From Saccharothrix syringae (lineage in GTDB: Bacteria > Actinomycetota > Actinomycetes > Mycobacteriales > Pseudonocardiaceae): a DNA stretch of 64,000 nucleotides. The stretch is from NCBI RefSeq assembly GCF_009498035.1, contig NZ_CP034550.1:9176001-9240000 (forward strand), written 5' to 3'. Each line of letters opens with the position of its first letter. Within the stretch, counting starts at the first letter, position 1. A model generated the notes under the pieces. That model ran no database searches and was not told the origin of the DNA. It saw only the letters and a program-made list of their open reading frames with translations. This document shows, piece by piece, positions 1 to 64,000 of this stretch. A program made the translations under genes and the position numbers.

Positions 1-416
1 ACCGGCTGACCGGGTGGCGGCTGGCGGTCGGCGCGGACGACGAGACGACCGCGCTGATGACCGAGGACGGCGGCTTCTCCCGCGAGGGCGGCAAGCGGGC
101 AATGGAGGCGCTGCTGGCGCGCGTGCCCGACCTCGACGCGGCGTTCATCGCCTCGGACCACATGGCGGCGGGCGCGCTGGACGCCCTGCGCGACGCGGGC
201 AGGCGGGTGCCCGAGGACGTCGCCGTGGTGGGTTTCGACGACCACCCGATGATCGCGCCCCACACCTCGCCGCCGCTGACCAGCGTGCGGCAGGACACCA
301 CCGCGCAGGTGCGCCACATGGTGACCCACCTGCTGCGGCTGCTGCGCGACGAACCGATCAAGGCCAAGCGGGAGGTCCTGCCGACCACGCTGGTCAAGCG
401 GGCGTCGGCGCCGTAG
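1..416 (+). CDS. LacI-family transcriptional regulator, C-terminal part (5' end outside window)
   Basis: The frame is open from base 3 and ends with TAG at 414-416. It encodes the effector-binding half of a LacI/GalR repressor: the run FIASDHMAAGALDALR, then AVVGFDDHPM and a closing PPLTSVRQD block are standard in this family. The helix-turn-helix is upstream of the window. The gene converges on a beta-glucoside uptake operon (852-5402) whose promoter carries LacI-type palindromes, as in the CebR-cebEFG-bglC arrangement of Streptomyces. Being the repressor of that operon is an inference from context. Confidence 0.85.
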   Translation, partial: RLTGWRLAVGADDETTALMTEDGGFSREGGKRAMEALLARVPDLDAAFIASDHMAAGALDALRDAGRRVPEDVAVVGFDDHPMIAPHTSPPLTSVRQDTTAQVRHMVTHLLRLLRDEPIKAKREVLPTTLVKRASAP

Positions 417-851
417 CCGGGCGGTACCCGAACCCGTCGCGGTGCTCCGGGGCCCACTGGCGGAACGCGCGCGGCCGGTGGACGGTGGGTGTTGTCGACC
501 GGCGCGGGCACGCCGACGGACGCCGCGGCCACGTCGAGCAGGTGCGCCGGGACCGCCTCGGGCATCCGCGGCTCGCGCCGGGCCGGGGCCTGCCCGCGGG
601 TCAGCTCGTCGACAGCGACCGCTCCACCCGTTCGTGGGCGATCCTGATGGGGTTGCCCGCCCGGCCCTCGTGGACGCCGGCCTCGCGGGCGAGGCGCAGG
701 AACGCGTCCTGCGGGTCGCGGGTCGCGGGTTCCGGGCCCGGGAGGAGGCGGTGGCGGAGGACTTCGACGGCCGGCGGCGCGTTCCGCGCCGGCCGGGTGC
801 CACCGCGCGAGGGGGCCGCCCGGCCACCACCGGACGGCCCCCTCGCGGACC
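417..851. other. 435-bp gap with no intact gene; possible decayed minus-strand coding remnant
   Basis: The gap separates two convergent genes. No intact gene is supported. On the minus strand, one frame ending at a stop at 601-603 reads protein-like for roughly 60 codons (for example DPQDAFLRLAREAGV and IRIAHERVERSLS), and a different frame near 423-473 gives AFRQWAPEHRDGFGYRP. This suggests a remnant broken by frameshifts, but I do not recognise a family and high GC makes false coding signal easy. Confidence 0.25.
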
Positions 852-2276
852 TCACCCCAGGTCGTACCCCTCCGCCGGCACCGCGTTGGCCGCGATGACC
901 TTCGCCAGCGTGCGGCCGCTCCGCTTGACCGTCCGCACCTGCGTCCCGTAGTCCACGTGCACGACCCCGAACCGCTGGCTGTACCCCGCCGCCCACTCGA
1001 AGTTGTCCAGCAGCGACCACGCGAAGTACCCGCGCACGTCCACCCCCGCCTCGACGGCCCGGTGCACCGCGCGCAGGTGGTCGACCAGGTAGCGGGTCCG
1101 CTGCTCGTCCTCCACCTCGCCGTCCACCACGGTGTCCGGGAACGCCGACCCGTTCTCCGTGACCACCAGGGGCACGGCCACGTCCCGCCCCAGCCGCACG
1201 AGCAGGTCGGTGAACGCCGACGCCCGCACCTCCCAGCCGAACCCGGTCACCTCCCCCCGCGGCGGCAGGAACTCCACGCCCCGCAGGCCCGGGAACGGCC
1301 CGTCGGCCACCACCGACTCGGCAGCGGCCGCCACGCGGGTCGGGCTGTAGTAGTTCACGCCCATCCAGTCGATCGGGGTGGCGATGACCTCCAGGTCACC
1401 GGGCCGCACCACCGCCGCCCAGTCCCCCAGCCACGCGGTCTCGGCCAGCACGTCCTCCGGGTACCCCCGGCCGGCCAGCGGGTCGAGGAACAGCCGGTTC
1501 TGCAGGCCGTCGACCTTGCGGGCGGCCTCCTCGTCCTCCGCCAGCACCGCGCAGAAGTTGAGCACGATGGAGAACCGGTGCCCCGGCCGCGCCCGCGCGC
1601 GCATCGCCTGCAACGCCAGCCCGTGCCCGAGCAGCAGGTGGTGCGCCGCCTCCAGCGACCCCTTCGGGTCGACCACGCCCGGCGCGTGGATGCCGGTGGC
1701 GTAGCCCAGGAACGCCGAGCACCACGGCTCGTTGAGCGTGGTCCACTCCGCGACGCGGTCGCCCAGGCGCGCGTGCGCCAGCTCCGCGTACTCGGCGAAC
1801 CGGTACGCGGTGTCGCGGTTGCGCCAACCGCCCGCGTCCTCCAGCGCCTGCGGCAGGTCCCAGTGGTACAGCGTCACCACCGGCTCGATGCCGCGCCCCA
1901 GCAGCTCGTCCACCAGCCGGTCGTAGAACGCCAGGCCGCGCGGCTCGACCGGGCCCGCGCCCGTCGGCCGGATGCGCGGCCACGCCAGCGAGAACCGGTA
2001 CGAGCGCAGCCCCAGCCCCGCCATCAGCGCCACGTCCGAGGCGTAGCGGTGGTAGTGGTCGCACGCGGGCTCGCCCGTGTCACCCCCCAGCACGGCACCG
2101 GGCCTGGCCGCGAACGCGTCCCAGATGGACGGACCACGACCGTCCACAGTGGTCGCGCCCTCGATCTGGAACGCCGCCGTGGCCGCGCCCCACCGGAAGT
2201 CCGGCGGGAAGCGCAGCAGGCCGGTCCCGACCGCCGGGTCGGCGGTGGTCGGCGTCGAGTTCACCGAAGAATTCAC
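852..2276 (-). CDS. Family 1 glycoside hydrolase, beta-glucosidase
   Basis: A 474-residue GH1 enzyme predicted to cleave imported cellobiose or other beta-glucosides in the cytoplasm; no signal peptide is visible. The acid/base motif TLNEPW has its Glu near residue 183 and the nucleophile motif VVTENGS has its Glu near 374. FRWGAATAAFQIEG near the N-terminus is also typical. The chosen GTG (2276) overlaps the stop of the upstream permease in a GTGA; a second GTG at 2264 with a better-spaced GGGGTG is an alternative. It is the last gene of the operon starting at 5402, matching the position of bglC in ceb operons. Confidence 0.93.
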   Translation of the reverse strand: MNSSVNSTPTTADPAVGTGLLRFPPDFRWGAATAAFQIEGATTVDGRGPSIWDAFAARPGAVLGGDTGEPACDHYHRYASDVALMAGLGLRSYRFSLAWPRIRPTGAGPVEPRGLAFYDRLVDELLGRGIEPVVTLYHWDLPQALEDAGGWRNRDTAYRFAEYAELAHARLGDRVAEWTTLNEPWCSAFLGYATGIHAPGVVDPKGSLEAAHHLLLGHGLALQAMRARARPGHRFSIVLNFCAVLAEDEEAARKVDGLQNRLFLDPLAGRGYPEDVLAETAWLGDWAAVVRPGDLEVIATPIDWMGVNYYSPTRVAAAAESVVADGPFPGLRGVEFLPPRGEVTGFGWEVRASAFTDLLVRLGRDVAVPLVVTENGSAFPDTVVDGEVEDEQRTRYLVDHLRAVHRAVEAGVDVRGYFAWSLLDNFEWAAGYSQRFGVVHVDYGTQVRTVKRSGRTLAKVIAANAVPAEGYDLG

Positions 2277-3136
2277 CCCTTCACCGCGCCCTGCATGATC
2301 CCGCCGACGACCTGGCGGGCGAGCAGGACGAAGATCGCCACCACCGGCAGCACCGCGAGCGACGCGCCGGACAGCATCAGCGAGTAGTCCGTGTAGTAAC
2401 CGCTGGCCAGCGCCGACAGCGCCACCTGGACGGTGGGGCTGTCGTTCGGGTCCAGCACGATGAGCGGCCAGAAGAAGTCGTTCCAGGCGGTCATGAACGT
2501 GAACATGCCCATCACCGCCGCCTGCGGCCGCACCGCCGGGAACGCCACGTGCCAGAACGTGCGCAGCACACCGCACCCGTCCACCCGCGCCGCCTCGACC
2601 AGCTCGTACGGCACCGACTCCTCGCACGCCTGGCGCATCCAGAACACCGAGAACGAGCCGATCAGCGCGGGCACGACCACCGCCTGGAGCGTGCCGTACC
2701 AGTCGAGGTCGGACATGAGCATGTAGAGCGGGACCACGCCGAGCTGCGTGGGCACCATCGCGGTGCCGACCACGACCAGGAACAGCGAGTCGCGCCCCCG
2801 GAAGCGCAGCCGCGCGAACGCGAAACCGGCCAGCGTGCCCAGCACGACGTTGCTGATCGCCACCGTGCCCGCGACCACCAGCGAGTTCTGCATGGCCAGC
2901 CAGAAGTCGACGGTGTCGAACACCCGGGCCAGGTTCGCCACCAGGTTCCCGCCCGGCACCAGCGACGGCACCGCCTCGCCCAGCGCCGAGTTGTCCTTGC
3001 TGGCGATCAGGAACGAGTAGTACAGCGGGAACACCGACGCGACCAGCACCACGACCAGCAGGGCGTAGGTGAACGGGCCCGCGTTCGCGACGGAGAAGCG
3101 CGAGGCGGACCGCCTGCGCGCCACCGCGGTCGTCAT
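2273..3136 (-). CDS. Carbohydrate ABC transporter permease (MalG/CebG type)
   Basis: A 287-residue inner-membrane permease with about six hydrophobic segments and the EAA loop EAARVDGCGVLRTFWHVAFP that docks on the ATPase. The C-terminal QVVGGIMQGAVKG is typical of the second sugar permease. The ATG at 3136 has GGGGTGAGG just upstream and lies five bases after the stop of the first permease. No ATPase gene is in the operon, which fits ceb/ngc-type systems that share the multitask ATPase MsiK encoded elsewhere (family knowledge). Confidence 0.92.
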   Translation of the reverse strand: MTTAVARRRSASRFSVANAGPFTYALLVVVLVASVFPLYYSFLIASKDNSALGEAVPSLVPGGNLVANLARVFDTVDFWLAMQNSLVVAGTVAISNVVLGTLAGFAFARLRFRGRDSLFLVVVGTAMVPTQLGVVPLYMLMSDLDWYGTLQAVVVPALIGSFSVFWMRQACEESVPYELVEAARVDGCGVLRTFWHVAFPAVRPQAAVMGMFTFMTAWNDFFWPLIVLDPNDSPTVQVALSALASGYYTDYSLMLSGASLAVLPVVAIFVLLARQVVGGIMQGAVKG

Positions 3137-3141
3137 CCGCC

Positions 3142-4122
3142 TCACCCCTTCGACGCGATGCGCCGCGTCAGCGCGAAGTTGACCAGTGCCACCACCAGCA
3201 CCAGCAGGAACAACATCCAGGCGATGGCCGAGGAGTAGCCCGCGTCGAACAACCGGAAGCCCTTCTCGTACAGGTACATCACCAGGGTCTGGAACTGCCG
3301 GTCGTTGCCGCCGGTGCCGGTGGCCGTGCCGCCCGGGTCGAACAGCTGCGGCTCGACGAACAGCTGCATGCCGCCGATGGTGGACACCACGACGGTGAAC
3401 AGGATCGTGGGCCGGATGCTGGGCACGGTGATCGACCAGAACACCCGCCAGCGGGACGCGCCGTCGAGCATGGCCGACTCGTAGGTGTCCTTGGGCACCG
3501 ACTGCATGGCCGCGAGGTAGATCAGCGCGTTGTAGCCGGTCCACCGCCACACCACCATCGAGCTGATGGCCAGGTGCGAGGCCCACGTCTCGGCGCGCCA
3601 GTCCACCGGGTCGATCCCCACCAGCCCGAGCAGGGAGTTGACCACGCCGAAGTCGCGGCCGAACAGCTGGGCGAACACCAGCGCGACCGCCGCGACCGAG
3701 ATGACGTTGGGCAGCAGCACGCCGGCCCGCCAGAACGACCGGCCGCGCAGGCCGCGGTCGAGCAGGGCGGCCAGGCCGAGCGCGGCGAGCAGCTGCGGGA
3801 CGGTGGAGAGCAGGAACAGGCTGATCGTGTTGACCAGCGCGTTCCAGAAGTTCTCGTCGGAGAGCAGCTCGGCGTAGTTGGCCAGGCCCACGAAGCGCTC
3901 GGCGCCGTCAACGAGCTGCCAGTCGTGCAGCGACACCCACGCGGTGTAGAGCAGCGGGTAGAGCCCGAACACGCCGAACACCACGAAGAACGGCGCGACG
4001 ACCAGGTACGGCGTGTACCTGGTGTCCCACCGGTCGAGCCGGTCCCGCCACGGCGGCCGCCGCGCGGGCGGGACGGGGTCGACGCCCCGCCCCGCCCGCG
4101 CCCGTTCCGGTGCGACGGTCAC
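3142..4122 (-). CDS. Carbohydrate ABC transporter permease (MalF/CebF type)
   Basis: A 326-residue membrane protein; after a proline/arginine-rich N-terminus, YTPYLVVAPFFVVFGVFGLY forms the first helix, and the EAA-type loop ESAMLDGASRWRVFWSITVP lies in the second half. The GTG start (4122) overlaps the TGA of the binding-protein gene, indicating translational coupling. With the next permease it should form the channel for the oligosaccharide caught by the lipoprotein encoded upstream. Confidence 0.92.
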   Translation of the reverse strand: MTVAPERARAGRGVDPVPPARRPPWRDRLDRWDTRYTPYLVVAPFFVVFGVFGLYPLLYTAWVSLHDWQLVDGAERFVGLANYAELLSDENFWNALVNTISLFLLSTVPQLLAALGLAALLDRGLRGRSFWRAGVLLPNVISVAAVALVFAQLFGRDFGVVNSLLGLVGIDPVDWRAETWASHLAISSMVVWRWTGYNALIYLAAMQSVPKDTYESAMLDGASRWRVFWSITVPSIRPTILFTVVVSTIGGMQLFVEPQLFDPGGTATGTGGNDRQFQTLVMYLYEKGFRLFDAGYSSAIAWMLFLLVLVVALVNFALTRRIASKG

Positions 4123-5402
4123 TTGACCGCGTCCCCGGCCTCTTGCACGGCCTGGGCGAACGACTCGGCGGTGCCCTGCTTGCCGGTCTCCACGCGGGAG
4201 AGGGCGTTGTTGAACACCGGGGTCACCTTGGCGTCCTTGGTGCCGCGGTAGGTCGGCTTCAGGTTCTCCGCGGAGTTGCCGAAGATCTCGCCGACGGGCG
4301 CGGAGTTGAAGTACTCGTTCTTCGTCGCGGTGACCTCGGGGTCCTTGTACGCGGCGGGCTCGCTGGGCAGGTTGCCGGTCTCCTTGAAGATCCGCTTCTG
4401 CTGCTCGGGCGCGGTCAGCCACTTGGCCAGCTCGTAAGCCTCCTCGGGGTGCTTGCCCTGCTTGGGCACGGCCAGGAACGAGCCGCCCCAGTTGCCGCCG
4501 CCACCGGGCGCGGCGGCCACGTCCCACTTGCCCGCGGCCTCGTCGCCGGCACCGGCCTTGATCAGCGCGAGCGCCCACGCGGGGCACGTCGTGGTGGCGA
4601 AGGACGCCTGCTTGAGGGCGACGTTCCAGTCCTGGCTGAACGGGGTCAGCGCGCTGGTCTGCTTCTTCTCGCCCAGGCTCGCGGCCAGCTCGAAGGCGTC
4701 CGCCACCTTCTCGTTGGTGCCGGCGATGAACGAGTCGTCGGCCTTGGCGAAGTAGCCCTCCTCGGTCTGGTCGAGGATGGCCTTGTAGACGTTCTGGGCG
4801 GTGTCGACGAACTTCACGCCCGGCGTGGCCGCGGTGAAGGTGTCGGCGACCTTGAGGTAGTCCGCCCAGGTCGGCCACAGCTTGCCGACCTCGTCGCGCT
4901 CGGTGGGCAACCCGGCGGCCTGGAACAGGTCGCGGCGGTAGCACAGCGCGAGGCTGCCCATGTCGGTGCCCAGGCCGAGCACGAAGTTCCCGTCGTCGGT
5001 GGTGCCCTGGTTCCACTTCCAGGGCGCCCACCGGGACTCCAGCTCCTTGGCGCCGTGGTCCGCGAGGTTGACGAACTTGTCCTTGGACTGGCGGAACTGG
5101 GCGATGTTGCCCTCTTCAATGGCCACGATGTCCGCGGCACCGCGACCGCCGGCCAGCTGGGTGGCGAGCTGCGTGTGGTGCTGCTCCATCTTGACCGTGC
5201 GCTGCTCGACCTCGACGTTCGGGTGCGCGGCCTGGTACTCCTTGATCAGGTTGGTGAAGCCGAAGTCGGAGAAGACGCCGATCGACAGCTTGACCTTGTC
5301 GTCCCCGGCGCCACCTCCCCCGCCACCGCACGCGGTCACCAGCGCGGCTGCCACGGCGACCGCCGCGGCGGCCTTCGTCCGTCCGACCGGGGTCCTGCTC
5401 AT
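4119..5402 (-). CDS. Extracellular sugar-binding lipoprotein of ABC transporter
   Basis: A 427-residue family 1 extracellular solute-binding protein. The N-terminus MSRTPVGRTKAAAAVAVAAA precedes the lipobox LVTAC, so the mature protein should be lipid-anchored outside the membrane. An in-frame ATG exists at 5444, but it overlaps the operator; the ATG at 5402 has GAGGAGGA in front and gives a normal signal peptide. First gene of the sugar operon. The substrate (cellobiose or another beta-glucoside) is inferred from the GH1 gene at the operon end and the CebR-like operators. Confidence 0.93.
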   Translation of the reverse strand: MSRTPVGRTKAAAAVAVAAALVTACGGGGGGAGDDKVKLSIGVFSDFGFTNLIKEYQAAHPNVEVEQRTVKMEQHHTQLATQLAGGRGAADIVAIEEGNIAQFRQSKDKFVNLADHGAKELESRWAPWKWNQGTTDDGNFVLGLGTDMGSLALCYRRDLFQAAGLPTERDEVGKLWPTWADYLKVADTFTAATPGVKFVDTAQNVYKAILDQTEEGYFAKADDSFIAGTNEKVADAFELAASLGEKKQTSALTPFSQDWNVALKQASFATTTCPAWALALIKAGAGDEAAGKWDVAAAPGGGGNWGGSFLAVPKQGKHPEEAYELAKWLTAPEQQKRIFKETGNLPSEPAAYKDPEVTATKNEYFNSAPVGEIFGNSAENLKPTYRGTKDAKVTPVFNNALSRVETGKQGTAESFAQAVQEAGDAVK

Positions 5403-5443
5403 CCGTCCTCCTCGACGTGCCCGCCGGCTCTCGCCCGACGTCA

Positions 5444-5471
5444 TGAGAGCGCTCTCATGAGAGCGCTCTCA
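5444..5471. promoter_or_regulatory. Two abutting LacI-type operators
   Basis: The perfect 14-bp palindrome TGAGAGCGCTCTCA occurs twice without a gap (5444-5457 and 5458-5471), 42 bp before the chosen start of the binding-protein gene. It matches the GAGCGCTC core of the Streptomyces CebR box (TGGGAGCGCTCCCA) with one symmetric change per half. It most likely binds a LacI-family repressor, perhaps the one whose tail lies at 1-416. Confidence 0.85.
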
Positions 5472-5536
5472 CAGTCGGGGGGCCGGGCCGGGATGTCAAC
5501 GGGGACCGGAACCAACGAGATCGTTCCGCAACTTTC

Positions 5537-5548
5537 TGAAGCGCTTTC
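5537..5548. promoter_or_regulatory. Degenerate third LacI-type operator
   Basis: TGAAGCGCTTTC has the same central AGCGCT core as the two perfect operators and lies 66 bp further upstream. It could be an auxiliary site for looping, or part of a promoter region reading left. Weak evidence. Confidence 0.35.
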
Positions 5549-5602
5549 GTACGCTCGCCGTCACCGGATTGTCACTTCACGTGAGGGGTTCGGCGGCCGG
5601 AC

Positions 5603-5637
5603 GCGGCGTGGCCCGGCCCTCGCTCGGGCCACGCCGC
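5603..5637. terminator. Perfect 13-bp hairpin in sugar-operon upstream region
   Basis: GCGGCGTGGCCCG (5603-5615) pairs with CGGGCCACGCCGC (5625-5637) around a 9-base loop. It has the shape of an actinobacterial terminator without a U-tract. No obvious gene ends nearby, so it may stop read-through from the ABC exporter genes into the sugar operon. Confidence 0.55.
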
Positions 5638-5985
5638 ACCTGGTTAGAGGGGAGGTGCGCGGGGTTATGACGCGCGCTCGGGATATTTTTTGTGACCCGC
5701 ACCGCACCGGCCGGCCTGCCCCGTCCGCACACCCGCCGACGACACGCGCCCGGCACCGGAGCCGCTTTCGCCGTCGCCCGGATGCGCCACGACCCGCCTG
5801 TCGGGCAGGTTGTCGGGCGGCGCCCCGCGCCCGGTGCGGCCGGACGGGGTGACCGCCACCGCGTCGCCCGCACCCGGTGAGGCGTGGCGGTCGGTGGGCG
5901 CCGGGTTCGCGGGCGCGGTGCGTGATGGCGGCGTTCTGGCTGCTCCCGCTCCTGCCGGACCCGCCGACCCGAGCCACGCGCGCGG
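5638..5985. other. Intergenic stretch without recognisable gene
   Basis: About 350 bp between the hairpin at 5603-5637 and the terminator at 5986-6020. Open frames here have arginine/proline-rich translations with no family character. A locally AT-rich run (GATATTTTTT near 5682-5691) is the only distinctive spot and could be promoter DNA. Confidence 0.4.
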
Positions 5986-6020
5986 GCGGCCCGCTCCTCC
6001 CCCGAAGAGGAGCGGGCCGC
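5986..6020 (-). terminator. Terminator of the ABC exporter operon
   Basis: A 14-bp perfect stem, GCGGCCCGCTCCTC (5986-5999) with GAGGAGCGGGCCGC (6007-6020), around a 7-base loop, located 10 bp after the stop of the FtsX-type permease gene. Confidence 0.8.
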
Positions 6021-6029
6021 CTCCCCCTG

Positions 6030-8531
6030 CTACGCCTCGGCGATCCCCGCGATCACCGAGGTCCGGGCGGCGCGCCGCGCGGGCAGCGCCGCCGCGAGCA
6101 CCGCGGCCACCACGGCGGCCGCGAGCATCACGCCCAGCTGCCCGAAGGGCACCACCAGGTCGATCGACACGTCCTCGGTGGACACGGCCCGGTTGATCAC
6201 CCAGCCGAACCCCACGCCCAGCGCCACCCCGATCACCGCGCCCATGAGCGCCATCAGGATCGACTCGACCACCAGCATCAGCCGCAACTGGCCGCGGGTC
6301 AGGCCGAGGGCCCTGAGCAGCGCCGACTCGCGGGTGCGCTCCAGCACCGACAGCGTCAGCGTGTTGGCGATGCCGAACAGGGCGATCACCACCGCCAGGC
6401 CGATCAGCGCCCAGATGAACGCGAGCACCTGGTTGAGCTGCTGGTCGAGCTGGTCCTTCGTCTCCGCCGCGCTGTCGAGCACGGCCAGCGGCGACGCGTC
6501 GGTGACCTCCTCCACGGCCGCCCGGCCGTCGACCGCGCCGTCGCGCAGCTTGATCAGGACGCTGTCGTAGCCCTCGCGGGCGCCGGGGAACCGCTGCGAG
6601 GTCTCCAGGGTCATCACGCCGTCGGCCATCCGGTTGCCGCTGACCACGGCCACCACCTTCAGCGCCTGCTCCGCGTCCCCCGCCTTGACGGTCACCGTCG
6701 AGCCGACCCCCAGGCCCTGCTCCTGCGCGTACTCCTGGCGCAGCGCGATCGTGCCCTCGGTGAGGTCGTCGAGCGAACCGCTGACCACCGCGGGCCGGAA
6801 CAGGCTGCCCAGCGCGTCGCGGCCGATGCCGGTGAAGTACGCGCGGTCGCCGTACACGGTGGTGGTCGGCGCGACCTCGGCGACCTCGGGCAGGGCGGCC
6901 AGCTGCTCGGCCAGCTCGCGCGGCAGCGGCCGGTCGTAGAGGGCCGAGGTGACCGTGTAGTCGGCGGGCATCCGCTGCTCGACCTCGGCGGCGGCGGTCT
7001 CCCGGGCGCTGTTGGCGACCACGGTCACCATCGCCACGATGGTCACGCCGATCATCAGCGCGGCGGTCGTCGCGGCGGTGCGCCTGGGGTTGCGGCCCGC
7101 GTTGGCCGAGGCCAGCTTGGCGGGCACGCCGAACAGCGCCCGCGGCAGCGCGCCGAGCACGCCGTTGACCGGGCCGACGAGCAGCGGTCCGAGCACCACG
7201 ACCGCGGCGAGCAGCGCCATCGTGCCCGCGCCGCTGAGGTAGGCGCCCATGTCCTCGCCGTTCATGCCCAGCCCGGCCACGACCAGGCCGACGCCGCCCG
7301 CCCCGAGCAGCGCGGCGGCCAGCACGCGCGGCACGCCGGTGCGCCGGACCTCCTCGCCGCTGTCGGGCTGGCTGCGCAGCGCGGCCACCGGTGCGACCCG
7401 GGTGGCCTTGCGGGCGGGCAGCACCGCGGCGAGCACGGTCACCAGCGTGCCGACGGCGAACGCGGCCAGCACCGTGGTCACCGACATGGGCAGGCGGACG
7501 CCGGTCGAGCCGTCCTCGAACGAGTTGATCACGACCTGGAGCAGCGCGGACACGCCGAGCCCGGCGAACAGGCCGATCACCGACGCCACCAGGCCCATCA
7601 CCACGGCCTCGACCAGCACGCCCCGGAACACCTGGCCGCGGCTCGCGCCGACGCACCGCATCAGGGCCAGCTCGCGGGTCCGCTGGGCGACCAGGATGGT
7701 GAAGGTGTTGTAGATGACCATGGCCGCGACGACCAGCGCGATCAGCGCGAACGCCAGCAGCACCGAGGTGAACTCCGCGGCCTGCGAGCCGATCTGCGCC
7801 AACTGCTCCCGCGTCAGGTCCTCACCGGTCTGGAACCCGAACCCGGTGTCCCCGAGGGCGCGGCGCAGGTTCTCCACCAGCTGCTGCTGCGAGACGCCGG
7901 GTGCCGCGGCGACCACCACCTGGTAGGGCAGCAGGTCGGGTTCGACGGTCCGCAGCGCGCCGGTCGTGAGCGCCACGTGGTCGCCGCCGCCCAGCACGGC
8001 CTCGGTGCCGCCCTGCGTGTAGGTGCCGACGAGCTTGAACGTGTGGCGGGCGTCGTCCTCGCCGAGCAGGACCACGGTGCCGCCGACGGTGAGCTTGGCC
8101 GACTTGGCGGTGCGCTCGTCGACCGCGATCTCGTCGTCCGCGGTCGGGTGGCGGCCCTCGGCGACGTCGACCTCGCGCAGCTCCGGCGTGGTGGCCACGG
8201 ACGCGGCCCACGCGGGCCGGGCCTTGCCGTCGGTGCCGATCAGCGGCACCTGCGTGCTGACGCGCGCGTCGGCCCCGGCCACGCCCGGTGCCCGCCGGAC
8301 GGCCTCCAGCGCCTCCGGGGTGATGCCCCCGTCCCGGTCCGAGCCGGTGTAGGTGACGGAGGCGTCGACGTTGCGGGCGCCCCGGGCGAACTCGTCGTTC
8401 AGGCTCGCCTTCATCGCGTCGCCGAGCACGAGCGTGCCGGTGACGAACGCGACGCCGAGCGCGATGGCGACCGAGGACAGCACGAGTCGCGCGGTGCGGG
8501 CCCTGATGCCCGCGAGGATGGTGCGCAGCAT
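6030..8531 (-). CDS. ABC transporter permease with two FtsX domains
   Basis: An 833-residue membrane protein. One N-terminal helix (LVLSSVAIALGVAFVTGTLV) is followed by a large extracytoplasmic MacB-like domain, then two blocks of FtsX-type helices; ERTRESALLRALGLTRGQLR in the second and RTRELALMRCVGASRGQVF in the first are the typical coupling segments. Such proteins move lipids, lipoproteins or peptides out of the membrane rather than importing solutes. Four bases after the ATPase gene stop; the two form an exporter. Substrate unknown. Confidence 0.93.
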   Translation of the reverse strand: MLRTILAGIRARTARLVLSSVAIALGVAFVTGTLVLGDAMKASLNDEFARGARNVDASVTYTGSDRDGGITPEALEAVRRAPGVAGADARVSTQVPLIGTDGKARPAWAASVATTPELREVDVAEGRHPTADDEIAVDERTAKSAKLTVGGTVVLLGEDDARHTFKLVGTYTQGGTEAVLGGGDHVALTTGALRTVEPDLLPYQVVVAAAPGVSQQQLVENLRRALGDTGFGFQTGEDLTREQLAQIGSQAAEFTSVLLAFALIALVVAAMVIYNTFTILVAQRTRELALMRCVGASRGQVFRGVLVEAVVMGLVASVIGLFAGLGVSALLQVVINSFEDGSTGVRLPMSVTTVLAAFAVGTLVTVLAAVLPARKATRVAPVAALRSQPDSGEEVRRTGVPRVLAAALLGAGGVGLVVAGLGMNGEDMGAYLSGAGTMALLAAVVVLGPLLVGPVNGVLGALPRALFGVPAKLASANAGRNPRRTAATTAALMIGVTIVAMVTVVANSARETAAAEVEQRMPADYTVTSALYDRPLPRELAEQLAALPEVAEVAPTTTVYGDRAYFTGIGRDALGSLFRPAVVSGSLDDLTEGTIALRQEYAQEQGLGVGSTVTVKAGDAEQALKVVAVVSGNRMADGVMTLETSQRFPGAREGYDSVLIKLRDGAVDGRAAVEEVTDASPLAVLDSAAETKDQLDQQLNQVLAFIWALIGLAVVIALFGIANTLTLSVLERTRESALLRALGLTRGQLRLMLVVESILMALMGAVIGVALGVGFGWVINRAVSTEDVSIDLVVPFGQLGVMLAAAVVAAVLAAALPARRAARTSVIAGIAEA

Positions 8532-8535
8532 CAGG

Positions 8536-9288
8536 TCACGCGCCCAGGTGCTTCAGGGCGGACAGCACGGAGTCAGCGGTGGGGTTGTCGATCTCGCCGG
8601 CCAGCCGGCCGTCGGCGAGCAGCACCACGCGGTCGGCGTAGGACGCGGCGACCGGGTCGTGCGTCACCATGATCACGGTCTGGCCGAGCTTGCGGACCGA
8701 CATGCGCAGGAAGTCCAGCACCTCCGCGCCGGAGCGCGAGTCGAGGTTGCCGGTCGGTTCGTCGGCGAACACCACGTCGGGGCGGGCGACCAGGGCGCGG
8801 GCGCAGGCCACGCGCTGCTGCTGGCCGCCGGACAGCTCGCTGGGCTTGTGCCGGAGCCGGTCGCGCAGGCCCAGCACGTCGACGATGGTGTCGAACCACT
8901 CGCGGTCGGGCTTGCGGCCCGCCAGCTCCAGGCCGAGCAGGATGTTCTGCTCCGCGGAGAGCGTGGGCAGCAGGTTGAACGCCTGGAAGATGAACCCGAC
9001 CCGGTCGCGGCGCAGCCTGGTCAGCTCCTTGTCGCCCAGCGAGGTGATCTCGGTGCCGCCGATCTGGACCGTGCCGCCGTCGACGCCGTCCAGCCCGGCC
9101 AGGCAGTGCATGAGCGTGGACTTGCCGGAGCCGGACGGGCCCATGATGGCGGTGAACCGGCCCGCCTGGAACGCGACGCTGACCCCGTCCAGCGCCCGGA
9201 CGGCCGTGTCGCCGCTGCCGTACACCTTGACCAGGTTCGCGGCCGCGGCGGCGGTGCCGGTCCCGATGTCGGACACCAGTGCGGACAT
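8536..9288 (-). CDS. ABC transporter ATP-binding protein (MacB/LolD type)
   Basis: A 250-residue ATPase with Walker A GPSGSGKST, Q-loop FIFQAFNLLPTL, signature LSGGQQQR and Walker B VVFADEPTG followed by the H-loop VTHD. The FNLLPTLSAEQNILL segment is typical of the LolD/MacB group that pairs with FtsX-type permeases. The ATG at 9288 has GAGGGAG in front. It leads a two-gene operon with the permease downstream. Confidence 0.95.
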   Translation of the reverse strand: MSALVSDIGTGTAAAAANLVKVYGSGDTAVRALDGVSVAFQAGRFTAIMGPSGSGKSTLMHCLAGLDGVDGGTVQIGGTEITSLGDKELTRLRRDRVGFIFQAFNLLPTLSAEQNILLGLELAGRKPDREWFDTIVDVLGLRDRLRHKPSELSGGQQQRVACARALVARPDVVFADEPTGNLDSRSGAEVLDFLRMSVRKLGQTVIMVTHDPVAASYADRVVLLADGRLAGEIDNPTADSVLSALKHLGA

Positions 9289-9421
9289 GCTCCCTCATTC
9301 CCTAGACCTGCCTGAACGGGAACGAACCTACGAGCGCCGCGCCTCACCGATCGTCACCTCACCGACCGAACCCCCCATCCACCGCCGGTATGACCCGCCT
9401 CCCCCTCCAGTCTGACCCCGC

Positions 9422-9624
9422 GCGAGTCATGCCCCCAGCCCCCGCGTGTCATGCACTCAAGCCCGGCGTGTCATGCACTCAAGCCCGGCGTGTCATGCAC
9501 TCAGCACCCTCGAACTCGACATTTGACGCCGCTGCCGGGCCGCGAATGCAGAACTCATCGGGTCTGAGTGCATGACACGCGGGTGCTGAAGGCATGACAC
9601 GCCGGGGCTGGAGGCATGACACGC
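9422..9624. repeat. Array A: opposed arms of 22-bp units around a central spacer
   Basis: Left arm: core GCGAGTC/GCGTGTC at 9422, 9444, 9466 and 9488, each exactly 22 bp apart; units 2 and 3 are identical. Right arm: the inverse core GACACGC at 9574, 9596 and 9618, again 22 bp apart. GTGTCATGCACTCA of the left arm is the reverse complement of TGAGTGCATGACAC in the right arm, so transcripts can form a long stem-loop. The right arm ends 12 bp from the stop codon of the LuxR-type gene; the stretch 9289-9421 should hold the ABC operon promoter, with nothing else seen. Confidence 0.9.
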
Positions 9625-9636
9625 GCGGAGGTGGGG

Positions 9637-12615
9637 TTATTCGGGGAGGTCGAGGAGACCTCGGTCGAAGGCGTTGGCGACGGCCTCGGCTCGGCGGCTC
9701 GCGCCCAGCTTGGACATGATCCGGCTCAGGTGGACGCTGACGGTCTTCTCCGAGATGTAGAGCTCCTCGCCGACCTGCCGGTTGGTGCGCCCCCGCGCCA
9801 CCAGCTCCAGCACCGACCGCTCCCGCGGCGTGAACGGGTCCACCCGGTCGCGCGGCGCGGTGTCCCGCAACGCCACCCGCGCCCGCCGCGCCACCAGGTC
9901 CAGCGCCTCCCGCAACGGCTCCGCGCCCAGCCGGTCGGCCACCGCCGCGGCCGGCCGGAGCTGCGCCACCGCCTCCTCGCGCCGGTCGACGGCCAGCAGC
10001 GCCTCGGCCGCCCGCCACCGGCACACGGCCTGCTCGAACACCGCCCCGTAGCCGAACCCGTCGACCGCCGCCAGCCACGCACCCGGGTCCCCCGGCCCGG
10101 TCAGCCGCGACTCCTCCGCCGCCGCGCGCGCCAGCCACGCCAGGCCCTCCGGCCCCAGCCGGCCCGTGCGCGGCGTGCCCAGCTCGGCCGTGGTCCGCGC
10201 GTACGCCAGCAGCTCGCGGCCCGCCGCCACCGCCGCGTCCTCGGCCGGCCGGTCCCGCCGCCTGCGCGCCCGCGCGGCCAGGTCGGCGTACCCGGCGATG
10301 CCCAGCGCCGCGAGCCGGATGCCCGCCAGGGACCACTCGCGCTCCCGGCCGGACCACTCGATGGCGTCCGCGACCCGCTCCACGGCCACCTCCGGCTGCC
10401 CGCGCCACAGCGCCAGCTCGGCCCCGGTGCCGCCGGTGATCAGCGCGATCTGGAGGTCCCGGTGCCAGTCCGAGCGCAGCTCCCGGATCATCCGCTCGGC
10501 CTGCTCGAACTCGCCCCGGCTGACCGTCACGTGCGTGCCCGCCGCCGCGAGCCGCGCGGACACCGTGCTGGACACGCGCAGGCCGGGCGGTTCGGCGGCG
10601 GCCGCCGCACCGTCCCACCCGCCGGTGTAGTAGCCGGTCAACACGTGCAGGACGCGCAGCTCCAGGCCGTAGGAGCTCCAGGTCAGCCCGGTCTCCCTGG
10701 CCCGCGCCACGCCCTCGTCGAACACCCGCGCGGCCTCGGCCAGCTCGCCCAGGTCGTAGTGGTGCAGGCCGAGGAAGTACCGGGCGCGCAGCTCGGTGCC
10801 CGCCGCGTCGGCCTCCATCGCGCACGCCACCGCCGCGGTCAGGTGCTCCCGCGCCCGCGCCACCTCGCCCTCGGGCTCCTCCAGCAGGCCCAGCGTGGTC
10901 AGCGCGTCCGCCACCGCCGACTCCGCGCCGGACGCGCGGCCGTCCGCCACGGCCAGCTCGGCCCGCTCCCGCGCCTCGGCGTACTCGCGGTCCTGCCGCA
11001 GCGCCGCCGCCCACACCGCCAGCACCCACGCCCGCGCGTACGACGCCGGCCGTTCCCGCACCAGCCGCCACGCCTGCCGCACCGCGTCGTACATCTCGTC
11101 GTCGTTGCCGTCGAGCACCTGCAACGCCTGCGCGAAGCGCCGCCACACCTCGGCCGCGCCCTCGGGGTCCGACTCGTCGACGATCCGGGTGGCGGTCCGG
11201 GCGAACGCGATGGCCCGCTCCGGCTGCCCGGCCGTCCCGGCGGCCCAGGACGCCCGCCGCACCAGCACCAGCTCGGTCACGTCCGCAGGCCGCGCGTCCC
11301 CGGGCACCGCCGGCCACAGCTTGAGCGCCTGCTCCAGGTGCCGCAGCGCCTCGGCGGGCGCACCGGCCGCCTGCGCCTCCCGCGCCGCCTCCACCGACGC
11401 CCGCAGCGCCCGCGGCAGGTCGTGCGACTCCAGGCTGTGGTGGGCCAGCGCGGCGAACGTGCCCCGCCCGCCCGCGGACGCCAGCCGGTCGGCGTACGCG
11501 GCGTGCAGCCGCACCCGCTCGCCGGGCAGCAGGTCGCCGTGGACGGCCTCGCGCAGCAGCGCGTGCCGGAACGTGTAGACCTCGTCCCGCTGGACCAGCA
11601 GCACGTGGTGCTGCACCGCCTCGCGCAGCGCGCCGTCCAGCGCCACGTCGTCCAGCCCGGCCACGTCCCGCAGCAGGTCGTGCCGCACCGACCGGCCGCC
11701 GACCGACGCGACCCGCACCACGTGCTGCGCGTCCGCGCCCAGCCGCTCGATCCGGGCCAGCAGCACCTCGGCCAGCGTCCACGGCACCCGGCCGTCGCCG
11801 CAGGTGGCGACCGCGATCAGCTCCTCGGCGAAGAACGGGTTGCCGTCCGAGCGCTCGGCGACCTCCAGCACCACGTCGTCGGGCAGGTCGTCGGCCAGCG
11901 CCGCGACGAACGACCGCGAGTCGATCGCGCTCAGCGGGGTCAGGTCGAGCCGCTGCACGGCGGGCAGCCGCACCAGCTCGTTGAGCAGGGGCCGCAGCGG
12001 GTGGTTGCGGTGCAGGTCGTCCGACCGGTAGGTGGCGACCACCAGCAGCCGCTGCGCGCGCAGCCGGGACAGCAGGAACTGCAGCAGGTAGCGGGTGGAG
12101 GTGTCGGCCCAGTGCAGGTCCTCCAGGACCAGCAGCACCGGCCGCTGCTCGGCCAGCTCGCCGAGCAGCCCGTGCACCGCGTCGAACAGCCGGAGCTGGC
12201 CCACGTCCTGCTCGGGGCGGCGCCCGATCAGCACCGAGGGCAGGCCCGAGACGGCGCGGCCGCCGTCGGGTCCGACCGGCAGCGCCAGCTCCGGCAGCAG
12301 CAGCCCCAGGGCGGGCCGGGCGGCCACGTCCAGCAGGCCGGCCTCCCGCACCTGGCCCAGCGCCTCGGTGAAGGGCAGGTACGGCAGGCCGGTCTCGCCC
12401 ACGTCCAGGCACCGCCCGGTGAGCACGAGCGCGTCACCCGCGACCGCGGCCAGCTCGTCCACCAGGCGGGTCTTGCCGACCCCGGCGTCGCCCGCGACCA
12501 GGACCGCGCCGGCCTGGCCGCGGGCGGCCTCGTCGAGGGCGACGCGCAGCCTGGTCAGCTCCCGGCCACGCGCCACCAGGGGGATTCCGGAACCGAGGCG
12601 TGCCACACCTGGCAT
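9637..12615 (-). CDS. LuxR-family transcriptional regulator with AAA ATPase domain (LAL type)
   Basis: A 992-residue regulator. Walker A GDAGVGKTR lies at residues 42-50 and Walker B LLVLEDLHWADTS near 150; a long alpha-helical repeat region follows, and the C-terminus carries a LuxR helix-turn-helix (TPRERSVLELVARGRTNRQV then KTVSVHLSRIMSKLG). This size and order is that of large ATP-binding LuxR regulators (MalT relatives), often linked to specialised metabolism or sugar use in actinobacteria. Eleven bases downstream of a small ORF and presumably co-transcribed. Target genes cannot be told from the sequence. Confidence 0.93.
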   Translation of the reverse strand: MPGVARLGSGIPLVARGRELTRLRVALDEAARGQAGAVLVAGDAGVGKTRLVDELAAVAGDALVLTGRCLDVGETGLPYLPFTEALGQVREAGLLDVAARPALGLLLPELALPVGPDGGRAVSGLPSVLIGRRPEQDVGQLRLFDAVHGLLGELAEQRPVLLVLEDLHWADTSTRYLLQFLLSRLRAQRLLVVATYRSDDLHRNHPLRPLLNELVRLPAVQRLDLTPLSAIDSRSFVAALADDLPDDVVLEVAERSDGNPFFAEELIAVATCGDGRVPWTLAEVLLARIERLGADAQHVVRVASVGGRSVRHDLLRDVAGLDDVALDGALREAVQHHVLLVQRDEVYTFRHALLREAVHGDLLPGERVRLHAAYADRLASAGGRGTFAALAHHSLESHDLPRALRASVEAAREAQAAGAPAEALRHLEQALKLWPAVPGDARPADVTELVLVRRASWAAGTAGQPERAIAFARTATRIVDESDPEGAAEVWRRFAQALQVLDGNDDEMYDAVRQAWRLVRERPASYARAWVLAVWAAALRQDREYAEARERAELAVADGRASGAESAVADALTTLGLLEEPEGEVARAREHLTAAVACAMEADAAGTELRARYFLGLHHYDLGELAEAARVFDEGVARARETGLTWSSYGLELRVLHVLTGYYTGGWDGAAAAAEPPGLRVSSTVSARLAAAGTHVTVSRGEFEQAERMIRELRSDWHRDLQIALITGGTGAELALWRGQPEVAVERVADAIEWSGREREWSLAGIRLAALGIAGYADLAARARRRRDRPAEDAAVAAGRELLAYARTTAELGTPRTGRLGPEGLAWLARAAAEESRLTGPGDPGAWLAAVDGFGYGAVFEQAVCRWRAAEALLAVDRREEAVAQLRPAAAVADRLGAEPLREALDLVARRARVALRDTAPRDRVDPFTPRERSVLELVARGRTNRQVGEELYISEKTVSVHLSRIMSKLGASRRAEAVANAFDRGLLDLPE

Positions 12616-12626
12616 GTTGTCACACC

Positions 12627-12800
12627 TCAGGCGGCCTCACGGCGACCATTTCGCGGCTCGGGCACCTCCGGGTGCCGGCGCCACCACGGGCGCTTCGACC
12701 GCGCGGGCCGCCGGGAGACGCGGTCGCGGGCGGCCTCCTCGCGCAGCGCGGCCTGCCGGTAGTCGATCTCCGCCTTCAGGGCCTCGGGCGTCCACTCCAT
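12627..12800 (-). CDS. Small charged protein of unknown function
   Basis: A 57-residue protein (MEWTPEALKAEIDYRQAALR...) with an amphipathic, Glu/Arg-rich helix followed by a basic tail. The ATG at 12800 has a strong GAGGAGGAAG ribosome site. Short proteins that begin with a segment like EALKAEIDYRQ and end in RWW-type basic motifs recur in actinobacteria, but I know no function. It sits just upstream of the LuxR-type gene and may be co-transcribed. Confidence 0.65.
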   Translation of the reverse strand: MEWTPEALKAEIDYRQAALREEAARDRVSRRPARSKRPWWRRHPEVPEPRNGRREAA

Positions 12801-12886
12801 GACTTCCTCCTCGTTTCGGTACCGAGGAGGTTCGCCCTGAGGCGCACGGCGGGACATCGGTGGTTCACGTGGTCCGGGAGGTGGAT

Positions 12887-12931
12887 CCCCTTACCCGCCG
12901 GCGTAAGGGACCGCAGCCGGCGGGTAAGGGG
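12887..12931 (-). terminator. Perfect 16-bp hairpin after chitinase gene
   Basis: CCCCTTACCCGCCGGC (12887-12902) pairs exactly with GCCGGCGGGTAAGGGG (12916-12931) around a 13-base loop, 23 bp after the chitinase stop. It should act as a terminator for the chitinase gene and may also shield the region upstream of the small ORF at 12800. Confidence 0.8.
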
Positions 12932-12953
12932 TGCCTGAGGGCGCCGACGAGGG

Positions 12954-15287
12954 TCAGCAGGCGCCCAGGTCGCGCCACACGCCCCACTCGCCCGTGGTGC
13001 CGGGCTCCTCGCCCTGCGTCCACCACTTGGCCTGCCAGCGCTTGCCGCGGTGGGAGACCTCGTTGCCGCCGCCGTATGCCTTGGCGCGGTCCCAGGCGGG
13101 CGCGGTGCAGTTCGGCTGCTGGCTGGTGGTCGTGGTGGTCGTGGTGGTCGTGGTACCGGTGGGGTCGGGGCCGCCGGTGCCGCCGCGCGGGTGGTCGGAG
13201 GCGATGGCGTAGGACTTGCCGCCGAAGGTGAGCTTGAAGTTCGACGGCGAGGCGATGGGCAGCTGGTAGCTCAGCGCGACGTCCACCGAGGCGCCCGGCG
13301 CCAGCGGCTGCCACGTGGGCAGGGTCAGCTCGACGTGCTGGAAGTCGCCCCTCAGGCCGCCGACGTTGGAGCCGGAGTGGCCCTTGGCGGTGACCCGCAG
13401 CCCGAACCCGGACTGGTCGGCCATGCCGCCCGGCGCGCTGGTGCCGTAGTCGAACTCGATCCTCGTGCCGCCCGGCAGGGTGGTGGTCGAGTTGTTGGTG
13501 AGCTTCAGCTTGGGCGTGATCGGGTAGTTGTTGTCGCCGAGCGCGAACCCGGAGACGGTGGCGGAGACGTCGAGCACGTCGGACGGCGTGGGCCCGGCGG
13601 CCTTGCGGCTGCCGTACGGCGCGGCGCCGCGCAGGCCGTCGTTGATCTTGGTGAGCAGCGTGTCGCCGACGGTGTACTGGCCCCTGGCGGCGTCGAAGCG
13701 GTAGTCGCCGGCCAGCTCCCAGATCATCACGCCGCCGATGCCCTTGTCCGCCACGTACTTCGCCTTCGCGGCGATGGACTGCTCGTCCTCAGTGGACAGG
13801 AACACCTTCTTGTCGGCGTTCCACAGCCACGGCGCGGTGAGCGTGCTGTCGTAGAACCGCTTGTAGGTGCCGGTGAGCCGGTCGGTCGGGTCGTTGACCG
13901 GGTCGAGGCCGTGCTTCGCCAGGTAGTCCGGCGTGATGCCGTTCTCCAGGTTCTTGGCGTGCCACAGGGGGTTCACGCCGCTGGGCACCTCCGCGCCGCC
14001 GGCGGTGGAGTCGTGCCACAGGTTGTCGATGCCGACCGCGCCGTTGCCGCACGGGGTGGTGCTGCCGACGCTGGAGCCGGTGCCGGCCGGGCACCTGGTC
14101 TGGTCGGGCAGCGCGGCCCGGCCCCACAACCCGTTGGTGCCACCGGTGACGCCCTGCCAGCCGCGGCTGTAGAACGGGACGCCGATGTTGATCCGCCCGG
14201 CCTGCATGGCGCCGCGGTAGTAGTGGTAGGCCCAGTCGGTGTTCAGGTAGCCCATGCCCTCGTACTGCGGCGCGGTGTAGACGCCGCCCGCGGCCAGCTC
14301 GCCGTCCTTGCCGTCGTCGTACAGGGCGGCGTTGGGGCCGACGAAGTGGTTCCACGAGCCGTGCAGGTCGTAGGACATGATGTTGACGTAGTCCAGGTAC
14401 CGGGTGACCTGGTACGCCTCCTGGCCGCGCAGCAGCCAGCCCGACGCGGGCACGGCGGCGGTGAGCAGGTAGTGCCTGCCGTCCTCGGCCGAGGCGCGGT
14501 CCAGCTTCTCGCGCAGCGCCTTCATGATCTTCTCGTAGCCGGCCCACAGCGTGCCGCGGTTGGCGTTGGAGATCCAGAAGTCGTCCGGGTTGCCGGCGTG
14601 GTTGTTCGAGGTGGCGTACTCGTAGTCGATGTCGACGCCGTTGAAGCCGTAGGCGCGGATGAACCGCACGGCCGAGTCGGCGAACGCGTCGACGGTCGCC
14701 TGGGGCTGCGCGCCGAGCTTGTAGAAGCCGCCGCTGGCGTTGCGCGTGCCGTCGGGGTTGAAGAAGCCGCCGGTCTCGGCCCAGCCGCCCACGGAGATCA
14801 GCGTCTTGACGTTCGGGTGCTGCTTCTTGTGCTTGGTCAGGAGGTTGAAGTGACCCTTGTACGGCAGGGACGGGTCGAGGTCGACGCCCGGCCAGGTCAT
14901 GCCGGTGGCCGGGTTGTCCGGGCCGTCGGCGCCGACGGACACGCGGTACTGCGCGTCCAGGTGGGCGAAGGCGTAGTTCAGGTGCGTGACCTTGGTCCAC
15001 GGGATGTCGGGCACCAGGTAGGCGGGGGCGCCGTTGCCACCGGTCCGCCAGCTCGTGAAGTAGCCGATGACGCGGCGGGAGTGGTCGGGACCCAGCGACT
15101 CCCGGCCCTCGGTGTCGTAGACCGAGCAGTAGGGGACGGCGACGCCGGGGGTCTGGTAGAGGCCGTCGGGGCGGCACTCCTCCCCCGCGGCGGCGTTGGA
15201 CGTGGACGGGGCGACGACCGCCACCGCGAGACCGACCGCCGTGGCGATCGTCGCGAGCAGCGGCAGGAACCTTCTTCGGGACACCAC
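12954..15287 (-). CDS. Secreted chitinase: GH18, chitinase-type accessory domain, CBM5/12
   Basis: A 777-residue secreted enzyme. The N-terminus SRRRFLPLL plus a hydrophobic stretch is a possible twin-arginine signal. The GH18 catalytic motif reads GFNGVDIDYEYAT, with the acid Glu near residue 223; SVGGWAE near 165-171 is the second GH18 signature. A beta-rich domain (about 580-705) follows, then a run of about ten Thr, and a C-terminal chitin-binding domain CTAPAWDRAKAYGGGNEV. GTG at 15287 (or 15284) follows AGGAGG. Two DasR-like boxes lie upstream, so induction by chitin breakdown products is likely. Confidence 0.95.
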   Translation of the reverse strand: MVSRRRFLPLLATIATAVGLAVAVVAPSTSNAAAGEECRPDGLYQTPGVAVPYCSVYDTEGRESLGPDHSRRVIGYFTSWRTGGNGAPAYLVPDIPWTKVTHLNYAFAHLDAQYRVSVGADGPDNPATGMTWPGVDLDPSLPYKGHFNLLTKHKKQHPNVKTLISVGGWAETGGFFNPDGTRNASGGFYKLGAQPQATVDAFADSAVRFIRAYGFNGVDIDYEYATSNNHAGNPDDFWISNANRGTLWAGYEKIMKALREKLDRASAEDGRHYLLTAAVPASGWLLRGQEAYQVTRYLDYVNIMSYDLHGSWNHFVGPNAALYDDGKDGELAAGGVYTAPQYEGMGYLNTDWAYHYYRGAMQAGRINIGVPFYSRGWQGVTGGTNGLWGRAALPDQTRCPAGTGSSVGSTTPCGNGAVGIDNLWHDSTAGGAEVPSGVNPLWHAKNLENGITPDYLAKHGLDPVNDPTDRLTGTYKRFYDSTLTAPWLWNADKKVFLSTEDEQSIAAKAKYVADKGIGGVMIWELAGDYRFDAARGQYTVGDTLLTKINDGLRGAAPYGSRKAAGPTPSDVLDVSATVSGFALGDNNYPITPKLKLTNNSTTTLPGGTRIEFDYGTSAPGGMADQSGFGLRVTAKGHSGSNVGGLRGDFQHVELTLPTWQPLAPGASVDVALSYQLPIASPSNFKLTFGGKSYAIASDHPRGGTGGPDPTGTTTTTTTTTTSQQPNCTAPAWDRAKAYGGGNEVSHRGKRWQAKWWTQGEEPGTTGEWGVWRDLGAC

Positions 15288-15340
15288 CGGGTACCTCCTG
15301 CACCAGGCGGCGGCCTCGACGCAGCCACCGAAACGTAAAT

Positions 15341-15374
15341 AGGTCTAGACCTTGGTGTCAATAGGTCCAGACCA
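15341..15374. promoter_or_regulatory. Two DasR-type boxes upstream of chitinase
   Basis: AGGTCTAGACCT (15341-15352) and AGGTCCAGACCA (15363-15374) are spaced 22 bp apart, two helical turns, on the same face of the DNA. They match the direct repeats known from Streptomyces chitinase promoters and the DasR site TGGTCTAGACCA, the control point for N-acetylglucosamine and chitin use. Confidence 0.85.
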
Positions 15375-15457
15375 CTCAACCGATCACGTGGGTGGGCGGG
15401 TGCCGCGTCCGGGGGTGAGGTCGGCAGAGGGGCAAGGGCGGGGCGGGGTCCGGCGGC

Positions 15458-18349
15458 TCAGACCGCGGTGGCCGCCCGCGCCCGCGCCAACCGCGCCCGC
15501 ACCTGATCGGCCTCCGGCGCGTTCAACTCGGTGAACAGCGCCAGCGCCCGCTGCCAGTGCGCCACCGCACCCGGCAACCCCTGCCGCTCGAACACGATCG
15601 CCAACCGGTCGTGCGCGACCGCCAGGTGGTACGGGCTGGCCGCCGCCGAGGCGACCGACAGCGCGGTGCGCGCCGAGGTCACCGCCTCCGCGTGCTCCCC
15701 CGACTCCAGCAGCACCATGGCCAGGTCCGCGTGGCACGTCGACTCACCGCACTGCTCGCCCACCTCGCGGTACATCCCGACCGCCGCCCGCAGCCACGTC
15801 CCCGCCTCGCCGTACCGCCGCGTGGCCAGGTGCAGCAGCCCGAGGTTGTGGTGCGCGTTCGCCTCGGCCCACCGCGACCCGGCCAGCCTGCTGGCCTCCA
15901 GCGCCTCCCGGTAGGACGCCTCCGACTCGTCGACCCGCCCCAGCCCCTGCAGCATGTCCGCGACCGTGGTCAGCGCCCGTGCCTGCGCGTTCACGTCCCC
16001 GGACGCGCGCGCCACCTCCAGCGCCTCGCGGTGCCGCACCAGCGACTCGTCCACCCGCCCGACCTGCGCCAGCGCGATCCCGGAGTTGAACAGCATCACG
16101 AACCGCGCCTCGGGGTCGCCCAGCTCCGCCGCCGCCTTCAGCGCGGTCTCGGTCATGCGCAGCCACGTCGACCGGTCGGCGCGCAGCCAGAAGAACCGCG
16201 ACAGCGCGTACGGCAACTGCCAGGCGTGCACCAGCCACGCCCGCTCACCGCCCTCGGCGGCCAGCTCGGCGGCGGCGATGATGTTGCCCTGCTCGGCCTC
16301 CAGCCACGCGATCGCCTCGGCCGAACCGGTCAGCTTCGGCACCTCGGCGGGCTTGTGCTCGGGCGCCACCCGCACGCTGTTGCCCCGCGCCACGGGCAGC
16401 TGCCCGTCCGCCAGGTCCGCGCAGTGCAGGTAGTAGTCGAGCATCAGGCTGGTGGCCGACCCGCGCTCGTCCGGCGCCAGCTCGGCGGCCAGCGTCCGGG
16501 TGTAGACGCGCACCAGGTCGTGCGCGCCGTAGCGGCCGGTCTCGTTGAGCGAGAGCAGGTTGGCCGCGGTCAGCGCGTCCAGCGCGCGCTGCGCCTCCGA
16601 CACGCGCACCCGCGCCATGGCGGCGACCACGAACGCGGTGACGTCCGGCCCGGGGTGCAGGCCCAGCAGCGCCAGCAGCCGCGCGGGCAGCGGTGACAGG
16701 GCCCGCCGCGAGGCGTCCAGCGCCGCTCGCACCGTGGAGTCCTCGTCCTCCAGGCCGAGCGCGGCGAGCCTGCCGTGCTCGTCGTCCAGCTCGGCGACCA
16801 GCTCCGCCACCTTCAGCGTCGGCGACACCGCCAGCCGGGCGGCGGCGATCCGCAGCGCCAGCGGCAGCCCGTCGCACAGCACGGCCAGCCGGCGCAGCGC
16901 GGCCGACTCCGTGCCGTCCCGGCCGGCCACCCGGCCCACCACGGCCACCGCCGCGTCCAGGTCCAGCATGTCCAGCTCGACCAGCCGCGCCTCGGCGTGC
17001 GCCACCAGGCCGACCAGCCGCCGCCGGGACGTGACCACCACGCACGACGGCGGGCCGGGCAGCAGCGGCAGCAGCTCGGTGGAGCCGCGCGCGTTGTCCA
17101 GCATCACGATCATCCGCCGGTCCGCGATGAGCGTGCGGAACAGCGCCGACCGCTCCTCCACGGTGACCGGGATGTCCGGCGACGGCACGCCCAGCGTGCG
17201 CAGGAACCGGTTGAGCACCTCACCCGCGCCCAGCGGCTCCTGGTTGGGGTCGTAGCCGTGCAGGTCGACGTAGAGCTGGCCGTCCGGGAAGTCCTCGCGC
17301 ACCCGGTTCGCCCAGTGCAGCGCCAGCGCCGTCTTGCCCACGCCCGCGGGACCGGTGACCACGAGCACCAGCCCGCCGTCGGGGTGGTCCGCCAGCAGGC
17401 CGTCGAGCCGCTCCAGCTCCCCGTCGCGCCCGATGAGGGTGACCGAGGCGCGCGGGAGCTGCGCGGGCGTGATGGGCGAGGGCGGCACCGGTTCCGCGCC
17501 GGCGGGCAGCGCCATCGGCCGGGTCGGCGGCTCCGGCTCGGGGTTGTCCCCGGCCAGCACGGCCTGGTGCAGCTTGCGCAGCTCCGGGCCGGGCTCCACG
17601 CCCAGCTCCTCCACCAGCACGGCGCGCGCCTCGCGGTAGGCGGCCAGCGCCTCGGCCTGCCGCCCGGCCTGGCACAGCGCCCGCATCAGCAGGCCGTGCC
17701 CGCGCTCGCGCAGCGGGTGCTCACCGACCAGCGAGGTCAGCGACGGCACCAGCTCCGCGCCGCGCCCGATCAGCAGCATCAGCTCGGCCCGGTCCTCCAG
17801 CACGGCCAGCCGCCGCTCGACCAGCCGGCCGCGCTCGACCTCGGCGAACAGGCCGACCACGCCGCCCAGCGGCTCACCGCGCCACAGCTCCAGCGCCCCG
17901 TCCAGCTCCGCGGCGGCCGAGACCGGGTCGCCCGAGGCGCGCAGCCGGGCCGCCGCCGCGACGCGGCGCTCGAAGTCCTCCAGGTCGACCGCGTTGCGCT
18001 CGACCCGCAGCAGGTAGCCGTCGCCGACGGAGGTCAGCAGCTCGGCCGGGGCGCGGCGGGCGCGGCTGGGCTCCAGCGCGCGGCGCAGGCCGGCCACGTA
18101 GGTCTGCACGAGGTTGACCGCGCTGCTGGGCGGGTGGTCGCCCCACACCGCCTCGATGATCTGGTCCCGGCTCACCGGGGTGTTGCGGGCCAGCAGCAGC
18201 ACCGCCAGGACGGCGCGCTGCTTGGCGGCGCCGAGGTCGACCTCCTCGCCACCGCGCACCGCCCGGAGCAGGCCCAGCACCTCGAACCGCAGGTGCTCCC
18301 CGCCGTGCTTGTCCACCGACCGATCCCCCGCCGAAGGTCCCTCGCTCAC
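15458..18349 (-). CDS. AfsR/SARP-family regulator (winged helix, BTAD, NB-ARC, TPR)
   Basis: A 963-residue regulator. The N-terminal OmpR-like winged helix (LGAAKQRAVLAVLLLARN...AVWGDHPPSSAVNLVQTYV) is followed by a bacterial transcriptional activator domain (ALCQAGRQAEALAAYREARA), then an NB-ARC ATPase with Walker A VTGPAGVGKTALAL and C-terminal tetratricopeptide repeats. The architecture is that of AfsR, a pleiotropic activator. GTG at 18349 is chosen; a TTG at 18355 and a GTG at 18316 preceded by GGGGGA are alternatives. It lies downstream of no obvious partner, so its target is open. Confidence 0.92.
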   Translation of the reverse strand: MSEGPSAGDRSVDKHGGEHLRFEVLGLLRAVRGGEEVDLGAAKQRAVLAVLLLARNTPVSRDQIIEAVWGDHPPSSAVNLVQTYVAGLRRALEPSRARRAPAELLTSVGDGYLLRVERNAVDLEDFERRVAAAARLRASGDPVSAAAELDGALELWRGEPLGGVVGLFAEVERGRLVERRLAVLEDRAELMLLIGRGAELVPSLTSLVGEHPLRERGHGLLMRALCQAGRQAEALAAYREARAVLVEELGVEPGPELRKLHQAVLAGDNPEPEPPTRPMALPAGAEPVPPSPITPAQLPRASVTLIGRDGELERLDGLLADHPDGGLVLVVTGPAGVGKTALALHWANRVREDFPDGQLYVDLHGYDPNQEPLGAGEVLNRFLRTLGVPSPDIPVTVEERSALFRTLIADRRMIVMLDNARGSTELLPLLPGPPSCVVVTSRRRLVGLVAHAEARLVELDMLDLDAAVAVVGRVAGRDGTESAALRRLAVLCDGLPLALRIAAARLAVSPTLKVAELVAELDDEHGRLAALGLEDEDSTVRAALDASRRALSPLPARLLALLGLHPGPDVTAFVVAAMARVRVSEAQRALDALTAANLLSLNETGRYGAHDLVRVYTRTLAAELAPDERGSATSLMLDYYLHCADLADGQLPVARGNSVRVAPEHKPAEVPKLTGSAEAIAWLEAEQGNIIAAAELAAEGGERAWLVHAWQLPYALSRFFWLRADRSTWLRMTETALKAAAELGDPEARFVMLFNSGIALAQVGRVDESLVRHREALEVARASGDVNAQARALTTVADMLQGLGRVDESEASYREALEASRLAGSRWAEANAHHNLGLLHLATRRYGEAGTWLRAAVGMYREVGEQCGESTCHADLAMVLLESGEHAEAVTSARTALSVASAAASPYHLAVAHDRLAIVFERQGLPGAVAHWQRALALFTELNAPEADQVRARLARARAATAV

Positions 18350-18406
18350 GACCAAGCCTAGGAGATCACTTCAGTCCGGCTCCAGTCGTCCTGTAGCCGC
18401 ATTCTT

Positions 18407-18417
18407 ACGCTAAGCGT
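18407..18417. promoter_or_regulatory. 11-bp palindrome upstream of AfsR-like gene
   Basis: ACGCTAAGCGT is a perfect dyad 58 bp before the start codon of the AfsR-like gene. It is a plausible operator or autoregulatory site, but nothing else supports this. Confidence 0.35.
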
Positions 18418-18496
18418 GTCCGACCAACCACACAGGGCGAACCCCGGTGGGGGAGGTTGGACCGGACAGCGGATCACCCGCTGCTCCCCCAGAACG

Positions 18497-18561
18497 ACGA
18501 GGGCAGGCCGGCGTGCAAGGGGCATCCAGCCCGCGGCGGCGGAACGCCGGCCCGCCCTCGT
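18497..18561. other. Long imperfect hairpin with 29-base loop
   Basis: An 18-bp arm at 18497-18514 (ACGAGGGCAGGCCGGCGT) pairs with 18544-18561 with a single mismatch. The loop of 29 bases is long for a terminator. It lies between the AfsR-like promoter and the terminator at 18631-18667, in a stretch without coding sequence, and could be a second terminator or a structured small RNA. Confidence 0.5.
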
Positions 18562-18630
18562 CCCTGAACCACCGGAGTCGGGCCACCCGGTAGGGGGTGG
18601 TCCTCCTCCCTTGCCCTCCCCCCAGTGAAC

Positions 18631-18667
18631 GGGCCGCGGTCGGGATCCGAACCCCCGACCGCGGCCC
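18631..18667 (-). terminator. Terminator downstream of dedA
   Basis: GGGCCGCGGTCGGG (18631-18644) pairs perfectly with CCCGACCGCGGCCC (18654-18667) around a 9-base loop. It lies 180 bp past the DedA gene stop, after a tandem repeat, and should end the DedA transcript. Confidence 0.75.
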
Positions 18668-18731
18668 ATTCGCGCTGCTCAGGCGGGTTGTTCACGGGCG
18701 TTGCGCGGCCTGTCGGCCAAGGCGTCGCCAG

Positions 18732-18800
18732 GCATGTTGCCGGGGCATTGCCGGGCATGTTGCCGGGGCGATGCCGGGCATGTTGCCCGAGGCGTTGCCA
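18732..18800. repeat. Tandem 23-bp repeat in dedA 3' region
   Basis: Three consecutive 23-bp units start at 18732, 18755 and 18778, each beginning GCATGTTGCC; the first two differ at two positions. More decayed copies extend on both sides (about 18705-18845). The array fills the space between the DedA stop codon and the terminator hairpin at 18631-18667. Confidence 0.85.
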
Positions 18801-18848
18801 GACACGCGGCCCAAGCGCGTCACCCCGAGGCGTCGCCAGGCGGGTCGC

Positions 18849-19502
18849 TCAGGCGACCTCTTCCAGCTCCGGCTCCGGCAGCCGCCCCTGCCGCGCCGCG
18901 GCCTTGCGCCGGCGCAGCACCACCACCGCGCCGACCACGACGGCGAGCCCGAGCAGGACCCACATCACGCCGTTGAACACGGACTCGATGTACTTCGCCG
19001 AGGCCCCGGCCGCCGAACCGATGCCGATGTGCAGCGCCGACCAGCTCACCGCGCCCGCGATCGAGGCGGGCAGGAACCGGCGGTACTCCAGCTTGGAGGC
19101 ACCGGCGCTGGCGGGCACCAGGGTCCGCACCACCGGCATGAACCGGGCGACCAGCACCGCCCACGCGCCGCGGCGGCGCAGCAGCTCGCCGGCCCGGTCC
19201 CAGTGCTCCTGGCCGAGCTTGCGGACCACCTTGCTGTCGCGCAGCCGGTCGCCGTACCGGCGGCCGAGGAAGTAGCCGACGCTGTCGCCGACCGCGGCGC
19301 AGACCGACACCACCAGCCACATGACCAGGAACCTCGGCACCGAGGTCACCGTGGTGGAGGCCAGCAGCAGGGCGCTCTCGCCCGGTGCGATGAAGCCCAC
19401 GCCGAGCGTGCACTCCGCCAGCGTCAGCGCGCCCGTCACCGCCAGCACGGCGGGTTGGGGCAGACCGGCCAGCCCCTCCAGGGCGTCGGTCAGCAAGGCC
19501 AT
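18849..19502 (-). CDS. DedA-family membrane protein
   Basis: A 217-residue polytopic protein. The family signatures GVGFIAPGESALLLA, GDSVGYFLGRRYGDRL and FMPVVRTLVPASAGASKLEYRRF (split here by helices) are all present, including the conserved acidic Glu of the APGE motif. DedA proteins are membrane transporters related to undecaprenyl-phosphate and phospholipid recycling. ATG at 19502. The acidic tail PEPELEEVA is cytoplasmic. Confidence 0.93.
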   Translation of the reverse strand: MALLTDALEGLAGLPQPAVLAVTGALTLAECTLGVGFIAPGESALLLASTTVTSVPRFLVMWLVVSVCAAVGDSVGYFLGRRYGDRLRDSKVVRKLGQEHWDRAGELLRRRGAWAVLVARFMPVVRTLVPASAGASKLEYRRFLPASIAGAVSWSALHIGIGSAAGASAKYIESVFNGVMWVLLGLAVVVGAVVVLRRRKAAARQGRLPEPELEEVA

Positions 19503-19754
19503 GGTTCGTCCCCCGGGATTTCGTCGTGGTCGCGCGCCGCCCGACGGCGGCCGTCGCGCAGGGTAGGGCTGCCGGGTTGCGGCGGTTCGAACGGCCCGGG
19601 TCCAGCACGCACTCGTCGTGTGTCACCCGTTCCGGGGAGATCTCACCGAACCGGGTGAGGCGAGCGCATCGGACCACGGTCGGACGACGAACCAGACTTC
19701 GGTCGTACCGGGGGTGGCCGAGAGTCAGGGGTGGCCGAGGGGCAGGGGCGGGCG
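19503..19754. other. dedA upstream region, no gene seen
   Basis: This is the first part of the 413-bp gap between the DedA start and the DUF397 stop. No convincing gene on either strand; it should contain the dedA promoter. The rest of the gap holds a terminator hairpin (19755-19792) and a 20-bp tandem repeat. Confidence 0.4.
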
Positions 19755-19792
19755 CGGTGCGGGGGCGCACCCTCGGGCACGCCCCCGCACCG
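19755..19792 (-). terminator. Terminator of XRE-DUF397 operon
   Basis: A 13-bp perfect stem, CGGTGCGGGGGCG (19755-19767) with CGCCCCCGCACCG (19780-19792), around a 12-base loop. It follows the 20-bp repeat array in the 3' region of the DUF397 gene. Confidence 0.7.
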
Positions 19793-19800
19793 GGCCTTTC

Positions 19801-19920
19801 GGCGCACTGCGCCTTTCAGCCCAGCATTACTTCTTCCAGCCGAGCATTACGCCCTTCAGCCGAACATCACACCTTTCAGTCCAGCACTACACCCTTCAGC
19901 CCGGCATTACGTCCTTCAGC
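19801..19920. repeat. Array E: six 20-bp units overlapping the DUF397 stop codon
   Basis: Cores TTCAGC (once TCCAGC, once TTCAGT) recur at 19815, 19835, 19855, 19875, 19895 and 19915, exactly 20 bp apart. The last copy contains the TGA of the DUF397 gene. On the minus strand most units read CTGAAGG followed five or six bases later by ATG or GTG, so the array looks like a copied gene 3' end. Confidence 0.88.
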
Positions 19921-20107
19921 CCAGGTCGAACGCGCCGTCCTTCACCGTCGCGACGAAGCGCGCCCACTGCGCGGCCCCGAAGTCCAGCTCGCCGCCGCTT
20001 CGGTCCTTCGAATCGCGCACGCCCGCGCCCGAGGCGCCGAGCGCGATTTCCACGCACTCCGGCCCGCCCGCGGACGACCGGCTGCTCTTCCGCCACTCTC
20101 GCTGCAT
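19916..20107 (-). CDS. DUF397 domain protein
   Basis: A 63-residue protein with the full DUF397 pattern: WRKSSRSSAGGPECVEIAL, VRDSKDRSGGELDF and QWARFVATVKDG. These short acidic partners are nearly always encoded next to XRE/DUF5753 regulators in actinobacteria and are thought to act as antagonists of them. ATG at 20107 with GGAG upstream, 17 bp after the XRE gene stop, so the pair forms one operon. Its stop codon lies in the first unit of a 20-bp tandem repeat. Confidence 0.93.
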   Translation of the reverse strand: MQREWRKSSRSSAGGPECVEIALGASGAGVRDSKDRSGGELDFGAAQWARFVATVKDGAFDLG

Positions 20108-20124
20108 GGCAGTTCACTCCTGGT

Positions 20125-20973
20125 TCAGGTGAGCTCGCGCGCCACCTGCTCGATCAGGTCGGCCGACATCACCGGGTCGAGTGATTCAGCGCAGAGCCGC
20201 GCGAACGTGTTGGAATACCTGGCGACGTCGGAAGGCTGTTCCAAATAGACGTCGCTTCGTGAGCTTTCGATGTATACCACGTCCGGGTCCAGTTTCTCCG
20301 GAAAGGTCAGTATGACGAAGGGGCCGTCCATCGCGGCGTGGCTGCCCGCGGTGAAAGGGGCCACCTGGAGGGTGACGTTGGGGAGTTCACCGATGGCGTT
20401 CAGCCGGTGCGCCTGCTCCGCCATCACCTCGCGGCCGCCGACCAGTCGGCGCAGCGCGGCCTCGTCCACGACGACGTGCAGGCGCAGCGGGTCGTCCTCG
20501 GTGAGCAGGGCCTGGCGGGCCTTGCGCAGCTTGACCCGGCGGTCGACCTCGGCCGGTGAGGCGCCGGGCAGGACGTCGCGGATCAGCGCCCTGGTGTACG
20601 CCTCGGACTGGAGCAGGCCGGGCACCATCAGCCCCTGGTAGGTGCGCACCGACTCGGCGTCGGCCTCGAAGCCGACGTAGCGGCCGGGCGCGATGTCGCC
20701 GAACTCGTCCCACCACGCCTTGCGGCGGGCCTCGCGGGCCAGCTGCACCAGCTCGTCGCACGTGTCGGGGTCGGCGCCGTAGGCCATCAGCATGTCGCGG
20801 ACGTCACGCGGCGTGACGCCGACCCGGCCGGTCTCGATGCGGCTGATCTTGGACGCGGAGCACTCCAGGCGCTCGCCCACCTCCTCGATGGTCAGCTCGG
20901 CCGCCTCGCGCAGTCGGCGCAGCTCGCCGACCAGCCGGCGCCTGCGCAGCGTCGGACTGCTGCCCCGTGGCAT
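20125..20973 (-). CDS. XRE-family regulator with DUF5753 domain
   Basis: A 282-residue DNA-binding protein. The helix-turn-helix spans about residues 12-65 (LREAAELTIEEVGERLECSA then KISRIETGR), followed by the DUF5753 region (TYQGLMVPGLLQSEAYTRAL, ARQALLTEDDPLRLHVVVDE). The ATG at 20973 follows GGAGGAGG. Family members include WhiJ-like developmental regulators. A palindrome at 21060-21072 in the divergent promoter region is a possible target. Confidence 0.93.
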   Translation of the reverse strand: MPRGSSPTLRRRRLVGELRRLREAAELTIEEVGERLECSASKISRIETGRVGVTPRDVRDMLMAYGADPDTCDELVQLAREARRKAWWDEFGDIAPGRYVGFEADAESVRTYQGLMVPGLLQSEAYTRALIRDVLPGASPAEVDRRVKLRKARQALLTEDDPLRLHVVVDEAALRRLVGGREVMAEQAHRLNAIGELPNVTLQVAPFTAGSHAAMDGPFVILTFPEKLDPDVVYIESSRSDVYLEQPSDVARYSNTFARLCAESLDPVMSADLIEQVARELT

Positions 20974-21059
20974 CGGCACCTCCTCCTGCTCCTGGGGTGA
21001 TCGGTTCCCAGTTTGTGGCGGTGCGCAGATGGAGCAAAGGCAGGTCATCCGTTCGTGTA

Positions 21060-21072
21060 CTGCAACTTGCAG
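21060..21072. promoter_or_regulatory. 13-bp palindrome between XRE gene and divergent small gene
   Basis: CTGCAACTTGCAG is a perfect dyad with one central base, located 87 bp from the XRE start and 83 bp from the divergent GTG. Its mid-position in a divergent promoter region next to a regulator gene suggests an operator. Confidence 0.45.
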
Positions 21073-21155
21073 ATGGCTGTGGGCCGGACGGAGGCTGCTG
21101 GGGCACACGCCCCGCACCGCTGGAACCCCACGACAGCCGGGAAGGAGCGCTGAAG

Positions 21156-21476
21156 GTGTCCGGCACCGTCTTCAGCCAGCTCGACAAGTCCCTCCGCGAA
21201 CACCTGGCCACGCTGGTCCACCTGGCCTCGACCGGCGACGACGAGACGGCGGCCGACCTGGCCCGCAGCGAAATGCCGCGCGTCGTGGCCGCCGTGAAGG
21301 CCCTCCTGGACGAGCACACCCCCGACGAGCACGGCCGCTGCCGCACCTGCCGCACGCGCTGGTGGAGCCGCCGCCTCCCCGCCCCCTGCCGCGCCTACCT
21401 CACCACCCAGCTCTGCCTGACCACCTTCGACGACGACCCCACCGACACCCGCACACACCTACACCGAGTCAGCTGA
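21156..21476 (+). CDS. Small cysteine-containing protein of unknown function
   Basis: A 106-residue protein. The first 55 residues form a helical region (VFSQLDKSLREHLATLVHLA), and the second half contains EHTPDEHGRCRTCRTRWW with a CxxC pair plus two later Cys, a possible metal-binding or redox motif. GTG at 21156 has GAAGGAG eight bases upstream. It is divergent from the XRE/DUF397 operon, a common place for genes these regulators control. I do not recognise a characterised family. Confidence 0.6.
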   Translation: MSGTVFSQLDKSLREHLATLVHLASTGDDETAADLARSEMPRVVAAVKALLDEHTPDEHGRCRTCRTRWWSRRLPAPCRAYLTTQLCLTTFDDDPTDTRTHLHRVS

Positions 21477-21482
21477 CCCCGC

Positions 21483-21644
21483 GCGAGTCGAACCTCCAGA
21501 CCCCGCGAGTCGAACCTCCCGACCACCCGAGTTCCACGTTCGCGCACCCCCGCCCGGCTCCGAACGTGGAGTTCACCGGTCCTGAGCGTTGAACTCGGGG
21601 GTCCTGGGGGTTCGACACGCGGGGCTTGGGCGTTCGACTCGCGG
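21483..21644. repeat. Array B: opposed 22-bp arms with central hairpin
   Basis: Left-arm cores start at 21483, 21505 (GCGAGTC) and in phase at 21527 (CCGAGTT). Right-arm units begin with GTTGAACTC or GTTCGAC at 21588, 21610 and 21632. All steps are 22 bp. The centre is a perfect 10-bp hairpin, TCCACGTTCG (21533-21542) with CGAACGTGGA (21561-21570). The array fills the 168-bp space between two convergent stop codons and probably terminates both transcripts. Confidence 0.9.
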
Positions 21645-23849
21645 TCAGGTGTGGACCGGGCGGAGGGCGGCCTGGGTCGGGTCCACCAGGTAGACGCGCG
21701 CCGCGGAGATGTCGAAGTACATGCCCACCAGGTGGAGGGCGCCCGCCGAGACGGCCTCGCGCACGCTGGGGTAGGTCATCAGGTTGTCCAGCTGCTGGGC
21801 GACGTTGGCCACGGCCAGGTGCTCGACCGCGGGCAGCTCCGACGAGGCCGCGTGGAAGCGGATCAGGCTCGGCTCGGCGGCGCGCAGCCACTCGTGCAGC
21901 CGGGAGCCCGGCCGGGCCGAGCCGTTGACCAGGGCCTTCATCGCGCCGCAGTCGGAGTGGCCGCACACCGCGATGGTCTTGACCGCCAGCACCTCCACCG
22001 CGTACTCGATCGCGGCGCCGACGGAGGCGTCGCCGTCCAGCGGCACCAGGTTGCCGATGTTGCGCACGCAGAACAGGTCGCCGGGCCCGCTGGTGGTGAT
22101 CAGGTTCGGCACCACGCGCGAGTCGGCGCACGTGATGAACAGCTGCCGCGGCCGCTGGCCGCGCGCCGCCAGCTCCGCCAGGAACGGCCGCACCAGCGGC
22201 GCCGTGGTCCGCTCGAACTCGTGCATGCCGCGGATCATCGGGTCGGCGTCCTCGCGCTGCCGCGGCACGGTCACCGCGCGCTGCCGCTGCCAGTGCGACC
22301 ACGGCGCGAACCACCTCGGCGGCGGCGACATCGGCGTCTTGCGCAGCGCCGGGATGCCGCGGGTGGCCTTGCTGAACCACGTGTCGTGCACCTCGTCGAC
22401 CTCGACCTGCCCGCCCAGCCGCTCGTAGCCGGTGCGCCACTCGTCGATCGCCTCGTACGCGCCGTGGTCGAGGAAGTCGATGTGCAGCTCCAGCACGACG
22501 CGCTGCCCGAGCGGCACCGACCGCAGCCCGCGCACCAGCCGCCCGGCGCCGAGGAACACCAGCGAACCGCGGATCACCACCCGGCAGCCGTCCGGCTCGG
22601 GCTCCACGCGCACCGACGTGCGGGTCAGCCGGTGCAGCGACCGCACCGCCGCCGCGGCCACGCCCAGCAGCACGCCCTCCACCAGCCCGAGCGCCACCAC
22701 GCCCAGCGCGGTGACCGCGTAGGCGGTGAACTCGCCGTGCCGCCACAGCGCCCGCATCCGCGGCACGCTCACCAGCCGCAGCCCGACCACCAGCAGCACG
22801 CCCGCCAGCGCGGCCAGCGGGATCAGCTCCAGCACCGACCCGAGCGCCAGCGCGAACAGCGCGATCCACAGGCCGTGCAGCACGGTCGACGCGCGGCTGC
22901 GCGCACCCGCGGCCACGTTGGTGGAGCTGCGCGCGATCGCCGCGGACACCGGCAGCCCGCCCAGCACGCCCGCCACCGCGTTGGCCGCGCCCTGGGCGAC
23001 CAGCTCGCGGTCGAGGTCGGCGCGCGGCCCGTCGTGCAGCTTGTCCAGCGCGACCGCCGACAGCAGCGAGTCCATGCTCACCACCACGGCCACGACCAGC
23101 ACCGCGAGCACCACGCCGCCCAGGTCGCCGGACGGCAGCTGCGGCAGCGCCAGCCCGGCCAGCGGGTCGTCGGGCAGGTCGACGCGCGCCACGTCCAGCC
23201 CGCCGGTGGCCAGGGTCGCGGCGAGCACGGCCACCAGCGGCGCGGGCAGCAGCGCGGTGCGCGGCAGGCGCGGCCACAGCAGCAGCACCGCGACGGTCAG
23301 CGCGCCGACCAGCACGGCGGCCCAGCTCACCTCGGTGGTGAGCGCGCGGGCGAGGTTGTCGAGCACGGAGGTGGCCGCCGTGCCGCCGAGGACGACGGCG
23401 AACTGGCCGACGGCGATGCTCAGGCCGACCCCGGCGAGCATCCCGTGCACCACGGCCGGGGACAGCGACAGCGCCAGCCGCCCCAGCTTGAGCAGGCCGA
23501 GCACCACCTGGACGAGGCCGGCGGCGAGGGTGATGGCGGCGGTGGCGGCCCAGCCGTGCTCGGCGATGACCCCCGCGATGACCACCACCATGCCCGCGGA
23601 CGGCCCGCTGACCGACAGCGGCGACCCGCTGAGCGCGCCCGCGACGACGCCGCCGACGGCCGCGGAGACGAGCCCCGCCATCAGCGGCGCGCCGGTCGCG
23701 GCGGCGACGCCCAGCGACAGCGGGACCGCGATCAGGAACACCACCACCGAGGCGGGCAGGTCGTGGCGCAGCACGCCGGCGAGGCCGCCCGGCGGGCCGG
23801 CCGTGGTGTGCTCGCCGGCGTGGGACTTGTTGGGGCGTGGTCGGTTCAC
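21645..23849 (-). CDS. SulP-family anion transporter fused to beta-carbonic anhydrase
   Basis: A 734-residue fusion. The first about 405 residues form a SulP channel (LPASVVVFLIAVPLSLGVAA, GPSAGMVVVIAG), then a STAS-like segment (about 415-490), then a beta-carbonic anhydrase from about 545. Its zinc/active-site residues are visible: CADSR (Cys near 574) and CGHSDCG (His and Cys near 631/634). Fusion of an anhydrase to SulP suggests bicarbonate as substrate, coupling CO2/bicarbonate interconversion to transport. GTG at 23849 has GAGAGGA upstream; a GTG at 23870 is possible. Confidence 0.93.
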   Translation of the reverse strand: MNRPRPNKSHAGEHTTAGPPGGLAGVLRHDLPASVVVFLIAVPLSLGVAAATGAPLMAGLVSAAVGGVVAGALSGSPLSVSGPSAGMVVVIAGVIAEHGWAATAAITLAAGLVQVVLGLLKLGRLALSLSPAVVHGMLAGVGLSIAVGQFAVVLGGTAATSVLDNLARALTTEVSWAAVLVGALTVAVLLLWPRLPRTALLPAPLVAVLAATLATGGLDVARVDLPDDPLAGLALPQLPSGDLGGVVLAVLVVAVVVSMDSLLSAVALDKLHDGPRADLDRELVAQGAANAVAGVLGGLPVSAAIARSSTNVAAGARSRASTVLHGLWIALFALALGSVLELIPLAALAGVLLVVGLRLVSVPRMRALWRHGEFTAYAVTALGVVALGLVEGVLLGVAAAAVRSLHRLTRTSVRVEPEPDGCRVVIRGSLVFLGAGRLVRGLRSVPLGQRVVLELHIDFLDHGAYEAIDEWRTGYERLGGQVEVDEVHDTWFSKATRGIPALRKTPMSPPPRWFAPWSHWQRQRAVTVPRQREDADPMIRGMHEFERTTAPLVRPFLAELAARGQRPRQLFITCADSRVVPNLITTSGPGDLFCVRNIGNLVPLDGDASVGAAIEYAVEVLAVKTIAVCGHSDCGAMKALVNGSARPGSRLHEWLRAAEPSLIRFHAASSELPAVEHLAVANVAQQLDNLMTYPSVREAVSAGALHLVGMYFDISAARVYLVDPTQAALRPVHT

Positions 23850-23879
23850 GGGGGTCCTCTCGGGCAGCACGGGGTCGAC

Positions 23880-23905
23880 GCCCCGCGCGCGTCGGGGCGC
23901 GGGGC
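23880..23905 (-). promoter_or_regulatory. Hairpin in the leader of the SulP-anhydrase gene
   Basis: GCCCCGCGC (23880-23888) pairs with GCGCGGGGC (23897-23905) around an 8-base loop, between the stop of a small leader frame and the SulP start codon. This position would allow attenuation-like control, but the stem may also be incidental in GC-rich DNA. Confidence 0.35.
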
Positions 23906-23925
23906 GGGGAAGGTGGGTGGGGCCT

Positions 23926-24012
23926 TCAGCGCGTGGCTAAGGGCAGCGTGAGCCGCGGCCAGGAGAATGCGGGTCGGCACTCGGCCCCGGCGCGGTGGTG
24001 GGCGGTCGCCAC
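23926..24012 (-). CDS. Candidate 28-residue leader peptide upstream of SulP-anhydrase gene
   Basis: A short frame (MATAHHRAGAECRPAFSWPR...) starts at GTG 24012, six bases after a very good GGAGGT, and ends 76 bp before the SulP start. It contains one Cys and is followed by a GC-rich hairpin. Short leader frames before sulfur and anion transport genes are known in actinobacteria, but this one does not match the common sequence pattern I remember, so the call is tentative. Confidence 0.35.
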   Translation of the reverse strand: MATAHHRAGAECRPAFSWPRLTLPLATR

Positions 24013-24176
24013 GGTGGCACCTCCGTGTCGGCACACTGGACGTGTCGGCACAGCCGCGTCGCTTGAGGTCGCGTCCCCACCATCATGAACGACGAGGTGG
24101 CCGGCCTGACAGTCGTTCCACCCGGTCGTGTTGATCAACGGGGTGACCGTCACTGCTGGTGACGAGCCGCGGAACC

Positions 24177-24785
24177 TCAGCGGCCGGCGAAGGCCCGCCG
24201 CACCGCGAGGGCGCCGCCCGCCGCGCCCAGGACGGCCGCCGAGACGTGCCCGACCGCCTCGGAGCCGGGCACCGCGCCGTACCACTGCGCGCCGATCAGG
24301 GGGCAGGTCACCACCAGGGCCAGCCACGGCGCGCGCAGCACCGGCGGCACCAGCGCGGTCACCGCGCCGGCCGCCGCGAGGGCCACGTCGTCGACCCCGA
24401 CGGCCACCACGGCGGACAGGTCGGTCGGGTAGGCGCCCGAGGAGGTGGCGGCCGCGGCCGCCAGGGCCGCGCCGACGTGCCCGACCGCGGCCACCGCCCC
24501 CGCCCGCCACGGGCCGACCTCGCGCTCGAAGCGCCCCAGGCACACCGCCGCGGCCGCGAGCACGAGCGCGGTGCGCAGCGCACCGGCGCCGGGGTCGAGC
24601 ACGAACGCGCTGCCCAGCAGGGCGGTCGCCGGGTGGTCGGCGAGGTTGTCGGTGTTGGCGCTGAGCGACTCGTGGATCTGCGCCGACATCCCGTCGTCGA
24701 ACACGAACCGCATCAGCAGCGCGAGCCCCGCCACGGCCGACAGGTAGCCGGCCGCGACGGGGTTCCGCCGGAAGCGCTCACGCAC
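24177..24785 (-). CDS. Rhomboid-like integral membrane protein
   Basis: A 202-residue protein with about five or six hydrophobic helices and an N-terminal basic segment (MRERFRRNPVAAGYLSAVAG). GHVGAALAAAAA and a late GHVSAAVLGAAGGALAV resemble rhomboid-family helices carrying the conserved His, but I see no GxSG serine motif, so it is probably a catalytically inactive relative. Downstream of gnd, same strand, 24 bp away. Confidence 0.7.
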   Translation of the reverse strand: MRERFRRNPVAAGYLSAVAGLALLMRFVFDDGMSAQIHESLSANTDNLADHPATALLGSAFVLDPGAGALRTALVLAAAAVCLGRFEREVGPWRAGAVAAVGHVGAALAAAAATSSGAYPTDLSAVVAVGVDDVALAAAGAVTALVPPVLRAPWLALVVTCPLIGAQWYGAVPGSEAVGHVSAAVLGAAGGALAVRRAFAGR

Positions 24786-24809
24786 CCGGCCATGATCCCG
24801 AGCCGGGGA

Positions 24810-26249
24810 TCAAGCGTCCACTTGGGACCTGTCACCCGACCAGAGGGTGTGGAAGCTGCCCTCGCGGTCGGTGCGCCGGTAGGTGTGCGCGCCGAAGAAG
24901 TCGCGCAGGCCCTGGACGAGCGACGCGGGCAGCCGCTCCGAGCGCAGGGCGTCGTAGTAGGCCAGCGCGGAGACGAACCCGGGCGCGGGCACGCCGGCGG
25001 ACACCGCCTTCACCACGACCCGCCGCCACGCCTCCTCCGCCGACTTCACCGCGTCCCGGAAGTACTCGTCGACCAGCAGCGACGGCAGGTCCGGGTTCTT
25101 GTCGTAAGCCTCGCGGATGCGGTCGAGGAAGCGGGCGCGGATGATGCAGCCGCCGCGCCAGATGGTGGCCATCGCGCCCAGGTCCAGGTCCCAGCCGTAC
25201 TCGGCGCCGGCCGCGCGCATCTGGTCGAAGCCCTGCGCGTAGGCGACCACCTTGGACGCGTACAGCGCCCGCCGCACGTCCTCCACCAGCGACTCGTCGG
25301 GCTGCGGGGTGACCTCGGCGGCACCCAGCGCCTCGCGCGCGGCGCGCCGCTGGTCTACCCGGCCGGACAGCGACCGGGCGAACACCGCCTCGGCGATGCC
25401 GGTCACCGGCACGCCCAGCTCCAGCGCCTCCTGCACGGTCCAGCGGCCGGTGCCCTTCTGCTCGGCCTCGTCGGCGATGACGTCCACCAGCGCCGAGCCG
25501 GTGTCGGCGTCGACGTGCCCCAGCACCTCGGCGGTGATCTCGACCAGGTAGGACTCCAGGTCGCCGGAGTTCCAGCCGCGGAAGACCTCGGCGATCCGGG
25601 CGGGCGTCTGGCCGCCGACGCGGTGCAGCAGGTCGTACGCCTCGGCGATGAGCTGCATGTCGGCGTACTCGATGCCGTTGTGCACCATCTTGACGAAGTG
25701 CCCGGCGCCGTCCGGTCCGACGTGGACGCAGCACGGCACGCCGTCCACCTTGGCGGCGATGTCCTCCAGCACCGGCCCGAGGTGCTTGTAGGACTCGGGC
25801 GACCCGCCGGGCATGATCGACGGGCCGTTGAGCGCGCCCTCCTCGCCGCCGGAGATGCCGGCGCCGACGAAGTGCAGCCCGGCCTCCTTCAGCCTCGCCT
25901 CGCGGCGGCGGGTGTCGGCGTAGTGGGCGTTGCCGCCGTCGATGACCATGTCGCCGGGCTCCAGCAGGGGCACCAGCTCGTCGATCACGGCGTCCGTGGG
26001 GGCGCCGGCCTTGACCATGATGATGATCTGGCGCGGGGTCTGGAGGCTCGCGACCAGCTCCTCCAGGGTCTCGGCCGGGACGAAGTCGCCCTCGTGGCCG
26101 TGCTCCTCGACGAGCGCCTTGGTGCGGGCGTGGCTGCGGTTGTGCACGGCGACGCGGTAGCCGTGCCGGGCGAGGTTGCGCGCCAGGTTGCTGCCCATGA
26201 CGGCGAGCCCGGTGACGGCGATCCGCGCGGGTGCCTCGGAGGTGTTCAT
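24810..26249 (-). CDS. gnd: 6-phosphogluconate dehydrogenase (decarboxylating, NADP type)
   Basis: A 479-residue enzyme of the oxidative pentose phosphate pathway, giving ribulose 5-phosphate, CO2 and NADPH. The Rossmann motif reads VTGLAVMGSNLARNLARHG, the substrate motif VGAGISGGEEGALNGPSIMP, and HVGPDGAGHFVKMVHNGIEY contains the catalytic Lys and the His-Asn pair. Length matches the long (non-YqeC) group. ATG at 26249; divergent from the LacI-type gene. Confidence 0.96.
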   Translation of the reverse strand: MNTSEAPARIAVTGLAVMGSNLARNLARHGYRVAVHNRSHARTKALVEEHGHEGDFVPAETLEELVASLQTPRQIIIMVKAGAPTDAVIDELVPLLEPGDMVIDGGNAHYADTRRREARLKEAGLHFVGAGISGGEEGALNGPSIMPGGSPESYKHLGPVLEDIAAKVDGVPCCVHVGPDGAGHFVKMVHNGIEYADMQLIAEAYDLLHRVGGQTPARIAEVFRGWNSGDLESYLVEITAEVLGHVDADTGSALVDVIADEAEQKGTGRWTVQEALELGVPVTGIAEAVFARSLSGRVDQRRAAREALGAAEVTPQPDESLVEDVRRALYASKVVAYAQGFDQMRAAGAEYGWDLDLGAMATIWRGGCIIRARFLDRIREAYDKNPDLPSLLVDEYFRDAVKSAEEAWRRVVVKAVSAGVPAPGFVSALAYYDALRSERLPASLVQGLRDFFGAHTYRRTDREGSFHTLWSGDRSQVDA

Positions 26250-26384
26250 GGGACCCAAGATTGCCGAAAACCGCGCCCGCGCGCACGCACGCGCGCCCAT
26301 TGCGCGCTCACTGCCCCAGATCGACTTCGGACCTCCACGGCGGGTCTGTAACATCGTGAAACAAATGTGGAACCGGGGGTGCGC

Positions 26385-27392
26385 ATGAGCAGGGCGACGG
26401 TGCGGGACGTGGCGCGGGCGACGGGGCTGTCGATCGCCACGGTCTCGCGGGTGCTCAACGGCCAGGCCAACGTCGCCCAGCACACCCGCGAGGCGGTGCT
26501 GCGGGCCGTGGACCAGCTCGGCGCGCGGGCGCCGAGGCCGCGGGGCGCCAAGCCCACCGGCTCGATCTACGTGCGCTGCCCGTACCTGCTCACCGACTAC
26601 TTCGGCCTGATCGTGTCCTCGGTCGCCGAGACGCTGGCCCTGCACGGCCACCAGGTGGTGCTCAGCGCGGGCACCTCGGCGCAGCGGGCGCGGGTGCTGC
26701 CGGACCTCGCGGGCCGGGCCGACGTGGGCGGCGCGGTGCTGATCCTGCCGCCGGAGCCGGCCGAGGAGCTGGTGCGGCTGCGCGACCGGCGGTTCCCGTT
26801 CGTGGTGGTGGACCCGCGCACGGAGCTGCCGCGCGACGTGGCGTCGGTGTCCGCGGCGCACTTCGCGGGCGCGCGGCGGCTGATGGCGCACCTGGTGGAG
26901 CTGGGGCACCGGCGGATCGGCGTGCTGGGCGGGCCCCGGGACTGGCAGGCGAGCGACGGGCGGCTGGCCGGGTACGCGGCGGCGCTGTCGGACGTGGGCG
27001 TGCTGCCCTCGCCGGAGCTGCTGCGGCACGTGGACGAGCCGACCGACGAGCAGGGCCACCGGGTCGCGGGCGAGCTGCTGGACCTGCCCGAGCGGCCGAC
27101 CGCGCTGGTGGCGTTCAACGACAAGATGGCCGTGGGCGCGTTGCGGGCGGCCCGGGAGCGCGGGCTGTCCGTGCCCGGCGACGTGTCGGTGGCCGGTTTC
27201 GACGACCTGGACCTGAGCCGGGCCACCCGGCCGGAGCTGACCACGGTGCGGCAGCCGTTGCAGGAGATGGGCCGGATGGCCGTGACCCTGCTGGTGCGCC
27301 TCCTGGACCGGCACGAGCTGGAGGCGTTGCACGTGGAGCTGGCCACGGAACTGGTGGTCAGGGCGTCGACGGGGCCCGTGCCGCACCGCTGA
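26385..27392 (+). CDS. LacI-family transcriptional regulator
   Basis: A 335-residue repressor. The helix-turn-helix and hinge are clear at the N-terminus (ATVRDVARATGLSIATVSRV then NGQANVAQHTREAV), followed by a periplasmic-binding-protein-like domain with FNDKMAVGALRAARERG and VAGFDDLDLS. ATG at 26385 is preceded by GGGGGTG. The next gene on the same strand is a secreted GH30 enzyme, 156 bp away, so it probably controls that gene through the palindrome at 27406-27419. Confidence 0.94.
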   Translation: MSRATVRDVARATGLSIATVSRVLNGQANVAQHTREAVLRAVDQLGARAPRPRGAKPTGSIYVRCPYLLTDYFGLIVSSVAETLALHGHQVVLSAGTSAQRARVLPDLAGRADVGGAVLILPPEPAEELVRLRDRRFPFVVVDPRTELPRDVASVSAAHFAGARRLMAHLVELGHRRIGVLGGPRDWQASDGRLAGYAAALSDVGVLPSPELLRHVDEPTDEQGHRVAGELLDLPERPTALVAFNDKMAVGALRAARERGLSVPGDVSVAGFDDLDLSRATRPELTTVRQPLQEMGRMAVTLLVRLLDRHELEALHVELATELVVRASTGPVPHR

Positions 27393-27405
27393 GCGGGTGG
27401 TTTTT

Positions 27406-27419
27406 CCGGTATTTACCGG
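27406..27419. promoter_or_regulatory. Palindrome between LacI gene and GH30 gene
   Basis: CCGGTATTTACCGG is a 14-bp inverted repeat 13 bp after the LacI stop, 130 bp before the GH30 start. A TTGACA at 27435-27440 lies just downstream, and a second near-palindrome ACCCGTACGGGG sits inside the putative promoter. Either could be the operator of the neighbouring LacI protein. Confidence 0.5.
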
Positions 27420-27548
27420 GCTCGCGGCGCGGTCTTGACACCCGTACGGGGTCATTGTTTCCTTTTCCGTGCGGATGTGTTCCATGAAATTTTCAGTTGT
27501 TACAGCCGCCGACGCTCCCTGCCCACAACGTCGTGAAAGGAGTCCGGG

Positions 27549-29423
27549 GTGCCCTCTTCCCGCCTTCGGGCCTTCACCAGCGCCACCGCGGTCGCGCTGA
27601 CCGCGGCCGCCGCCGTCACGGCCGCCTCCCCGCCCCTGGCAGTCGCCGCGGGCGAGACGGTCAACGTGTACCTGACGACCACCTCCGACAGCGGCGGCCG
27701 GGTCGTCACCCGGGGCCTCCAGCAGCAGAGCCCGGTCGCGTTCGGCACCGGCGGCGGCTCCGCCACCCACACCATCACCGTCAACGAGGGCGTCACCTAC
27801 CAGCAGTTCGAGGGCGGCGGCGCGTCCATCACCGACACCACCGCGTACCTGCTGCGCGGCGGCCCGGTCTCCGCGGCCACCCGGGACGCGGTGATGCGCA
27901 GGCTCTTCCACCCGGTCGACGGCATCGGCCTGTCGTTCGTGCGCAACCCCATCGGCGCCTCGGACCTGTCCCGGCCCGGCATGGTGTCGCTCGACGACAC
28001 GTGCTGCGACCTCAACGACTGGGGCGCCAACGGCTATGACACGAACGTGCGGTTGTTGACCCAGCAGGCCAAGCAGCTCAACCCGCAGCTGCGGGTCAAG
28101 GGCGTGCCGTGGAGCGCGCCGGGCTGGATGAAGGACAACGGCCGCATGGACCAGATGGGCTGGCTGAAGTGGGAGCACTACCCCACCTACGCCCAGTACC
28201 TGGTCAAGTACGTGCAGAGCTACCAGGCCGCCGGCGTGCCGGTCGACTACATCTCCGTGCAGAACGAGCCGAACTGCTGCCAGGCGTCCAACCCGACCGC
28301 GATGAACTACCCCGGCATGAGCTGGAACCCCTCCGGGCTGGTCGAGTTCACCAAGAACCACGTCTACCCGGCGTTCCGCGCGGCGGGCATCACCACGAAG
28401 GTGCTGGTCCACGACTGGAACTACGGCGACTACGCCAACTTCGGCGCGGCCGTGCTCGGTGACGCGGGCGTGCGCAACGACCCGCTGTTCGGCGGCATCG
28501 CCTGGCACGGCTACTTCGGCGACCCGGCCGTGGGCACGCAGGTGCACGACCAGTACCCGGGCGTGAAGCAGTTCAGCACCGAGCACTCCGGCGGCACGTG
28601 GATCTCGAACCAGCACAACGAGGACATGGCCGACATCGTCAACTACGCCCGCAACTGGAGCTCCAGCCTGGTCAAGTGGAGCCTGGCGCTGAACCAGAAC
28701 ATGGGCCCGCACAACGGCGGCTGCGGCACGTGCACCGGCCTGATCACGGTGCAGGAGGGCGGGTCGCGGGCCGGCCAGGTGGATTACACGATCGAGTACT
28801 ACACGACCGGGCACCTGACCAAGTTCGTGAAGCCGGGCGCGCACCGGATCGACTCGACGGCCAACGGCACCGTGCAGAACGTGGCCTACCGCAACCCCGA
28901 CGGCTCCAAGGCGCTCATCGCGCACAACGGCGGCACCTCGGCGCAGTCGGTCCGGGTGAACTGGGGCACCCAGTCGTTCACCTACAGCCTGCCCGCGCGC
29001 ACCACCGCCACGTTCACCTGGCAGGGCACCCCGGGCAGCGCGCCCGGCGGCTCGATCACCGGCCTGGCGGGCAAGTGCGTCGACGTGGCGGGCGGCAGCT
29101 CGGCCGACGGCACGCCCGTGCAGCTCCACACCTGCAACGGCAGCGCGGCCCAGCAGTGGTCGCGCCCCGGCGACGGCACCGTGCGCGCGCTGGGCAAGTG
29201 CCTGGACGTGAAGGACCGCGCCACCGGCGACGGCGCGCAGCTCCAGCTGTGGAGCTGCGGGGGCACCGCGAACCAGCAGTGGACCTACACGGCGGGCCGC
29301 GACCTGGTGAACCCGGCGGCGAACAAGTGCCTCGACGTCACCGGCAACACCAGCGCGGACGGCACCAGGCTCCAGCTGTGGACCTGCACGGGCGCGGCGA
29401 ACCAGAAGTGGAACGTCGGCTGA
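27549..29423 (+). CDS. Secreted GH30 glycosidase with C-terminal ricin-type lectin domain
   Basis: A 624-residue exported enzyme. Signal peptide about residues 1-34. The GH30 acid/base motif ISVQNEPN has its Glu near 240 and the nucleophile motif FSTEHSGG near 345. A beta-sandwich follows, then a ricin B-type beta-trefoil (about 505-624) with three repeats ending QQW or QKW (CVDVAGGSSADGTPVQLHTC, CLDVKDRATGDGAQLQLWSC). Likely acts on beta-1,6-glucan, beta-1,3-glucan or glucosylceramide-like substrates. GTG at 27549 is preceded by AAAGGAG. Confidence 0.93.
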   Translation: MPSSRLRAFTSATAVALTAAAAVTAASPPLAVAAGETVNVYLTTTSDSGGRVVTRGLQQQSPVAFGTGGGSATHTITVNEGVTYQQFEGGGASITDTTAYLLRGGPVSAATRDAVMRRLFHPVDGIGLSFVRNPIGASDLSRPGMVSLDDTCCDLNDWGANGYDTNVRLLTQQAKQLNPQLRVKGVPWSAPGWMKDNGRMDQMGWLKWEHYPTYAQYLVKYVQSYQAAGVPVDYISVQNEPNCCQASNPTAMNYPGMSWNPSGLVEFTKNHVYPAFRAAGITTKVLVHDWNYGDYANFGAAVLGDAGVRNDPLFGGIAWHGYFGDPAVGTQVHDQYPGVKQFSTEHSGGTWISNQHNEDMADIVNYARNWSSSLVKWSLALNQNMGPHNGGCGTCTGLITVQEGGSRAGQVDYTIEYYTTGHLTKFVKPGAHRIDSTANGTVQNVAYRNPDGSKALIAHNGGTSAQSVRVNWGTQSFTYSLPARTTATFTWQGTPGSAPGGSITGLAGKCVDVAGGSSADGTPVQLHTCNGSAAQQWSRPGDGTVRALGKCLDVKDRATGDGAQLQLWSCGGTANQQWTYTAGRDLVNPAANKCLDVTGNTSADGTRLQLWTCTGAANQKWNVG

Positions 29424-29530
29424 CCCCGGACCGCCCCGCGGGGTGATCCCGCCGGGGCCCGGACCGGGGGTCCCGACCGCCCCACCCACGGCGGCGGCCG
29501 GGTGGTCGGGCCCCCGGCCCGTCAGGTGAC

Positions 29531-29576
29531 CGGCCCGCCCGCCGCGACCGCACGACCGGTCGTGGCGGGCGGGCCG
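29531..29576. terminator. Bidirectional terminator between convergent GH30 and sigma-fusion genes
   Basis: CGGCCCGCCCGCC (29531-29543) pairs with GGCGGGCGGGCCG (29564-29576); inner bases can pair further. It lies in the 235-bp gap between two converging genes, 108 bp past the GH30 stop. Confidence 0.75.
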
Positions 29577-29658
29577 ATCCCCGTCACCGCCGCACGACCG
29601 GCGGCGACGGGAGCCTCGTCCCCGTCATCGGTGGCGACGGGAACCCGGTGACCGCGCG

Positions 29659-31515
29659 TCACCCGGTGGCGCGGTACGCCTCACCCGCCGGGTTCGGGGT
29701 GCCGCCGGGCGCGTACAGGCCCGTGCCGGGCTTGTCGGCCGGCAGCGCGAACCACGCGTAGCGCTCCAGGTAGGGCAGGCCCTCCAGCATCCGCGACGAG
29801 GCGCCCGCGAAGTCGGCCAGCTCCCGCGCGCCCGGGTAGCGCACGCCGCCGCCCGAGAAGTCCATCAACGAGTACTCGGTCAGCCAGATCGGCAGGCCGT
29901 ACCGGGCGTGCACGGCGTCCAGGTAGCCCTTGAGGTGGCCGACGGCGGCCGGGCCGAAGTCCGAGCCGTACCAGTGCAGCGCGATGAAGTCGACGCGCAG
30001 GCCGCGGGCGCGGGCGCCGGCCAGGAACCGGTCGAGCCAGCCGCCCTCCCGGTCGGCGCCGTACGCCACGGCCGGGCTGCCCAGGCGCATCCCCGTCGCC
30101 TGGAGGCCCGGCCACAGGTCCAGCGCCCGCTCCACGGTCATGTTCGCCTGCTCGGCCAGGTCCGGTTCGTTGAAGCCGAGCAGGGTGGTGCCCTGGCCGC
30201 GGACGGCGTCCAGGTTGGCCCGGGTCGCGGTCTTCTCGCCCCAGATCATCGGCACGTACTCCACGCCGGGCGGCGCCTGCACGTCCTCCGGGGTGGTGGC
30301 CCAGTTGTAGAACCAGCCCGCGCCGACGTCGGACAGCGCCCGGGTCACGCCGTCGAAGCGCCAGGTGCTGACGCCCTTCTTGGTCGACTTGGCCGCCGGG
30401 AGGGGTGCGGGTGGTGCCTCTACGGTCGGTTGGGCGGTGGTCGTGGTCGTCGTGGTCGTGGTGGTGGTCGTCGTCGCGGGGGCGCTCGACGCGGTGGCGG
30501 GCACGAGGGTGGTGGTCGTGGCGGCGATCGGCGCGGCCACCGGGACCGGCCGCGGTGCCGGGTCGGGCGGCAGCAGGGCGACCGCGCCCGCCACCGCCGC
30601 CACGGTGGCCGCCGCGACCAGCGGCTTGGCGGCCGCGTGCGCCCAGAAGCCGGACTTGACCGGGGTTGCGCCGGGGGCGGTCGGGTCGGGTGCCGCCGGG
30701 TGGGGTGCCGTCGGGTCGGGGTCGGCCAGGTCGGGGTGGACCGCGGCGGGGTTGGCCAGGGCGAACCCCGCGGGCAGCGGCACCAGCGGGATGCGGGCCA
30801 CCAGGCCGTCCACGGCGGCCAGGTCGTCGAACCCGCGACCGCACCGGCGGCACTCGCGGGCGTGCCGGACGATGCGCTTGCGCCACAGCGCGCTCGGCCT
30901 GCCGTCCCAGTCGGCGAGCACGTCGGTCAGCTCGCCGCACCGGGGCGCGGCCAGCACGCGCACGACCACGCGGGCCGCGTCGAGCTGCGCCTTCATCCGC
31001 TGCACCCGCACGGCGGCGTGCTGCGGGGTGATGCCGAGGGCCGCGGCCAGCTCGGCGCGCGTGACCCGGCCGACCTGCTCCAGCCACCACAGCGACAGCA
31101 GCTCGCGCTCGTCGTCGGAGATCCAGCGGGTGGCGGCCAGGACCTCCCGGCGCTGGCCGGTCAGGTGCAGGCGCGTGATGGCGAGGTCGGCGAAGTCGGC
31201 GCCGGGGTCCGCCCGGTCCAGCAGCTCGTGGTCGACCGGGAGCGGCTGGTTGCGCCGGTGGCGGTCGCGGACCTGGTTCAGGGCGATGACCAGCAGCCAC
31301 GACCGGAACGACTCGGGCCGCTCCAGGCGGGACAGGCCGTCCACGGCGCGGAGCATGGTCTCCTGGACCACGTCGTCGGTGTCGGGGTGGCCGCCGAGGG
31401 CGTGCCCGACGACGTTGTAGACCAGCGGCAGGTAGGCCGCCACCAGCGCGTCCAGCGCGCCCGGCTCACCGCGCTGGGCGGCCGTGACCGCCGCGGCGTC
31501 CCCTGGTGTGCGCAT
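29659..31515 (-). CDS. ECF sigma factor fused to zinc anti-sigma motif, membrane helix and extracellular GH128-like domain
   Basis: A 618-residue single protein. Residues about 15-90 are sigma region 2 (DDVVQETMLRAVDGLSRL, SFRSWLLVIALNQVRDRHRR) and about 130-185 region 4 (ITPQHAAVRVQRMKAQLD). A zinc anti-sigma motif HARECRRCGRGF follows (His218, Cys222, Cys225), then a Pro/Ala linker, one membrane helix (about 297-316), a Thr run and an extracytoplasmic domain from about 380 with GFNEPDL (Glu450) and WLTEYS (Glu547), the catalytic pair expected for GH128 beta-1,3-glucanase-like proteins. ATG at 31515 follows GAGAGGA. It probably senses or cuts a glucan outside and signals inside. Confidence 0.9.
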   Translation of the reverse strand: MRTPGDAAAVTAAQRGEPGALDALVAAYLPLVYNVVGHALGGHPDTDDVVQETMLRAVDGLSRLERPESFRSWLLVIALNQVRDRHRRNQPLPVDHELLDRADPGADFADLAITRLHLTGQRREVLAATRWISDDERELLSLWWLEQVGRVTRAELAAALGITPQHAAVRVQRMKAQLDAARVVVRVLAAPRCGELTDVLADWDGRPSALWRKRIVRHARECRRCGRGFDDLAAVDGLVARIPLVPLPAGFALANPAAVHPDLADPDPTAPHPAAPDPTAPGATPVKSGFWAHAAAKPLVAAATVAAVAGAVALLPPDPAPRPVPVAAPIAATTTTLVPATASSAPATTTTTTTTTTTTTAQPTVEAPPAPLPAAKSTKKGVSTWRFDGVTRALSDVGAGWFYNWATTPEDVQAPPGVEYVPMIWGEKTATRANLDAVRGQGTTLLGFNEPDLAEQANMTVERALDLWPGLQATGMRLGSPAVAYGADREGGWLDRFLAGARARGLRVDFIALHWYGSDFGPAAVGHLKGYLDAVHARYGLPIWLTEYSLMDFSGGGVRYPGARELADFAGASSRMLEGLPYLERYAWFALPADKPGTGLYAPGGTPNPAGEAYRATG

Positions 31516-31616
31516 ACCGATCCTCTCGGCCGAGTTGGGCTTACCCACCGGAGACGGTCAGTGGGCGACACGATAACCAGAACTTCGCCGCGGTTCGCCC
31601 GGCGCGGGGGCTGAGC

Positions 31617-31742
31617 GTTGAACTCGAGGGTGCCGAACGTTGAACTCGGGGGTGCTGAGCGTTCGACACGACGGGTCTGAGCGTTCGACTCGCGCGGTCT
31701 GGGTGGAGGACTCGCGGTGTCTGGGTGGAGGACACGCGCGGG
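31617..31742. repeat. Array C: six tandem 22-bp units in one orientation
   Basis: Units start at 31617, 31639, 31661, 31683, 31705 and 31727, all exactly 22 bp apart. Their heads change stepwise: GTTGAACTC (twice), GTTCGACAC, GTTCGACTC, GGAGGACTC, GGAGGACAC. No opposed arm is present, unlike arrays A, B and D. It occupies the 261-bp region between two divergent start codons (sigma fusion and PLP decarboxylase), ending 35 bp before the latter. Confidence 0.9.
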
Positions 31743-31776
31743 TGGGTGGGGTGGGGGCGTCGGTTAGCGTGCGGGT

Positions 31777-33159
31777 ATGGATCCTGAGGAGTTCCGGCGG
31801 GTCGGGCACGAGGTGGTCGACTGGATCGCCGACTACCGGGCGCGCGTGGAGGGGTTCCCGGTCCGGTCGCGGGTGGAGCCGGGGTGGGTGCGCGAGCGGC
31901 TGGCCGGGCTCGCCGAGGAGGGCGAGGACTTCGCCGGGCTGCTCGGCGACCTGGAGCGGGTGGTGCTGCCCGGCACGACGCACTGGCAGCACCCGGGGTT
32001 CTACGGCTACTTCCCGTCCAACGCGTCGCTGCCGTCGGTGCTCGGCGACCTGCTGTCCTCGGGGCTGGGCGTGCAGGGGATGCTGTGGTCCACCTCGCCC
32101 GCGGCCACCGAGGTCGAGCAGCACCTGCTGGACGAGCTGGTGGGCGCCATGGACCTGCCGCGGTCCTTCCTCGGCGGCGGCGTCATCCAGGACACCGCGT
32201 CGTCCGCCGCGCTGCTCGCGGTGCTGGCCGCGCTGCACCGGTCGTCCGGCGGCAAGTGGCGGCAGTCCGGCGTGGACGGCTCGGAGACCGTCTACGTGTC
32301 CGCGCAGACCCACTCGTCGGTCGAGCGCGCCGCCCGCATCGCCGGGCTGGGCGAGCAGGCCGTGCGGTCGGTCCCCGTCGACCCGGTGACGCAGGCGATG
32401 GACGTCGGCGCCCTGGCCGCGCGGCTGCGGTCCGACCTGGACGCCGGCCGGCGGCCGGTGCTCGTGTGCGCGTCCGTCGGCACCACCGGCACGGGCGCGG
32501 TGGACCCGGTGCGGGAGGTCGCGGAGCTGTGCGCGCGGCACGGCGCCTGGCTGCACGTGGACGCGGCGTGGGCCGGGCCGGCGGCGCTGTGCCCGGAGTT
32601 CCGCCCCCTGTTCGACGGCGTCGAGCGGGCCGACTCGCTCACCGTGAACGCCCACAAGTGGATGCTGACCGCGTTCGACCTGTCGCTGTTCTGGACCGCC
32701 CACCCGGACGTGCTGGTGGACGCCCTGGCGATCCTGCCGGAGTACCTGCGCAACACCGCGACGGAGTCGGGCGCCGTGGTCGACTACCGCGACTGGCAGG
32801 TCCCGCTCGGCCGCCGGTTCCGGGCGCTGAAGCTGTGGTCGGTGCTGCGCTGGTACGGGCTGTCGGGCGTGCGGGCCCACCTGCGCCGGCACGTGGCGCT
32901 GGCGGAGCTGCTGGAGTCGTGGGTCCGGGCCGACGGCGGGTGGGAGCTGGTCGCGCCGCGGACGCTGTCCCTGGTCGTCCTCGCCCACCGCGGCGGTGAC
33001 GAGGTGACGCGGGCCGCGATGGAGCGGGTCAACGCGAGCGGCGGGGCCTTCGTCACGCACACCACCGTGAACGGCCGCTTCGCCGTTCGGGTCGCGATCG
33101 GGGCGGAGGCCACGGAGGAGCGGCACGTGCGGGCGCTGTGGGAGGCGTTGCGGGACTGA
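31777..33159 (+). CDS. PLP-dependent group II decarboxylase (aromatic amino acid type)
   Basis: A 460-residue fold-type I enzyme. MDPEEFRRVGHEVVDWIADY and HWQHPGFYGYFPSNAS are the N-terminal signatures of the aromatic-L-amino-acid decarboxylase group; HVDAAWAG binds the cofactor ring and TVNAHKWM carries the Schiff-base Lys. It should turn an aromatic amino acid (Trp, Phe, Tyr or Dopa) into its amine. Stand-alone gene, ATG at 31777, convergent with tesB after only 18 bp. Substrate cannot be read from the sequence. Confidence 0.93.
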   Translation: MDPEEFRRVGHEVVDWIADYRARVEGFPVRSRVEPGWVRERLAGLAEEGEDFAGLLGDLERVVLPGTTHWQHPGFYGYFPSNASLPSVLGDLLSSGLGVQGMLWSTSPAATEVEQHLLDELVGAMDLPRSFLGGGVIQDTASSAALLAVLAALHRSSGGKWRQSGVDGSETVYVSAQTHSSVERAARIAGLGEQAVRSVPVDPVTQAMDVGALAARLRSDLDAGRRPVLVCASVGTTGTGAVDPVREVAELCARHGAWLHVDAAWAGPAALCPEFRPLFDGVERADSLTVNAHKWMLTAFDLSLFWTAHPDVLVDALAILPEYLRNTATESGAVVDYRDWQVPLGRRFRALKLWSVLRWYGLSGVRAHLRRHVALAELLESWVRADGGWELVAPRTLSLVVLAHRGGDEVTRAAMERVNASGGAFVTHTTVNGRFAVRVAIGAEATEERHVRALWEALRD

Positions 33160-33177
33160 CGGGCGCGGGAGGGGCCG

Positions 33178-34104
33178 CTAGGGCAGGACCCGGATCAGCC
33201 CCTCCTGCACCACGGTGGCCACCAGGCCGCCGTCCTGGGCGTAGAAGCGGCCCGTCGCCAGGCCGCGCGCCCCGGACGCCGACGGCGAGGCGCAGTCGTA
33301 CAGGAACCACTCGTCGGCGCGGAAGCGGCGGTGGAACCACATGGCGTGGTCCAGGCTCGCGCCCAGCACCTTGTCCGTCCCCCAGTACACCCCGTGCCGG
33401 ACCAGGACCGAGTCGAGCAGGGTCATGTCCGACGCGTAGGCCAGCACGCACACGTGCAGCAGGTCGTCGTCGGGCAGCTTGCCGTCCGCGCGCATCCACA
33501 CCCGGCTGCGCGCCTCGCCCGGCCCGTCGTCCCGCGCCTGCCACGGCGGCCGGCTCACGTACCGGATGTCGATCGGCCGGGGCAGCCTGGCCATGCCGAC
33601 CTTGTCCAGGTACCCGGCCGCCGACTCGGCGTAGGTCGGCAGCGACGTCGGGTCGGGCACCTCCGGCATCGGGTCCTGGTGCTCCAGGCCCGGCTCGTCG
33701 AGCTGGAAGGACGCCGACAGGGCGAAGATGGCCTTGCCGTGCTGCACCGCCACCACCCGGCGGGTGGTGAACGACCGGCCGTCGCGGATGCGGTCGACCT
33801 CGTACACGATCGGGACCGTCGGGTCACCGCCCCGGATGAAGTACGAGTGCAGCGAGTGCACGCGCCGCTCCGGCGGCACGGTCCTGCCGGCGGCCACCAG
33901 GGCCTGGCCCGCGACCTGCCCGCCGAACACCCGCACGGGCGATTCGGCGGGCGACACCCCGCGGAAGATGTTCTCCTCGATGCGCTCCAGGTCCAGCAGC
34001 GCGACGAGGCGGTCGAGCACGGGCTGCCCGTGCGGCACGCCGTCGGCGTCCAGCGGAACGTCCGAGAACCCGGCGGAAGCCGCGGCGCGGGCAGCCTCGG
34101 TCAC
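33178..34104 (-). CDS. tesB: Acyl-CoA thioesterase II
   Basis: A 308-residue double-hotdog thioesterase hydrolysing fatty acyl-CoA. FRGVSPAESPVRVFGGQVAG, VHSLHSYFIRGGDPTVPI and LDHAMWFHRRFRADEWFLYD are the typical TesB blocks; the catalytic Asp/Thr/Gln region is in the last third. GTG at 34104 follows TAGGAGAT. It is 8 bp downstream of pyk, a pairing common in actinobacteria, so the two are co-transcribed. Confidence 0.94.
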   Translation of the reverse strand: MTEAARAAASAGFSDVPLDADGVPHGQPVLDRLVALLDLERIEENIFRGVSPAESPVRVFGGQVAGQALVAAGRTVPPERRVHSLHSYFIRGGDPTVPIVYEVDRIRDGRSFTTRRVVAVQHGKAIFALSASFQLDEPGLEHQDPMPEVPDPTSLPTYAESAAGYLDKVGMARLPRPIDIRYVSRPPWQARDDGPGEARSRVWMRADGKLPDDDLLHVCVLAYASDMTLLDSVLVRHGVYWGTDKVLGASLDHAMWFHRRFRADEWFLYDCASPSASGARGLATGRFYAQDGGLVATVVQEGLIRVLP

Positions 34105-34112
34105 GTCATCTC

Positions 34113-35537
34113 CTAAGCGTGGTCTTCCTCCCCCAGGCGGTGCACCCGGATGAGGTTGGTCGAGCCGACGGTGCCGGGCGGCGAACCGGCCACGACGACC
34201 ATCAGGTCGCCGGGCTGGTAGCGCCCGATGGACAGCATCGACTGGTCCACCTGCCGGACCATCCCGTCGGTGGAGTCCACCTTAGGCACCAGGAACGTCT
34301 CGGTGCCCCAGGTGAGAGCAAGCTGACTGCGCACGCTCTGCTCCGGCGTGAACGCCAGCAGCGGCAGGTGGGTGTGCAGGCGGGCCAGCCGCCGCACCGT
34401 GTCACCGGACTGGGTGAACGCCACCAGCGCCTTCGCGTTCAGCCGCTCGCCGATGTCGCGCGCCGCGTAGGAGATGACGCCGCGCTTGGTGCGCGGGACG
34501 TGGGACAGCGGCGGGACCTGCACGGACTCGGTCTCCACGGCCTCGATGATGCGGCCCATGGTCTTGACCGACTCGATCGCGTAGCGGCCGACCGAGGTCT
34601 CGCCGGACAGCATCAGCGCGTCCGCGCCGTCGAGCACGGCGTTGGCCACGTCGGAGGTCTCGGCGCGGGTCGGCCGGGAGTTGGTGATCATGGAGTCGAG
34701 CATCTGCGTGGCCACGATCACGGGCTTGGCGTTCTCGCGGGCGATCTGGATCGCGCGCTTCTGCACCAGCGGCACGTACTCCAGCGGCAGCTCAACGCCG
34801 AGGTCGCCGCGGGCGACCATGACACCGTCGAAGGCCAGCACGATGGCTTCGAGGTTGTCCACCGCCTCGGGCTTCTCGATCTTGGCGATGACCGGCAGCC
34901 TGCCGTGGCCGACCCGGTCCATCACCTGGTGCACCAGGTCGATGTCGGCGGGCGAGCGGACGAAGGACAGGGCGATGAAGTCCACGCCCAGCCGGAGGGC
35001 GAACTCCAGGTCCTCGATGTCCTTCTCCGACAGCGCCGGCACGGACACGTCCATGCCGGGCAGCGACAGGCCCTTGTTGTTGCTGACCGGGCCGCCCTCG
35101 GTGACCTCGCAGACCACGTCCGGCCCGTCGACGTCCACGACGACCAGGCCGACCTTGCCGTCGTCCACCAGCAGCCGGTCGCCGACCTTGGCGTCGTGCG
35201 CGAGCTGCTTGTAGGTGGTGGAGACCCGGTCGTGGGTGCCCTCGACGTCCTCGACGGTCACCCGGACGACGTCACCGGTGCGCCACTCGACCGGGCCGTG
35301 GGCGAACCGGCCGAGGCGGATCTTGGGGCCCTGGAGGTCCGCCAGGATGCCCACCGCGCGGCCCGAGGTGTCGGCAGCGGCGCGGACCAGGTCGTAGACC
35401 TGCTTGTGGTCGGCATGGCTGCCGTGGCTGAAGTTCATCCGGGCCACGTCCATACCGGCCGCCACCAGCTCGTTGACCTTGTCCTCGGTCGCCGTGGCGG
35501 GGCCCAGCGTACAGACGATCTTCGCGCGTCGACTCAC
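34113..35537 (-). CDS. pyk: Pyruvate kinase
   Basis: A 474-residue glycolytic enzyme converting phosphoenolpyruvate and ADP to pyruvate and ATP. KIVCTLGPATATEDKVNELV and ARMNFSHGSHADHKQVYDLV open the barrel, KIEKPEAVDNLEAIV holds the catalytic Lys and metal-binding Glu, and MVARGDLGVELP is the substrate loop. Normal length. GTG at 35537; divergent from the VanZ-like gene with a short shared promoter region. Confidence 0.96.
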   Translation of the reverse strand: MSRRAKIVCTLGPATATEDKVNELVAAGMDVARMNFSHGSHADHKQVYDLVRAAADTSGRAVGILADLQGPKIRLGRFAHGPVEWRTGDVVRVTVEDVEGTHDRVSTTYKQLAHDAKVGDRLLVDDGKVGLVVVDVDGPDVVCEVTEGGPVSNNKGLSLPGMDVSVPALSEKDIEDLEFALRLGVDFIALSFVRSPADIDLVHQVMDRVGHGRLPVIAKIEKPEAVDNLEAIVLAFDGVMVARGDLGVELPLEYVPLVQKRAIQIARENAKPVIVATQMLDSMITNSRPTRAETSDVANAVLDGADALMLSGETSVGRYAIESVKTMGRIIEAVETESVQVPPLSHVPRTKRGVISYAARDIGERLNAKALVAFTQSGDTVRRLARLHTHLPLLAFTPEQSVRSQLALTWGTETFLVPKVDSTDGMVRQVDQSMLSIGRYQPGDLMVVVAGSPPGTVGSTNLIRVHRLGEEDHA

Positions 35538-35619
35538 GTTTGAGCAGAGTAGTCCCTGTCACTGGACCGATCAGGATGTACCCGTCGGTAATCTGCGTGA
35601 AACCGGCACAATCTGCCTG

Positions 35620-35964
35620 GTGGGCGTCAAAATCCTTCCCTTCGTGGTCACGGCGTTGCTCAGCGTCATCGTGCTGTTCACCCCGCAGTCAGGTGTGCCC
35701 GACTCGCCGCCGGGCACCGACAAGGTCGTCCACCTGCTGCTGTTCGCCCTGCTCACGGCCACCGGGCGGCACGCGCGGCTGCCCGTCGCGGGGCTCGTCG
35801 CGGGCCTGGTTGGTTACGCCGCGGTCTCGGAAGTGTTGCAGTGGCTCATCACCGCGCTGGGCCGCGGGGGTGACGTCCTCGACGCGCTGGTGGACGTCGC
35901 CGGCATCGGCCTCGGGCTGCTCGCCCACCGGCTGCTCCCGGTCAGCGGAAGCCGACCTCGCTGA
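35620..35964 (+). CDS. VanZ-like family membrane protein
   Basis: A 114-residue protein with three or four hydrophobic helices. TDKVVHLLLFALLTATGR, EVLQWLITALGRGGDVLDAL and the final DVAGIGLGLLAHRLL are the VanZ-like core. GTG at 35620 has no clear ribosome site and lies close to the pyk promoter, so a leaderless transcript is possible. Its last 23 bases overlap the 3' end of the convergent DUF2461 gene. Function in actinobacteria is not settled. Confidence 0.8.
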   Translation: MGVKILPFVVTALLSVIVLFTPQSGVPDSPPGTDKVVHLLLFALLTATGRHARLPVAGLVAGLVGYAAVSEVLQWLITALGRGGDVLDALVDVAGIGLGLLAHRLLPVSGSRPR

Positions 35965-36595
35965 GCCCGACGTGGTCGGCGCACCAGTCGACCAGCGGGG
36001 TCACCTGGCGCCAGGCGGTGCGGACCCGGTCCAGGCACCCGGGCTCGTGCAGCACGTCGTCCGGTGGCCACACCTTCGACACGTAGATGCGCTTGTGCTT
36101 GAGCAGCTCGACCCGGGGGTGCCCGGGGTCCAGGCCGCGCGGGGCGCGCTTGAGCTTGTCGCCGCGCAGCTCCCAGCCCTGCCGGGCGAGCCTGGCCAGG
36201 ACCTTCTCCAGGGCCCTGCCGCGCAGGTCGTCGGCGACCGACTCGCGGTACCGGGCCACCTGGTCGGGGGCCATGGCGAACGAACCGCCGGCGACGAGCA
36301 GGCCCTCCGGACCGATCTGGACGTAGTGGGCACCGCCGCCGCGGCCGAGTTCCACCACGCCGCCGCAGTGGTCCTTGTAGGGGGTCTTGTCCTTGCTGAA
36401 CCGCACGTCGCGGTAGGGCCGGAAGACCTTTCCCTTCCCGAATTCCGGCTCCAGGGCGGCGAGCAGCGCTTCCATCGGCGCGCGCACGTCGGCGTGGTAG
36501 AGGTGCTTGTTGTCCTCCCAATACGCCTTCGAGTTGTCGACCACGAGACCGTCGTAGAAGTCGATGGCGTACTCGCCGAAGCCGGTGAATTCCAC
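35942..36595 (-). CDS. DUF2461 (TIGR02453) family protein
   Basis: A 217-residue cytoplasmic protein. FYDGLVVDNSKAYWEDNKHL, VFRPYRDVRFSKDKTPYKDH and GLLVAGGSFAMAPDQVARYR are hallmarks of DUF2461. The biochemical role of the family is unknown. GTG at 36595; the gene ends inside the 3' end of the VanZ-like gene on the other strand. Confidence 0.9.
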   Translation of the reverse strand: MEFTGFGEYAIDFYDGLVVDNSKAYWEDNKHLYHADVRAPMEALLAALEPEFGKGKVFRPYRDVRFSKDKTPYKDHCGGVVELGRGGGAHYVQIGPEGLLVAGGSFAMAPDQVARYRESVADDLRGRALEKVLARLARQGWELRGDKLKRAPRGLDPGHPRVELLKHKRIYVSKVWPPDDVLHEPGCLDRVRTAWRQVTPLVDWCADHVGLSEVGFR

Positions 36596-36674
36596 GGCAC
36601 CCAGCTTACGTTCGTCCGTTCGTGCCTCATTCGCCCGCGGGGTCGCGATGCATCACCGAGTCGTCACCTCGTGT

Positions 36675-36680
36675 GCATAA
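36675..36680 (+). promoter_or_regulatory. Candidate -10 element for a leaderless transcript
   Basis: CATAAT ends nine bases before the GTG at 36689, and no ribosome binding site precedes that codon. This spacing fits a leaderless mRNA starting at or near the start codon. No clear -35 is visible. Confidence 0.4.
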
Positions 36681-36688
36681 TCAGCCGA

Positions 36689-38641
36689 GTGGGTAGGAAA
36701 GCTGCGCTCGCGGACTGGTTGCGGGAACTCGACGTGCGGGACCTGCGGGAAGTGCTGGCCACGCGCGAGGACGCCGCCGAGTCCCACCCCCACTCGCTGC
36801 GCGCGCTGGCCGACGAGCTGACCTCGGCCGCGTCGCTGCGGACCGCCGTGGAGGGTCTGGACCAGGCGTGCCGGGACGTGCTGGACACCGCGGTGCGGCT
36901 GGGCGACGAGGCGGGCGTGGAGGCCCTGGCCGACCGGTTGCGCTGCAACGGGAAGGCGGCGCGCGCCGAGCTGAAGCGGACGTTGGCGCGGCTGCGCGCC
37001 CACGCGCTGGCGTGGCCGGCGGGCGACGGCCTGCTCACCTCGCCGGGCCTGCGGCCGCTGCTGGACGCGCCGGCGCGCCGGATCACGCCCGCGCCGCGCG
37101 CGCCGCGCCGGGTCCGGCAGCACCGCGGTTTCGCCGACCGGGCGGGCATCCCGCCCGCGACATCCACAGTGGACGGCGTGGCGCGGCTGGTGGAGTTCTG
37201 CGACACCGAGCTGGTGTCCTGCCGCAGCGGCCTGGGCCTGCGCGAGCTGCGCCGCGTCGCCGGGGTGCTGCGCGCCGACGAGCAGCGGGTGCGGCTGTGG
37301 GCGGAGCTGGCGGTGGAGGCGCGGCTGCTGGCCGCGGAGGGCGGGTGGCTGCTGCCCACCGCCCGCGCGGACACCTGGCGCGCCGCGCCGACGGACCACC
37401 GGCTGGCCGTGCTGGTCGAGGCGTGGCCGCGGATGACGTGGGTGCCGGGCAGGCAGCGGCAGGCGGTGGCCGAACCGTCCTCGTCGGACACCGGCGACCG
37501 GACGCGGCACGGCGTGCTGTCGCGGTACGCGCGGCTCGCGCCCGACGAGGCGTTCGAGCACCGGCACGAGGTGGTGGCCGAGCTGGTCTGGTCGCGGCCC
37601 GCCGTGCACGGTCCCGCCGCGACCGAGGCGGCGCTGGTGGAGGCCGAGTCGCTGGGGCTGGTGGCGCTGGGCGCGCCGACCGAGCTGGGCCGGGCCGTGC
37701 TGGAGGGCCGCGCGGCGGAGGTGGCCGGCCGGTTCGTGCCGCCCGCGGCGACCACCGCGCACCTGCGGTCGGACCTGACCGCCTCGGTGGCGGGCCCGCC
37801 GGACCGGGAGCTGGGCGCGGTGCTGGGCCTGGTCGCCGACGACGCGGGCGAGGGGTGGCGGTTCACCGCCGCCGGGGTGCGGCGGGCGCTGGACGCGGGC
37901 CACGAGCCGGAGGCGCTGCTGGCCCGGCTGGCGTCGGTGGCCGCGCACGGGGTGCCGCCCGCGCTGGAGCGGCTGGTGCGGGAGGTGGCGCGGCAGCACG
38001 GGCGGATCACCGTGGTGCCGGTGGCGTGCTGCGTGCGGACCGCGGACCCCGGGCTGCTGTCGGAGATCGCCGGGCACCGGTCGCTGGCGCCGCTGGCGCT
38101 GCAGCCGCTCGGCCCGACCGTGCTGGCCTCGGCCAAGCCGGCGACGGAGACGCTGGCCCTGCTGCGCGCGGCCGGCTACGCCCCGACCACGTCGGCCGCC
38201 GACGGCACGTCGGTGGTCGAGCGGGTGCCCCGGCGGCGGGCCACCCCGCCGCCCGTGCGCCGCATCCCGGCCGCCCGGCGCGCCCCGCTGTCCGAACCGG
38301 AGCTGGACCGGCTGGCCGTGGCGCTGGTCGACCGGGAGCGCCCGCGCGCCCGCTACGCGACCCCGCGCGTGGAGTCGAGCCGGATGAGCACCGTGCGGCT
38401 GCTGCGCGACCAGTCGCTGGTGCTGCGCGACTCGGAGGTGCTGCTGCTGGCCGAGGCGCTGGTGACCCGGACGGCGGTGGAGGTCGCCGTGGCCAGCGGT
38501 CCGCGCACCGCGGTCAAGCACGTGATCACGCCGGTCAACCACGCGGCGGGCAACCTGACCGCGGCCTGCGAGCCGCGCGGCGAGCAGCGGGAGTTCCTGG
38601 TCAGCGCCATCCGCTCGGTCCGCGCGGTGGCCCGGGTCTGA
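36689..38641 (+). CDS. Helicase-associated (XPB/Ssl2-like N-terminal) domain protein
   Basis: A 650-residue protein. The N-terminus ALADWLRELDVRDLREVLATR and the repeated winged-helix-like segments, with a C-terminal block LLAEALVTRTAVEVAVASGP, are typical of actinobacterial proteins annotated as helicase-associated or Helicase_C_3 proteins, usually encoded near an XPB-type helicase. No Walker motifs are present, so it is not a helicase itself; a role in DNA repair or transcription is a family-level guess. Start GTG 36689; GTG 36671 is an alternative. Confidence 0.78.
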   Translation: MGRKAALADWLRELDVRDLREVLATREDAAESHPHSLRALADELTSAASLRTAVEGLDQACRDVLDTAVRLGDEAGVEALADRLRCNGKAARAELKRTLARLRAHALAWPAGDGLLTSPGLRPLLDAPARRITPAPRAPRRVRQHRGFADRAGIPPATSTVDGVARLVEFCDTELVSCRSGLGLRELRRVAGVLRADEQRVRLWAELAVEARLLAAEGGWLLPTARADTWRAAPTDHRLAVLVEAWPRMTWVPGRQRQAVAEPSSSDTGDRTRHGVLSRYARLAPDEAFEHRHEVVAELVWSRPAVHGPAATEAALVEAESLGLVALGAPTELGRAVLEGRAAEVAGRFVPPAATTAHLRSDLTASVAGPPDRELGAVLGLVADDAGEGWRFTAAGVRRALDAGHEPEALLARLASVAAHGVPPALERLVREVARQHGRITVVPVACCVRTADPGLLSEIAGHRSLAPLALQPLGPTVLASAKPATETLALLRAAGYAPTTSAADGTSVVERVPRRRATPPPVRRIPAARRAPLSEPELDRLAVALVDRERPRARYATPRVESSRMSTVRLLRDQSLVLRDSEVLLLAEALVTRTAVEVAVASGPRTAVKHVITPVNHAAGNLTAACEPRGEQREFLVSAIRSVRAVARV

Positions 38642-38650
38642 CGCGCACGT

Positions 38651-38684
38651 GAGCCCCGACCCGGGGCGTGCCGGACCGGGGCTC
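38651..38684. terminator. Bidirectional terminator
   Basis: GAGCCCCG (38651-38658) pairs with CGGGGCTC (38677-38684), ten bases after the stop of the helicase-associated gene and between it and a convergent lipoprotein gene. Confidence 0.65.
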
Positions 38685-38756
38685 GTGCACAGGGCCCGGC
38701 CGCGGCGTGGCCGGGGGCGTCTCGTCGGGGTCGGAGGTGATCGCCCAAGGGCCTGG

Positions 38757-39137
38757 TCAGGGCAGGCGGAGCGGTACTTCCCGGGCGGCGTCCACGGTGC
38801 CGGGCGCGGCGACGACCTCCGCCGGCACCCCGGTCCGCTCACCCTTGAGCGCGGTGAACTCGTAGCGCCCGGCGGCCAGGCGCCACTCGTAGCGGCCGTC
38901 CGGGCCGGACATCACGGCCAGCTCGGGCACCGCCAGCGGCGGTTCGTCGAGCGACCTGGGCTGCACCAGCGCGCCCTCGACCGGCCGGCCGGCGTCGTCC
39001 ACCACCGTGCCGGCGATGACGACCAGGTCGGTCGGGTTCCCGGCGGACGTCCCCCCGTCCGAGGTCGTGCCCGCCTCCCGACCGCACCCGCCGAGCACGA
39101 GCAGGCCCACCAGCAGCACCGCCTTGACGTGTCCCAC
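38757..39137 (-). CDS. Lipoprotein with carboxypeptidase-regulatory-like beta domain
   Basis: A 126-residue exported protein. Signal plus lipobox MGHVKAVLLVGLLVLGGC anchors it by Cys18. The mature part (LVVIAGTVVDDAGRPVEGAL, GPDGRYEWRLAAGRYEFTAL) is a small transthyretin-like beta-sandwich as found in carboxypeptidase regulatory domains. No catalytic residues. It lies 54 bp after the secreted protease gene on the same strand; a shared extracellular role is possible but unproven. Confidence 0.82.
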   Translation of the reverse strand: MGHVKAVLLVGLLVLGGCGREAGTTSDGGTSAGNPTDLVVIAGTVVDDAGRPVEGALVQPRSLDEPPLAVPELAVMSGPDGRYEWRLAAGRYEFTALKGERTGVPAEVVAAPGTVDAAREVPLRLP

Positions 39138-39191
39138 GATCGACTCCCTCCGGTCACGTCACCAGGACGGGACCACCGGCGCGCCCGGTTG

Positions 39192-40163
39192 TCAGCGCCA
39201 GCCGGCGATGAGGTTGAACCGGCTCTCGGTGATGCGCGGCCCGCTGTTGTGCGTGCTGCTGCCCACGCCGTACGCGTGGATGGCCAGCGAGCACCGGCCC
39301 GAGCAGCCCGAGGAGCCCGCCGCGCGGACGGTGTAGACCGAGCTGCCGCTGTTGCCGCCGACGGTGTCGTTGTCGTAGTACAGGCGCAGCGAGCCGTTCT
39401 GGCGGACCTGGTCGCTGTGGATCCACTGCTGCGAGCCCTTGTCACCGGGGTAGCCCTGGATCGTGGTGGCCGTGCCCAGCAGCGACGCGGTCGTCCAGTA
39501 CGCGCCGTACCAGCCGGTGGTGTTGCCGATGGTGCAGTTGAGGGTGGCCGCGCCGTAGTCGGCGTCGGCGCTGCCGTCGACCGTCCAGCCGGTGTTCGAC
39601 CGGAGCGTGGTCGCCGAGCAGGAGCCGTACGGGTAGCTGCCCGCGCCGTTGGCGCCCGGGTAGAAGCGGAGCCGGCCGGTGTACCAGCCGGTGCTCTGGT
39701 CGTAGACGCAGTGGCCCGCGGTGACCACCAGGTCGTCGCTGAACATCCAGCCCGTGCAGTGCTGGGACTCCACGCCGTTGACCGTCCGGGTGATCAGCAC
39801 CGTGGCGCGGGCCGGGAACGACGTGGTCGGGTCGACCCGCGTGCGGTTGTCGGCGCCGATGATCGACTGGACGCCGACGTCGTCACCGGTCGGCGACCGG
39901 TAGCCCTGGATGCGGTGCCCCGCCGGGACGGGCTCGGCGCCGTAGGCGGTGACGTCCTTCGGCACGCCCGTGCCCTCGTGGCTGTCGAGGCCGCGCAGGC
40001 CGGTCGACGCCGCCGCCGAGAGGCTGACGCCCCCGGTGTCGGTGACCGCCAGTTCGGCGTTCTCCGCGGCGCCCGCCGAAGCCGTCGGCGACAGCACCAC
40101 CACGACCAGCAGCGCGCCCGATAACAGCGTTCCGGCGCGGAGGGTGGATCTATTTGCGTTCAC
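39192..40163 (-). CDS. Secreted trypsin-fold serine protease (V8/glutamyl endopeptidase-like)
   Basis: A 323-residue protein with a signal peptide (MNANRSTLRAGTLLSGALLV...), a propeptide of about 70 residues and a chymotrypsin-fold domain. The catalytic His is in SDDLVVTAGHCVYD, the Asp in DADYGAATL and the Ser in TVGGNSGSSVY; extra Cys pairs suggest disulfides. The prosequence plus V8-like motifs point to an extracellular endopeptidase. GTG at 40163; upstream 40164-40379 shows no gene. Confidence 0.93.
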   Translation of the reverse strand: MNANRSTLRAGTLLSGALLVVVVLSPTASAGAAENAELAVTDTGGVSLSAAASTGLRGLDSHEGTGVPKDVTAYGAEPVPAGHRIQGYRSPTGDDVGVQSIIGADNRTRVDPTTSFPARATVLITRTVNGVESQHCTGWMFSDDLVVTAGHCVYDQSTGWYTGRLRFYPGANGAGSYPYGSCSATTLRSNTGWTVDGSADADYGAATLNCTIGNTTGWYGAYWTTASLLGTATTIQGYPGDKGSQQWIHSDQVRQNGSLRLYYDNDTVGGNSGSSVYTVRAAGSSGCSGRCSLAIHAYGVGSSTHNSGPRITESRFNLIAGWR

Positions 40164-40379
40164 AGTATTCCCATCTGTCAACTCGTACCGACTCCCCTGT
40201 GTCGCGGCGGCGACCGCGGTGATACGCGACCGTTGCGAATTGGGGCCGGCCGGCCGCAAAAGATGGGCACAACGGCGGGCGCGGAGCTTCCTTGTCGAAA
40301 CAAGCGGGGCCGCGCGGCCCGGAATCGTTCCCCCGTCCGTGCACCGACGCACCGCGGCCGGCGGCGTTACCGTGGCCGG

Positions 40380-41144
40380 ATGACGGGATTGGGCTTCGAC
40401 GACCACGCCGCCGAGGTCGTCCGGCAGACCGAGCTGCTGGTGTCCTGCGCGGACGGCGCCGACCCGGCGACCCCGGTGCCGACCACGCCCGGCTGGGACC
40501 TGGCGCGGCTGCTGCACCACGTGGGCAGCGGCCACCGGCGGGTCGAGGAGGTCGTGCGCACCCGGGCCACCGAGCCGCCGGCGGGCGAACCGCCGCGCGT
40601 GCCCGCCGACGAGCACCCCGCCGACTGGGGCACGTGGCTCGTGGAGGGCGCCCGGGAGCTGGCCGACGCGCTGGTGGAGGCGGGGCCGGACGCCGAGCTG
40701 TGGACCGTCGTGCCCGGCGGGAGGACCGCGTTCTGGGCCCGCCGGGCCGCCCACGAGACCCTGGTCCACCGGGCCGACGCGGCGCTGGCGCTGGGCAGGC
40801 CGTTCGAGGTGCCCGCCGGGCTCGCGGTCGACGCCCTGGACGAGTGGCTGGAACTGGCCTCGCTGCCGGAGGTGTTCGAGCTGCAACCGGCGCGGCGGGA
40901 GCTGCTGGGCCCCGGCCGGACCCTGCACCTGCACGCCACCGACGTCCGCGCGGAGTGGCTGGTCGACCTCACCGGGGACGCCCTGACCTGGCGGCACGCC
41001 CACGAGGAGGCGGCCGTGGCCGTGCGGGGACCCGCGGCGGACCTGCTGCTGGTCGTCTACGGCCGCGAGGCACCCGACCGGGTGGACGTCCGCGGCGACC
41101 GGGACCTGCTGGACTTCCTGCTGCCGCGCTTCAGCTTCGGCTGA
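40380..41144 (+). CDS. Maleylpyruvate isomerase-fold, mycothiol-dependent enzyme
   Basis: A 254-residue protein of the MDMPI/DinB-like superfamily. PTTPGWDLARLLHHVGSGHR and RRAAHETLVHRADAALALG give the metal-binding His/Glu/His set expected in this fold; a C-terminal MDMPI domain follows (LHLHATDVRAEWLV). Such proteins use mycothiol, the main thiol of actinobacteria, for thiol transfer or detoxification. ATG at 40380. The substrate is unknown; convergent with gltD. Confidence 0.88.
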   Translation: MTGLGFDDHAAEVVRQTELLVSCADGADPATPVPTTPGWDLARLLHHVGSGHRRVEEVVRTRATEPPAGEPPRVPADEHPADWGTWLVEGARELADALVEAGPDAELWTVVPGGRTAFWARRAAHETLVHRADAALALGRPFEVPAGLAVDALDEWLELASLPEVFELQPARRELLGPGRTLHLHATDVRAEWLVDLTGDALTWRHAHEEAAVAVRGPAADLLLVVYGREAPDRVDVRGDRDLLDFLLPRFSFG

Positions 41145-41156
41145 GCGGGCGGGGTC

Positions 41157-41180
41157 GCCCCCGACGCCGTTGTCGGGGGC
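41157..41180. terminator. Bidirectional terminator before gltD
   Basis: GCCCCCGAC (41157-41165) pairs with GTCGGGGGC (41172-41180), loop of six. It fills the 51-bp gap between two convergent genes and should serve both. Confidence 0.8.
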
Positions 41181-41195
41181 AACCGGTGCGGGGCA

Positions 41196-42701
41196 TCACA
41201 CCACGGCGAGCGGGAGCTGGTTGGGGATCACCGGGGACGGCAGGTCCGAGGACCCGGTCAGGTAGGTGTCCACCGCGTTGGCCACCGAGCGGCCCTCCGC
41301 GATGGCCCACACCACCAGGGACGCGCCCCGGTGGGCGTCACCGCAGACGAACACGCCGGGCGCCTGCGTCTGCCAGTCGGAGCCGCACGAGATGGTGCCG
41401 CGGGAGGTCAGCGGGACGCCGAGCCCGTCGAGCAGCGGCATGTGCTCCACGCCCTCGAAGCCGATGGCCAGCAGCACCAGGTCCGCGGGCAGCAGCTCGA
41501 CCTCCTCGGAGGTCGGCACCACCACGCGCCGGCCGGTGGCGTCCTTCTCCACCCGCACCTTGCGCAGCCTGATCTGCCGCACGTGCCCCTGCTCGTCGCC
41601 GACGAACTCCTCCACGGCCACGGCGAAGCGCCGCTCGCCGCCCTCCTCGTGCGCCGGGTAGGTGCGCAGCACCCACGGCCACACCGGCCACGGCGAGCGC
41701 TCGTCGTCGCGCCGGGTCGGCGGCATCGGGTACTGGTCGAGCTGGAGCACCGACGCCGCGCCCTGGCGCACCGCCGTGCCGTAGCAGTCCGCGCCGGTGT
41801 CGCCGCCGCCGATGATGACCACGTGCTTGCCCGCCGCGTCGATCGCCGACGGCCCGTCGCCCTCGCAGGCCCGGTTCGCGGGCACCAGGTGCTCCATGGC
41901 CAGGTGGATGCCGTCGAGCTCGCGGCCCGGCGTGGTCCGGTCGTCGCGGCCGCGCAGCGCGCCCACCGCGAGCACCACCGCGTCGAACCGCTCGCGCAGC
42001 TGCTCCACGGTCAGGTCCACGCCGACCTCGCAGCCGGTGACGAACTTCGTGCCCTCGTTGCGCAGCTGCGCCAGCCGCCGGTCGAGGTACTTCTTCTCCA
42101 TCTTGAACTCGGGGATGCCGTAGCGCAGCAGCCCGCCGAGCCGGTCGTCCCGCTCGAACACGGTGACCTCGTGGCCGGCGCGGGTCAGCTGCTGGGCCGC
42201 GGCCAGCCCGGCCGGGCCGGAGCCGACCACCGCGACCCGGCGGCCCGACGCCACGTGCGCCTGGGAGGGCTGCACGAGCCCCTGCTCCCACGACACGTCC
42301 GCGATGGTCTGCTCCACGCGCTTGATGGCCACCGGGCCGCCGGCGTCGGAGCTGATCGACAGCACGCACGCCGCCTCGCACGGCGCGGGGCACAGCCGCC
42401 CGGTGAACTCCGGGAAGTTGTTGGTCGCGTGCAGCCGCTCCGAGGCCAGCGCCCAGTCGCCGCGGCGGACCAGGTCGTTCCACTCGGGGATCAGGTTGCC
42501 CAGCGGGCAGCCGGCCGAACCCGAGTGGCAGAACGGGATGCCGCAGTCCATGCAGCGCGCCGCCTGCGTGCGCACCTGCCGGTCGCGGACCTCCGGCCCG
42601 AGGTCGGCGTAGACCTCGCCCCAGTCGCCGGCGCGGTCGGCGACCGGCCGCTTCTCGCCGTCCTGCCGGGGGTGCTTGAGGAAACCGTACGGGTCAGCCA
42701 C
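41196..42701 (-). CDS. gltD: Glutamate synthase (NADPH) small subunit
   Basis: A 501-residue flavoprotein that passes electrons from NADPH to the large subunit. N-terminal cysteine clusters for Fe-S centres are CMDCGIPFC and [12 protein letters not shown]; the FAD site is [14 protein letters not shown] and the NADPH site [13 protein letters not shown]. Length and motifs match GltD. GTG at 42701 follows GGAGGCATC and lies inside the end of gltB (8-bp overlap), so translation is coupled. Confidence 0.96.
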
Positions 42702-45700
42702 GGGATGCCTCCATGATCGCCTGGTCGACGTCCCTGCCCTCCGCGCGGGCGAGCCTCATCGCTTCGAGCACGCGCTGGTAGTCGCCGGGCATGACCTTGG
42801 TGAACGCGGCGGATCGCCGGGGCCAGTCGCCGAGCAGCGACGCGGCCACCGCGGATCCGGTGAGCTTGTGGTGCTTCTCCACCACCTCGCGCAGCCAGCG
42901 CAGGTCCTCCGCGCCGGGCCGCTGCAGCTCGACCTGGGCGGTGTTGACCGCCGCCGGGTCGAGGTCGAGCACGTAGGCGATGCCGCCGGACATGCCCGCG
43001 GCCAGGTTGCGGCCGGTCGGCCCGAGCACCACGGCCCGGCCGCCGGTCATGTACTCGAACGCGTGGTCGCCCACGCCCTCGGACACCGCGAGCGCGCCGG
43101 AGTTGCGCACGCAGAACCGCTCGCCGACCCGCCCGCGCAGGAAGATCTCGCCGGACGTGGCGCCGTAGCCGATCACGTTGCCCGCGATGACCTGCCGCTC
43201 GGCCGCGAACGGCGCGTCCGGGTGCGGGCGGACGATGATCCGGCCGCCGGACAGGCCCTTGCCGACGTAGTCGTTGGCGTCGCCGATCAGCTCCAGCGTG
43301 ATGCCGCGCGGCACGAACGCGCCCAGCGACTGGCCGGCCGAGCCGGTGAACGTCACGTGGATGGTGTCGTCGGGCAGGCCGTCACCGCCGAAGCGGCGCG
43401 TCACCTCCGCGCCGAGCAGGGTGCCGACGGTGCGGTTGACGTTGCGCACCGGCAGCTCCAGGCGCACCGGGTGCGCGTCCTCCAGCGCCGCCTCGGCGAG
43501 CTGGATGAGCGTGCGGTCCAGGGCCTGCGCCAGGCCGTGGTCCTGCTCGCGGACCTTGCGCTTGGCCGTGCGGTAGGGCGTCTCGGGCACCTCGAACACC
43601 GGCGACAGGTCCAGGCCCTTGGCCTTCCAGTGCTCGATCGCCCGGTCGGTCTCCAGCAGCTCGGCGTGGCCGACGGCCTCGTCGATGGTGCGGAAGCCCA
43701 GCGCGGCCAGGTGCTCGCGCACCTCCTGCGCGACGAACTCGAAGAAGTTCACCACGTGCTCGGCCTTGCCGGTGAAGCGCTTGCGCAGCTCCGGGTTCTG
43801 CGTGGCGATGCCCACCGGGCAGGTGTCGAGGTGGCAGACGCGCATCATCACGCAGCCCTCGACGATCAGCGGCGCGGTGGCGAAGCCGAACTCCTCCGCG
43901 CCCAGCAGCGCGGCCACCACCACGTCGCGGCCGGTGCGCATGGCGCCGTCCACCTGCACGGTGATCCGGTCGCGCAGGCCGTTGAGCAGCAGCGTCTGCT
44001 GGGTCTCGGCCAGGCCCACCTCCCACGGCGTGCCGGCGTGCTTGAGCGAGTTGAGCGGGGACGCGCCGGTGCCGCCGTCGTGGCCGGAGATCAGCACGAC
44101 GTCCGCGTGCGCCTTGGCCACGCCCGCCGCGACCGTGCCGACGCCGACCTCGCTGACCAGCTTGACGTGCACGCGGGCCTGCTCGTTGGCGTTCTTCAGG
44201 TCGTGGATGAGCTGCGCCAGGTCCTCGATCGAGTAGATGTCGTGGTGCGGCGGCGGCGAGATCAGGCCCACGCCCGGCGTGGAGTGCCGGGTGCGCGCGA
44301 TCCACGGGTAGACCTTGTAGCCGGGCAGCTGGCCGCCCTCGCCGGGCTTGGCGCCCTGCGCCATCTTGATCTGGATGTCGCTGGCGTTGACCAGGTACTC
44401 GCTGGTCACGCCGAACCGGCCGGACGCGACCTGCTTGACCGCGCTGCGCCGCTGCGGGTCGTACAGGCGCTCGGGGTCCTCGCCGCCCTCGCCGCTGTTG
44501 GACCGGCCGCCGAGCCGGTTCATCGCGATGGCCAGCGTCTCGTGCGCCTCGGCCGAGATGGAGCCGTAGGACATGGCGCCGGTGTTGAAGCGCTTGACGA
44601 TCGAGGAGACCGGCTCGACCTCGTCGATCGGGATCGGCGCGCGGCCCTCGGTGCGGATGGTGAACAGGCCGCGCAGGGTGCCGCCCTGGCGGGCCAGCTC
44701 CTCCACCTCGGCGGTGTAGCGGCGGTAGACGTCCTGCCTGCCGGTCTTGGTGGCGTGCTGGAGCAGGAACACCGTCTCCGGCGTGAACAGGTGCAGCTCG
44801 CCCTCGCGGCGGTAGGCGTACTCGCCGCCCACCTCCAGCCGGCGGTGGACGCGGTCGGTCGGGTTGTCCGGGTGGGCGCGGCGGTGGCGCAGGGCCACCT
44901 CCTCGGCCAGCACGTCCAGGCCCGCGCCGCCGAGCTTGGACACCGTGCCGGTGAAGTACTCGTCCAGCAGCTCCTTGGACAGGCCGACGGCCTCGAAGAC
45001 CTGGGCGGCGGTGTACGCGCCGACCGTGGAGATGCCCATCTTGGACATGATCTTCAGGGTGCCCTTGACCAGGGCCGTCACGTAGTTGCGGACGGCCTTG
45101 CGCGGCTCGATGCCGGTGATGGCGCCCTGGCTGATCAGGTCCTCGATGGTCTCGAAGGCCAGGTAGGGGTTCACCGCGGCGGCGCCGTAGCTCAGCAGCG
45201 CGGCGATGTGGTGCACCTCGCGGGCGTCACCGGTCTCCACCACCAGCGCCACGCGCAGCCGCTCCTTGGTGCGCACCAGGTGGTGGTGCACCGCGGAGAC
45301 CAGCAGCAGCGACGGGATCGGCGCCATCCGGTGGTCGGAGTCCCGGTCGGACAGCACCAGGGTGCGGGCGCCGTTGGCGATGGCCTCGGACGCCTCGCGG
45401 CGCACCCGCTCCACCGCCGCCGCCAGCGCCGGGCCGCCACCGTCCACCTCGTACAGTCCGGACAGGACGGTGCAGGCGAAGCCGGGCAGGTCGCCGTCGT
45501 CGTTGATGTGGATGAGCTTGGCCAGCTCGTCGTTGTCGATGACCGGGTAGGTCAGCTTGATGTGGCGGCAGCTCGCGGCGCCGGGCTCCAGCAGGTTCTG
45601 CTCCGGGCCCATCACCCGGGACACGCTGGTGACGATCTCCTCGCGGATCGCGTCCAGCGGCGGGTTGGTGACCTGGGCGAAGGTCTGCGCGAAGTAGTCG

Positions 45701-47232
45701 TAGAGCAGGCGCGAGCGCTGGGAGAGCGCGGCGACCGGGGTGTCGGTGCCCATCGAGCCCAGCGGCTCCATGCCGCCCACGGCCATCGGGGCGAGCAGGA
45801 TGCGCAGCTCCTCCTCGGTGTAGCCGAAGGTGAGCTGGCGGCGCACCACGGACTCGTGGCTCTGCACCACGTGCTCGCGGTCGGCCAGGTCGTCCAGCTC
45901 CAGCAGGCCCGCGTGCAGCCACTCGTCGTAGGGCAGCTCCTCGGCCAGCCCGGACTTGACCTCGTCGTCCTCGACCAGGCGGCCCTGCACGGTGTCCACC
46001 AGGAACATGCGGCCCGGCTGGAGGCGGCCCTTGGCCACCACCTGGTCGGGCGCGACGTCGAGCACGCCGGTCTCGCTGGCCAGCACCACGCGGCCGTCGG
46101 CGGTCTGCCACCAGCGGGCCGGGCGCAGGCCGTTGCGGTCGAGCACCGCGCCGACCAGGGAGCCGTCGGTGAAGGTGACGCAGGCCGGGCCGTCCCACGG
46201 CTCCATCAGGCTGGCGTGGAACTCGTAGAACGCGCGGCGCTTGGGGTCCATCGACGCGTGGTTCTCCCACGCCTCGGGGATCATCATCAGCACCGCGTGG
46301 GGCAGGCTGCGGCCGCCCAGGTGCAGCAGCTCCAGCACCTCGTCGAAGCTCGCCGAGTCCGACCCCTCCGGGTGGCAGATCGGGAACAGCCGGGTCAGGT
46401 CGCCCGGGATGAGGTCGGAGGCCAGCAGCGCCTCGCGGGCCCGCATGCGGTTGCGGTTGCCGCGGACGGTGTTGATCTCGCCGTTGTGCGCCACGTAGCG
46501 GAACGGGTGGGCCAGCGGCCACGACGGGAAGGTGTTGGTGGAGAAGCGCGAGTGGACCAGGGCGATGGCCGTGGCCAGGCGCTCGTCGCGCAGGTCCGGG
46601 AAGAACGCGGGCAGCTGGCCGGTGGTCAGCATGCCCTTGTAGACCAGGGTCCGGGCGGACAGCGACGGGAAGTAGGTGCCCGCGCCCGCGGCCACCGACT
46701 CGTGCTCGACCCGCTTGCGCAGGGCGAAGGTGAGGCGGTCCAGCCCGATGCCGCTCTCGCCGCCCTCGCCCTTGACGAAGAGCATGGCGAAGTGCGGCAT
46801 CACCGAGCGGGCGGTGGGGCCCACGTCGGCGGCGTCGGGGTCGGTGGGCACCTCGCGCCAGCCCAGGACCTCCAGGCCCTCCTCGGCGGCGACGCGCTCG
46901 GCGAGCGCGACGGCCCTGGCGCGCTCGTCGGCGCCCGCGGGCAGGAAGGCGATGCCGGCCGCGTACGCGCCGGCCTCGGGCAGCTCGAACCCGACCGCGG
47001 CCCGCAGGAACGCGTCGGGGGTCTGGAGCAGGATGCCCGCGCCGTCGCCGCTGGTCGGCTCGGCGCCCGCGGCGCCGCGGTGCTCCAGGTTGGCCAGCGC
47101 GGTGAGCGCGTCGACGACGATGTCGTGCGACCGGCGGCCCTTGATGTCGGCGACCATCGCCACGCCGCACGCGTCGCGCTCGGCCGTGGGGTCGTAGAGT
47201 CCCTGCGGGGACGGGATGGCGGAGAAGATCAC
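42694..47232 (-). CDS. gltB: Glutamate synthase (NADPH) large subunit
   Basis: A 1512-residue enzyme transferring glutamine amide to 2-oxoglutarate. A short propeptide precedes the nucleophile Cys of [15 protein letters not shown], opening the class II amidotransferase; next are the central domain, the FMN-binding synthase domain ([34 protein letters not shown]) with a 3Fe-4S cluster ([17 protein letters not shown]), and the C-terminal GXGXG helix ([25 protein letters not shown]). GTG at 47232 follows AAGGAGG. First gene of gltBD, central to ammonium assimilation. Confidence 0.97.
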
Positions 47233-47520
47233 TTCGCAGACCTCCTTCGTCTCGTCGTCCTGGCTGACGAACTAGTCCTCGTGTCCAGGTCCTGGAATCC
47301 GGGTGCTGGGCACGGGACGACGATGGCCCGCGTGTTGACGCGACTTTAACAGTCGCGAAACCGAACCACACTATCCTGAATGTGATCTCGGTCATTCACA
47401 CGTAACGATTCGACCCCCTGGAACGACACTGGGGCCGACGTTGTTACGCGTTGTTAAGCATAGCTCGCGCAGGCCCCTCGCGCGCCTCGCTGAGACGCTG
47501 CCGACACCCCCTCCCCCCGC
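47233..47520. other. gltB promoter region
   Basis: This is the first part of the 531-bp gap before the repeat array at 47521. It is less GC-rich (CATTCACACGTAACGATTCG near 47393-47412) than the surroundings, as expected of promoter DNA. A weak GTTAC-n6-ATGAC arrangement on the minus strand recalls GlnR sites but matches the second half poorly. No gene seen. Confidence 0.5.
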
Positions 47521-47752
47521 GCGTGTCCTCCGTTCAGACACCGCGAGTCCTCCACTCGGACACCGCGAGTCCTCCGCTCAGACACCGCGTGTCCTCCACT
47601 CCGTCACCGCGTGCGTCCAATTGGACACGCTGCGTCGACCACTCCGGCGCACGGGAAAACCTCCACCCGAGCGCCGGTGAAAGCGCCCGAGCGGAGGTCT
47701 CGTCGTGTCCGAGTGGAGGACACGCGGTGTCCCAGTGGAGGACACGCGCGGT
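47521..47752. repeat. Array D: opposed 22-bp arms with palindromic centre
   Basis: Left arm cores at 47521, 47543, 47565, 47587 and 47609 (GCGTGTC, GCGAGTC, GCGAGTC, GCGTGTC, GCGTGCG), each 22 bp apart. Right arm units begin GGAGGTCTC or GGAGGACAC at 47693, 47715 and 47737. The last left unit runs into the 12-bp palindrome GTCCAATTGGAC (47615-47626). The right arm ends about a dozen bases before the dctA stop; the left arm faces gltB. Confidence 0.9.
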
Positions 47753-47763
47753 TTGAGGGGGTC

Positions 47764-49143
47764 TCAGGTGGTGGCGGGGGCGGGTTCGCGGGGGTCGGTG
47801 GCGGTCGGCTCGTCGTCGTCGCCGTGCCGGCGGTCCATCAGGGCGTCCACGTCGACGTCGGCCGGGTTGTCGAGCACCCGCTTGAGCTGGTCGCGGTCGA
47901 GCTGGCCCTGCCAGCGGGCCACGACCAGGGTGCCCACGCCGTTGCCGATGACGTTGGTGATGGCCCGCGCCTCGGACATGAACCGGTCGATGCCCACGAT
48001 CAGGGCGATGCCCACCGCCGGGATGGCGCTGTTGGCCTCGAACGCGGTCAGCGACGCCGCCAGCGTGACCAGCCCGGCGCCCGTCACGCCCGCCGCGCCC
48101 TTGCTGGCCAGCAGCATGAACAGCAGCAGGCCGACCTGGGTGCCCAGCCCGACGTCGTGGCCGGTGGCCTGGGCGATGAAGATCGCGCCCATGGTCAGGT
48201 AGATGCAGGTGCCGTCCAGGTTGAACGAGTAGCCGGTCGGGATGGTCAGGCCCACCACCGACTTGTCCGCGCCCGCCGCCTCCAGCTTGACCAGCATCCG
48301 GGGCAGCACCGACTCGCTGGACGACGTGCCCAGCACGATCAGCAGCTCGTCCTTGATGTAGCGCAGGAACTTGAAGATCGAGAACCCGGCGTAGAGCGCC
48401 ACCCCGCCCAGCACCACGAGGACGAACAGCAGGCACGTCGCGTAGAACGACCCCATCAGCCACGCCAGCTTGCCCAGGATCGTGCCGCCGAACTTGCCGA
48501 TCGTGTAGGCGATGCCGCCGAACGCGCCGATCGGCGCCGCGTACATGACGATCTTGATGACGCCGAACATCACCTTGGCCACGGTGTCCAGCGCCTGCAC
48601 GACCCGCTCGCCGCGCCTGCCCATGCCCGCCACGGCCACCGCGACCAGGATCGCCACCAGCAGCACCTGGATCAGCTGCCCGTCGGTGAACGCGCCGACG
48701 AAGGACTTGGGCACCAGGCTGAGGATGAACCCGGTGACGCCGGTCTCCGCGGTCTTGGCGTCGGCGAGCGTCTTCTCCGCGGCCCCGTCGTTGATCGGGA
48801 TCGGCGGGCCGTGGTGGCCGGGCTGCACCACGTTCACCACGAGCAGGCCGATCGCCAGCGCGACCGTGGTCATGGCGGTGAAGTACAGGATGGTCCGCAG
48901 CGCCAGGCCGCCCGCCTTGGCCAGGTTGCCCAGGCCGGCGATGCCCACCACGACGGTGCAGAAGATGGTCGGCGCGATGACGACCTTGACCAGCGCGACG
49001 AAGAAGTCGGCCAGCCACTTCATGCCGGACGCCTGCTCGGGGAAGGCGTACCCGACGACCACGCCGAGCACGATCGACACCAGCACCCAGAAGTACAGGT
49101 GCTTGTAGATCGGTTTGCGCTCACGGGCTGGTGCGCTGACCAC
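47764..49143 (-). CDS. dctA: Dicarboxylate/amino acid:cation symporter (DctA type)
   Basis: A 459-residue membrane transporter of the SDF family with about eight helices and two re-entrant loops. The serine-rich motif GTSSSESVLPRMLVK, the helix-7 motif GYSFNLDGT and the late ITNVIGNGVGTLVVARWQ match C4-dicarboxylate carriers. Likely imports succinate, fumarate or malate with protons or sodium. GTG at 49143 just after GGAGGAG. Divergent from a TAXI binding-protein gene; a two-component system lies nearby. Confidence 0.92.
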   Translation of the reverse strand: MVSAPARERKPIYKHLYFWVLVSIVLGVVVGYAFPEQASGMKWLADFFVALVKVVIAPTIFCTVVVGIAGLGNLAKAGGLALRTILYFTAMTTVALAIGLLVVNVVQPGHHGPPIPINDGAAEKTLADAKTAETGVTGFILSLVPKSFVGAFTDGQLIQVLLVAILVAVAVAGMGRRGERVVQALDTVAKVMFGVIKIVMYAAPIGAFGGIAYTIGKFGGTILGKLAWLMGSFYATCLLFVLVVLGGVALYAGFSIFKFLRYIKDELLIVLGTSSSESVLPRMLVKLEAAGADKSVVGLTIPTGYSFNLDGTCIYLTMGAIFIAQATGHDVGLGTQVGLLLFMLLASKGAAGVTGAGLVTLAASLTAFEANSAIPAVGIALIVGIDRFMSEARAITNVIGNGVGTLVVARWQGQLDRDQLKRVLDNPADVDVDALMDRRHGDDDEPTATDPREPAPATT

Positions 49144-49283
49144 GTCTCCTCCAGGGGCTTCGGGCGGTCCGTTGGCTGGTGATCCTGAGCACAGCCCGGA
49201 GCCGCGACAAGGAGGCCGCCCGAAACTTCAGGTCCCTCTGACGTAACACGTGGTTCACCCGCCCGTGGCACTAGTCTGCGGGC

Positions 49284-50213
49284 GTGCAGGTGTCCCGGCG
49301 CTCGGTGCTGCTCGCCGCCCTCGCGGCGGGGGTGCCCGGCTGCACCGCCACCGACGCGCCGGCCGTCGACGAGCTGGTGCTGGCCACCGGCCCGGACGGC
49401 GCGGTGTTCCAGGAGATCGGCCGCGCGCTCGCCACCGCCCTGGCCGACCAGCTGCCCGCCACGCGCGTGGTCGCCCGGCCGAGCAACGCGTCGGTGGAGA
49501 ACGTCCGGCTGCTGCGCCAGGCCGAGGTCCACCTGGGACTGTCGTCGTTGGACCCCCTCGACGGCGCCCTGCTCAGCGCCGAGGACCCCGGCGGCATCAG
49601 CGCCGTCGGCCGGCTCTACGACAGCTTCCTGCAGGTCGCCGTGCCCGCGTCGAGCCCGGTGCGCACCCTGGCCGACCTGGCCGGCCGCGTGGTGTCGTTC
49701 GGCCCGGTGGAGTCGGGCTCGGAGTTCACCGCGTCGAGGCTGCTGGACCTGCTGGGCATCCGGGTGGACGCGCGCAACATGGGGCACGACGAGGCGGCGC
49801 GCAGGCTGGCCGCGGGCGGGATCGACGCCCTGCTCGCGCTGACCGGCATCCCCACCCCGGCGATCACCCACGCGCAGGCCGGAGTCCCGATCCGCCTGCT
49901 CGACCTGCCCGACGAGGCGGTGCGCCTGGCGGAGGCATACCCGGGCCCGTACGTGCCGGCCACCATCCCGGCCACCACTTACGGCGACCTGGGTCCGGTG
50001 CACACGTTCGCCGTGCCCAACCTGCTGCTCGCGCGGACGTCGCTGGACGACGACCTGGTCGAGGTGGTCACGCGGACGGTGTTCACCGAGTCCGAGCGCA
50101 TCGCCGCCGGGCACCCGGAGGCGAGCCGGATCAACGTGCGGACGGGTATCGCGACCGGCCAGGTGCCCCTGCACCACGGCGCGGCGCGGTGGTTCCGGGC
50201 GAACAAGCGGTGA
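49284..50213 (+). CDS. TAXI-family solute-binding lipoprotein
   Basis: A 309-residue exported protein. A basic N-terminus and short hydrophobic stretch end in VPGC, a lipobox-like Cys. LVLATGPDGAVFQEIGRALA, ENVRLLRQAEVHLGLSSLDP and SSPVRTLADLAGRVVSFGPV are the standard TAXI (TRAP-associated extracytoplasmic) blocks. No TRAP permease gene is nearby, so it may work as the sensor partner of the histidine kinase at 50501-51871. GTG 49284 lacks a ribosome site; TAGTCT at 49272 fits a leaderless transcript. Confidence 0.88.
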   Translation: MQVSRRSVLLAALAAGVPGCTATDAPAVDELVLATGPDGAVFQEIGRALATALADQLPATRVVARPSNASVENVRLLRQAEVHLGLSSLDPLDGALLSAEDPGGISAVGRLYDSFLQVAVPASSPVRTLADLAGRVVSFGPVESGSEFTASRLLDLLGIRVDARNMGHDEAARRLAAGGIDALLALTGIPTPAITHAQAGVPIRLLDLPDEAVRLAEAYPGPYVPATIPATTYGDLGPVHTFAVPNLLLARTSLDDDLVEVVTRTVFTESERIAAGHPEASRINVRTGIATGQVPLHHGAARWFRANKR

Positions 50214-50294
50214 GGGGTTCCGCGGACGGGGTCGGTGCGGCCGGCGGCGCGTTCGGGGACGGCCGGGTGGTGTCGGCGGGGCGGTGTCGGCGGG

Positions 50295-50480
50295 GCGGTA
50301 GCCGGGCAGGTGGTGGCAGGCGCCGGCGAGGCCGTAACCGGTCAGGCTGTGGCAGGCGCCGGCGGGTGTCGGCGAGGCGGTAGCCGGTCGGGTGCCGGCG
50401 GGTGCCGGCGAGGCGGTAGCCCGGCAAGTGGCGGCGGGTGCCTGCGGGACCGTGGCCGGTCGGGTGGTGGCGGACCGCGT
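50295..50480. repeat. Array G: tandem repeat with about 36-bp unit
   Basis: Units begin near 50295, 50331, 50377, 50413 and 50449 with GCGGTAGCC-like starts; lengths are 36, 46 (one 10-bp insertion), 36 and 36, then a partial copy. The array lies between the stop codons of the TAXI and histidine kinase genes (287-bp gap) and holds no convincing gene. Confidence 0.85.
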
Positions 50481-50500
50481 GCGGCCGCGCCGCCGGGGCG

Positions 50501-51871
50501 CTACGGCTCGTGGTCGGCGGGCGCGAGCCTGACCACGGCGTCCAGGCCGTGCGGGTCGGCCGGGCGCAGCAGGAGTTCGCCGCCCGCCGACTCGACCAGT
50601 TCGGCGCAGATGGACAGGCCCAGGCCCGTGCCGGGGACGTTCTGGTGCCTCGGCGCCCGCCAGAAGCGGCTGAGGGCGGCGGTCCGCTCGTCCGGGGTCA
50701 GGCCGGTGCCGTTGTCGGTGACGTGCAGTTCCACGTGGTCGCCGGTGCGCTCGGCCCACAGCCTGACGCGCGTGGCACCGGACAGGCGGACGGCGTTGCC
50801 GACCAGTTCGTCCAGCACGCTGCCCAGCCCGCCGGGCGGGGCCAGGACCCTCAGGGCCGGCGGGACGTCGAGGTCCAGGGCGATCCCGCCGGCCAGGGCG
50901 CGCCAGCCGGGGACGCGCGTGGTCAGCAGGCCGTCGACGTCGACCGGTTCGGCGGCCGAGGCGCTGTCCAGGCGGGTGGCGGCCAGCAGGGCGTCCAGGA
51001 CGCGGCCCATCTCCTCGGCCTCCTCGGCGGCGATGCGCTGGGCCTCGCGGCCCGCCTCGTCGGTCACGTGCGGCGCGACGTTGTCGACCGCCAGGCGGAG
51101 GCTGGCCAGGGGGTTGCGCAGCTGGTGGGAGGCGTCGGCGACGAACGCGCGCTGGCGGCGCAGGGCCCGGCCGACGACGTCGACCATGGCGTTGAAGCTC
51201 GCGGCCAGGCGGCGCAGCTCCGGCGGGCCGCCGACCTCGTCGACCCGCGCGTCCAGCTCGCCGCCCGCCACCGCGGCGGTGACCTCGTCCAGGCGGCGGA
51301 CCGGGCGCAGCACCCACCGCGACATCGGCCAGGCGCCCGCCACCACCGCCAGCAGCGGGACCAGGCCGATCAGGGCCAGCACGCCCCACTGGCGCAGGAT
51401 CGCCGAGCGCAGCGACCCGGTGGGCGAGACGGTCACCACGGCGGCCACGACCTCGCTGTCCCGGCCGACCGGTTCGACCACGACCAGGTCCACCCGCTCC
51501 CACGGCCAGATGAACTGGTCCGGCTCGCCCCGGTAGCCGCTGAAGGCGGTCTTCAGGCCGGCGGCCACCTCCGGGTCGTCCAGGTCGAACTCCTGCCGGG
51601 ACGCCGCGACGACGTCGTGGTCGGTGCCGACCAGGGCGGCGGCTATGCCGTAAAGCTCGTCGTAGCGGACCAGCTCCTCGCGCAGCGCGGTCAGGCGGTC
51701 CGAGGCCAGGGCGTTCTCGGCCAGCGAGGCGAAGCGGCCCGCGTCGGCCAGGCGGTCGAGGTAGGTCTCCTGGCTCTCCCGCTGCGCGACGGCGAACCCC
51801 AGCGGCACGCCCAGCGCGGCGACCAGGGCCACCAGCAGCGGGACGAGCAGGACCAGCAGGCGGCGCAGCAC
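50501..51871 (-). CDS. Sensor histidine kinase
   Basis: A 456-residue kinase. Two membrane helices (about 1-28 and 160-185) flank an extracytoplasmic sensor; HAMP follows, then the phospho-acceptor motif FVADASHQLRNPLASLRLAV and ATPase motifs DELVGNAVRLSG, VTDNGTGLT and GTGLGLSI. GTG at 51871. The likely partner is the OmpR-type regulator at 52703-53368, separated by a secreted protein gene on the other strand. With the TAXI protein and DctA it suggests organic-acid sensing, as in TctD/TctE systems (inference). Confidence 0.93.
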   Translation of the reverse strand: MLRRLLVLLVPLLVALVAALGVPLGFAVAQRESQETYLDRLADAGRFASLAENALASDRLTALREELVRYDELYGIAAALVGTDHDVVAASRQEFDLDDPEVAAGLKTAFSGYRGEPDQFIWPWERVDLVVVEPVGRDSEVVAAVVTVSPTGSLRSAILRQWGVLALIGLVPLLAVVAGAWPMSRWVLRPVRRLDEVTAAVAGGELDARVDEVGGPPELRRLAASFNAMVDVVGRALRRQRAFVADASHQLRNPLASLRLAVDNVAPHVTDEAGREAQRIAAEEAEEMGRVLDALLAATRLDSASAAEPVDVDGLLTTRVPGWRALAGGIALDLDVPPALRVLAPPGGLGSVLDELVGNAVRLSGATRVRLWAERTGDHVELHVTDNGTGLTPDERTAALSRFWRAPRHQNVPGTGLGLSICAELVESAGGELLLRPADPHGLDAVVRLAPADHEP

Positions 51872-52110
51872 GTTCGCACCCTCCCGGAAGTGACCCGCCC
51901 CGCGCGGGCCGTCGTGACCGCGGGAACCCGGATGCTACGCAGGTCGGCGGCGGTGCTCGGGTCGGCGGTACCACGCCGGGCATGTCTCCGGGTGGTCCAC
52001 GACTCGTGGGGTGCGGGGGCGGTCGGTCTTGCCGGAAGCCCCCTTCCCGGCGGGTCGGCGCGGCATACTCGCCGGGCGGGTCGCGTGAGCCCGCGCAAGG
52101 GGGAATTCTC

Positions 52111-52632
52111 ATGGTGCGCAAGGTTGCGGCTTTACTGGCGGCGGTCGTGGCGGCGGTGCTGGTCGCGCCTGCGACGGCGTCGGCCGCGGTGTGCGAGACC
52201 GGGTGGGGAACCGGTCCGAAGTCGGCCTGGCCGACGAGCAGGGGTGCGCTGGTCGACGTCCGGGCGGGTCAGCACGAGTGCTACGACCGGCTGGTGTTCG
52301 ACTTCACCGGGGTGAACGACGGTTACTCGGTGTCGTACGTGCCCGAGGTCGTGCACGAGGGCTCGGGCAAGCCGGTGCCGCTGCGCGGTGCCGGGAAGTT
52401 GCAGATCACCGTCGACTCGCCCGCGTACGACGAGGCGGGCAACCCGACCTACGTGCCGGCCAACCGGGCCGAGCTGGTCGACGTGACCGGGTACCGGACG
52501 TTCCGGCAGGTGGCCTGGGCCGGGTCGTTCGAGGGCCAGACTTCGGTGGGGTTGGGCGTGCGCGAGGTGCTGCCGTTCCGCGTGTTCGCGCTGACCGGCC
52601 GCGTCGTGGTGGACGTCGCGCACACCGCGTGA
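52111..52632 (+). CDS. Secreted AMIN-like domain protein
   Basis: A 173-residue exported protein with signal MVRKVAALLAAVVAAVLVAP ending at an Ala-Ala site. The mature protein has two Cys and the pattern HECYDRLVFDFTGVNDGYSV with a later YVPANRAELVDVTGY, matching actinobacterial secreted proteins annotated with an AMIN-like domain. Role unknown. ATG at 52111 follows AAGGGGGAA. It sits between the kinase and the response regulator but on the opposite strand. Confidence 0.8.
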   Translation: MVRKVAALLAAVVAAVLVAPATASAAVCETGWGTGPKSAWPTSRGALVDVRAGQHECYDRLVFDFTGVNDGYSVSYVPEVVHEGSGKPVPLRGAGKLQITVDSPAYDEAGNPTYVPANRAELVDVTGYRTFRQVAWAGSFEGQTSVGLGVREVLPFRVFALTGRVVVDVAHTA

Positions 52633-52643
52633 GCCGCTGATCG

Positions 52644-52673
52644 GGCGTGGGCCGCCACCCGGTGGCCCACGCC
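52644..52673. terminator. Terminator that duplicates the response-regulator 3' end
   Basis: GGCGTGGGCC (52644-52653) pairs with GGCCCACGCC (52664-52673) in the 70-bp gap between two convergent genes. The whole 30-bp segment matches 52706-52735, the last codons of the response regulator, at 28 of 30 positions. Confidence 0.8.
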
Positions 52674-52702
52674 GCGTCCCGGCCCGGTGCGAACCGCCCC
52701 GG

Positions 52703-53368
52703 TCAGGCGTGGGCCGCCGCCCGGTAGCCCACGCCCCGGATCGTCTCGATCCGGACGGCGTCGCCGAGCTTGCCGCGCAGGGCCGCGATGTGGGTGTCGA
52801 GCGTGCGCGACGGCGCCTCCCAGTGCGCCTGCCACACCTGGTCCACGATCAGGTCGCGGCTGACCACCGTGCCCGCCCGCGCCACCAGCAGCGCCAGCAG
52901 GTCGAACTCCTTGCGCGTCAGCGGCACCGGCACGCCGTCCACGCGGGCCTCCCGGCCCTCCGGGTCCAGGGTCAGCGGACCCAGCGTGACCACCTGCTCC
53001 CGCTCGGCCGCGCGGGCGGAGCGGGTGCGGCGCAGGACCGCCTCGATGCGCGCCAGCAGCTCGGCGGTGCCGAACGGCTTGACCACGTAGTCGTCCGCGC
53101 CCAGGCGCAGGCCGAGCACCCGTTCCCGCTCCTCGCCGCGCGCGGTGACGGTGATGATCGCCGTGCCGGTGCGGTGGCGCAGCTCGCGCAGCACGTCCAG
53201 GCCGTCGCCGTCGGGCAGGCCCAGGTCGAGCAGCACGACGTCCGCCGGTTGGGCGGTCAGCGCCGCGGCGGCCGTGGCCGCCCGGTGGACCTCGTACCCC
53301 GCGTGCCGCAGCGCGGTGAGCAGACCACGCGCCACCCGGTCGTCGTCTTCGACGACGAGGATGCGCAT
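52703..53368 (-). CDS. OmpR-family response regulator
   Basis: A 221-residue two-component regulator: receiver with MRILVVEDDDRVARGLLTAL and the phospho-acceptor Asp in VVLLDLGLPDGDGL, KPF motif ADDYVVKPFGTAELLARIEA, then a winged helix (LTRKEFDLLALLVARAGTVV, ETIRGVGYRAAAHA). ATG at 53368 lies 4 bp after the lgt stop, so it is co-transcribed with lgt. The probable cognate kinase is at 50501-51871. Its terminal codons have been copied into the downstream terminator. Confidence 0.94.
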   Translation of the reverse strand: MRILVVEDDDRVARGLLTALRHAGYEVHRAATAAAALTAQPADVVLLDLGLPDGDGLDVLRELRHRTGTAIITVTARGEERERVLGLRLGADDYVVKPFGTAELLARIEAVLRRTRSARAAEREQVVTLGPLTLDPEGREARVDGVPVPLTRKEFDLLALLVARAGTVVSRDLIVDQVWQAHWEAPSRTLDTHIAALRGKLGDAVRIETIRGVGYRAAAHA

Positions 53369-53372
53369 GCCG

Positions 53373-54422
53373 CTACCGGCTCGGCTGGTCGCCGGGGTCC
53401 GCGGGCTTGGCGCCGGGGTCGGCGGCGTCGGGCTTGGCCTCGGGCACGGTGGTGACCTCGCTCCGCTCGGCCTCCGCCGGGTGGGCACCGCCCGTCCCGG
53501 GCTCGGCGGAACCGGTGGCCTCGGACGGCTCGGGGTCCTGGTCCGGTCGGGCGTCCGGCTGGGGGCGCACGATGACCTCGCGCTCGCCCTTGCGCGCCGC
53601 CAGCAGGAAGTAGACGACCGCGCCGAGGAACACCAGCACGGAGGTGAACACGTTGATCCGGACGCCGAACACCTCGGTGGCCGGGTCGGTGCGCATCAGC
53701 TCGATCCAGAACCGGCCCGCCGTGTAGCCCGCGACGTAGAGCGCGAACACCCGGCCGTGGCCCAGCCGGAACCTGCGGTCCAGCCACACGATCAGCAGCG
53801 CGACGCCGAGGTTCCACAGCAGCTCGTAGAGGAACGTCGGGTGCACGATCTCCAGCGGGGTGTGGTCCAGCGCCACGCCGCCCAGGTCGTCCTTGAAGCC
53901 GGTGGCCGGGTCGACCCGCTCGTAGATCTCCAGGCCCCACGGCAGGGTGGTGGGACCGCCGTAGAGCTCCTGGTTGAAGTAGTTGCCGAGCCGGCCGATC
54001 GCCTGGGCGGTGACGATGCCCGGCGCCAGGGCGTCCGCCATCGCGGGCAGCGGGATGCCCTTGCGGCGGCAGCCGATCCACGCGCCGACGCCACCCAGCG
54101 CGATGGCGCCCCAGATGCCCAGGCCGCCGTTCCAGATGGCCAGCGCGTCCAGCGGGTTGCGGCCCTCGCCGAAGTACTTGTGGTAGTCGGTCGCCACGTG
54201 GTAGAGCCGGCCGCCGACCAGGCCGAACGGGACCGCGAACACGGCGATGTCGGTGACCTCGCCCTTCAGCCCGCCGCGGGCGACCCAGCGCCGCTCGCCC
54301 CACCAGATCGCCACGATGATGCCGAGGATGATGCACAGCGCGTAGGCGCGGAGCGGGATCGGTCCCAGGTGCCACACGCCCTGGTCCGGGCTCGGGATCG
54401 TCGCCAGGTAAGTCGTCACCAC
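53373..54422 (-). CDS. lgt: Prolipoprotein diacylglyceryl transferase
   Basis: A 349-residue membrane enzyme attaching diacylglycerol to the lipobox Cys of prolipoproteins. About seven helices; the signature GRLGNYFNQELYGGPT contains the essential Arg and Asn, and HPTFLYELLWN follows. The C-terminal about 60 residues are a hydrophilic Pro/Glu/Ala tail, as in other actinobacterial Lgt proteins. GTG at 54422 (a second GTG at 54419). The usual neighbour of trpA in actinobacteria, here separated from it by a broken Uma2 gene. Confidence 0.96.
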   Translation of the reverse strand: MVTTYLATIPSPDQGVWHLGPIPLRAYALCIILGIIVAIWWGERRWVARGGLKGEVTDIAVFAVPFGLVGGRLYHVATDYHKYFGEGRNPLDALAIWNGGLGIWGAIALGGVGAWIGCRRKGIPLPAMADALAPGIVTAQAIGRLGNYFNQELYGGPTTLPWGLEIYERVDPATGFKDDLGGVALDHTPLEIVHPTFLYELLWNLGVALLIVWLDRRFRLGHGRVFALYVAGYTAGRFWIELMRTDPATEVFGVRINVFTSVLVFLGAVVYFLLAARKGEREVIVRPQPDARPDQDPEPSEATGSAEPGTGGAHPAEAERSEVTTVPEAKPDAADPGAKPADPGDQPSR

Positions 54423-54453
54423 GGCACCACCGTAGTGGGTGGTCCGATCGGCT

Positions 54454-54985
54454 CTACCGCGACAGCTCGATTGTTACCGGGAAGGGTCGTTCGAGTTCGA
54501 GCACGCCGCCACCGCTGCGCGCCGCCTCCGCGTGCTCCCCGGCTTCGAGCTCGAACACCGTCGCGACGGGCACCGCGCCCTTCGGGTCCACGACCAGGTA
54601 GAACGGCACCCCGGCCTCGGCGTGCAGCGCGGGTTTGAGGCACTGGTCGACCACCCTCGTGTCCGGGGACAGCACTTCGGCCACGAGCAAGGCGGCGGCC
54701 GGCACGGGGCACTCGTCGGCACCGGACGAACCGACCAGGAGGTCCGGCCTGAGCAGGGCGCCGGAAAGTCGGACCGGGGTGCCGAGCAGCACGTCGACCC
54801 CGGGCGGGCAGGCGGCCACCAGCGGCCCGACCAGGCGCGCGAGCACGCGCTGGTGGACGAGGCCGGGCCGTCACCACCCGGCACCCACCGGTCCACTCCA
54901 CGACCTGGGTCCGGTCGCCGGGCAGCGCGGGAGCCGTGCGGGTTGCGATCTCTTCGAGGTGGACCTCGTCGGTGTGCGTGATCAT
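54454..54985 (-). pseudogene. Uma2-family (DUF820) gene disrupted by a frameshift
   Basis: The N-terminal part starts at ATG 54985 (MITHTDEVHLEEIATRTAPA...VEWTGGCRVV) in one frame; the remainder continues in another from about 54872 (PGLVHQRVLARLVGPLVAAC, LVAEVLSPDTRVVDQCLKPA) to the stop at 54454. Joined, they give one normal Uma2 protein of about 175 residues with the conserved VEVLSP-like and FYLVVDP motifs. A single indel near 54865-54885 explains the break. It could be a sequencing error or a real inactivation. Confidence 0.7.
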
Positions 54986-55064
54986 GGCTCCACCATGCCC
55001 GCGCCCACCGACGTTTTCCAGCCCCAGACTCCCCCGAACGGCCTACGTCACTCGAACGTATGCA

Positions 55065-55846
55065 CTATGCCGGAGCGGCCACCTGGCGCACCCCGCGAGC
55101 CAGCTCCTCGGTCAGCGCGGCCACCCCGTCGTCCTCCACGGCCGACACGAACGCCGACCCCACGATGACCCCGTCGGCCACCGCGGCCAGCTCCGCCGCC
55201 TGCGCCCCGTTGCGCACCCCGAGCCCCACGCCCACCGGCATGTCGGTGTGCTCGCGCACCCTCTTGACCAGCGCCGGGGCCGCCGACGACACGACGTCGC
55301 GCGCGCCCGTCACGCCCATCACCGACGTCGCGTACAAAAAGCCCCGCGACGACCGGGCCGCCATCCGGATGCGCTCCGCGCTCGACGACGGCGCGACCAG
55401 GAAGATCCGGTCCAGGTCGTGCGCCTCGGTCGCCGCGATCCACTCCGCGCCCTCGTCCGGCACCAGGTCGGGCGTGATGACGCCCAGCCCTCCCGCCGCG
55501 GCCAGGTCGCGCGCGAACCGGTCCACCCCGTAGGCCAGCACGGGGTTCCAGTACGTCATGACCACCGCGCGCCCGCCGGCCGACGCCACCGACTCGACCA
55601 CGCCGAACAGGTCCCGCACCCGGAACCCGCCGCGCAGGGCGGTCTCGGCCGCGCGCTGGATGGTCGGTCCGTCCATCACCGGGTCGGAGAACGGCAGCCC
55701 CACCTCGACCACGTCGCAGCCGGACGACACCATCGTCCGCAGCACGTCCTTCGAGCCCTCGACGGTCGGGAAGCCGGCGGGCAGGTACCCGATCAGCGCC
55801 GCCCGCGACTGCGCCCGGCACTCCTCGAAGACCTCGCCCAGCCTGC

Positions 55847-55850
<4 letters not shown>
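55065..55850 (-). CDS. trpA: Tryptophan synthase alpha chain
   Basis: A 261-residue TIM barrel splitting indole-3-glycerol phosphate into indole and glyceraldehyde 3-phosphate. Catalytic Glu and Asp lie in [20 protein letters not shown] near residues 50-65; the phosphate loop is [13 protein letters not shown] at 55850 overlaps the trpB stop as GTGA, indicating coupled translation for the alpha2beta2 complex. Confidence 0.96.
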
Positions 55851-57070
<1,220 letters not shown>

Positions 57071-57078
57071 GCGCCCTC

Positions 57079-57891
57079 CTACCGGCTCGGCCGGGGACAC
57101 GCGGGGTGCGAACCCGCCGTCACCAGCTTGTTCACCGCGACCTTGGGGTCGCCGCTCGTGACCAGGCTCTCGCCGACCAGCACCGCGTCGGCGCCCGCGC
57201 CCGCGTACGCCATCAGGTCACCCGGTCCGGTGACGCCGGACTCGGCGACCTTGATGGTGTCGAAGGGCAGGCCCGGCGCGATCCGCCCGAACACGTCCTT
57301 GTCGACTTCCAGGGTGTGCAGGTTGCGGGCGTTGACGCCGATGACGCTCGCGCCCGCCTCCAGCGCGCGGTCGGCCTCCTCGGCCGTGTGCACCTCGACC
57401 AGGGCCGTCATGCCCAGCGACTCGACCCGGTCCAGCAGCGAGACCAGCGCGTTCTGCTCCAGCGCGGCCACGATCAGCAGCACCAGGTCCGCGCCGTGCA
57501 GGCGCGCCTCGTGCACCTGGTAGGGGCTGACGATGAAGTCCTTGCGCAGCAGGGGGACCCGCACCGCCGCGCGCACCGCGTCGAAGTCGGCCAGCGAACC
57601 GCCGAACCGGCGCTGCTCGGTCAGCACGCTGATGCAGCGCGCGCCGCCCAGCTCGTACTGCACCGCCAGCTCCGCGGGCTCGGGGATGTCGGCCAGCTCC
57701 CCCTTCGACGGGCTCTTCCGCTTGACCTCGGCGATGACGCCGACCCCCGGGGCGCGCAGCGCGGACATCACGTCCTGCGGCGGCGGCACCTTGGCCGCCT
57801 GCTCCCTGAGCACGTCGAAGGGCAATGCGGCCTCACGCTGGGCGAGGTCTTCCCGGACGCCCTCGATGATCGCCTCAAGCACGGTAGTCAT
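57079..57891 (-). CDS. trpC: Indole-3-glycerol phosphate synthase
   Basis: A 270-residue TIM barrel closing the indole ring. [16 protein letters not shown] carries the catalytic Lys, [20 protein letters not shown] and [13 protein letters not shown] are family blocks, and [10 protein letters not shown] binds phosphate. ATG at 57891. No trpF follows; PriA (end at 63313) is expected to supply that step, as usual in actinobacteria. Confidence 0.96.
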
Positions 57892-58080
57892 CCGAGCACC
57901 TCGCTCGACTCCGTCAGACCTTCCGGTTCAGTCGCAAGCTCCCGCACGTCACGCTCCCCTTCCCGCCACGAGGATGCTAACCCCGTCACGCGACCCCTTC
58001 GGCCACCGGGGTGGCGCTGGTTCGGGCCGCTGATCGGGGTTTCCCCGTGCCGACGTGCGCCGATCCACGCCCCCGGTGGG

Positions 58081-58659
58081 TCAGTCGCGGGCGGTCGGGT
58101 CGTCGCCGCGCTCCAGGGAGTTCCACAGCTCGCGCTCGGGGTCCGCGGTCCGCCTGGCCGCGCCCGGCGTCTGGTAGCCGCCGCCCAGCCTCGGCATGGC
58201 CGCGCCGCGCACGAGCAGCAGCGCACCGGCCGCGACCACCAGGGCCGCGCCCGCGACGACCAGGGCCTGGCCGACCACCGGGCCGGCTGCTCCCACCAGC
58301 TGGAACGCCGCCGCGACGCCCGCCAGGAGCACCACGGCGCCGAGCACGCGCCGCACCCAGCCGCCCATCGCCACCACGGCGGCGATGGCGGCCAGGCACA
58401 GCAGCGCCAGCGGGACCAGGGCGGGCGGCGCCCCGCCGCCGTCGCGCCCGGCCGCGTCGTCCCAGGTGACGGCGGAGGCGCCCCACAGCGCGCCCGCGCC
58501 GGCCAGGAGCAGGACCACGGCGATCCACAGTGGACGCCGCTCGCGGGCCCGGCCGGCGGAGGCGTCCTCCGCGACGTCCCCGGGCGCGGGACCGGGACCG
58601 GGCTCGGCCCGGGGGACGTCCCCGGGACCGTCTCCAGGCGTGGGACCGTCCTCAGACAC
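58081..58659 (-). CDS. Trp-operon-associated membrane protein (TIGR02234)
   Basis: A 192-residue protein with four hydrophobic helices after a Pro/Gly-rich N-terminus; the tail [16 protein letters not shown] is characteristic. This protein is found between trpE and trpC in many actinobacteria and has no established function. GTG at 58659 overlaps the trpE end by 8 bp. A small CGGGG/CCCCG hairpin at 58035-58047 lies in the 189-bp gap before trpC. Confidence 0.88.
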
Positions 58660-60238
58660 GGGCCGGAGCCGTCGCTTCACCCGCGGTGTCCGCCTCGGAC
58701 TCGTCCGCGGCGGGCGCCATGGTCTCGGCCGTGGCGACCGCGGCCAGCACCGCGCCCGCCTTGTTCAGGCACTCGTTGTCCTCCGCCGCCGGGTCGGAGT
58801 CGGCCACGATGCCCGCCCCGGCCTGCACGTACGCCACCCCGTCGCGGATCAGGGCGGTGCGGATGGCGATCGCGGTGTCCGCGTCGCCGGCGAAGTCCAG
58901 GTAGCCCACCACGCCGCCGTAGAGGCCGCGCCGGGTCGGCTCCAGCTCCTCGATCAGCTCCATCGCCCGCGGCTTGGGCGCGCCGGACAGGGTGCCCGCC
59001 GGGAAGCACGCCGCGACCGCGTCGAACGCCGTGCGCCCCTCGGCCAGCTCGCCGCTGACCGTGGACACGATGTGCATCACGTGCGAGTAGCGCTCCACCT
59101 TGAAGAAGTCGACCACGGTCACCGAGCCCGGCTTGCACACCCGGCCCAGGTCGTTGCGGCCCAGGTCGACCAGCATCAGGTGCTCGGCGCGCTCCTTGTG
59201 GTCGGCCAGCAGGTCCTTCTCCAGCAGCGCGTCCTCCTCCTCGTCCAGGCCGCGCCACCGGGTGCCCGCGATGGGGTGCGTGGTCGCCTTGCCGTCGCGC
59301 ACGGTGACCAGCGACTCCGGGCTGCACCCGACGATGTCGAAGTCCTCCAGCCGCAGCAGGTACATGTACGGGCTGGGGTTGGACGTGCGCAGCACCCGGT
59401 AGACGTCCAGCGGGTCGGCGGTGGTGCGCACCTCGAACCGCTGGGACAGCACGACCTGGAACGCCTCGCCCGCGCGGATGGCCTCCTTGGCCCGCTCCAC
59501 CACGGCGCGGTACTCCTGCGGCGACCGGCGGCGGGTGAACTCCGGCTTGGGCCGCGAGAACACCGCGGCCGTGGCGGGCGCGGACGACTGGAGGTCCCGG
59601 GTCATCCGGTCCAGGCGGGCCACCGCGTCGTCGTAGGCGGCGTCCACGCGCTCCGGCGAGTCGTCCCAGTTGATGGCGTTGGCGATGAGCGTGACCGTGC
59701 CCTCGTGGTGGTCCAGCGCCGCGAGGTCGGTGGCGAGCATCATGACCAGTTCGGGAAGCCGCAGGTCGTCCTCCGCCAGCGAGGGGAGCCGCTCCAGCCG
59801 CCGCACCGCGTCGTAGCCGATGTAGCCGACCATGCCGCCGGTCAGCGGCGGCAGGCCGGGCAGCGGGTCGGTGCGCAGCACCTCGATGGTCTCGCGCAGC
59901 GCGGCCAGCGGGTCGCCGCCCTCGGGCAGGCCGACCGGGTGCTGGCCCTGCCAGAACGCCTCGCCGCCGGTCGCGGTCAGCGCGCCGGCGCTGCGCGCGC
60001 CGACGAACGACCAGCGGGACCAGGACCGGCCGTTCTCCGCCGACTCCAGCAGGAACGTGCCCGGGCGGTCGGCCGCGAGCTTGCGGTACAGCCCGACGGG
60101 CGTCTCCGCGTCGGCCAGCAGCCGCCTCACCACCGGGACGACCCGCCGCTCGGCGGCGAGCTCGCGGAACTCCTCGCGCGTGGGGCTGACCTCGCCCAGG
60201 CCGGTACCGGCACCGATGACGCTCACCATGGCGGACAT
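58652..60238 (-). CDS. trpE: Anthranilate synthase component I
   Basis: A 528-residue chorismate-using enzyme starting tryptophan synthesis. [20 protein letters not shown] includes the LLES element linked to tryptophan feedback inhibition; [27 protein letters not shown] and [20 protein letters not shown] are catalytic-core blocks. No glutamine amidotransferase subunit is encoded next to it. ATG 60238 (or 60229). First gene of the trp operon, divergent from tetR over an 85-bp region. Confidence 0.96.
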
Positions 60239-60276
60239 TGTGCCCGGTGCGCGCCCGTCCCCGGGCCGGGGTGTCA

Positions 60277-60294
60277 TTTCAACGTCCGTTGAAA
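60277..60294. promoter_or_regulatory. Perfect palindromic operator between trpE and tetR
   Basis: TTTCAACGTCCGTTGAAA is an 18-bp inverted repeat with two central bases, 30 bp before the tetR GTG and 39 bp before the trpE start. Its position and symmetry are those of a TetR autoregulatory operator. Confidence 0.75.
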
Positions 60295-60323
60295 AATACC
60301 CGGTCGTCGCTCATGATGGTCGC

Positions 60324-60938
60324 GTGAACGCCGACGCCCCGCAAACCGAGCCCAAGCGCCGCGGCCGCCGGGCCGGCGGCGCCGACACCAGGGCCGCCCT
60401 GCTGGACGCCGCCCGCGAGGTGTTCGTCGAACGCGGTTTCGAGGGCGCGACCGTGCGGTCCATCGCGGCGCGGGCGGGCGTGGACGCGGCCATGGTCAAC
60501 CACTGGTTCGGCGGCAAGGAGGGCTTGTTCGCCAAGGCCGTGCTCCAGGTGCCGATCGACCCGAACGTGCTGGTCGGTCGGCTGCTCGACGGCCCGCCCG
60601 AGCAGATCGGCGAGCGGATCGTGCGCAACTTCCTCGGCGTCTGGGACGCCACCGGCGGCGGCCAGTTCGCCGCCATGGTCCGCAGCATCACCTCCCAGGA
60701 GCGGGTCGGCGAGGCGATGCAGCAGTTCTTCGTGCAGACCCTGCTCAAGCGGGTCATCGGCCACCTCGGCGTGCCGGACCCCGAGCTGCGCGCCACCCTG
60801 GTGGCCAGCCAGCTCTTCGGCATGGGCGTGGTCCGGTACGTGGTGCGGTTCGAGCCGTTCGCCTCGGCCGACGTGGACACCATGGTCCGGGCGATCGCGC
60901 CGAACCTCCAGCGCTACCTGACCGGCGACATCAGCTGA
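60324..60938 (+). CDS. TetR/AcrR-family transcriptional regulator
   Basis: A 204-residue regulator. The N-terminal helix-turn-helix reads [20 protein letters not shown] then [14 protein letters not shown]; the C-terminal ligand domain ([20 protein letters not shown]) resembles TetR_C-type domains. GTG at 60324 closely follows a perfect 18-bp palindrome. Its stop overlaps the hisI stop by 8 bp tail to tail. It interrupts the usual his-trp neighbourhood and may regulate itself or trpE. Confidence 0.93.
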
Positions 60939-61275
60939 GCAGCACGTCGGCGTCGAAGCAGGTGGCGTCGCCGGTGTGGCAGGCGGCGCCCTCCTGGTCC
61001 ACCACGAGCAGCACGGTGTCGCCGTCGCAGTCCAGCCGCACCTCGTGCACCCGCTGCGCGTGGCCGGAGGTCTCGCCCTTGACCCACAGCTGCTGCCGGC
61101 TGCGCGAGTAGTACGTGGCGCGGCGGGTGGTCAGCGTGCGGTGCAGCGCCTCGTCGTTCATCCAGGCCACCATCAGCACCTCGCCGGTGCCGCGCCGCTG
61201 GGCCACCGCGCACACCAGGCCGTCGGCGTTGCGCTTGAGGCGCGCGGCGATCGCCGGGTCGAGCACACCGGTCAA
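60931..61275 (-). CDS. hisI: Phosphoribosyl-AMP cyclohydrolase
   Basis: A 114-residue zinc enzyme of histidine synthesis. [40 protein letters not shown] and [20 protein letters not shown] with the zinc Cys set are all present. The TTG at 61275 has GGAGGA upstream and overlaps the stop of the preceding gene as TTGA, which supports this rare start. Confidence 0.95.
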
Positions 61276-61643
61276 CGCTGTCCTCCGATGAAGTGCAGTC
61301 GGGCGGGTCGGGTGTTGAGCAGCACCACGGCGAAGACGTGGACCGCGGAGAGCACGCCGGAGAGCACGCGGACCCACACCGGGCCGTCGCCCAGCACGGT
61401 GAGCAGGTGGACCAGGGCGACCAGGCCGAACAGCCAGGCCGCGGTCAGCCGCGCGGGGCGCAGCCCGGCGACCAGGCCGACCAGCACCAGCAGCTCCGGC
61501 ACGGCCACGATCACCGGGAAGCGGATCACCCCGGGGTCGCCGTCGAGCTGGGCCCACAGCAGGCCCTCCAGGACGAACAGCAGCGCGCCGGCCGCGCCGA
61601 CCAGGCAGGCCAGGCGCACCTCCGCCGGGGCGTTGCGCAGCAT
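61272..61643 (-). CDS. Small membrane protein between hisF and hisI
   Basis: A 123-residue protein with four predicted helices ([67 protein letters not shown]). ATG at 61643 overlaps the hisF stop by one base and its stop overlaps the hisI start by four, so it is tightly co-translated. I do not recognise a characterised family; the location suggests a conserved his-locus protein of unknown role. Confidence 0.8.
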
Positions 61644-62416
61644 CACCGCACCACCGCGCCGGCCTCGCGCAGGCCCTGCTTGACGTCGCCGATGCGCAGC
61701 GTGCCGAAGTGGAACACGCTGGCCGCGAGCACCGCGTCCGCGCCCTCGGCCACCGCGGGCGGGAAGTGCTCGACCCGGCCGGCGCCGCCGCTGGCGATCA
61801 GCGGCACGTCCACCACCTCCCGGGTGAGCCGGATCAGCTCCAGGTCGAACCCGGCCTTGGTGCCGTCGGCGTCCATGGAGTTCAGCAGGATCTCCCCCAC
61901 GCCCAGCTCCTGGCCGCGCGCGGCCCACTCGACCGCGTCGATGCCGGTGCCCCGGCGGCCGCCGTGCGTGGTGACCTCGAACCCCGACGGGGTGGGCCGC
62001 TCGCCCTCCGGCACGCGGCGCGCGTCGACCGACAGCACGATGCACTGGGCGCCGAACCGGCGGGACAGCTCGCCCAGCAGCTCGGGGCGGGCGATGGCGG
62101 CGGTGTTCACGCTCACCTTGTCCGCGCCCGAGCGCAGCAGCTTGTCCACGTCCTCGGCGCTGCGCACGCCGCCGCCCACGGTCAGCGGGATGAACACCTG
62201 CTCGGCGGTGCGGCGGACCACGTCGAAGGTGGTCTCGCGGTCACTCGAGGAGGCGGTCACGTCCAGGAAGGTCAGCTCGTCGGCGCCCTCGGCGTCGTAG
62301 GCGCGCGCCAGCTCGACCGGGTCGCCCGCGTCGACGAGGTTGGTGAAGTTGACGCCCTTCACCACCCGGCCCCGGTCGACGTCCAGGCAGGGGATCACGC
62401 GCACCGCTACTGACAT
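61643..62416 (-). CDS. hisF: Imidazole glycerol phosphate synthase cyclase subunit
   Basis: A 257-residue TIM barrel making imidazole glycerol phosphate. The catalytic Asp residues lie in [18 protein letters not shown] and IVLSVDARR, and [20 protein letters not shown] and [19 protein letters not shown] bind phosphate. ATG at 62416. Divergent from the cold-shock gene. Confidence 0.97.
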
Positions 62417-62518
62417 GCCCAAAAGCCTACGTGGCGACCTCCGGCCGGTGCCGCCAGGGCGACAGGACGGCCGATGTGTGGTTAACTGGAGGAGGTCGAT
62501 GGTTTTGTGTCGTGTCAT

Positions 62519-62547
62519 CCACGCTCGCGAAACGCGTTTGAGCGTGG
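62519..62547 (+). other. Stem-loop in cold-shock gene leader
   Basis: CCACGCTC (62519-62526) pairs with GAGCGTGG (62540-62547); the loop contains AAACGCGTTT, itself a dyad. It lies about 75 bp before the cspA-like start, in a leader of the length typical for cold-shock mRNAs, which refold with temperature. Confidence 0.5.
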
Positions 62548-62622
62548 AGTTCTCTCCCAACGCCCGGACCGGCCGCAGTGGGTGCGTCCGCCCCCGCTGG
62601 TACGCGGTAAGAGGAGAAAAGA

Positions 62623-62826
62623 ATGGCCAACGGCACCGTCAAGTGGTTCAACTCGGAAAAGGGCTTCGGCTTCATCTCCCCCGAGGACGGCGGCGCGGAC
62701 GTGTTCGTGCACTACTCGGAGATCCAGGGCGGCGGCTACCGCAGCCTGGAGGAGAACCAGCGCGTGAGCTTCGACGTCGGCCAGGGCGCCAAGGGCCCGC
62801 AGGCGACGAACGTCACCGCCATCTGA
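62623..62826 (+). CDS. Cold-shock domain protein (CspA family)
   Basis: A 67-residue single OB-fold RNA chaperone. RNP1 is KGFGFISPE and RNP2 VFVHYSEIQ; start [17 protein letters not shown] is canonical. ATG at 62623 follows AGAGGAGAAAAG. A structured leader precedes it and a strong terminator follows. Confidence 0.96.
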
Positions 62827-62841
62827 CCTGACGGTCTCGTG

Positions 62842-62876
62842 GAGGCCCCGTCCCGGCATCGCCGGGGCGGGGCCTC
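62842..62876 (+). terminator. Terminator of cold-shock gene
   Basis: A stem of about 16 bp with one G-U pair: GAGGCCCCG (62842-62850) with CGGGGCCTC (62868-62876), extended inward by CCCGGC/GCCGGG, three-base loop. Fourteen bases before the next start codon. Confidence 0.8.
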
Positions 62877-62889
62877 TACCGTCTTCCCC

Positions 62890-63264
62890 ATGGGCCTGGG
62901 AGACGGCAAGTACCTGTTGTTGACGACCTACCGCAAGGACGGCACGCCCGTGCCCACCCCGGTGTGGGTGGTGTCCGACGGCACGGCGCTCTACGCGTGG
63001 TCGGCCGCCGACGCGGGCAAGGTCAAGCGCATCCGGCGCGGTGGTGAGGTCGAGGTCGGGCCGTGCGACCTGCGGGGCAACCCGACCGGCCCGCAGGTGC
63101 CCGGCCGGGCGCGGCTGCTCGACCGGGCCGGCAGCGACCGGGTGCGGGCGCTGATCGCGCGCAAGTACGGCCTGCTGGGGCGGCTGACGCTGCTGGGCAG
63201 CCGGCTGCGCCGGGGCGTCGGGGGCTCGGTGGGCATCGAGATCACGCCGTCGACCCCGGGGTGA
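62890..63264 (+). CDS. PPOX-class F420-dependent oxidoreductase family protein
   Basis: A 124-residue split-barrel protein. KYLLLTTYRKDGTPVPTPVW and ALYAWSAADAGKVKRIRRGG with a late EVGPCDLRG are the pattern of the small F420-binding PPOX family proteins of actinobacteria. The substrate is unknown. ATG at 62890, very close to the preceding terminator. With the cold-shock gene it sits as a plus-strand insertion between minus-strand hisF and priA. Confidence 0.88.
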   Translation: MGLGDGKYLLLTTYRKDGTPVPTPVWVVSDGTALYAWSAADAGKVKRIRRGGEVEVGPCDLRGNPTGPQVPGRARLLDRAGSDRVRALIARKYGLLGRLTLLGSRLRRGVGGSVGIEITPSTPG

Positions 63265-63312
63265 CCGGGCAGGCCGCCGAGGCCCGCGCCGGCGGCCGGG
63301 TCGACGCCGCGA

Positions 63313-64000
63313 TCAGCCGCGCACGGCGGTCAGCGCCTCCGGGAGCGTGAACGCGCCCGCGTAGAGCGCCTTGCCCACGATCGCGCCCTCCACGCCGTCC
63401 CGGTTCAGCGCGGCCAGCGCCACCAGGTCGTCCACGCTGGACACCCCGCCGGAGGCGATCACCGGCGCGTCGGTGCGCGCGCACACCTCGCGCAGCAGGT
63501 CCACGTTCGGGCCCTGGAGCGTGCCGTCCTTGCTCACGTCGGTCACCACGTAGCGGGCGCAGCCGTCGCGGTCCAGCCGCTCCAGCACCTCCCACAGGTC
63601 GCCGCCGTCCGTGGTCCAGCCGCGCCCGGCCACCCGGTAGCCCCGCTCGCCGATGCGCACGTCCAGCCCGACCGCGACCTTGTCGCCGTGCTCGGCGATG
63701 GCCTTCGCGCACCACACCGGGTCCTCCAGGGCGGCCGTGCCCAGGTTGACCCGGGCGCAGCCGGTGGCCAGCGCCCTGGCCAGCGACTCGTCGTCGCGGA
63801 TGCCGCCGGACAGCTCTGCCTTGACGTCCAGCTCGCCGATCACCCGGGCCAGCAGCTCGCGGTTGTCGCCCCGGCCGAACGCGGCGTCGAGGTCGACCAG
63901 GTGCACCCACTCGGCGCCGTCGCGCTGCCACGCGAGCGCGGCGTCCAGCGGGCTGCCGTAGGAGGTCTCGGTGCCGGCCTCGCCCTGGACGAGCCGGACC
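63313..64000 (-). CDS. priA: Bifunctional HisA/TrpF isomerase PriA (5' end outside window)
   Basis: The frame runs off the right edge. The visible 228 residues form most of a TIM barrel: [50 protein letters not shown] and [19 protein letters not shown] with the second catalytic Asp. In actinobacteria this protein catalyses both the HisA and TrpF reactions; the lack of trpF in the nearby trp operon supports that here. Confidence 0.92.

Follow-up and report, generated by a model that had tools for sequence, protein, structure and literature searches.

Phase-locked 22-bp repeat arrays of one dispersed family near gene ends in Saccharothrix syringae and other Pseudonocardiaceae

The window analysed here, i.e., the whole 64,000-nucleotide stretch of the Saccharothrix syringae genome (G000), contains four arrays of a dispersed repeat family whose members keep to a strict period of 22 bp, lie for the most part next to stop codons, often face each other as two arms with a mirrored order of unit classes and a strong predicted stem, gain and lose whole units, and change their sequence dialect from species to species. 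A tentative model, built on predicted folds and gene positions, is that the two-armed arrays might serve as long, often bidirectional hairpin terminators or 3'-end protectors, mostly without a U-tract. One family of directional 22-bp units supplies arrays that gain and lose whole units at the 3' ends of genes, and, as many of those in this genus are inverted pairs with the same classes in mirror order in both arms, a transcript arriving from either flanking gene could fold into a stem. As all units share a single phase, the gain or loss of a unit on either arm would leave the remaining stem in register; 22 bp corresponds to two turns of A-form RNA. We infer that such stems form in RNA and end transcripts. 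The one-armed arrays may fall outside this account, as half elements or as elements with another role: they have the same period, core and place and for the most part no stem, and it is on their account that the hairpin-terminator reading is put forward with reserve.

The 22-bp pattern itself is real and far above chance. The window contains 13 core pairs 22 bp apart, as against none in each of 20 order-3 Markov shuffles, and all of its same-strand GA[AC][AT]CGC pairs within 60 bp of each other are spaced by 22 or 44 bp; the earlier note, which had proposed a repeat family on the strength of the letters alone, had staked its claim on just such an excess over shuffled sequence. Across the whole 10,929,570-bp contig, the exact pattern GACWCGCG-N14-GACWCGCG occurs 278 times (121 + 157) against 7 (4 + 3) for the reversed-pattern control, which confirms a genome-wide family. 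When the gap is allowed to vary from 4 to 34, 285 pairs (126 + 159) are obtained (control 14, 6 + 8), 278 of which have the period of 22. With relaxed cores, 185 pairs at 22 bp were found in 864 kb, whereas every other spacing between 18 and 26 gave 0–5; this sample is made up of the window, 34 stretches (20 kb each) selected for their listed arrays and 120 kb without such selection, such that most of the stretches were picked for containing arrays. A weight matrix derived from the units gives 345 matches in the same 864 kb, on which it was also trained, and a single match in the reversed sequence. From the 56 arrays and 120 of the 278 exact pairs in the sampled stretches, about 130 arrays can be estimated by proportion for the genome. 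Four lie in the window and none in the unselected 120 kb (5.0–5.12 Mb).

Read in its own orientation, the unit comprises ten variable bases, a tetranucleotide that marks its class and the core GACWCGCG, and is directional. Among the 274 units retrieved by the relaxed-core search of the 864 kb, the tetranucleotide is GGAG in 105, GCAT in 87 and GTTC in 55, and since the core served to find the units its invariance in these counts is partly built in. By eye, among the matches listed for this genome, the preceding ten bases go with the tetranucleotide, and this covariation points to three main unit types in S. syringae. Hence, in place of the locus-specific flanks described in the earlier note, there are a few genome-wide classes. 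Further, the units abut and their 10-bp variable part is class-typical and common to different loci, leaving no unique spacers; a CRISPR array was rejected on these grounds, in agreement with the first reading. Neighbouring units share an identity of 0.71, compared with 0.66–0.71 for same-class units from other arrays. In outward-facing arrays the innermost unit is usually [GTTG/GTAG/GCAG]AACTC by visual inspection, a position that is degenerate in the left arms of arrays A and C, and this unit, together with GACWCGCG at the end, gives each arm a direction.

In the window, the cores of array A lie where they had first been placed, and arrays B (21483–21644) and C (47521–47752) and the one-armed array D (31617–31742) were likewise recovered. 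The left arm of array A (9422–9509, minus strand) consists of four GCAT units with cores at 9422, 9444, 9466 and 9488, and the plus strand reads CGCGWGTCATGC; the right arm (9538–9625, plus strand) has an inner GCAG-AACTC unit (core 9552, by eye) followed by GCAT-GACACGC units at 9574, 9596 and 9618, and leaves about 12 bp between its end and the stop codon of a LuxR-type gene (9637–12576, minus strand). In array B, the left arm (21483–21548, minus strand), with GTTC units at 21483 and 21505 and an inner AACTC unit at 21527 (by eye), begins about 6 bp past the stop of an ORF (20967–21476, plus strand) that has no Pfam match and was overlooked by the gene caller. Its right arm (21578–21643, plus strand), with an AACTC unit at 21592 (by eye) and GTTC units at 21614 and 21636, reaches to about 2 bp from the stop codon of a sulfate permease/carbonic anhydrase gene at 21645 (minus strand). 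Array C, upstream of a glutamate synthase gene (42694–47232, minus strand), has four GGAG units in its left arm (47521–47608, minus strand; cores 47521, 47543, 47565 and 47587) and two in its right arm (47705–47748, plus strand; cores 47719 and 47741), the latter some 16 bp away from the stop codon of a dicarboxylate symporter gene (47764–49143, minus strand). The loop between these arms (about 47650–47710) contains an ordinary hairpin with TTTT after it on the minus strand, which is that of the flanking genes, suggesting that here the array may surround, or have grown around, a terminator rather than be one. Array D (31607–31738, plus strand) is a single arm of six units with cores at 31621 and 31643 (AACTC), 31665 and 31687 (GTTC) and 31709 and 31731 (GGAG); it lies about 39 bp before a decarboxylase gene at 31777 (plus strand), in a gap between divergent genes, and its fold (z −0.7) is no better than those of shuffled sequences. 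A search of the window against Rfam 15 gave no match above the gathering score, and comparisons of array C with plasmid records and of array A with phage records gave none at an E-value of 1e-3. Separately, one frame at 29662–31515 (minus strand) has matches to Sigma70_r2 as well as to a glycosyl hydrolase catalytic core; either the two are fused, which would be unusual, or a boundary was missed.

Genomic placement makes modular gene-end (3') elements the best reading of the arrays as a whole. Removal of 4 single-unit clusters from the 60 clusters found in G000 leaves 56 multi-unit arrays. Their gaps are convergent for 27, codirectional for 26 and divergent for 3, although divergent gaps make up 33% of those of at least 60 bp (p about 1e-6). 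Going by gene positions, the transcript-end location suggested in the earlier note is borne out: 53 arrays adjoin a stop codon, 36 of them within 20 bp and 49 within 64 bp. One array overlaps a called gene by 17 bp, and the distance from array to start codon is never below 28 bp (n = 32). These assignments rest on a home-made gene caller that missed at least the ORF 20967–21476, so that some contexts are wrong and array B, scored as codirectional, may be convergent. A comparable distribution is seen in G279, a genome of a different genus in the family, whose 18 arrays are split between convergent and codirectional gaps (9 each) with none in divergent ones. The same holds for six further genomes of that genus, where 15 of 19 distinct arrays lie at most 52 bp from a stop and none was assigned to a gap of the divergent type; for 4 of these 19 the context is incomplete or the array lies inside a called gene. 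In G041 the placement is looser, with 5 convergent, 9 codirectional and 3 divergent (n = 17). Additionally, a one-armed array is kept in the divergent gap between a hisA-like and a cold-shock gene in seven congeners; this array and array D, being in divergent gaps, fit no terminator model.

In G000, the orientation of the units switches once in 32 of the 56 arrays, and these are two-armed: 23 of them face outward (CGCGWGTC...GACWCGCG) and 9 inward. Another 23 have a single arm, and one is composite. Classes follow a mirrored order between the two arms: the matching fraction of the 93 outer-register pairs is 0.774, whereas 2000 re-pairings give 0.306 on average and 0.562 at most. Arm lengths are correlated (rho 0.45, p 0.01). 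All 32 two-armed arrays fold at z −5.9 to −27.2 (20 shuffles each), with a hairpin that takes in 82–100% of the array and predicted stems of up to about 130 bp. The multi-unit stem-loop of the earlier note thus holds, as a prediction, for the two-armed arrays; it does not extend to the one-armed ones, 20 of whose 23 members have z above −3 and only 3 of which reach −3 or lower (again 20 shuffles each). Nor can opposed arms define the family, given that, besides these 23, the one-armed form makes up 17 of the 18 arrays in G279 and 13 of the 17 in G041. In the six further genomes of G279's genus, 13 of 19 arrays fail to reach z −3 on either strand.

Other figures speak against a constraint of pairing alone. 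Within matched classes the variable positions are no more complementary than between loci (0.668 vs 0.696 ± 0.027), and the W of the core likewise shows no excess (0.736 within same-class pairs vs 0.783 between loci), such that base-level covariation inside unit classes was sought and not found in the two-armed arrays of G000. Strand-specific selection on RNA was also considered and set aside. The sense strand is the more stable in only 7 of 14 codirectional two-armed arrays of G000, i.e., there is no strand preference, and among its one-armed arrays with at least three units, the strand other than the one reading CGCGWGTC has the better fold in 16 of 20. In the one-armed arrays of G279, the mRNA strand folds better in 9 of 17, and in 9 of the 12 with four or more units, reaching z −3 or lower in 6 of 17, a lean that is not clearly repeated in the six other genomes of its genus and is opposite to that of the one-armed arrays of G000. 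A direct-repeat array in G279 (L305, 6976–7161) has a nearly self-complementary unit, and its mRNA strand forms one long hairpin (−129.7 vs −84.3 for the other strand). Outside the array, the best hairpin at 28 one-armed ends has a median of −28.6, compared with −29.5 in 81 controls of 60–100 bp; at GC-rich gene ends of G000 without arrays, the median of the best 60-nt hairpin is −36.1.

Comparison across species shows that the place of an array can be inherited even as its units are rewritten. At locus A, where an ABC-transporter gene and a LuxR-type gene lie side by side, an array is present in 6 of 10 species (G000, G060, G061, G070, G071 and G073) and absent from G062, G064, G065 and G077; its units are GCAT in G000 and mostly GTAG and GTTC in the others, G060 has the inward order, and in G061 both arms read GTTC GTTC GTAG GTAG plus an AATTC unit in mirror order. 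Over a shorter distance, G063 and G064, whose flanks are about 98% identical, retain all three arrays found in G063, at 85, 89 and 95% identity over the aligned bases and with alignment gaps of 66, 23, and 23 with 22, respectively. Unit number therefore differs in steps of about 22, a tandem copy-number change between close relatives, and folding is kept at all three loci. In the first of these arrays, direct comparison of the outermost units reveals three adjacent substitutions on the left that are matched on the right; among the 75 base pairs common to the folds of both genomes, none has changed on both sides. Arrays B and C, going by such comparisons, look young: none of 21 congeners has an array downstream of the gene orthologous to that of array B, and none of 24 in the case of array C. 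A compact hairpin of −36 kcal/mol or lower occurs within 160 nt of the stop in 14 of 21 congeners at the place of B and in 22 of 24 at that of C, counts that carry no shuffle control and are to be read against the median of −36.1 at array-free ends of G000; these hairpins would indicate that the arrays stand at terminator-like places. Downstream of the orthologue of the array B gene, the intergenic DNA of L086 (G078) and L084 (G076) has tandem repeats of another kind, whose units are shorter. Preceding the orthologue of a further window gene (12954–15287, minus strand), the gap in G061 (15922–15977) and G062 (15080–15146) contains a pair of AATAGGTCYAGACC sites at a distance of 22 bp; they have no relation to the arrays, and we take them to resemble DasR operator sites.

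The family is widespread in the Pseudonocardiaceae and hardly seen beyond them. A scan of relatives, as had been proposed at the outset, recovered the exact pattern in 112 of the 390 Pseudonocardiaceae genomes, representing 23 of 46 genera; ten or more exact pairs occur in 64. Elsewhere in the phylum, 2 of 395 sampled genomes have one match each, and 15 genomes of the same order outside the family gave none with the GACWCGCG core. The tetranucleotides differ by species (GTAC, GTTG, GTAG, GCAC and others, among the matches listed), and the core itself is not immune to change: G060 and G070 score zero with it, yet a motif-free search finds period-22 arrays in both, with cores such as GACTCTCG and GACTCACG, so that a genome lacking the core may still have arrays. 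When repeated 9-mers between genes are counted without a motif and ranked by their spacing, 22 comes first in G000, G071, G064 and G070, second in G061 and in G059 (count 5), and sixth in G073 and in G062 (6 only), and is outside the first six in G060, where other tandem repeats dominate, G065 and G077. Some further arrangements accompany these dialects. In G226, L271 and L281 have, beside 22-bp units, GGGACTCGCG units spaced by 21 (L271) or about 40–42, possibly a sister family with another phase; the GACTCGCGTGTC units at 43134–43255 of G287 contig C389 carry the core on both strands, giving one array that is readable in both orientations; and two one-armed arrays of G284 (C88, 13121–13326, and C104, 11654–11859) consist of ten nearly identical units each, recent expansions that lend themselves to measuring slippage.

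That the one-armed arrays have period, core and place in common with the others speaks for a DNA-binding factor or, alternatively, for a selfish repeat located at the ends of genes. According to the former, each 22-bp unit, about two turns long, would be a site for a putative sequence-specific DNA-binding protein, a bound filament of which would block or insulate transcription, and the palindromes would exist since each arm faces its own gene. This is possible, if rather doubtful. The persistence of phase and core in arrays that mostly do not fold, the presence of the exact pattern at least once in half of the genera and the absence of a strand preference in the folding of codirectional two-armed arrays all speak for it, as does the tendency of the CGCG end of one-armed arrays to point towards the nearest stop (11 of 14 within 60 bp in G279, p 0.06; 9 of 12 within 20 bp in G000, p 0.15), although the latter weakens to 11 of 18 within 70 bp in G000 and is seen in 1 of 3 in G041. 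However, a protein would not lead one to expect mirrored class order at codirectional genes with a single stop, core invariance partly reflects the search, and divergent gaps, the usual location of regulator sites, are avoided. A broader version, which we consider unlikely, is a gene-end code in which phase-locked arrays would be read by a putative fast-evolving sequence-specific factor, with dialects round a fixed core, and would punctuate transcription units family-wide, the hairpins being one lineage's elaboration. The selfish alternative, a minisatellite that would spread and homogenise via slippage and gene conversion, surviving at 3' regions as the least harmful place and forming hairpins as a by-product of inverted copies, is also no better than doubtful. 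It would account for unit turnover and species dialects, for the patchy distribution across the family, for the absence of arrays at locus A in four species and at the places of B and C in every congener compared, and for adjacent units being barely more alike than same-class units elsewhere; it is at odds with the retention of an array at locus A in six species despite changed units, with mirror order and matched arm lengths, and with the lack of a REP-type transposase family match in G000.

Two other explanations fare far worse. Rho-utilisation sites, in which the CGCGWGTC-reading strand would give RNA past the stop that is rich in C, poor in G and periodic at 22 nt, for Rho to bind, are suggested by a C/G ratio of 1.43 on that strand in G000 and by the better folding of the other strand in the longer one-armed arrays. 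The ratio, however, declines to 1.21 in G073, 1.19 in G041 and 1.02 in G064 and falls to 0.77 in G279, indicating that C-richness is no family feature; a Rho site as a general role, very improbable on these figures, was dropped. That the arrays are REP/BIME-like palindromes moved by a RAYT transposase is scarcely credible. They are indeed intergenic palindromic repeats, and GTAG and GGAG before the core resemble, as we take it, REP feet. Against this, PF01797 (Y1_Tnp) has no match in G000, in keeping with the earlier note's view that this is no simple REP, and of 25 genomes of the genus it matches only G060, G061, G067, G072 and G079, all of the array-rich G000, G063, G064, G065 and G071 being without it. 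The stakes differ between the main readings. Arrays that end transcripts, as in the preferred hairpin-terminator model, would constitute a modular, rapidly rewritten terminator made from one repeat in GC-rich actinobacteria, which would mark transcription units and be usable as parts. Were a protein to read the units, the dialects would offer a rare case for following a binding site and its factor changing together, and a neutral origin would make them a striking instance of phase-locked concerted evolution.

Dispersed repeats, terminator hairpins and minisatellites are each well known; for a phase-locked, dialect-forming family of gene-end arrays with one or two arms, no description was found among the open-access papers listed, none of which fits these arrays by title. 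The DNA uptake sequences of Neisseria and Haemophilus offer an analogy, and only that: they too are short dispersed repeats with dialects round a constant core, whose inverted pairs at gene ends act as terminators, though to our knowledge they do not form tandem 22-bp arrays. REP/BIME elements share with the arrays a dispersed, intergenic and palindromic nature, and differ in having, as far as we know, no fixed 22-bp phase, besides the missing transposase match in G000. The MIRU repeats of Mycobacterium are intergenic tandem repeats of variable copy number with longer units. Copy-number variation of the MIRU type is what G063 and G064 display; we know of no mirrored arms or species dialects in MIRU repeats. 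Rho sites are described as about 78 nt long with C in excess of G and a C every 11–13 nt (PMC6407284), a likeness to the C-rich periodic RNA predicted after stops in S. syringae that fails in G279. Inverted repeats after stop codons are general in bacteria (PMC13155455), and bidirectional 3' ends of Streptomyces clavuligerus are reported to have longer, more stable stems (PMC8269248). The I-shaped (U-tract-less) or bidirectional terminators of GC-rich actinobacteria resemble the arrays in having a GC-rich stem just past stops, often common to convergent genes. Unlike these single stems of unrelated sequence, the arrays are phase-locked copies of one family and include one-armed forms. Both the stem and the place of an I-shaped terminator are seen in the 32 two-armed arrays, whereas the stem is wanting in 20 of the 23 one-armed ones, and the hairpin in the loop of array C is followed by its own TTTT.
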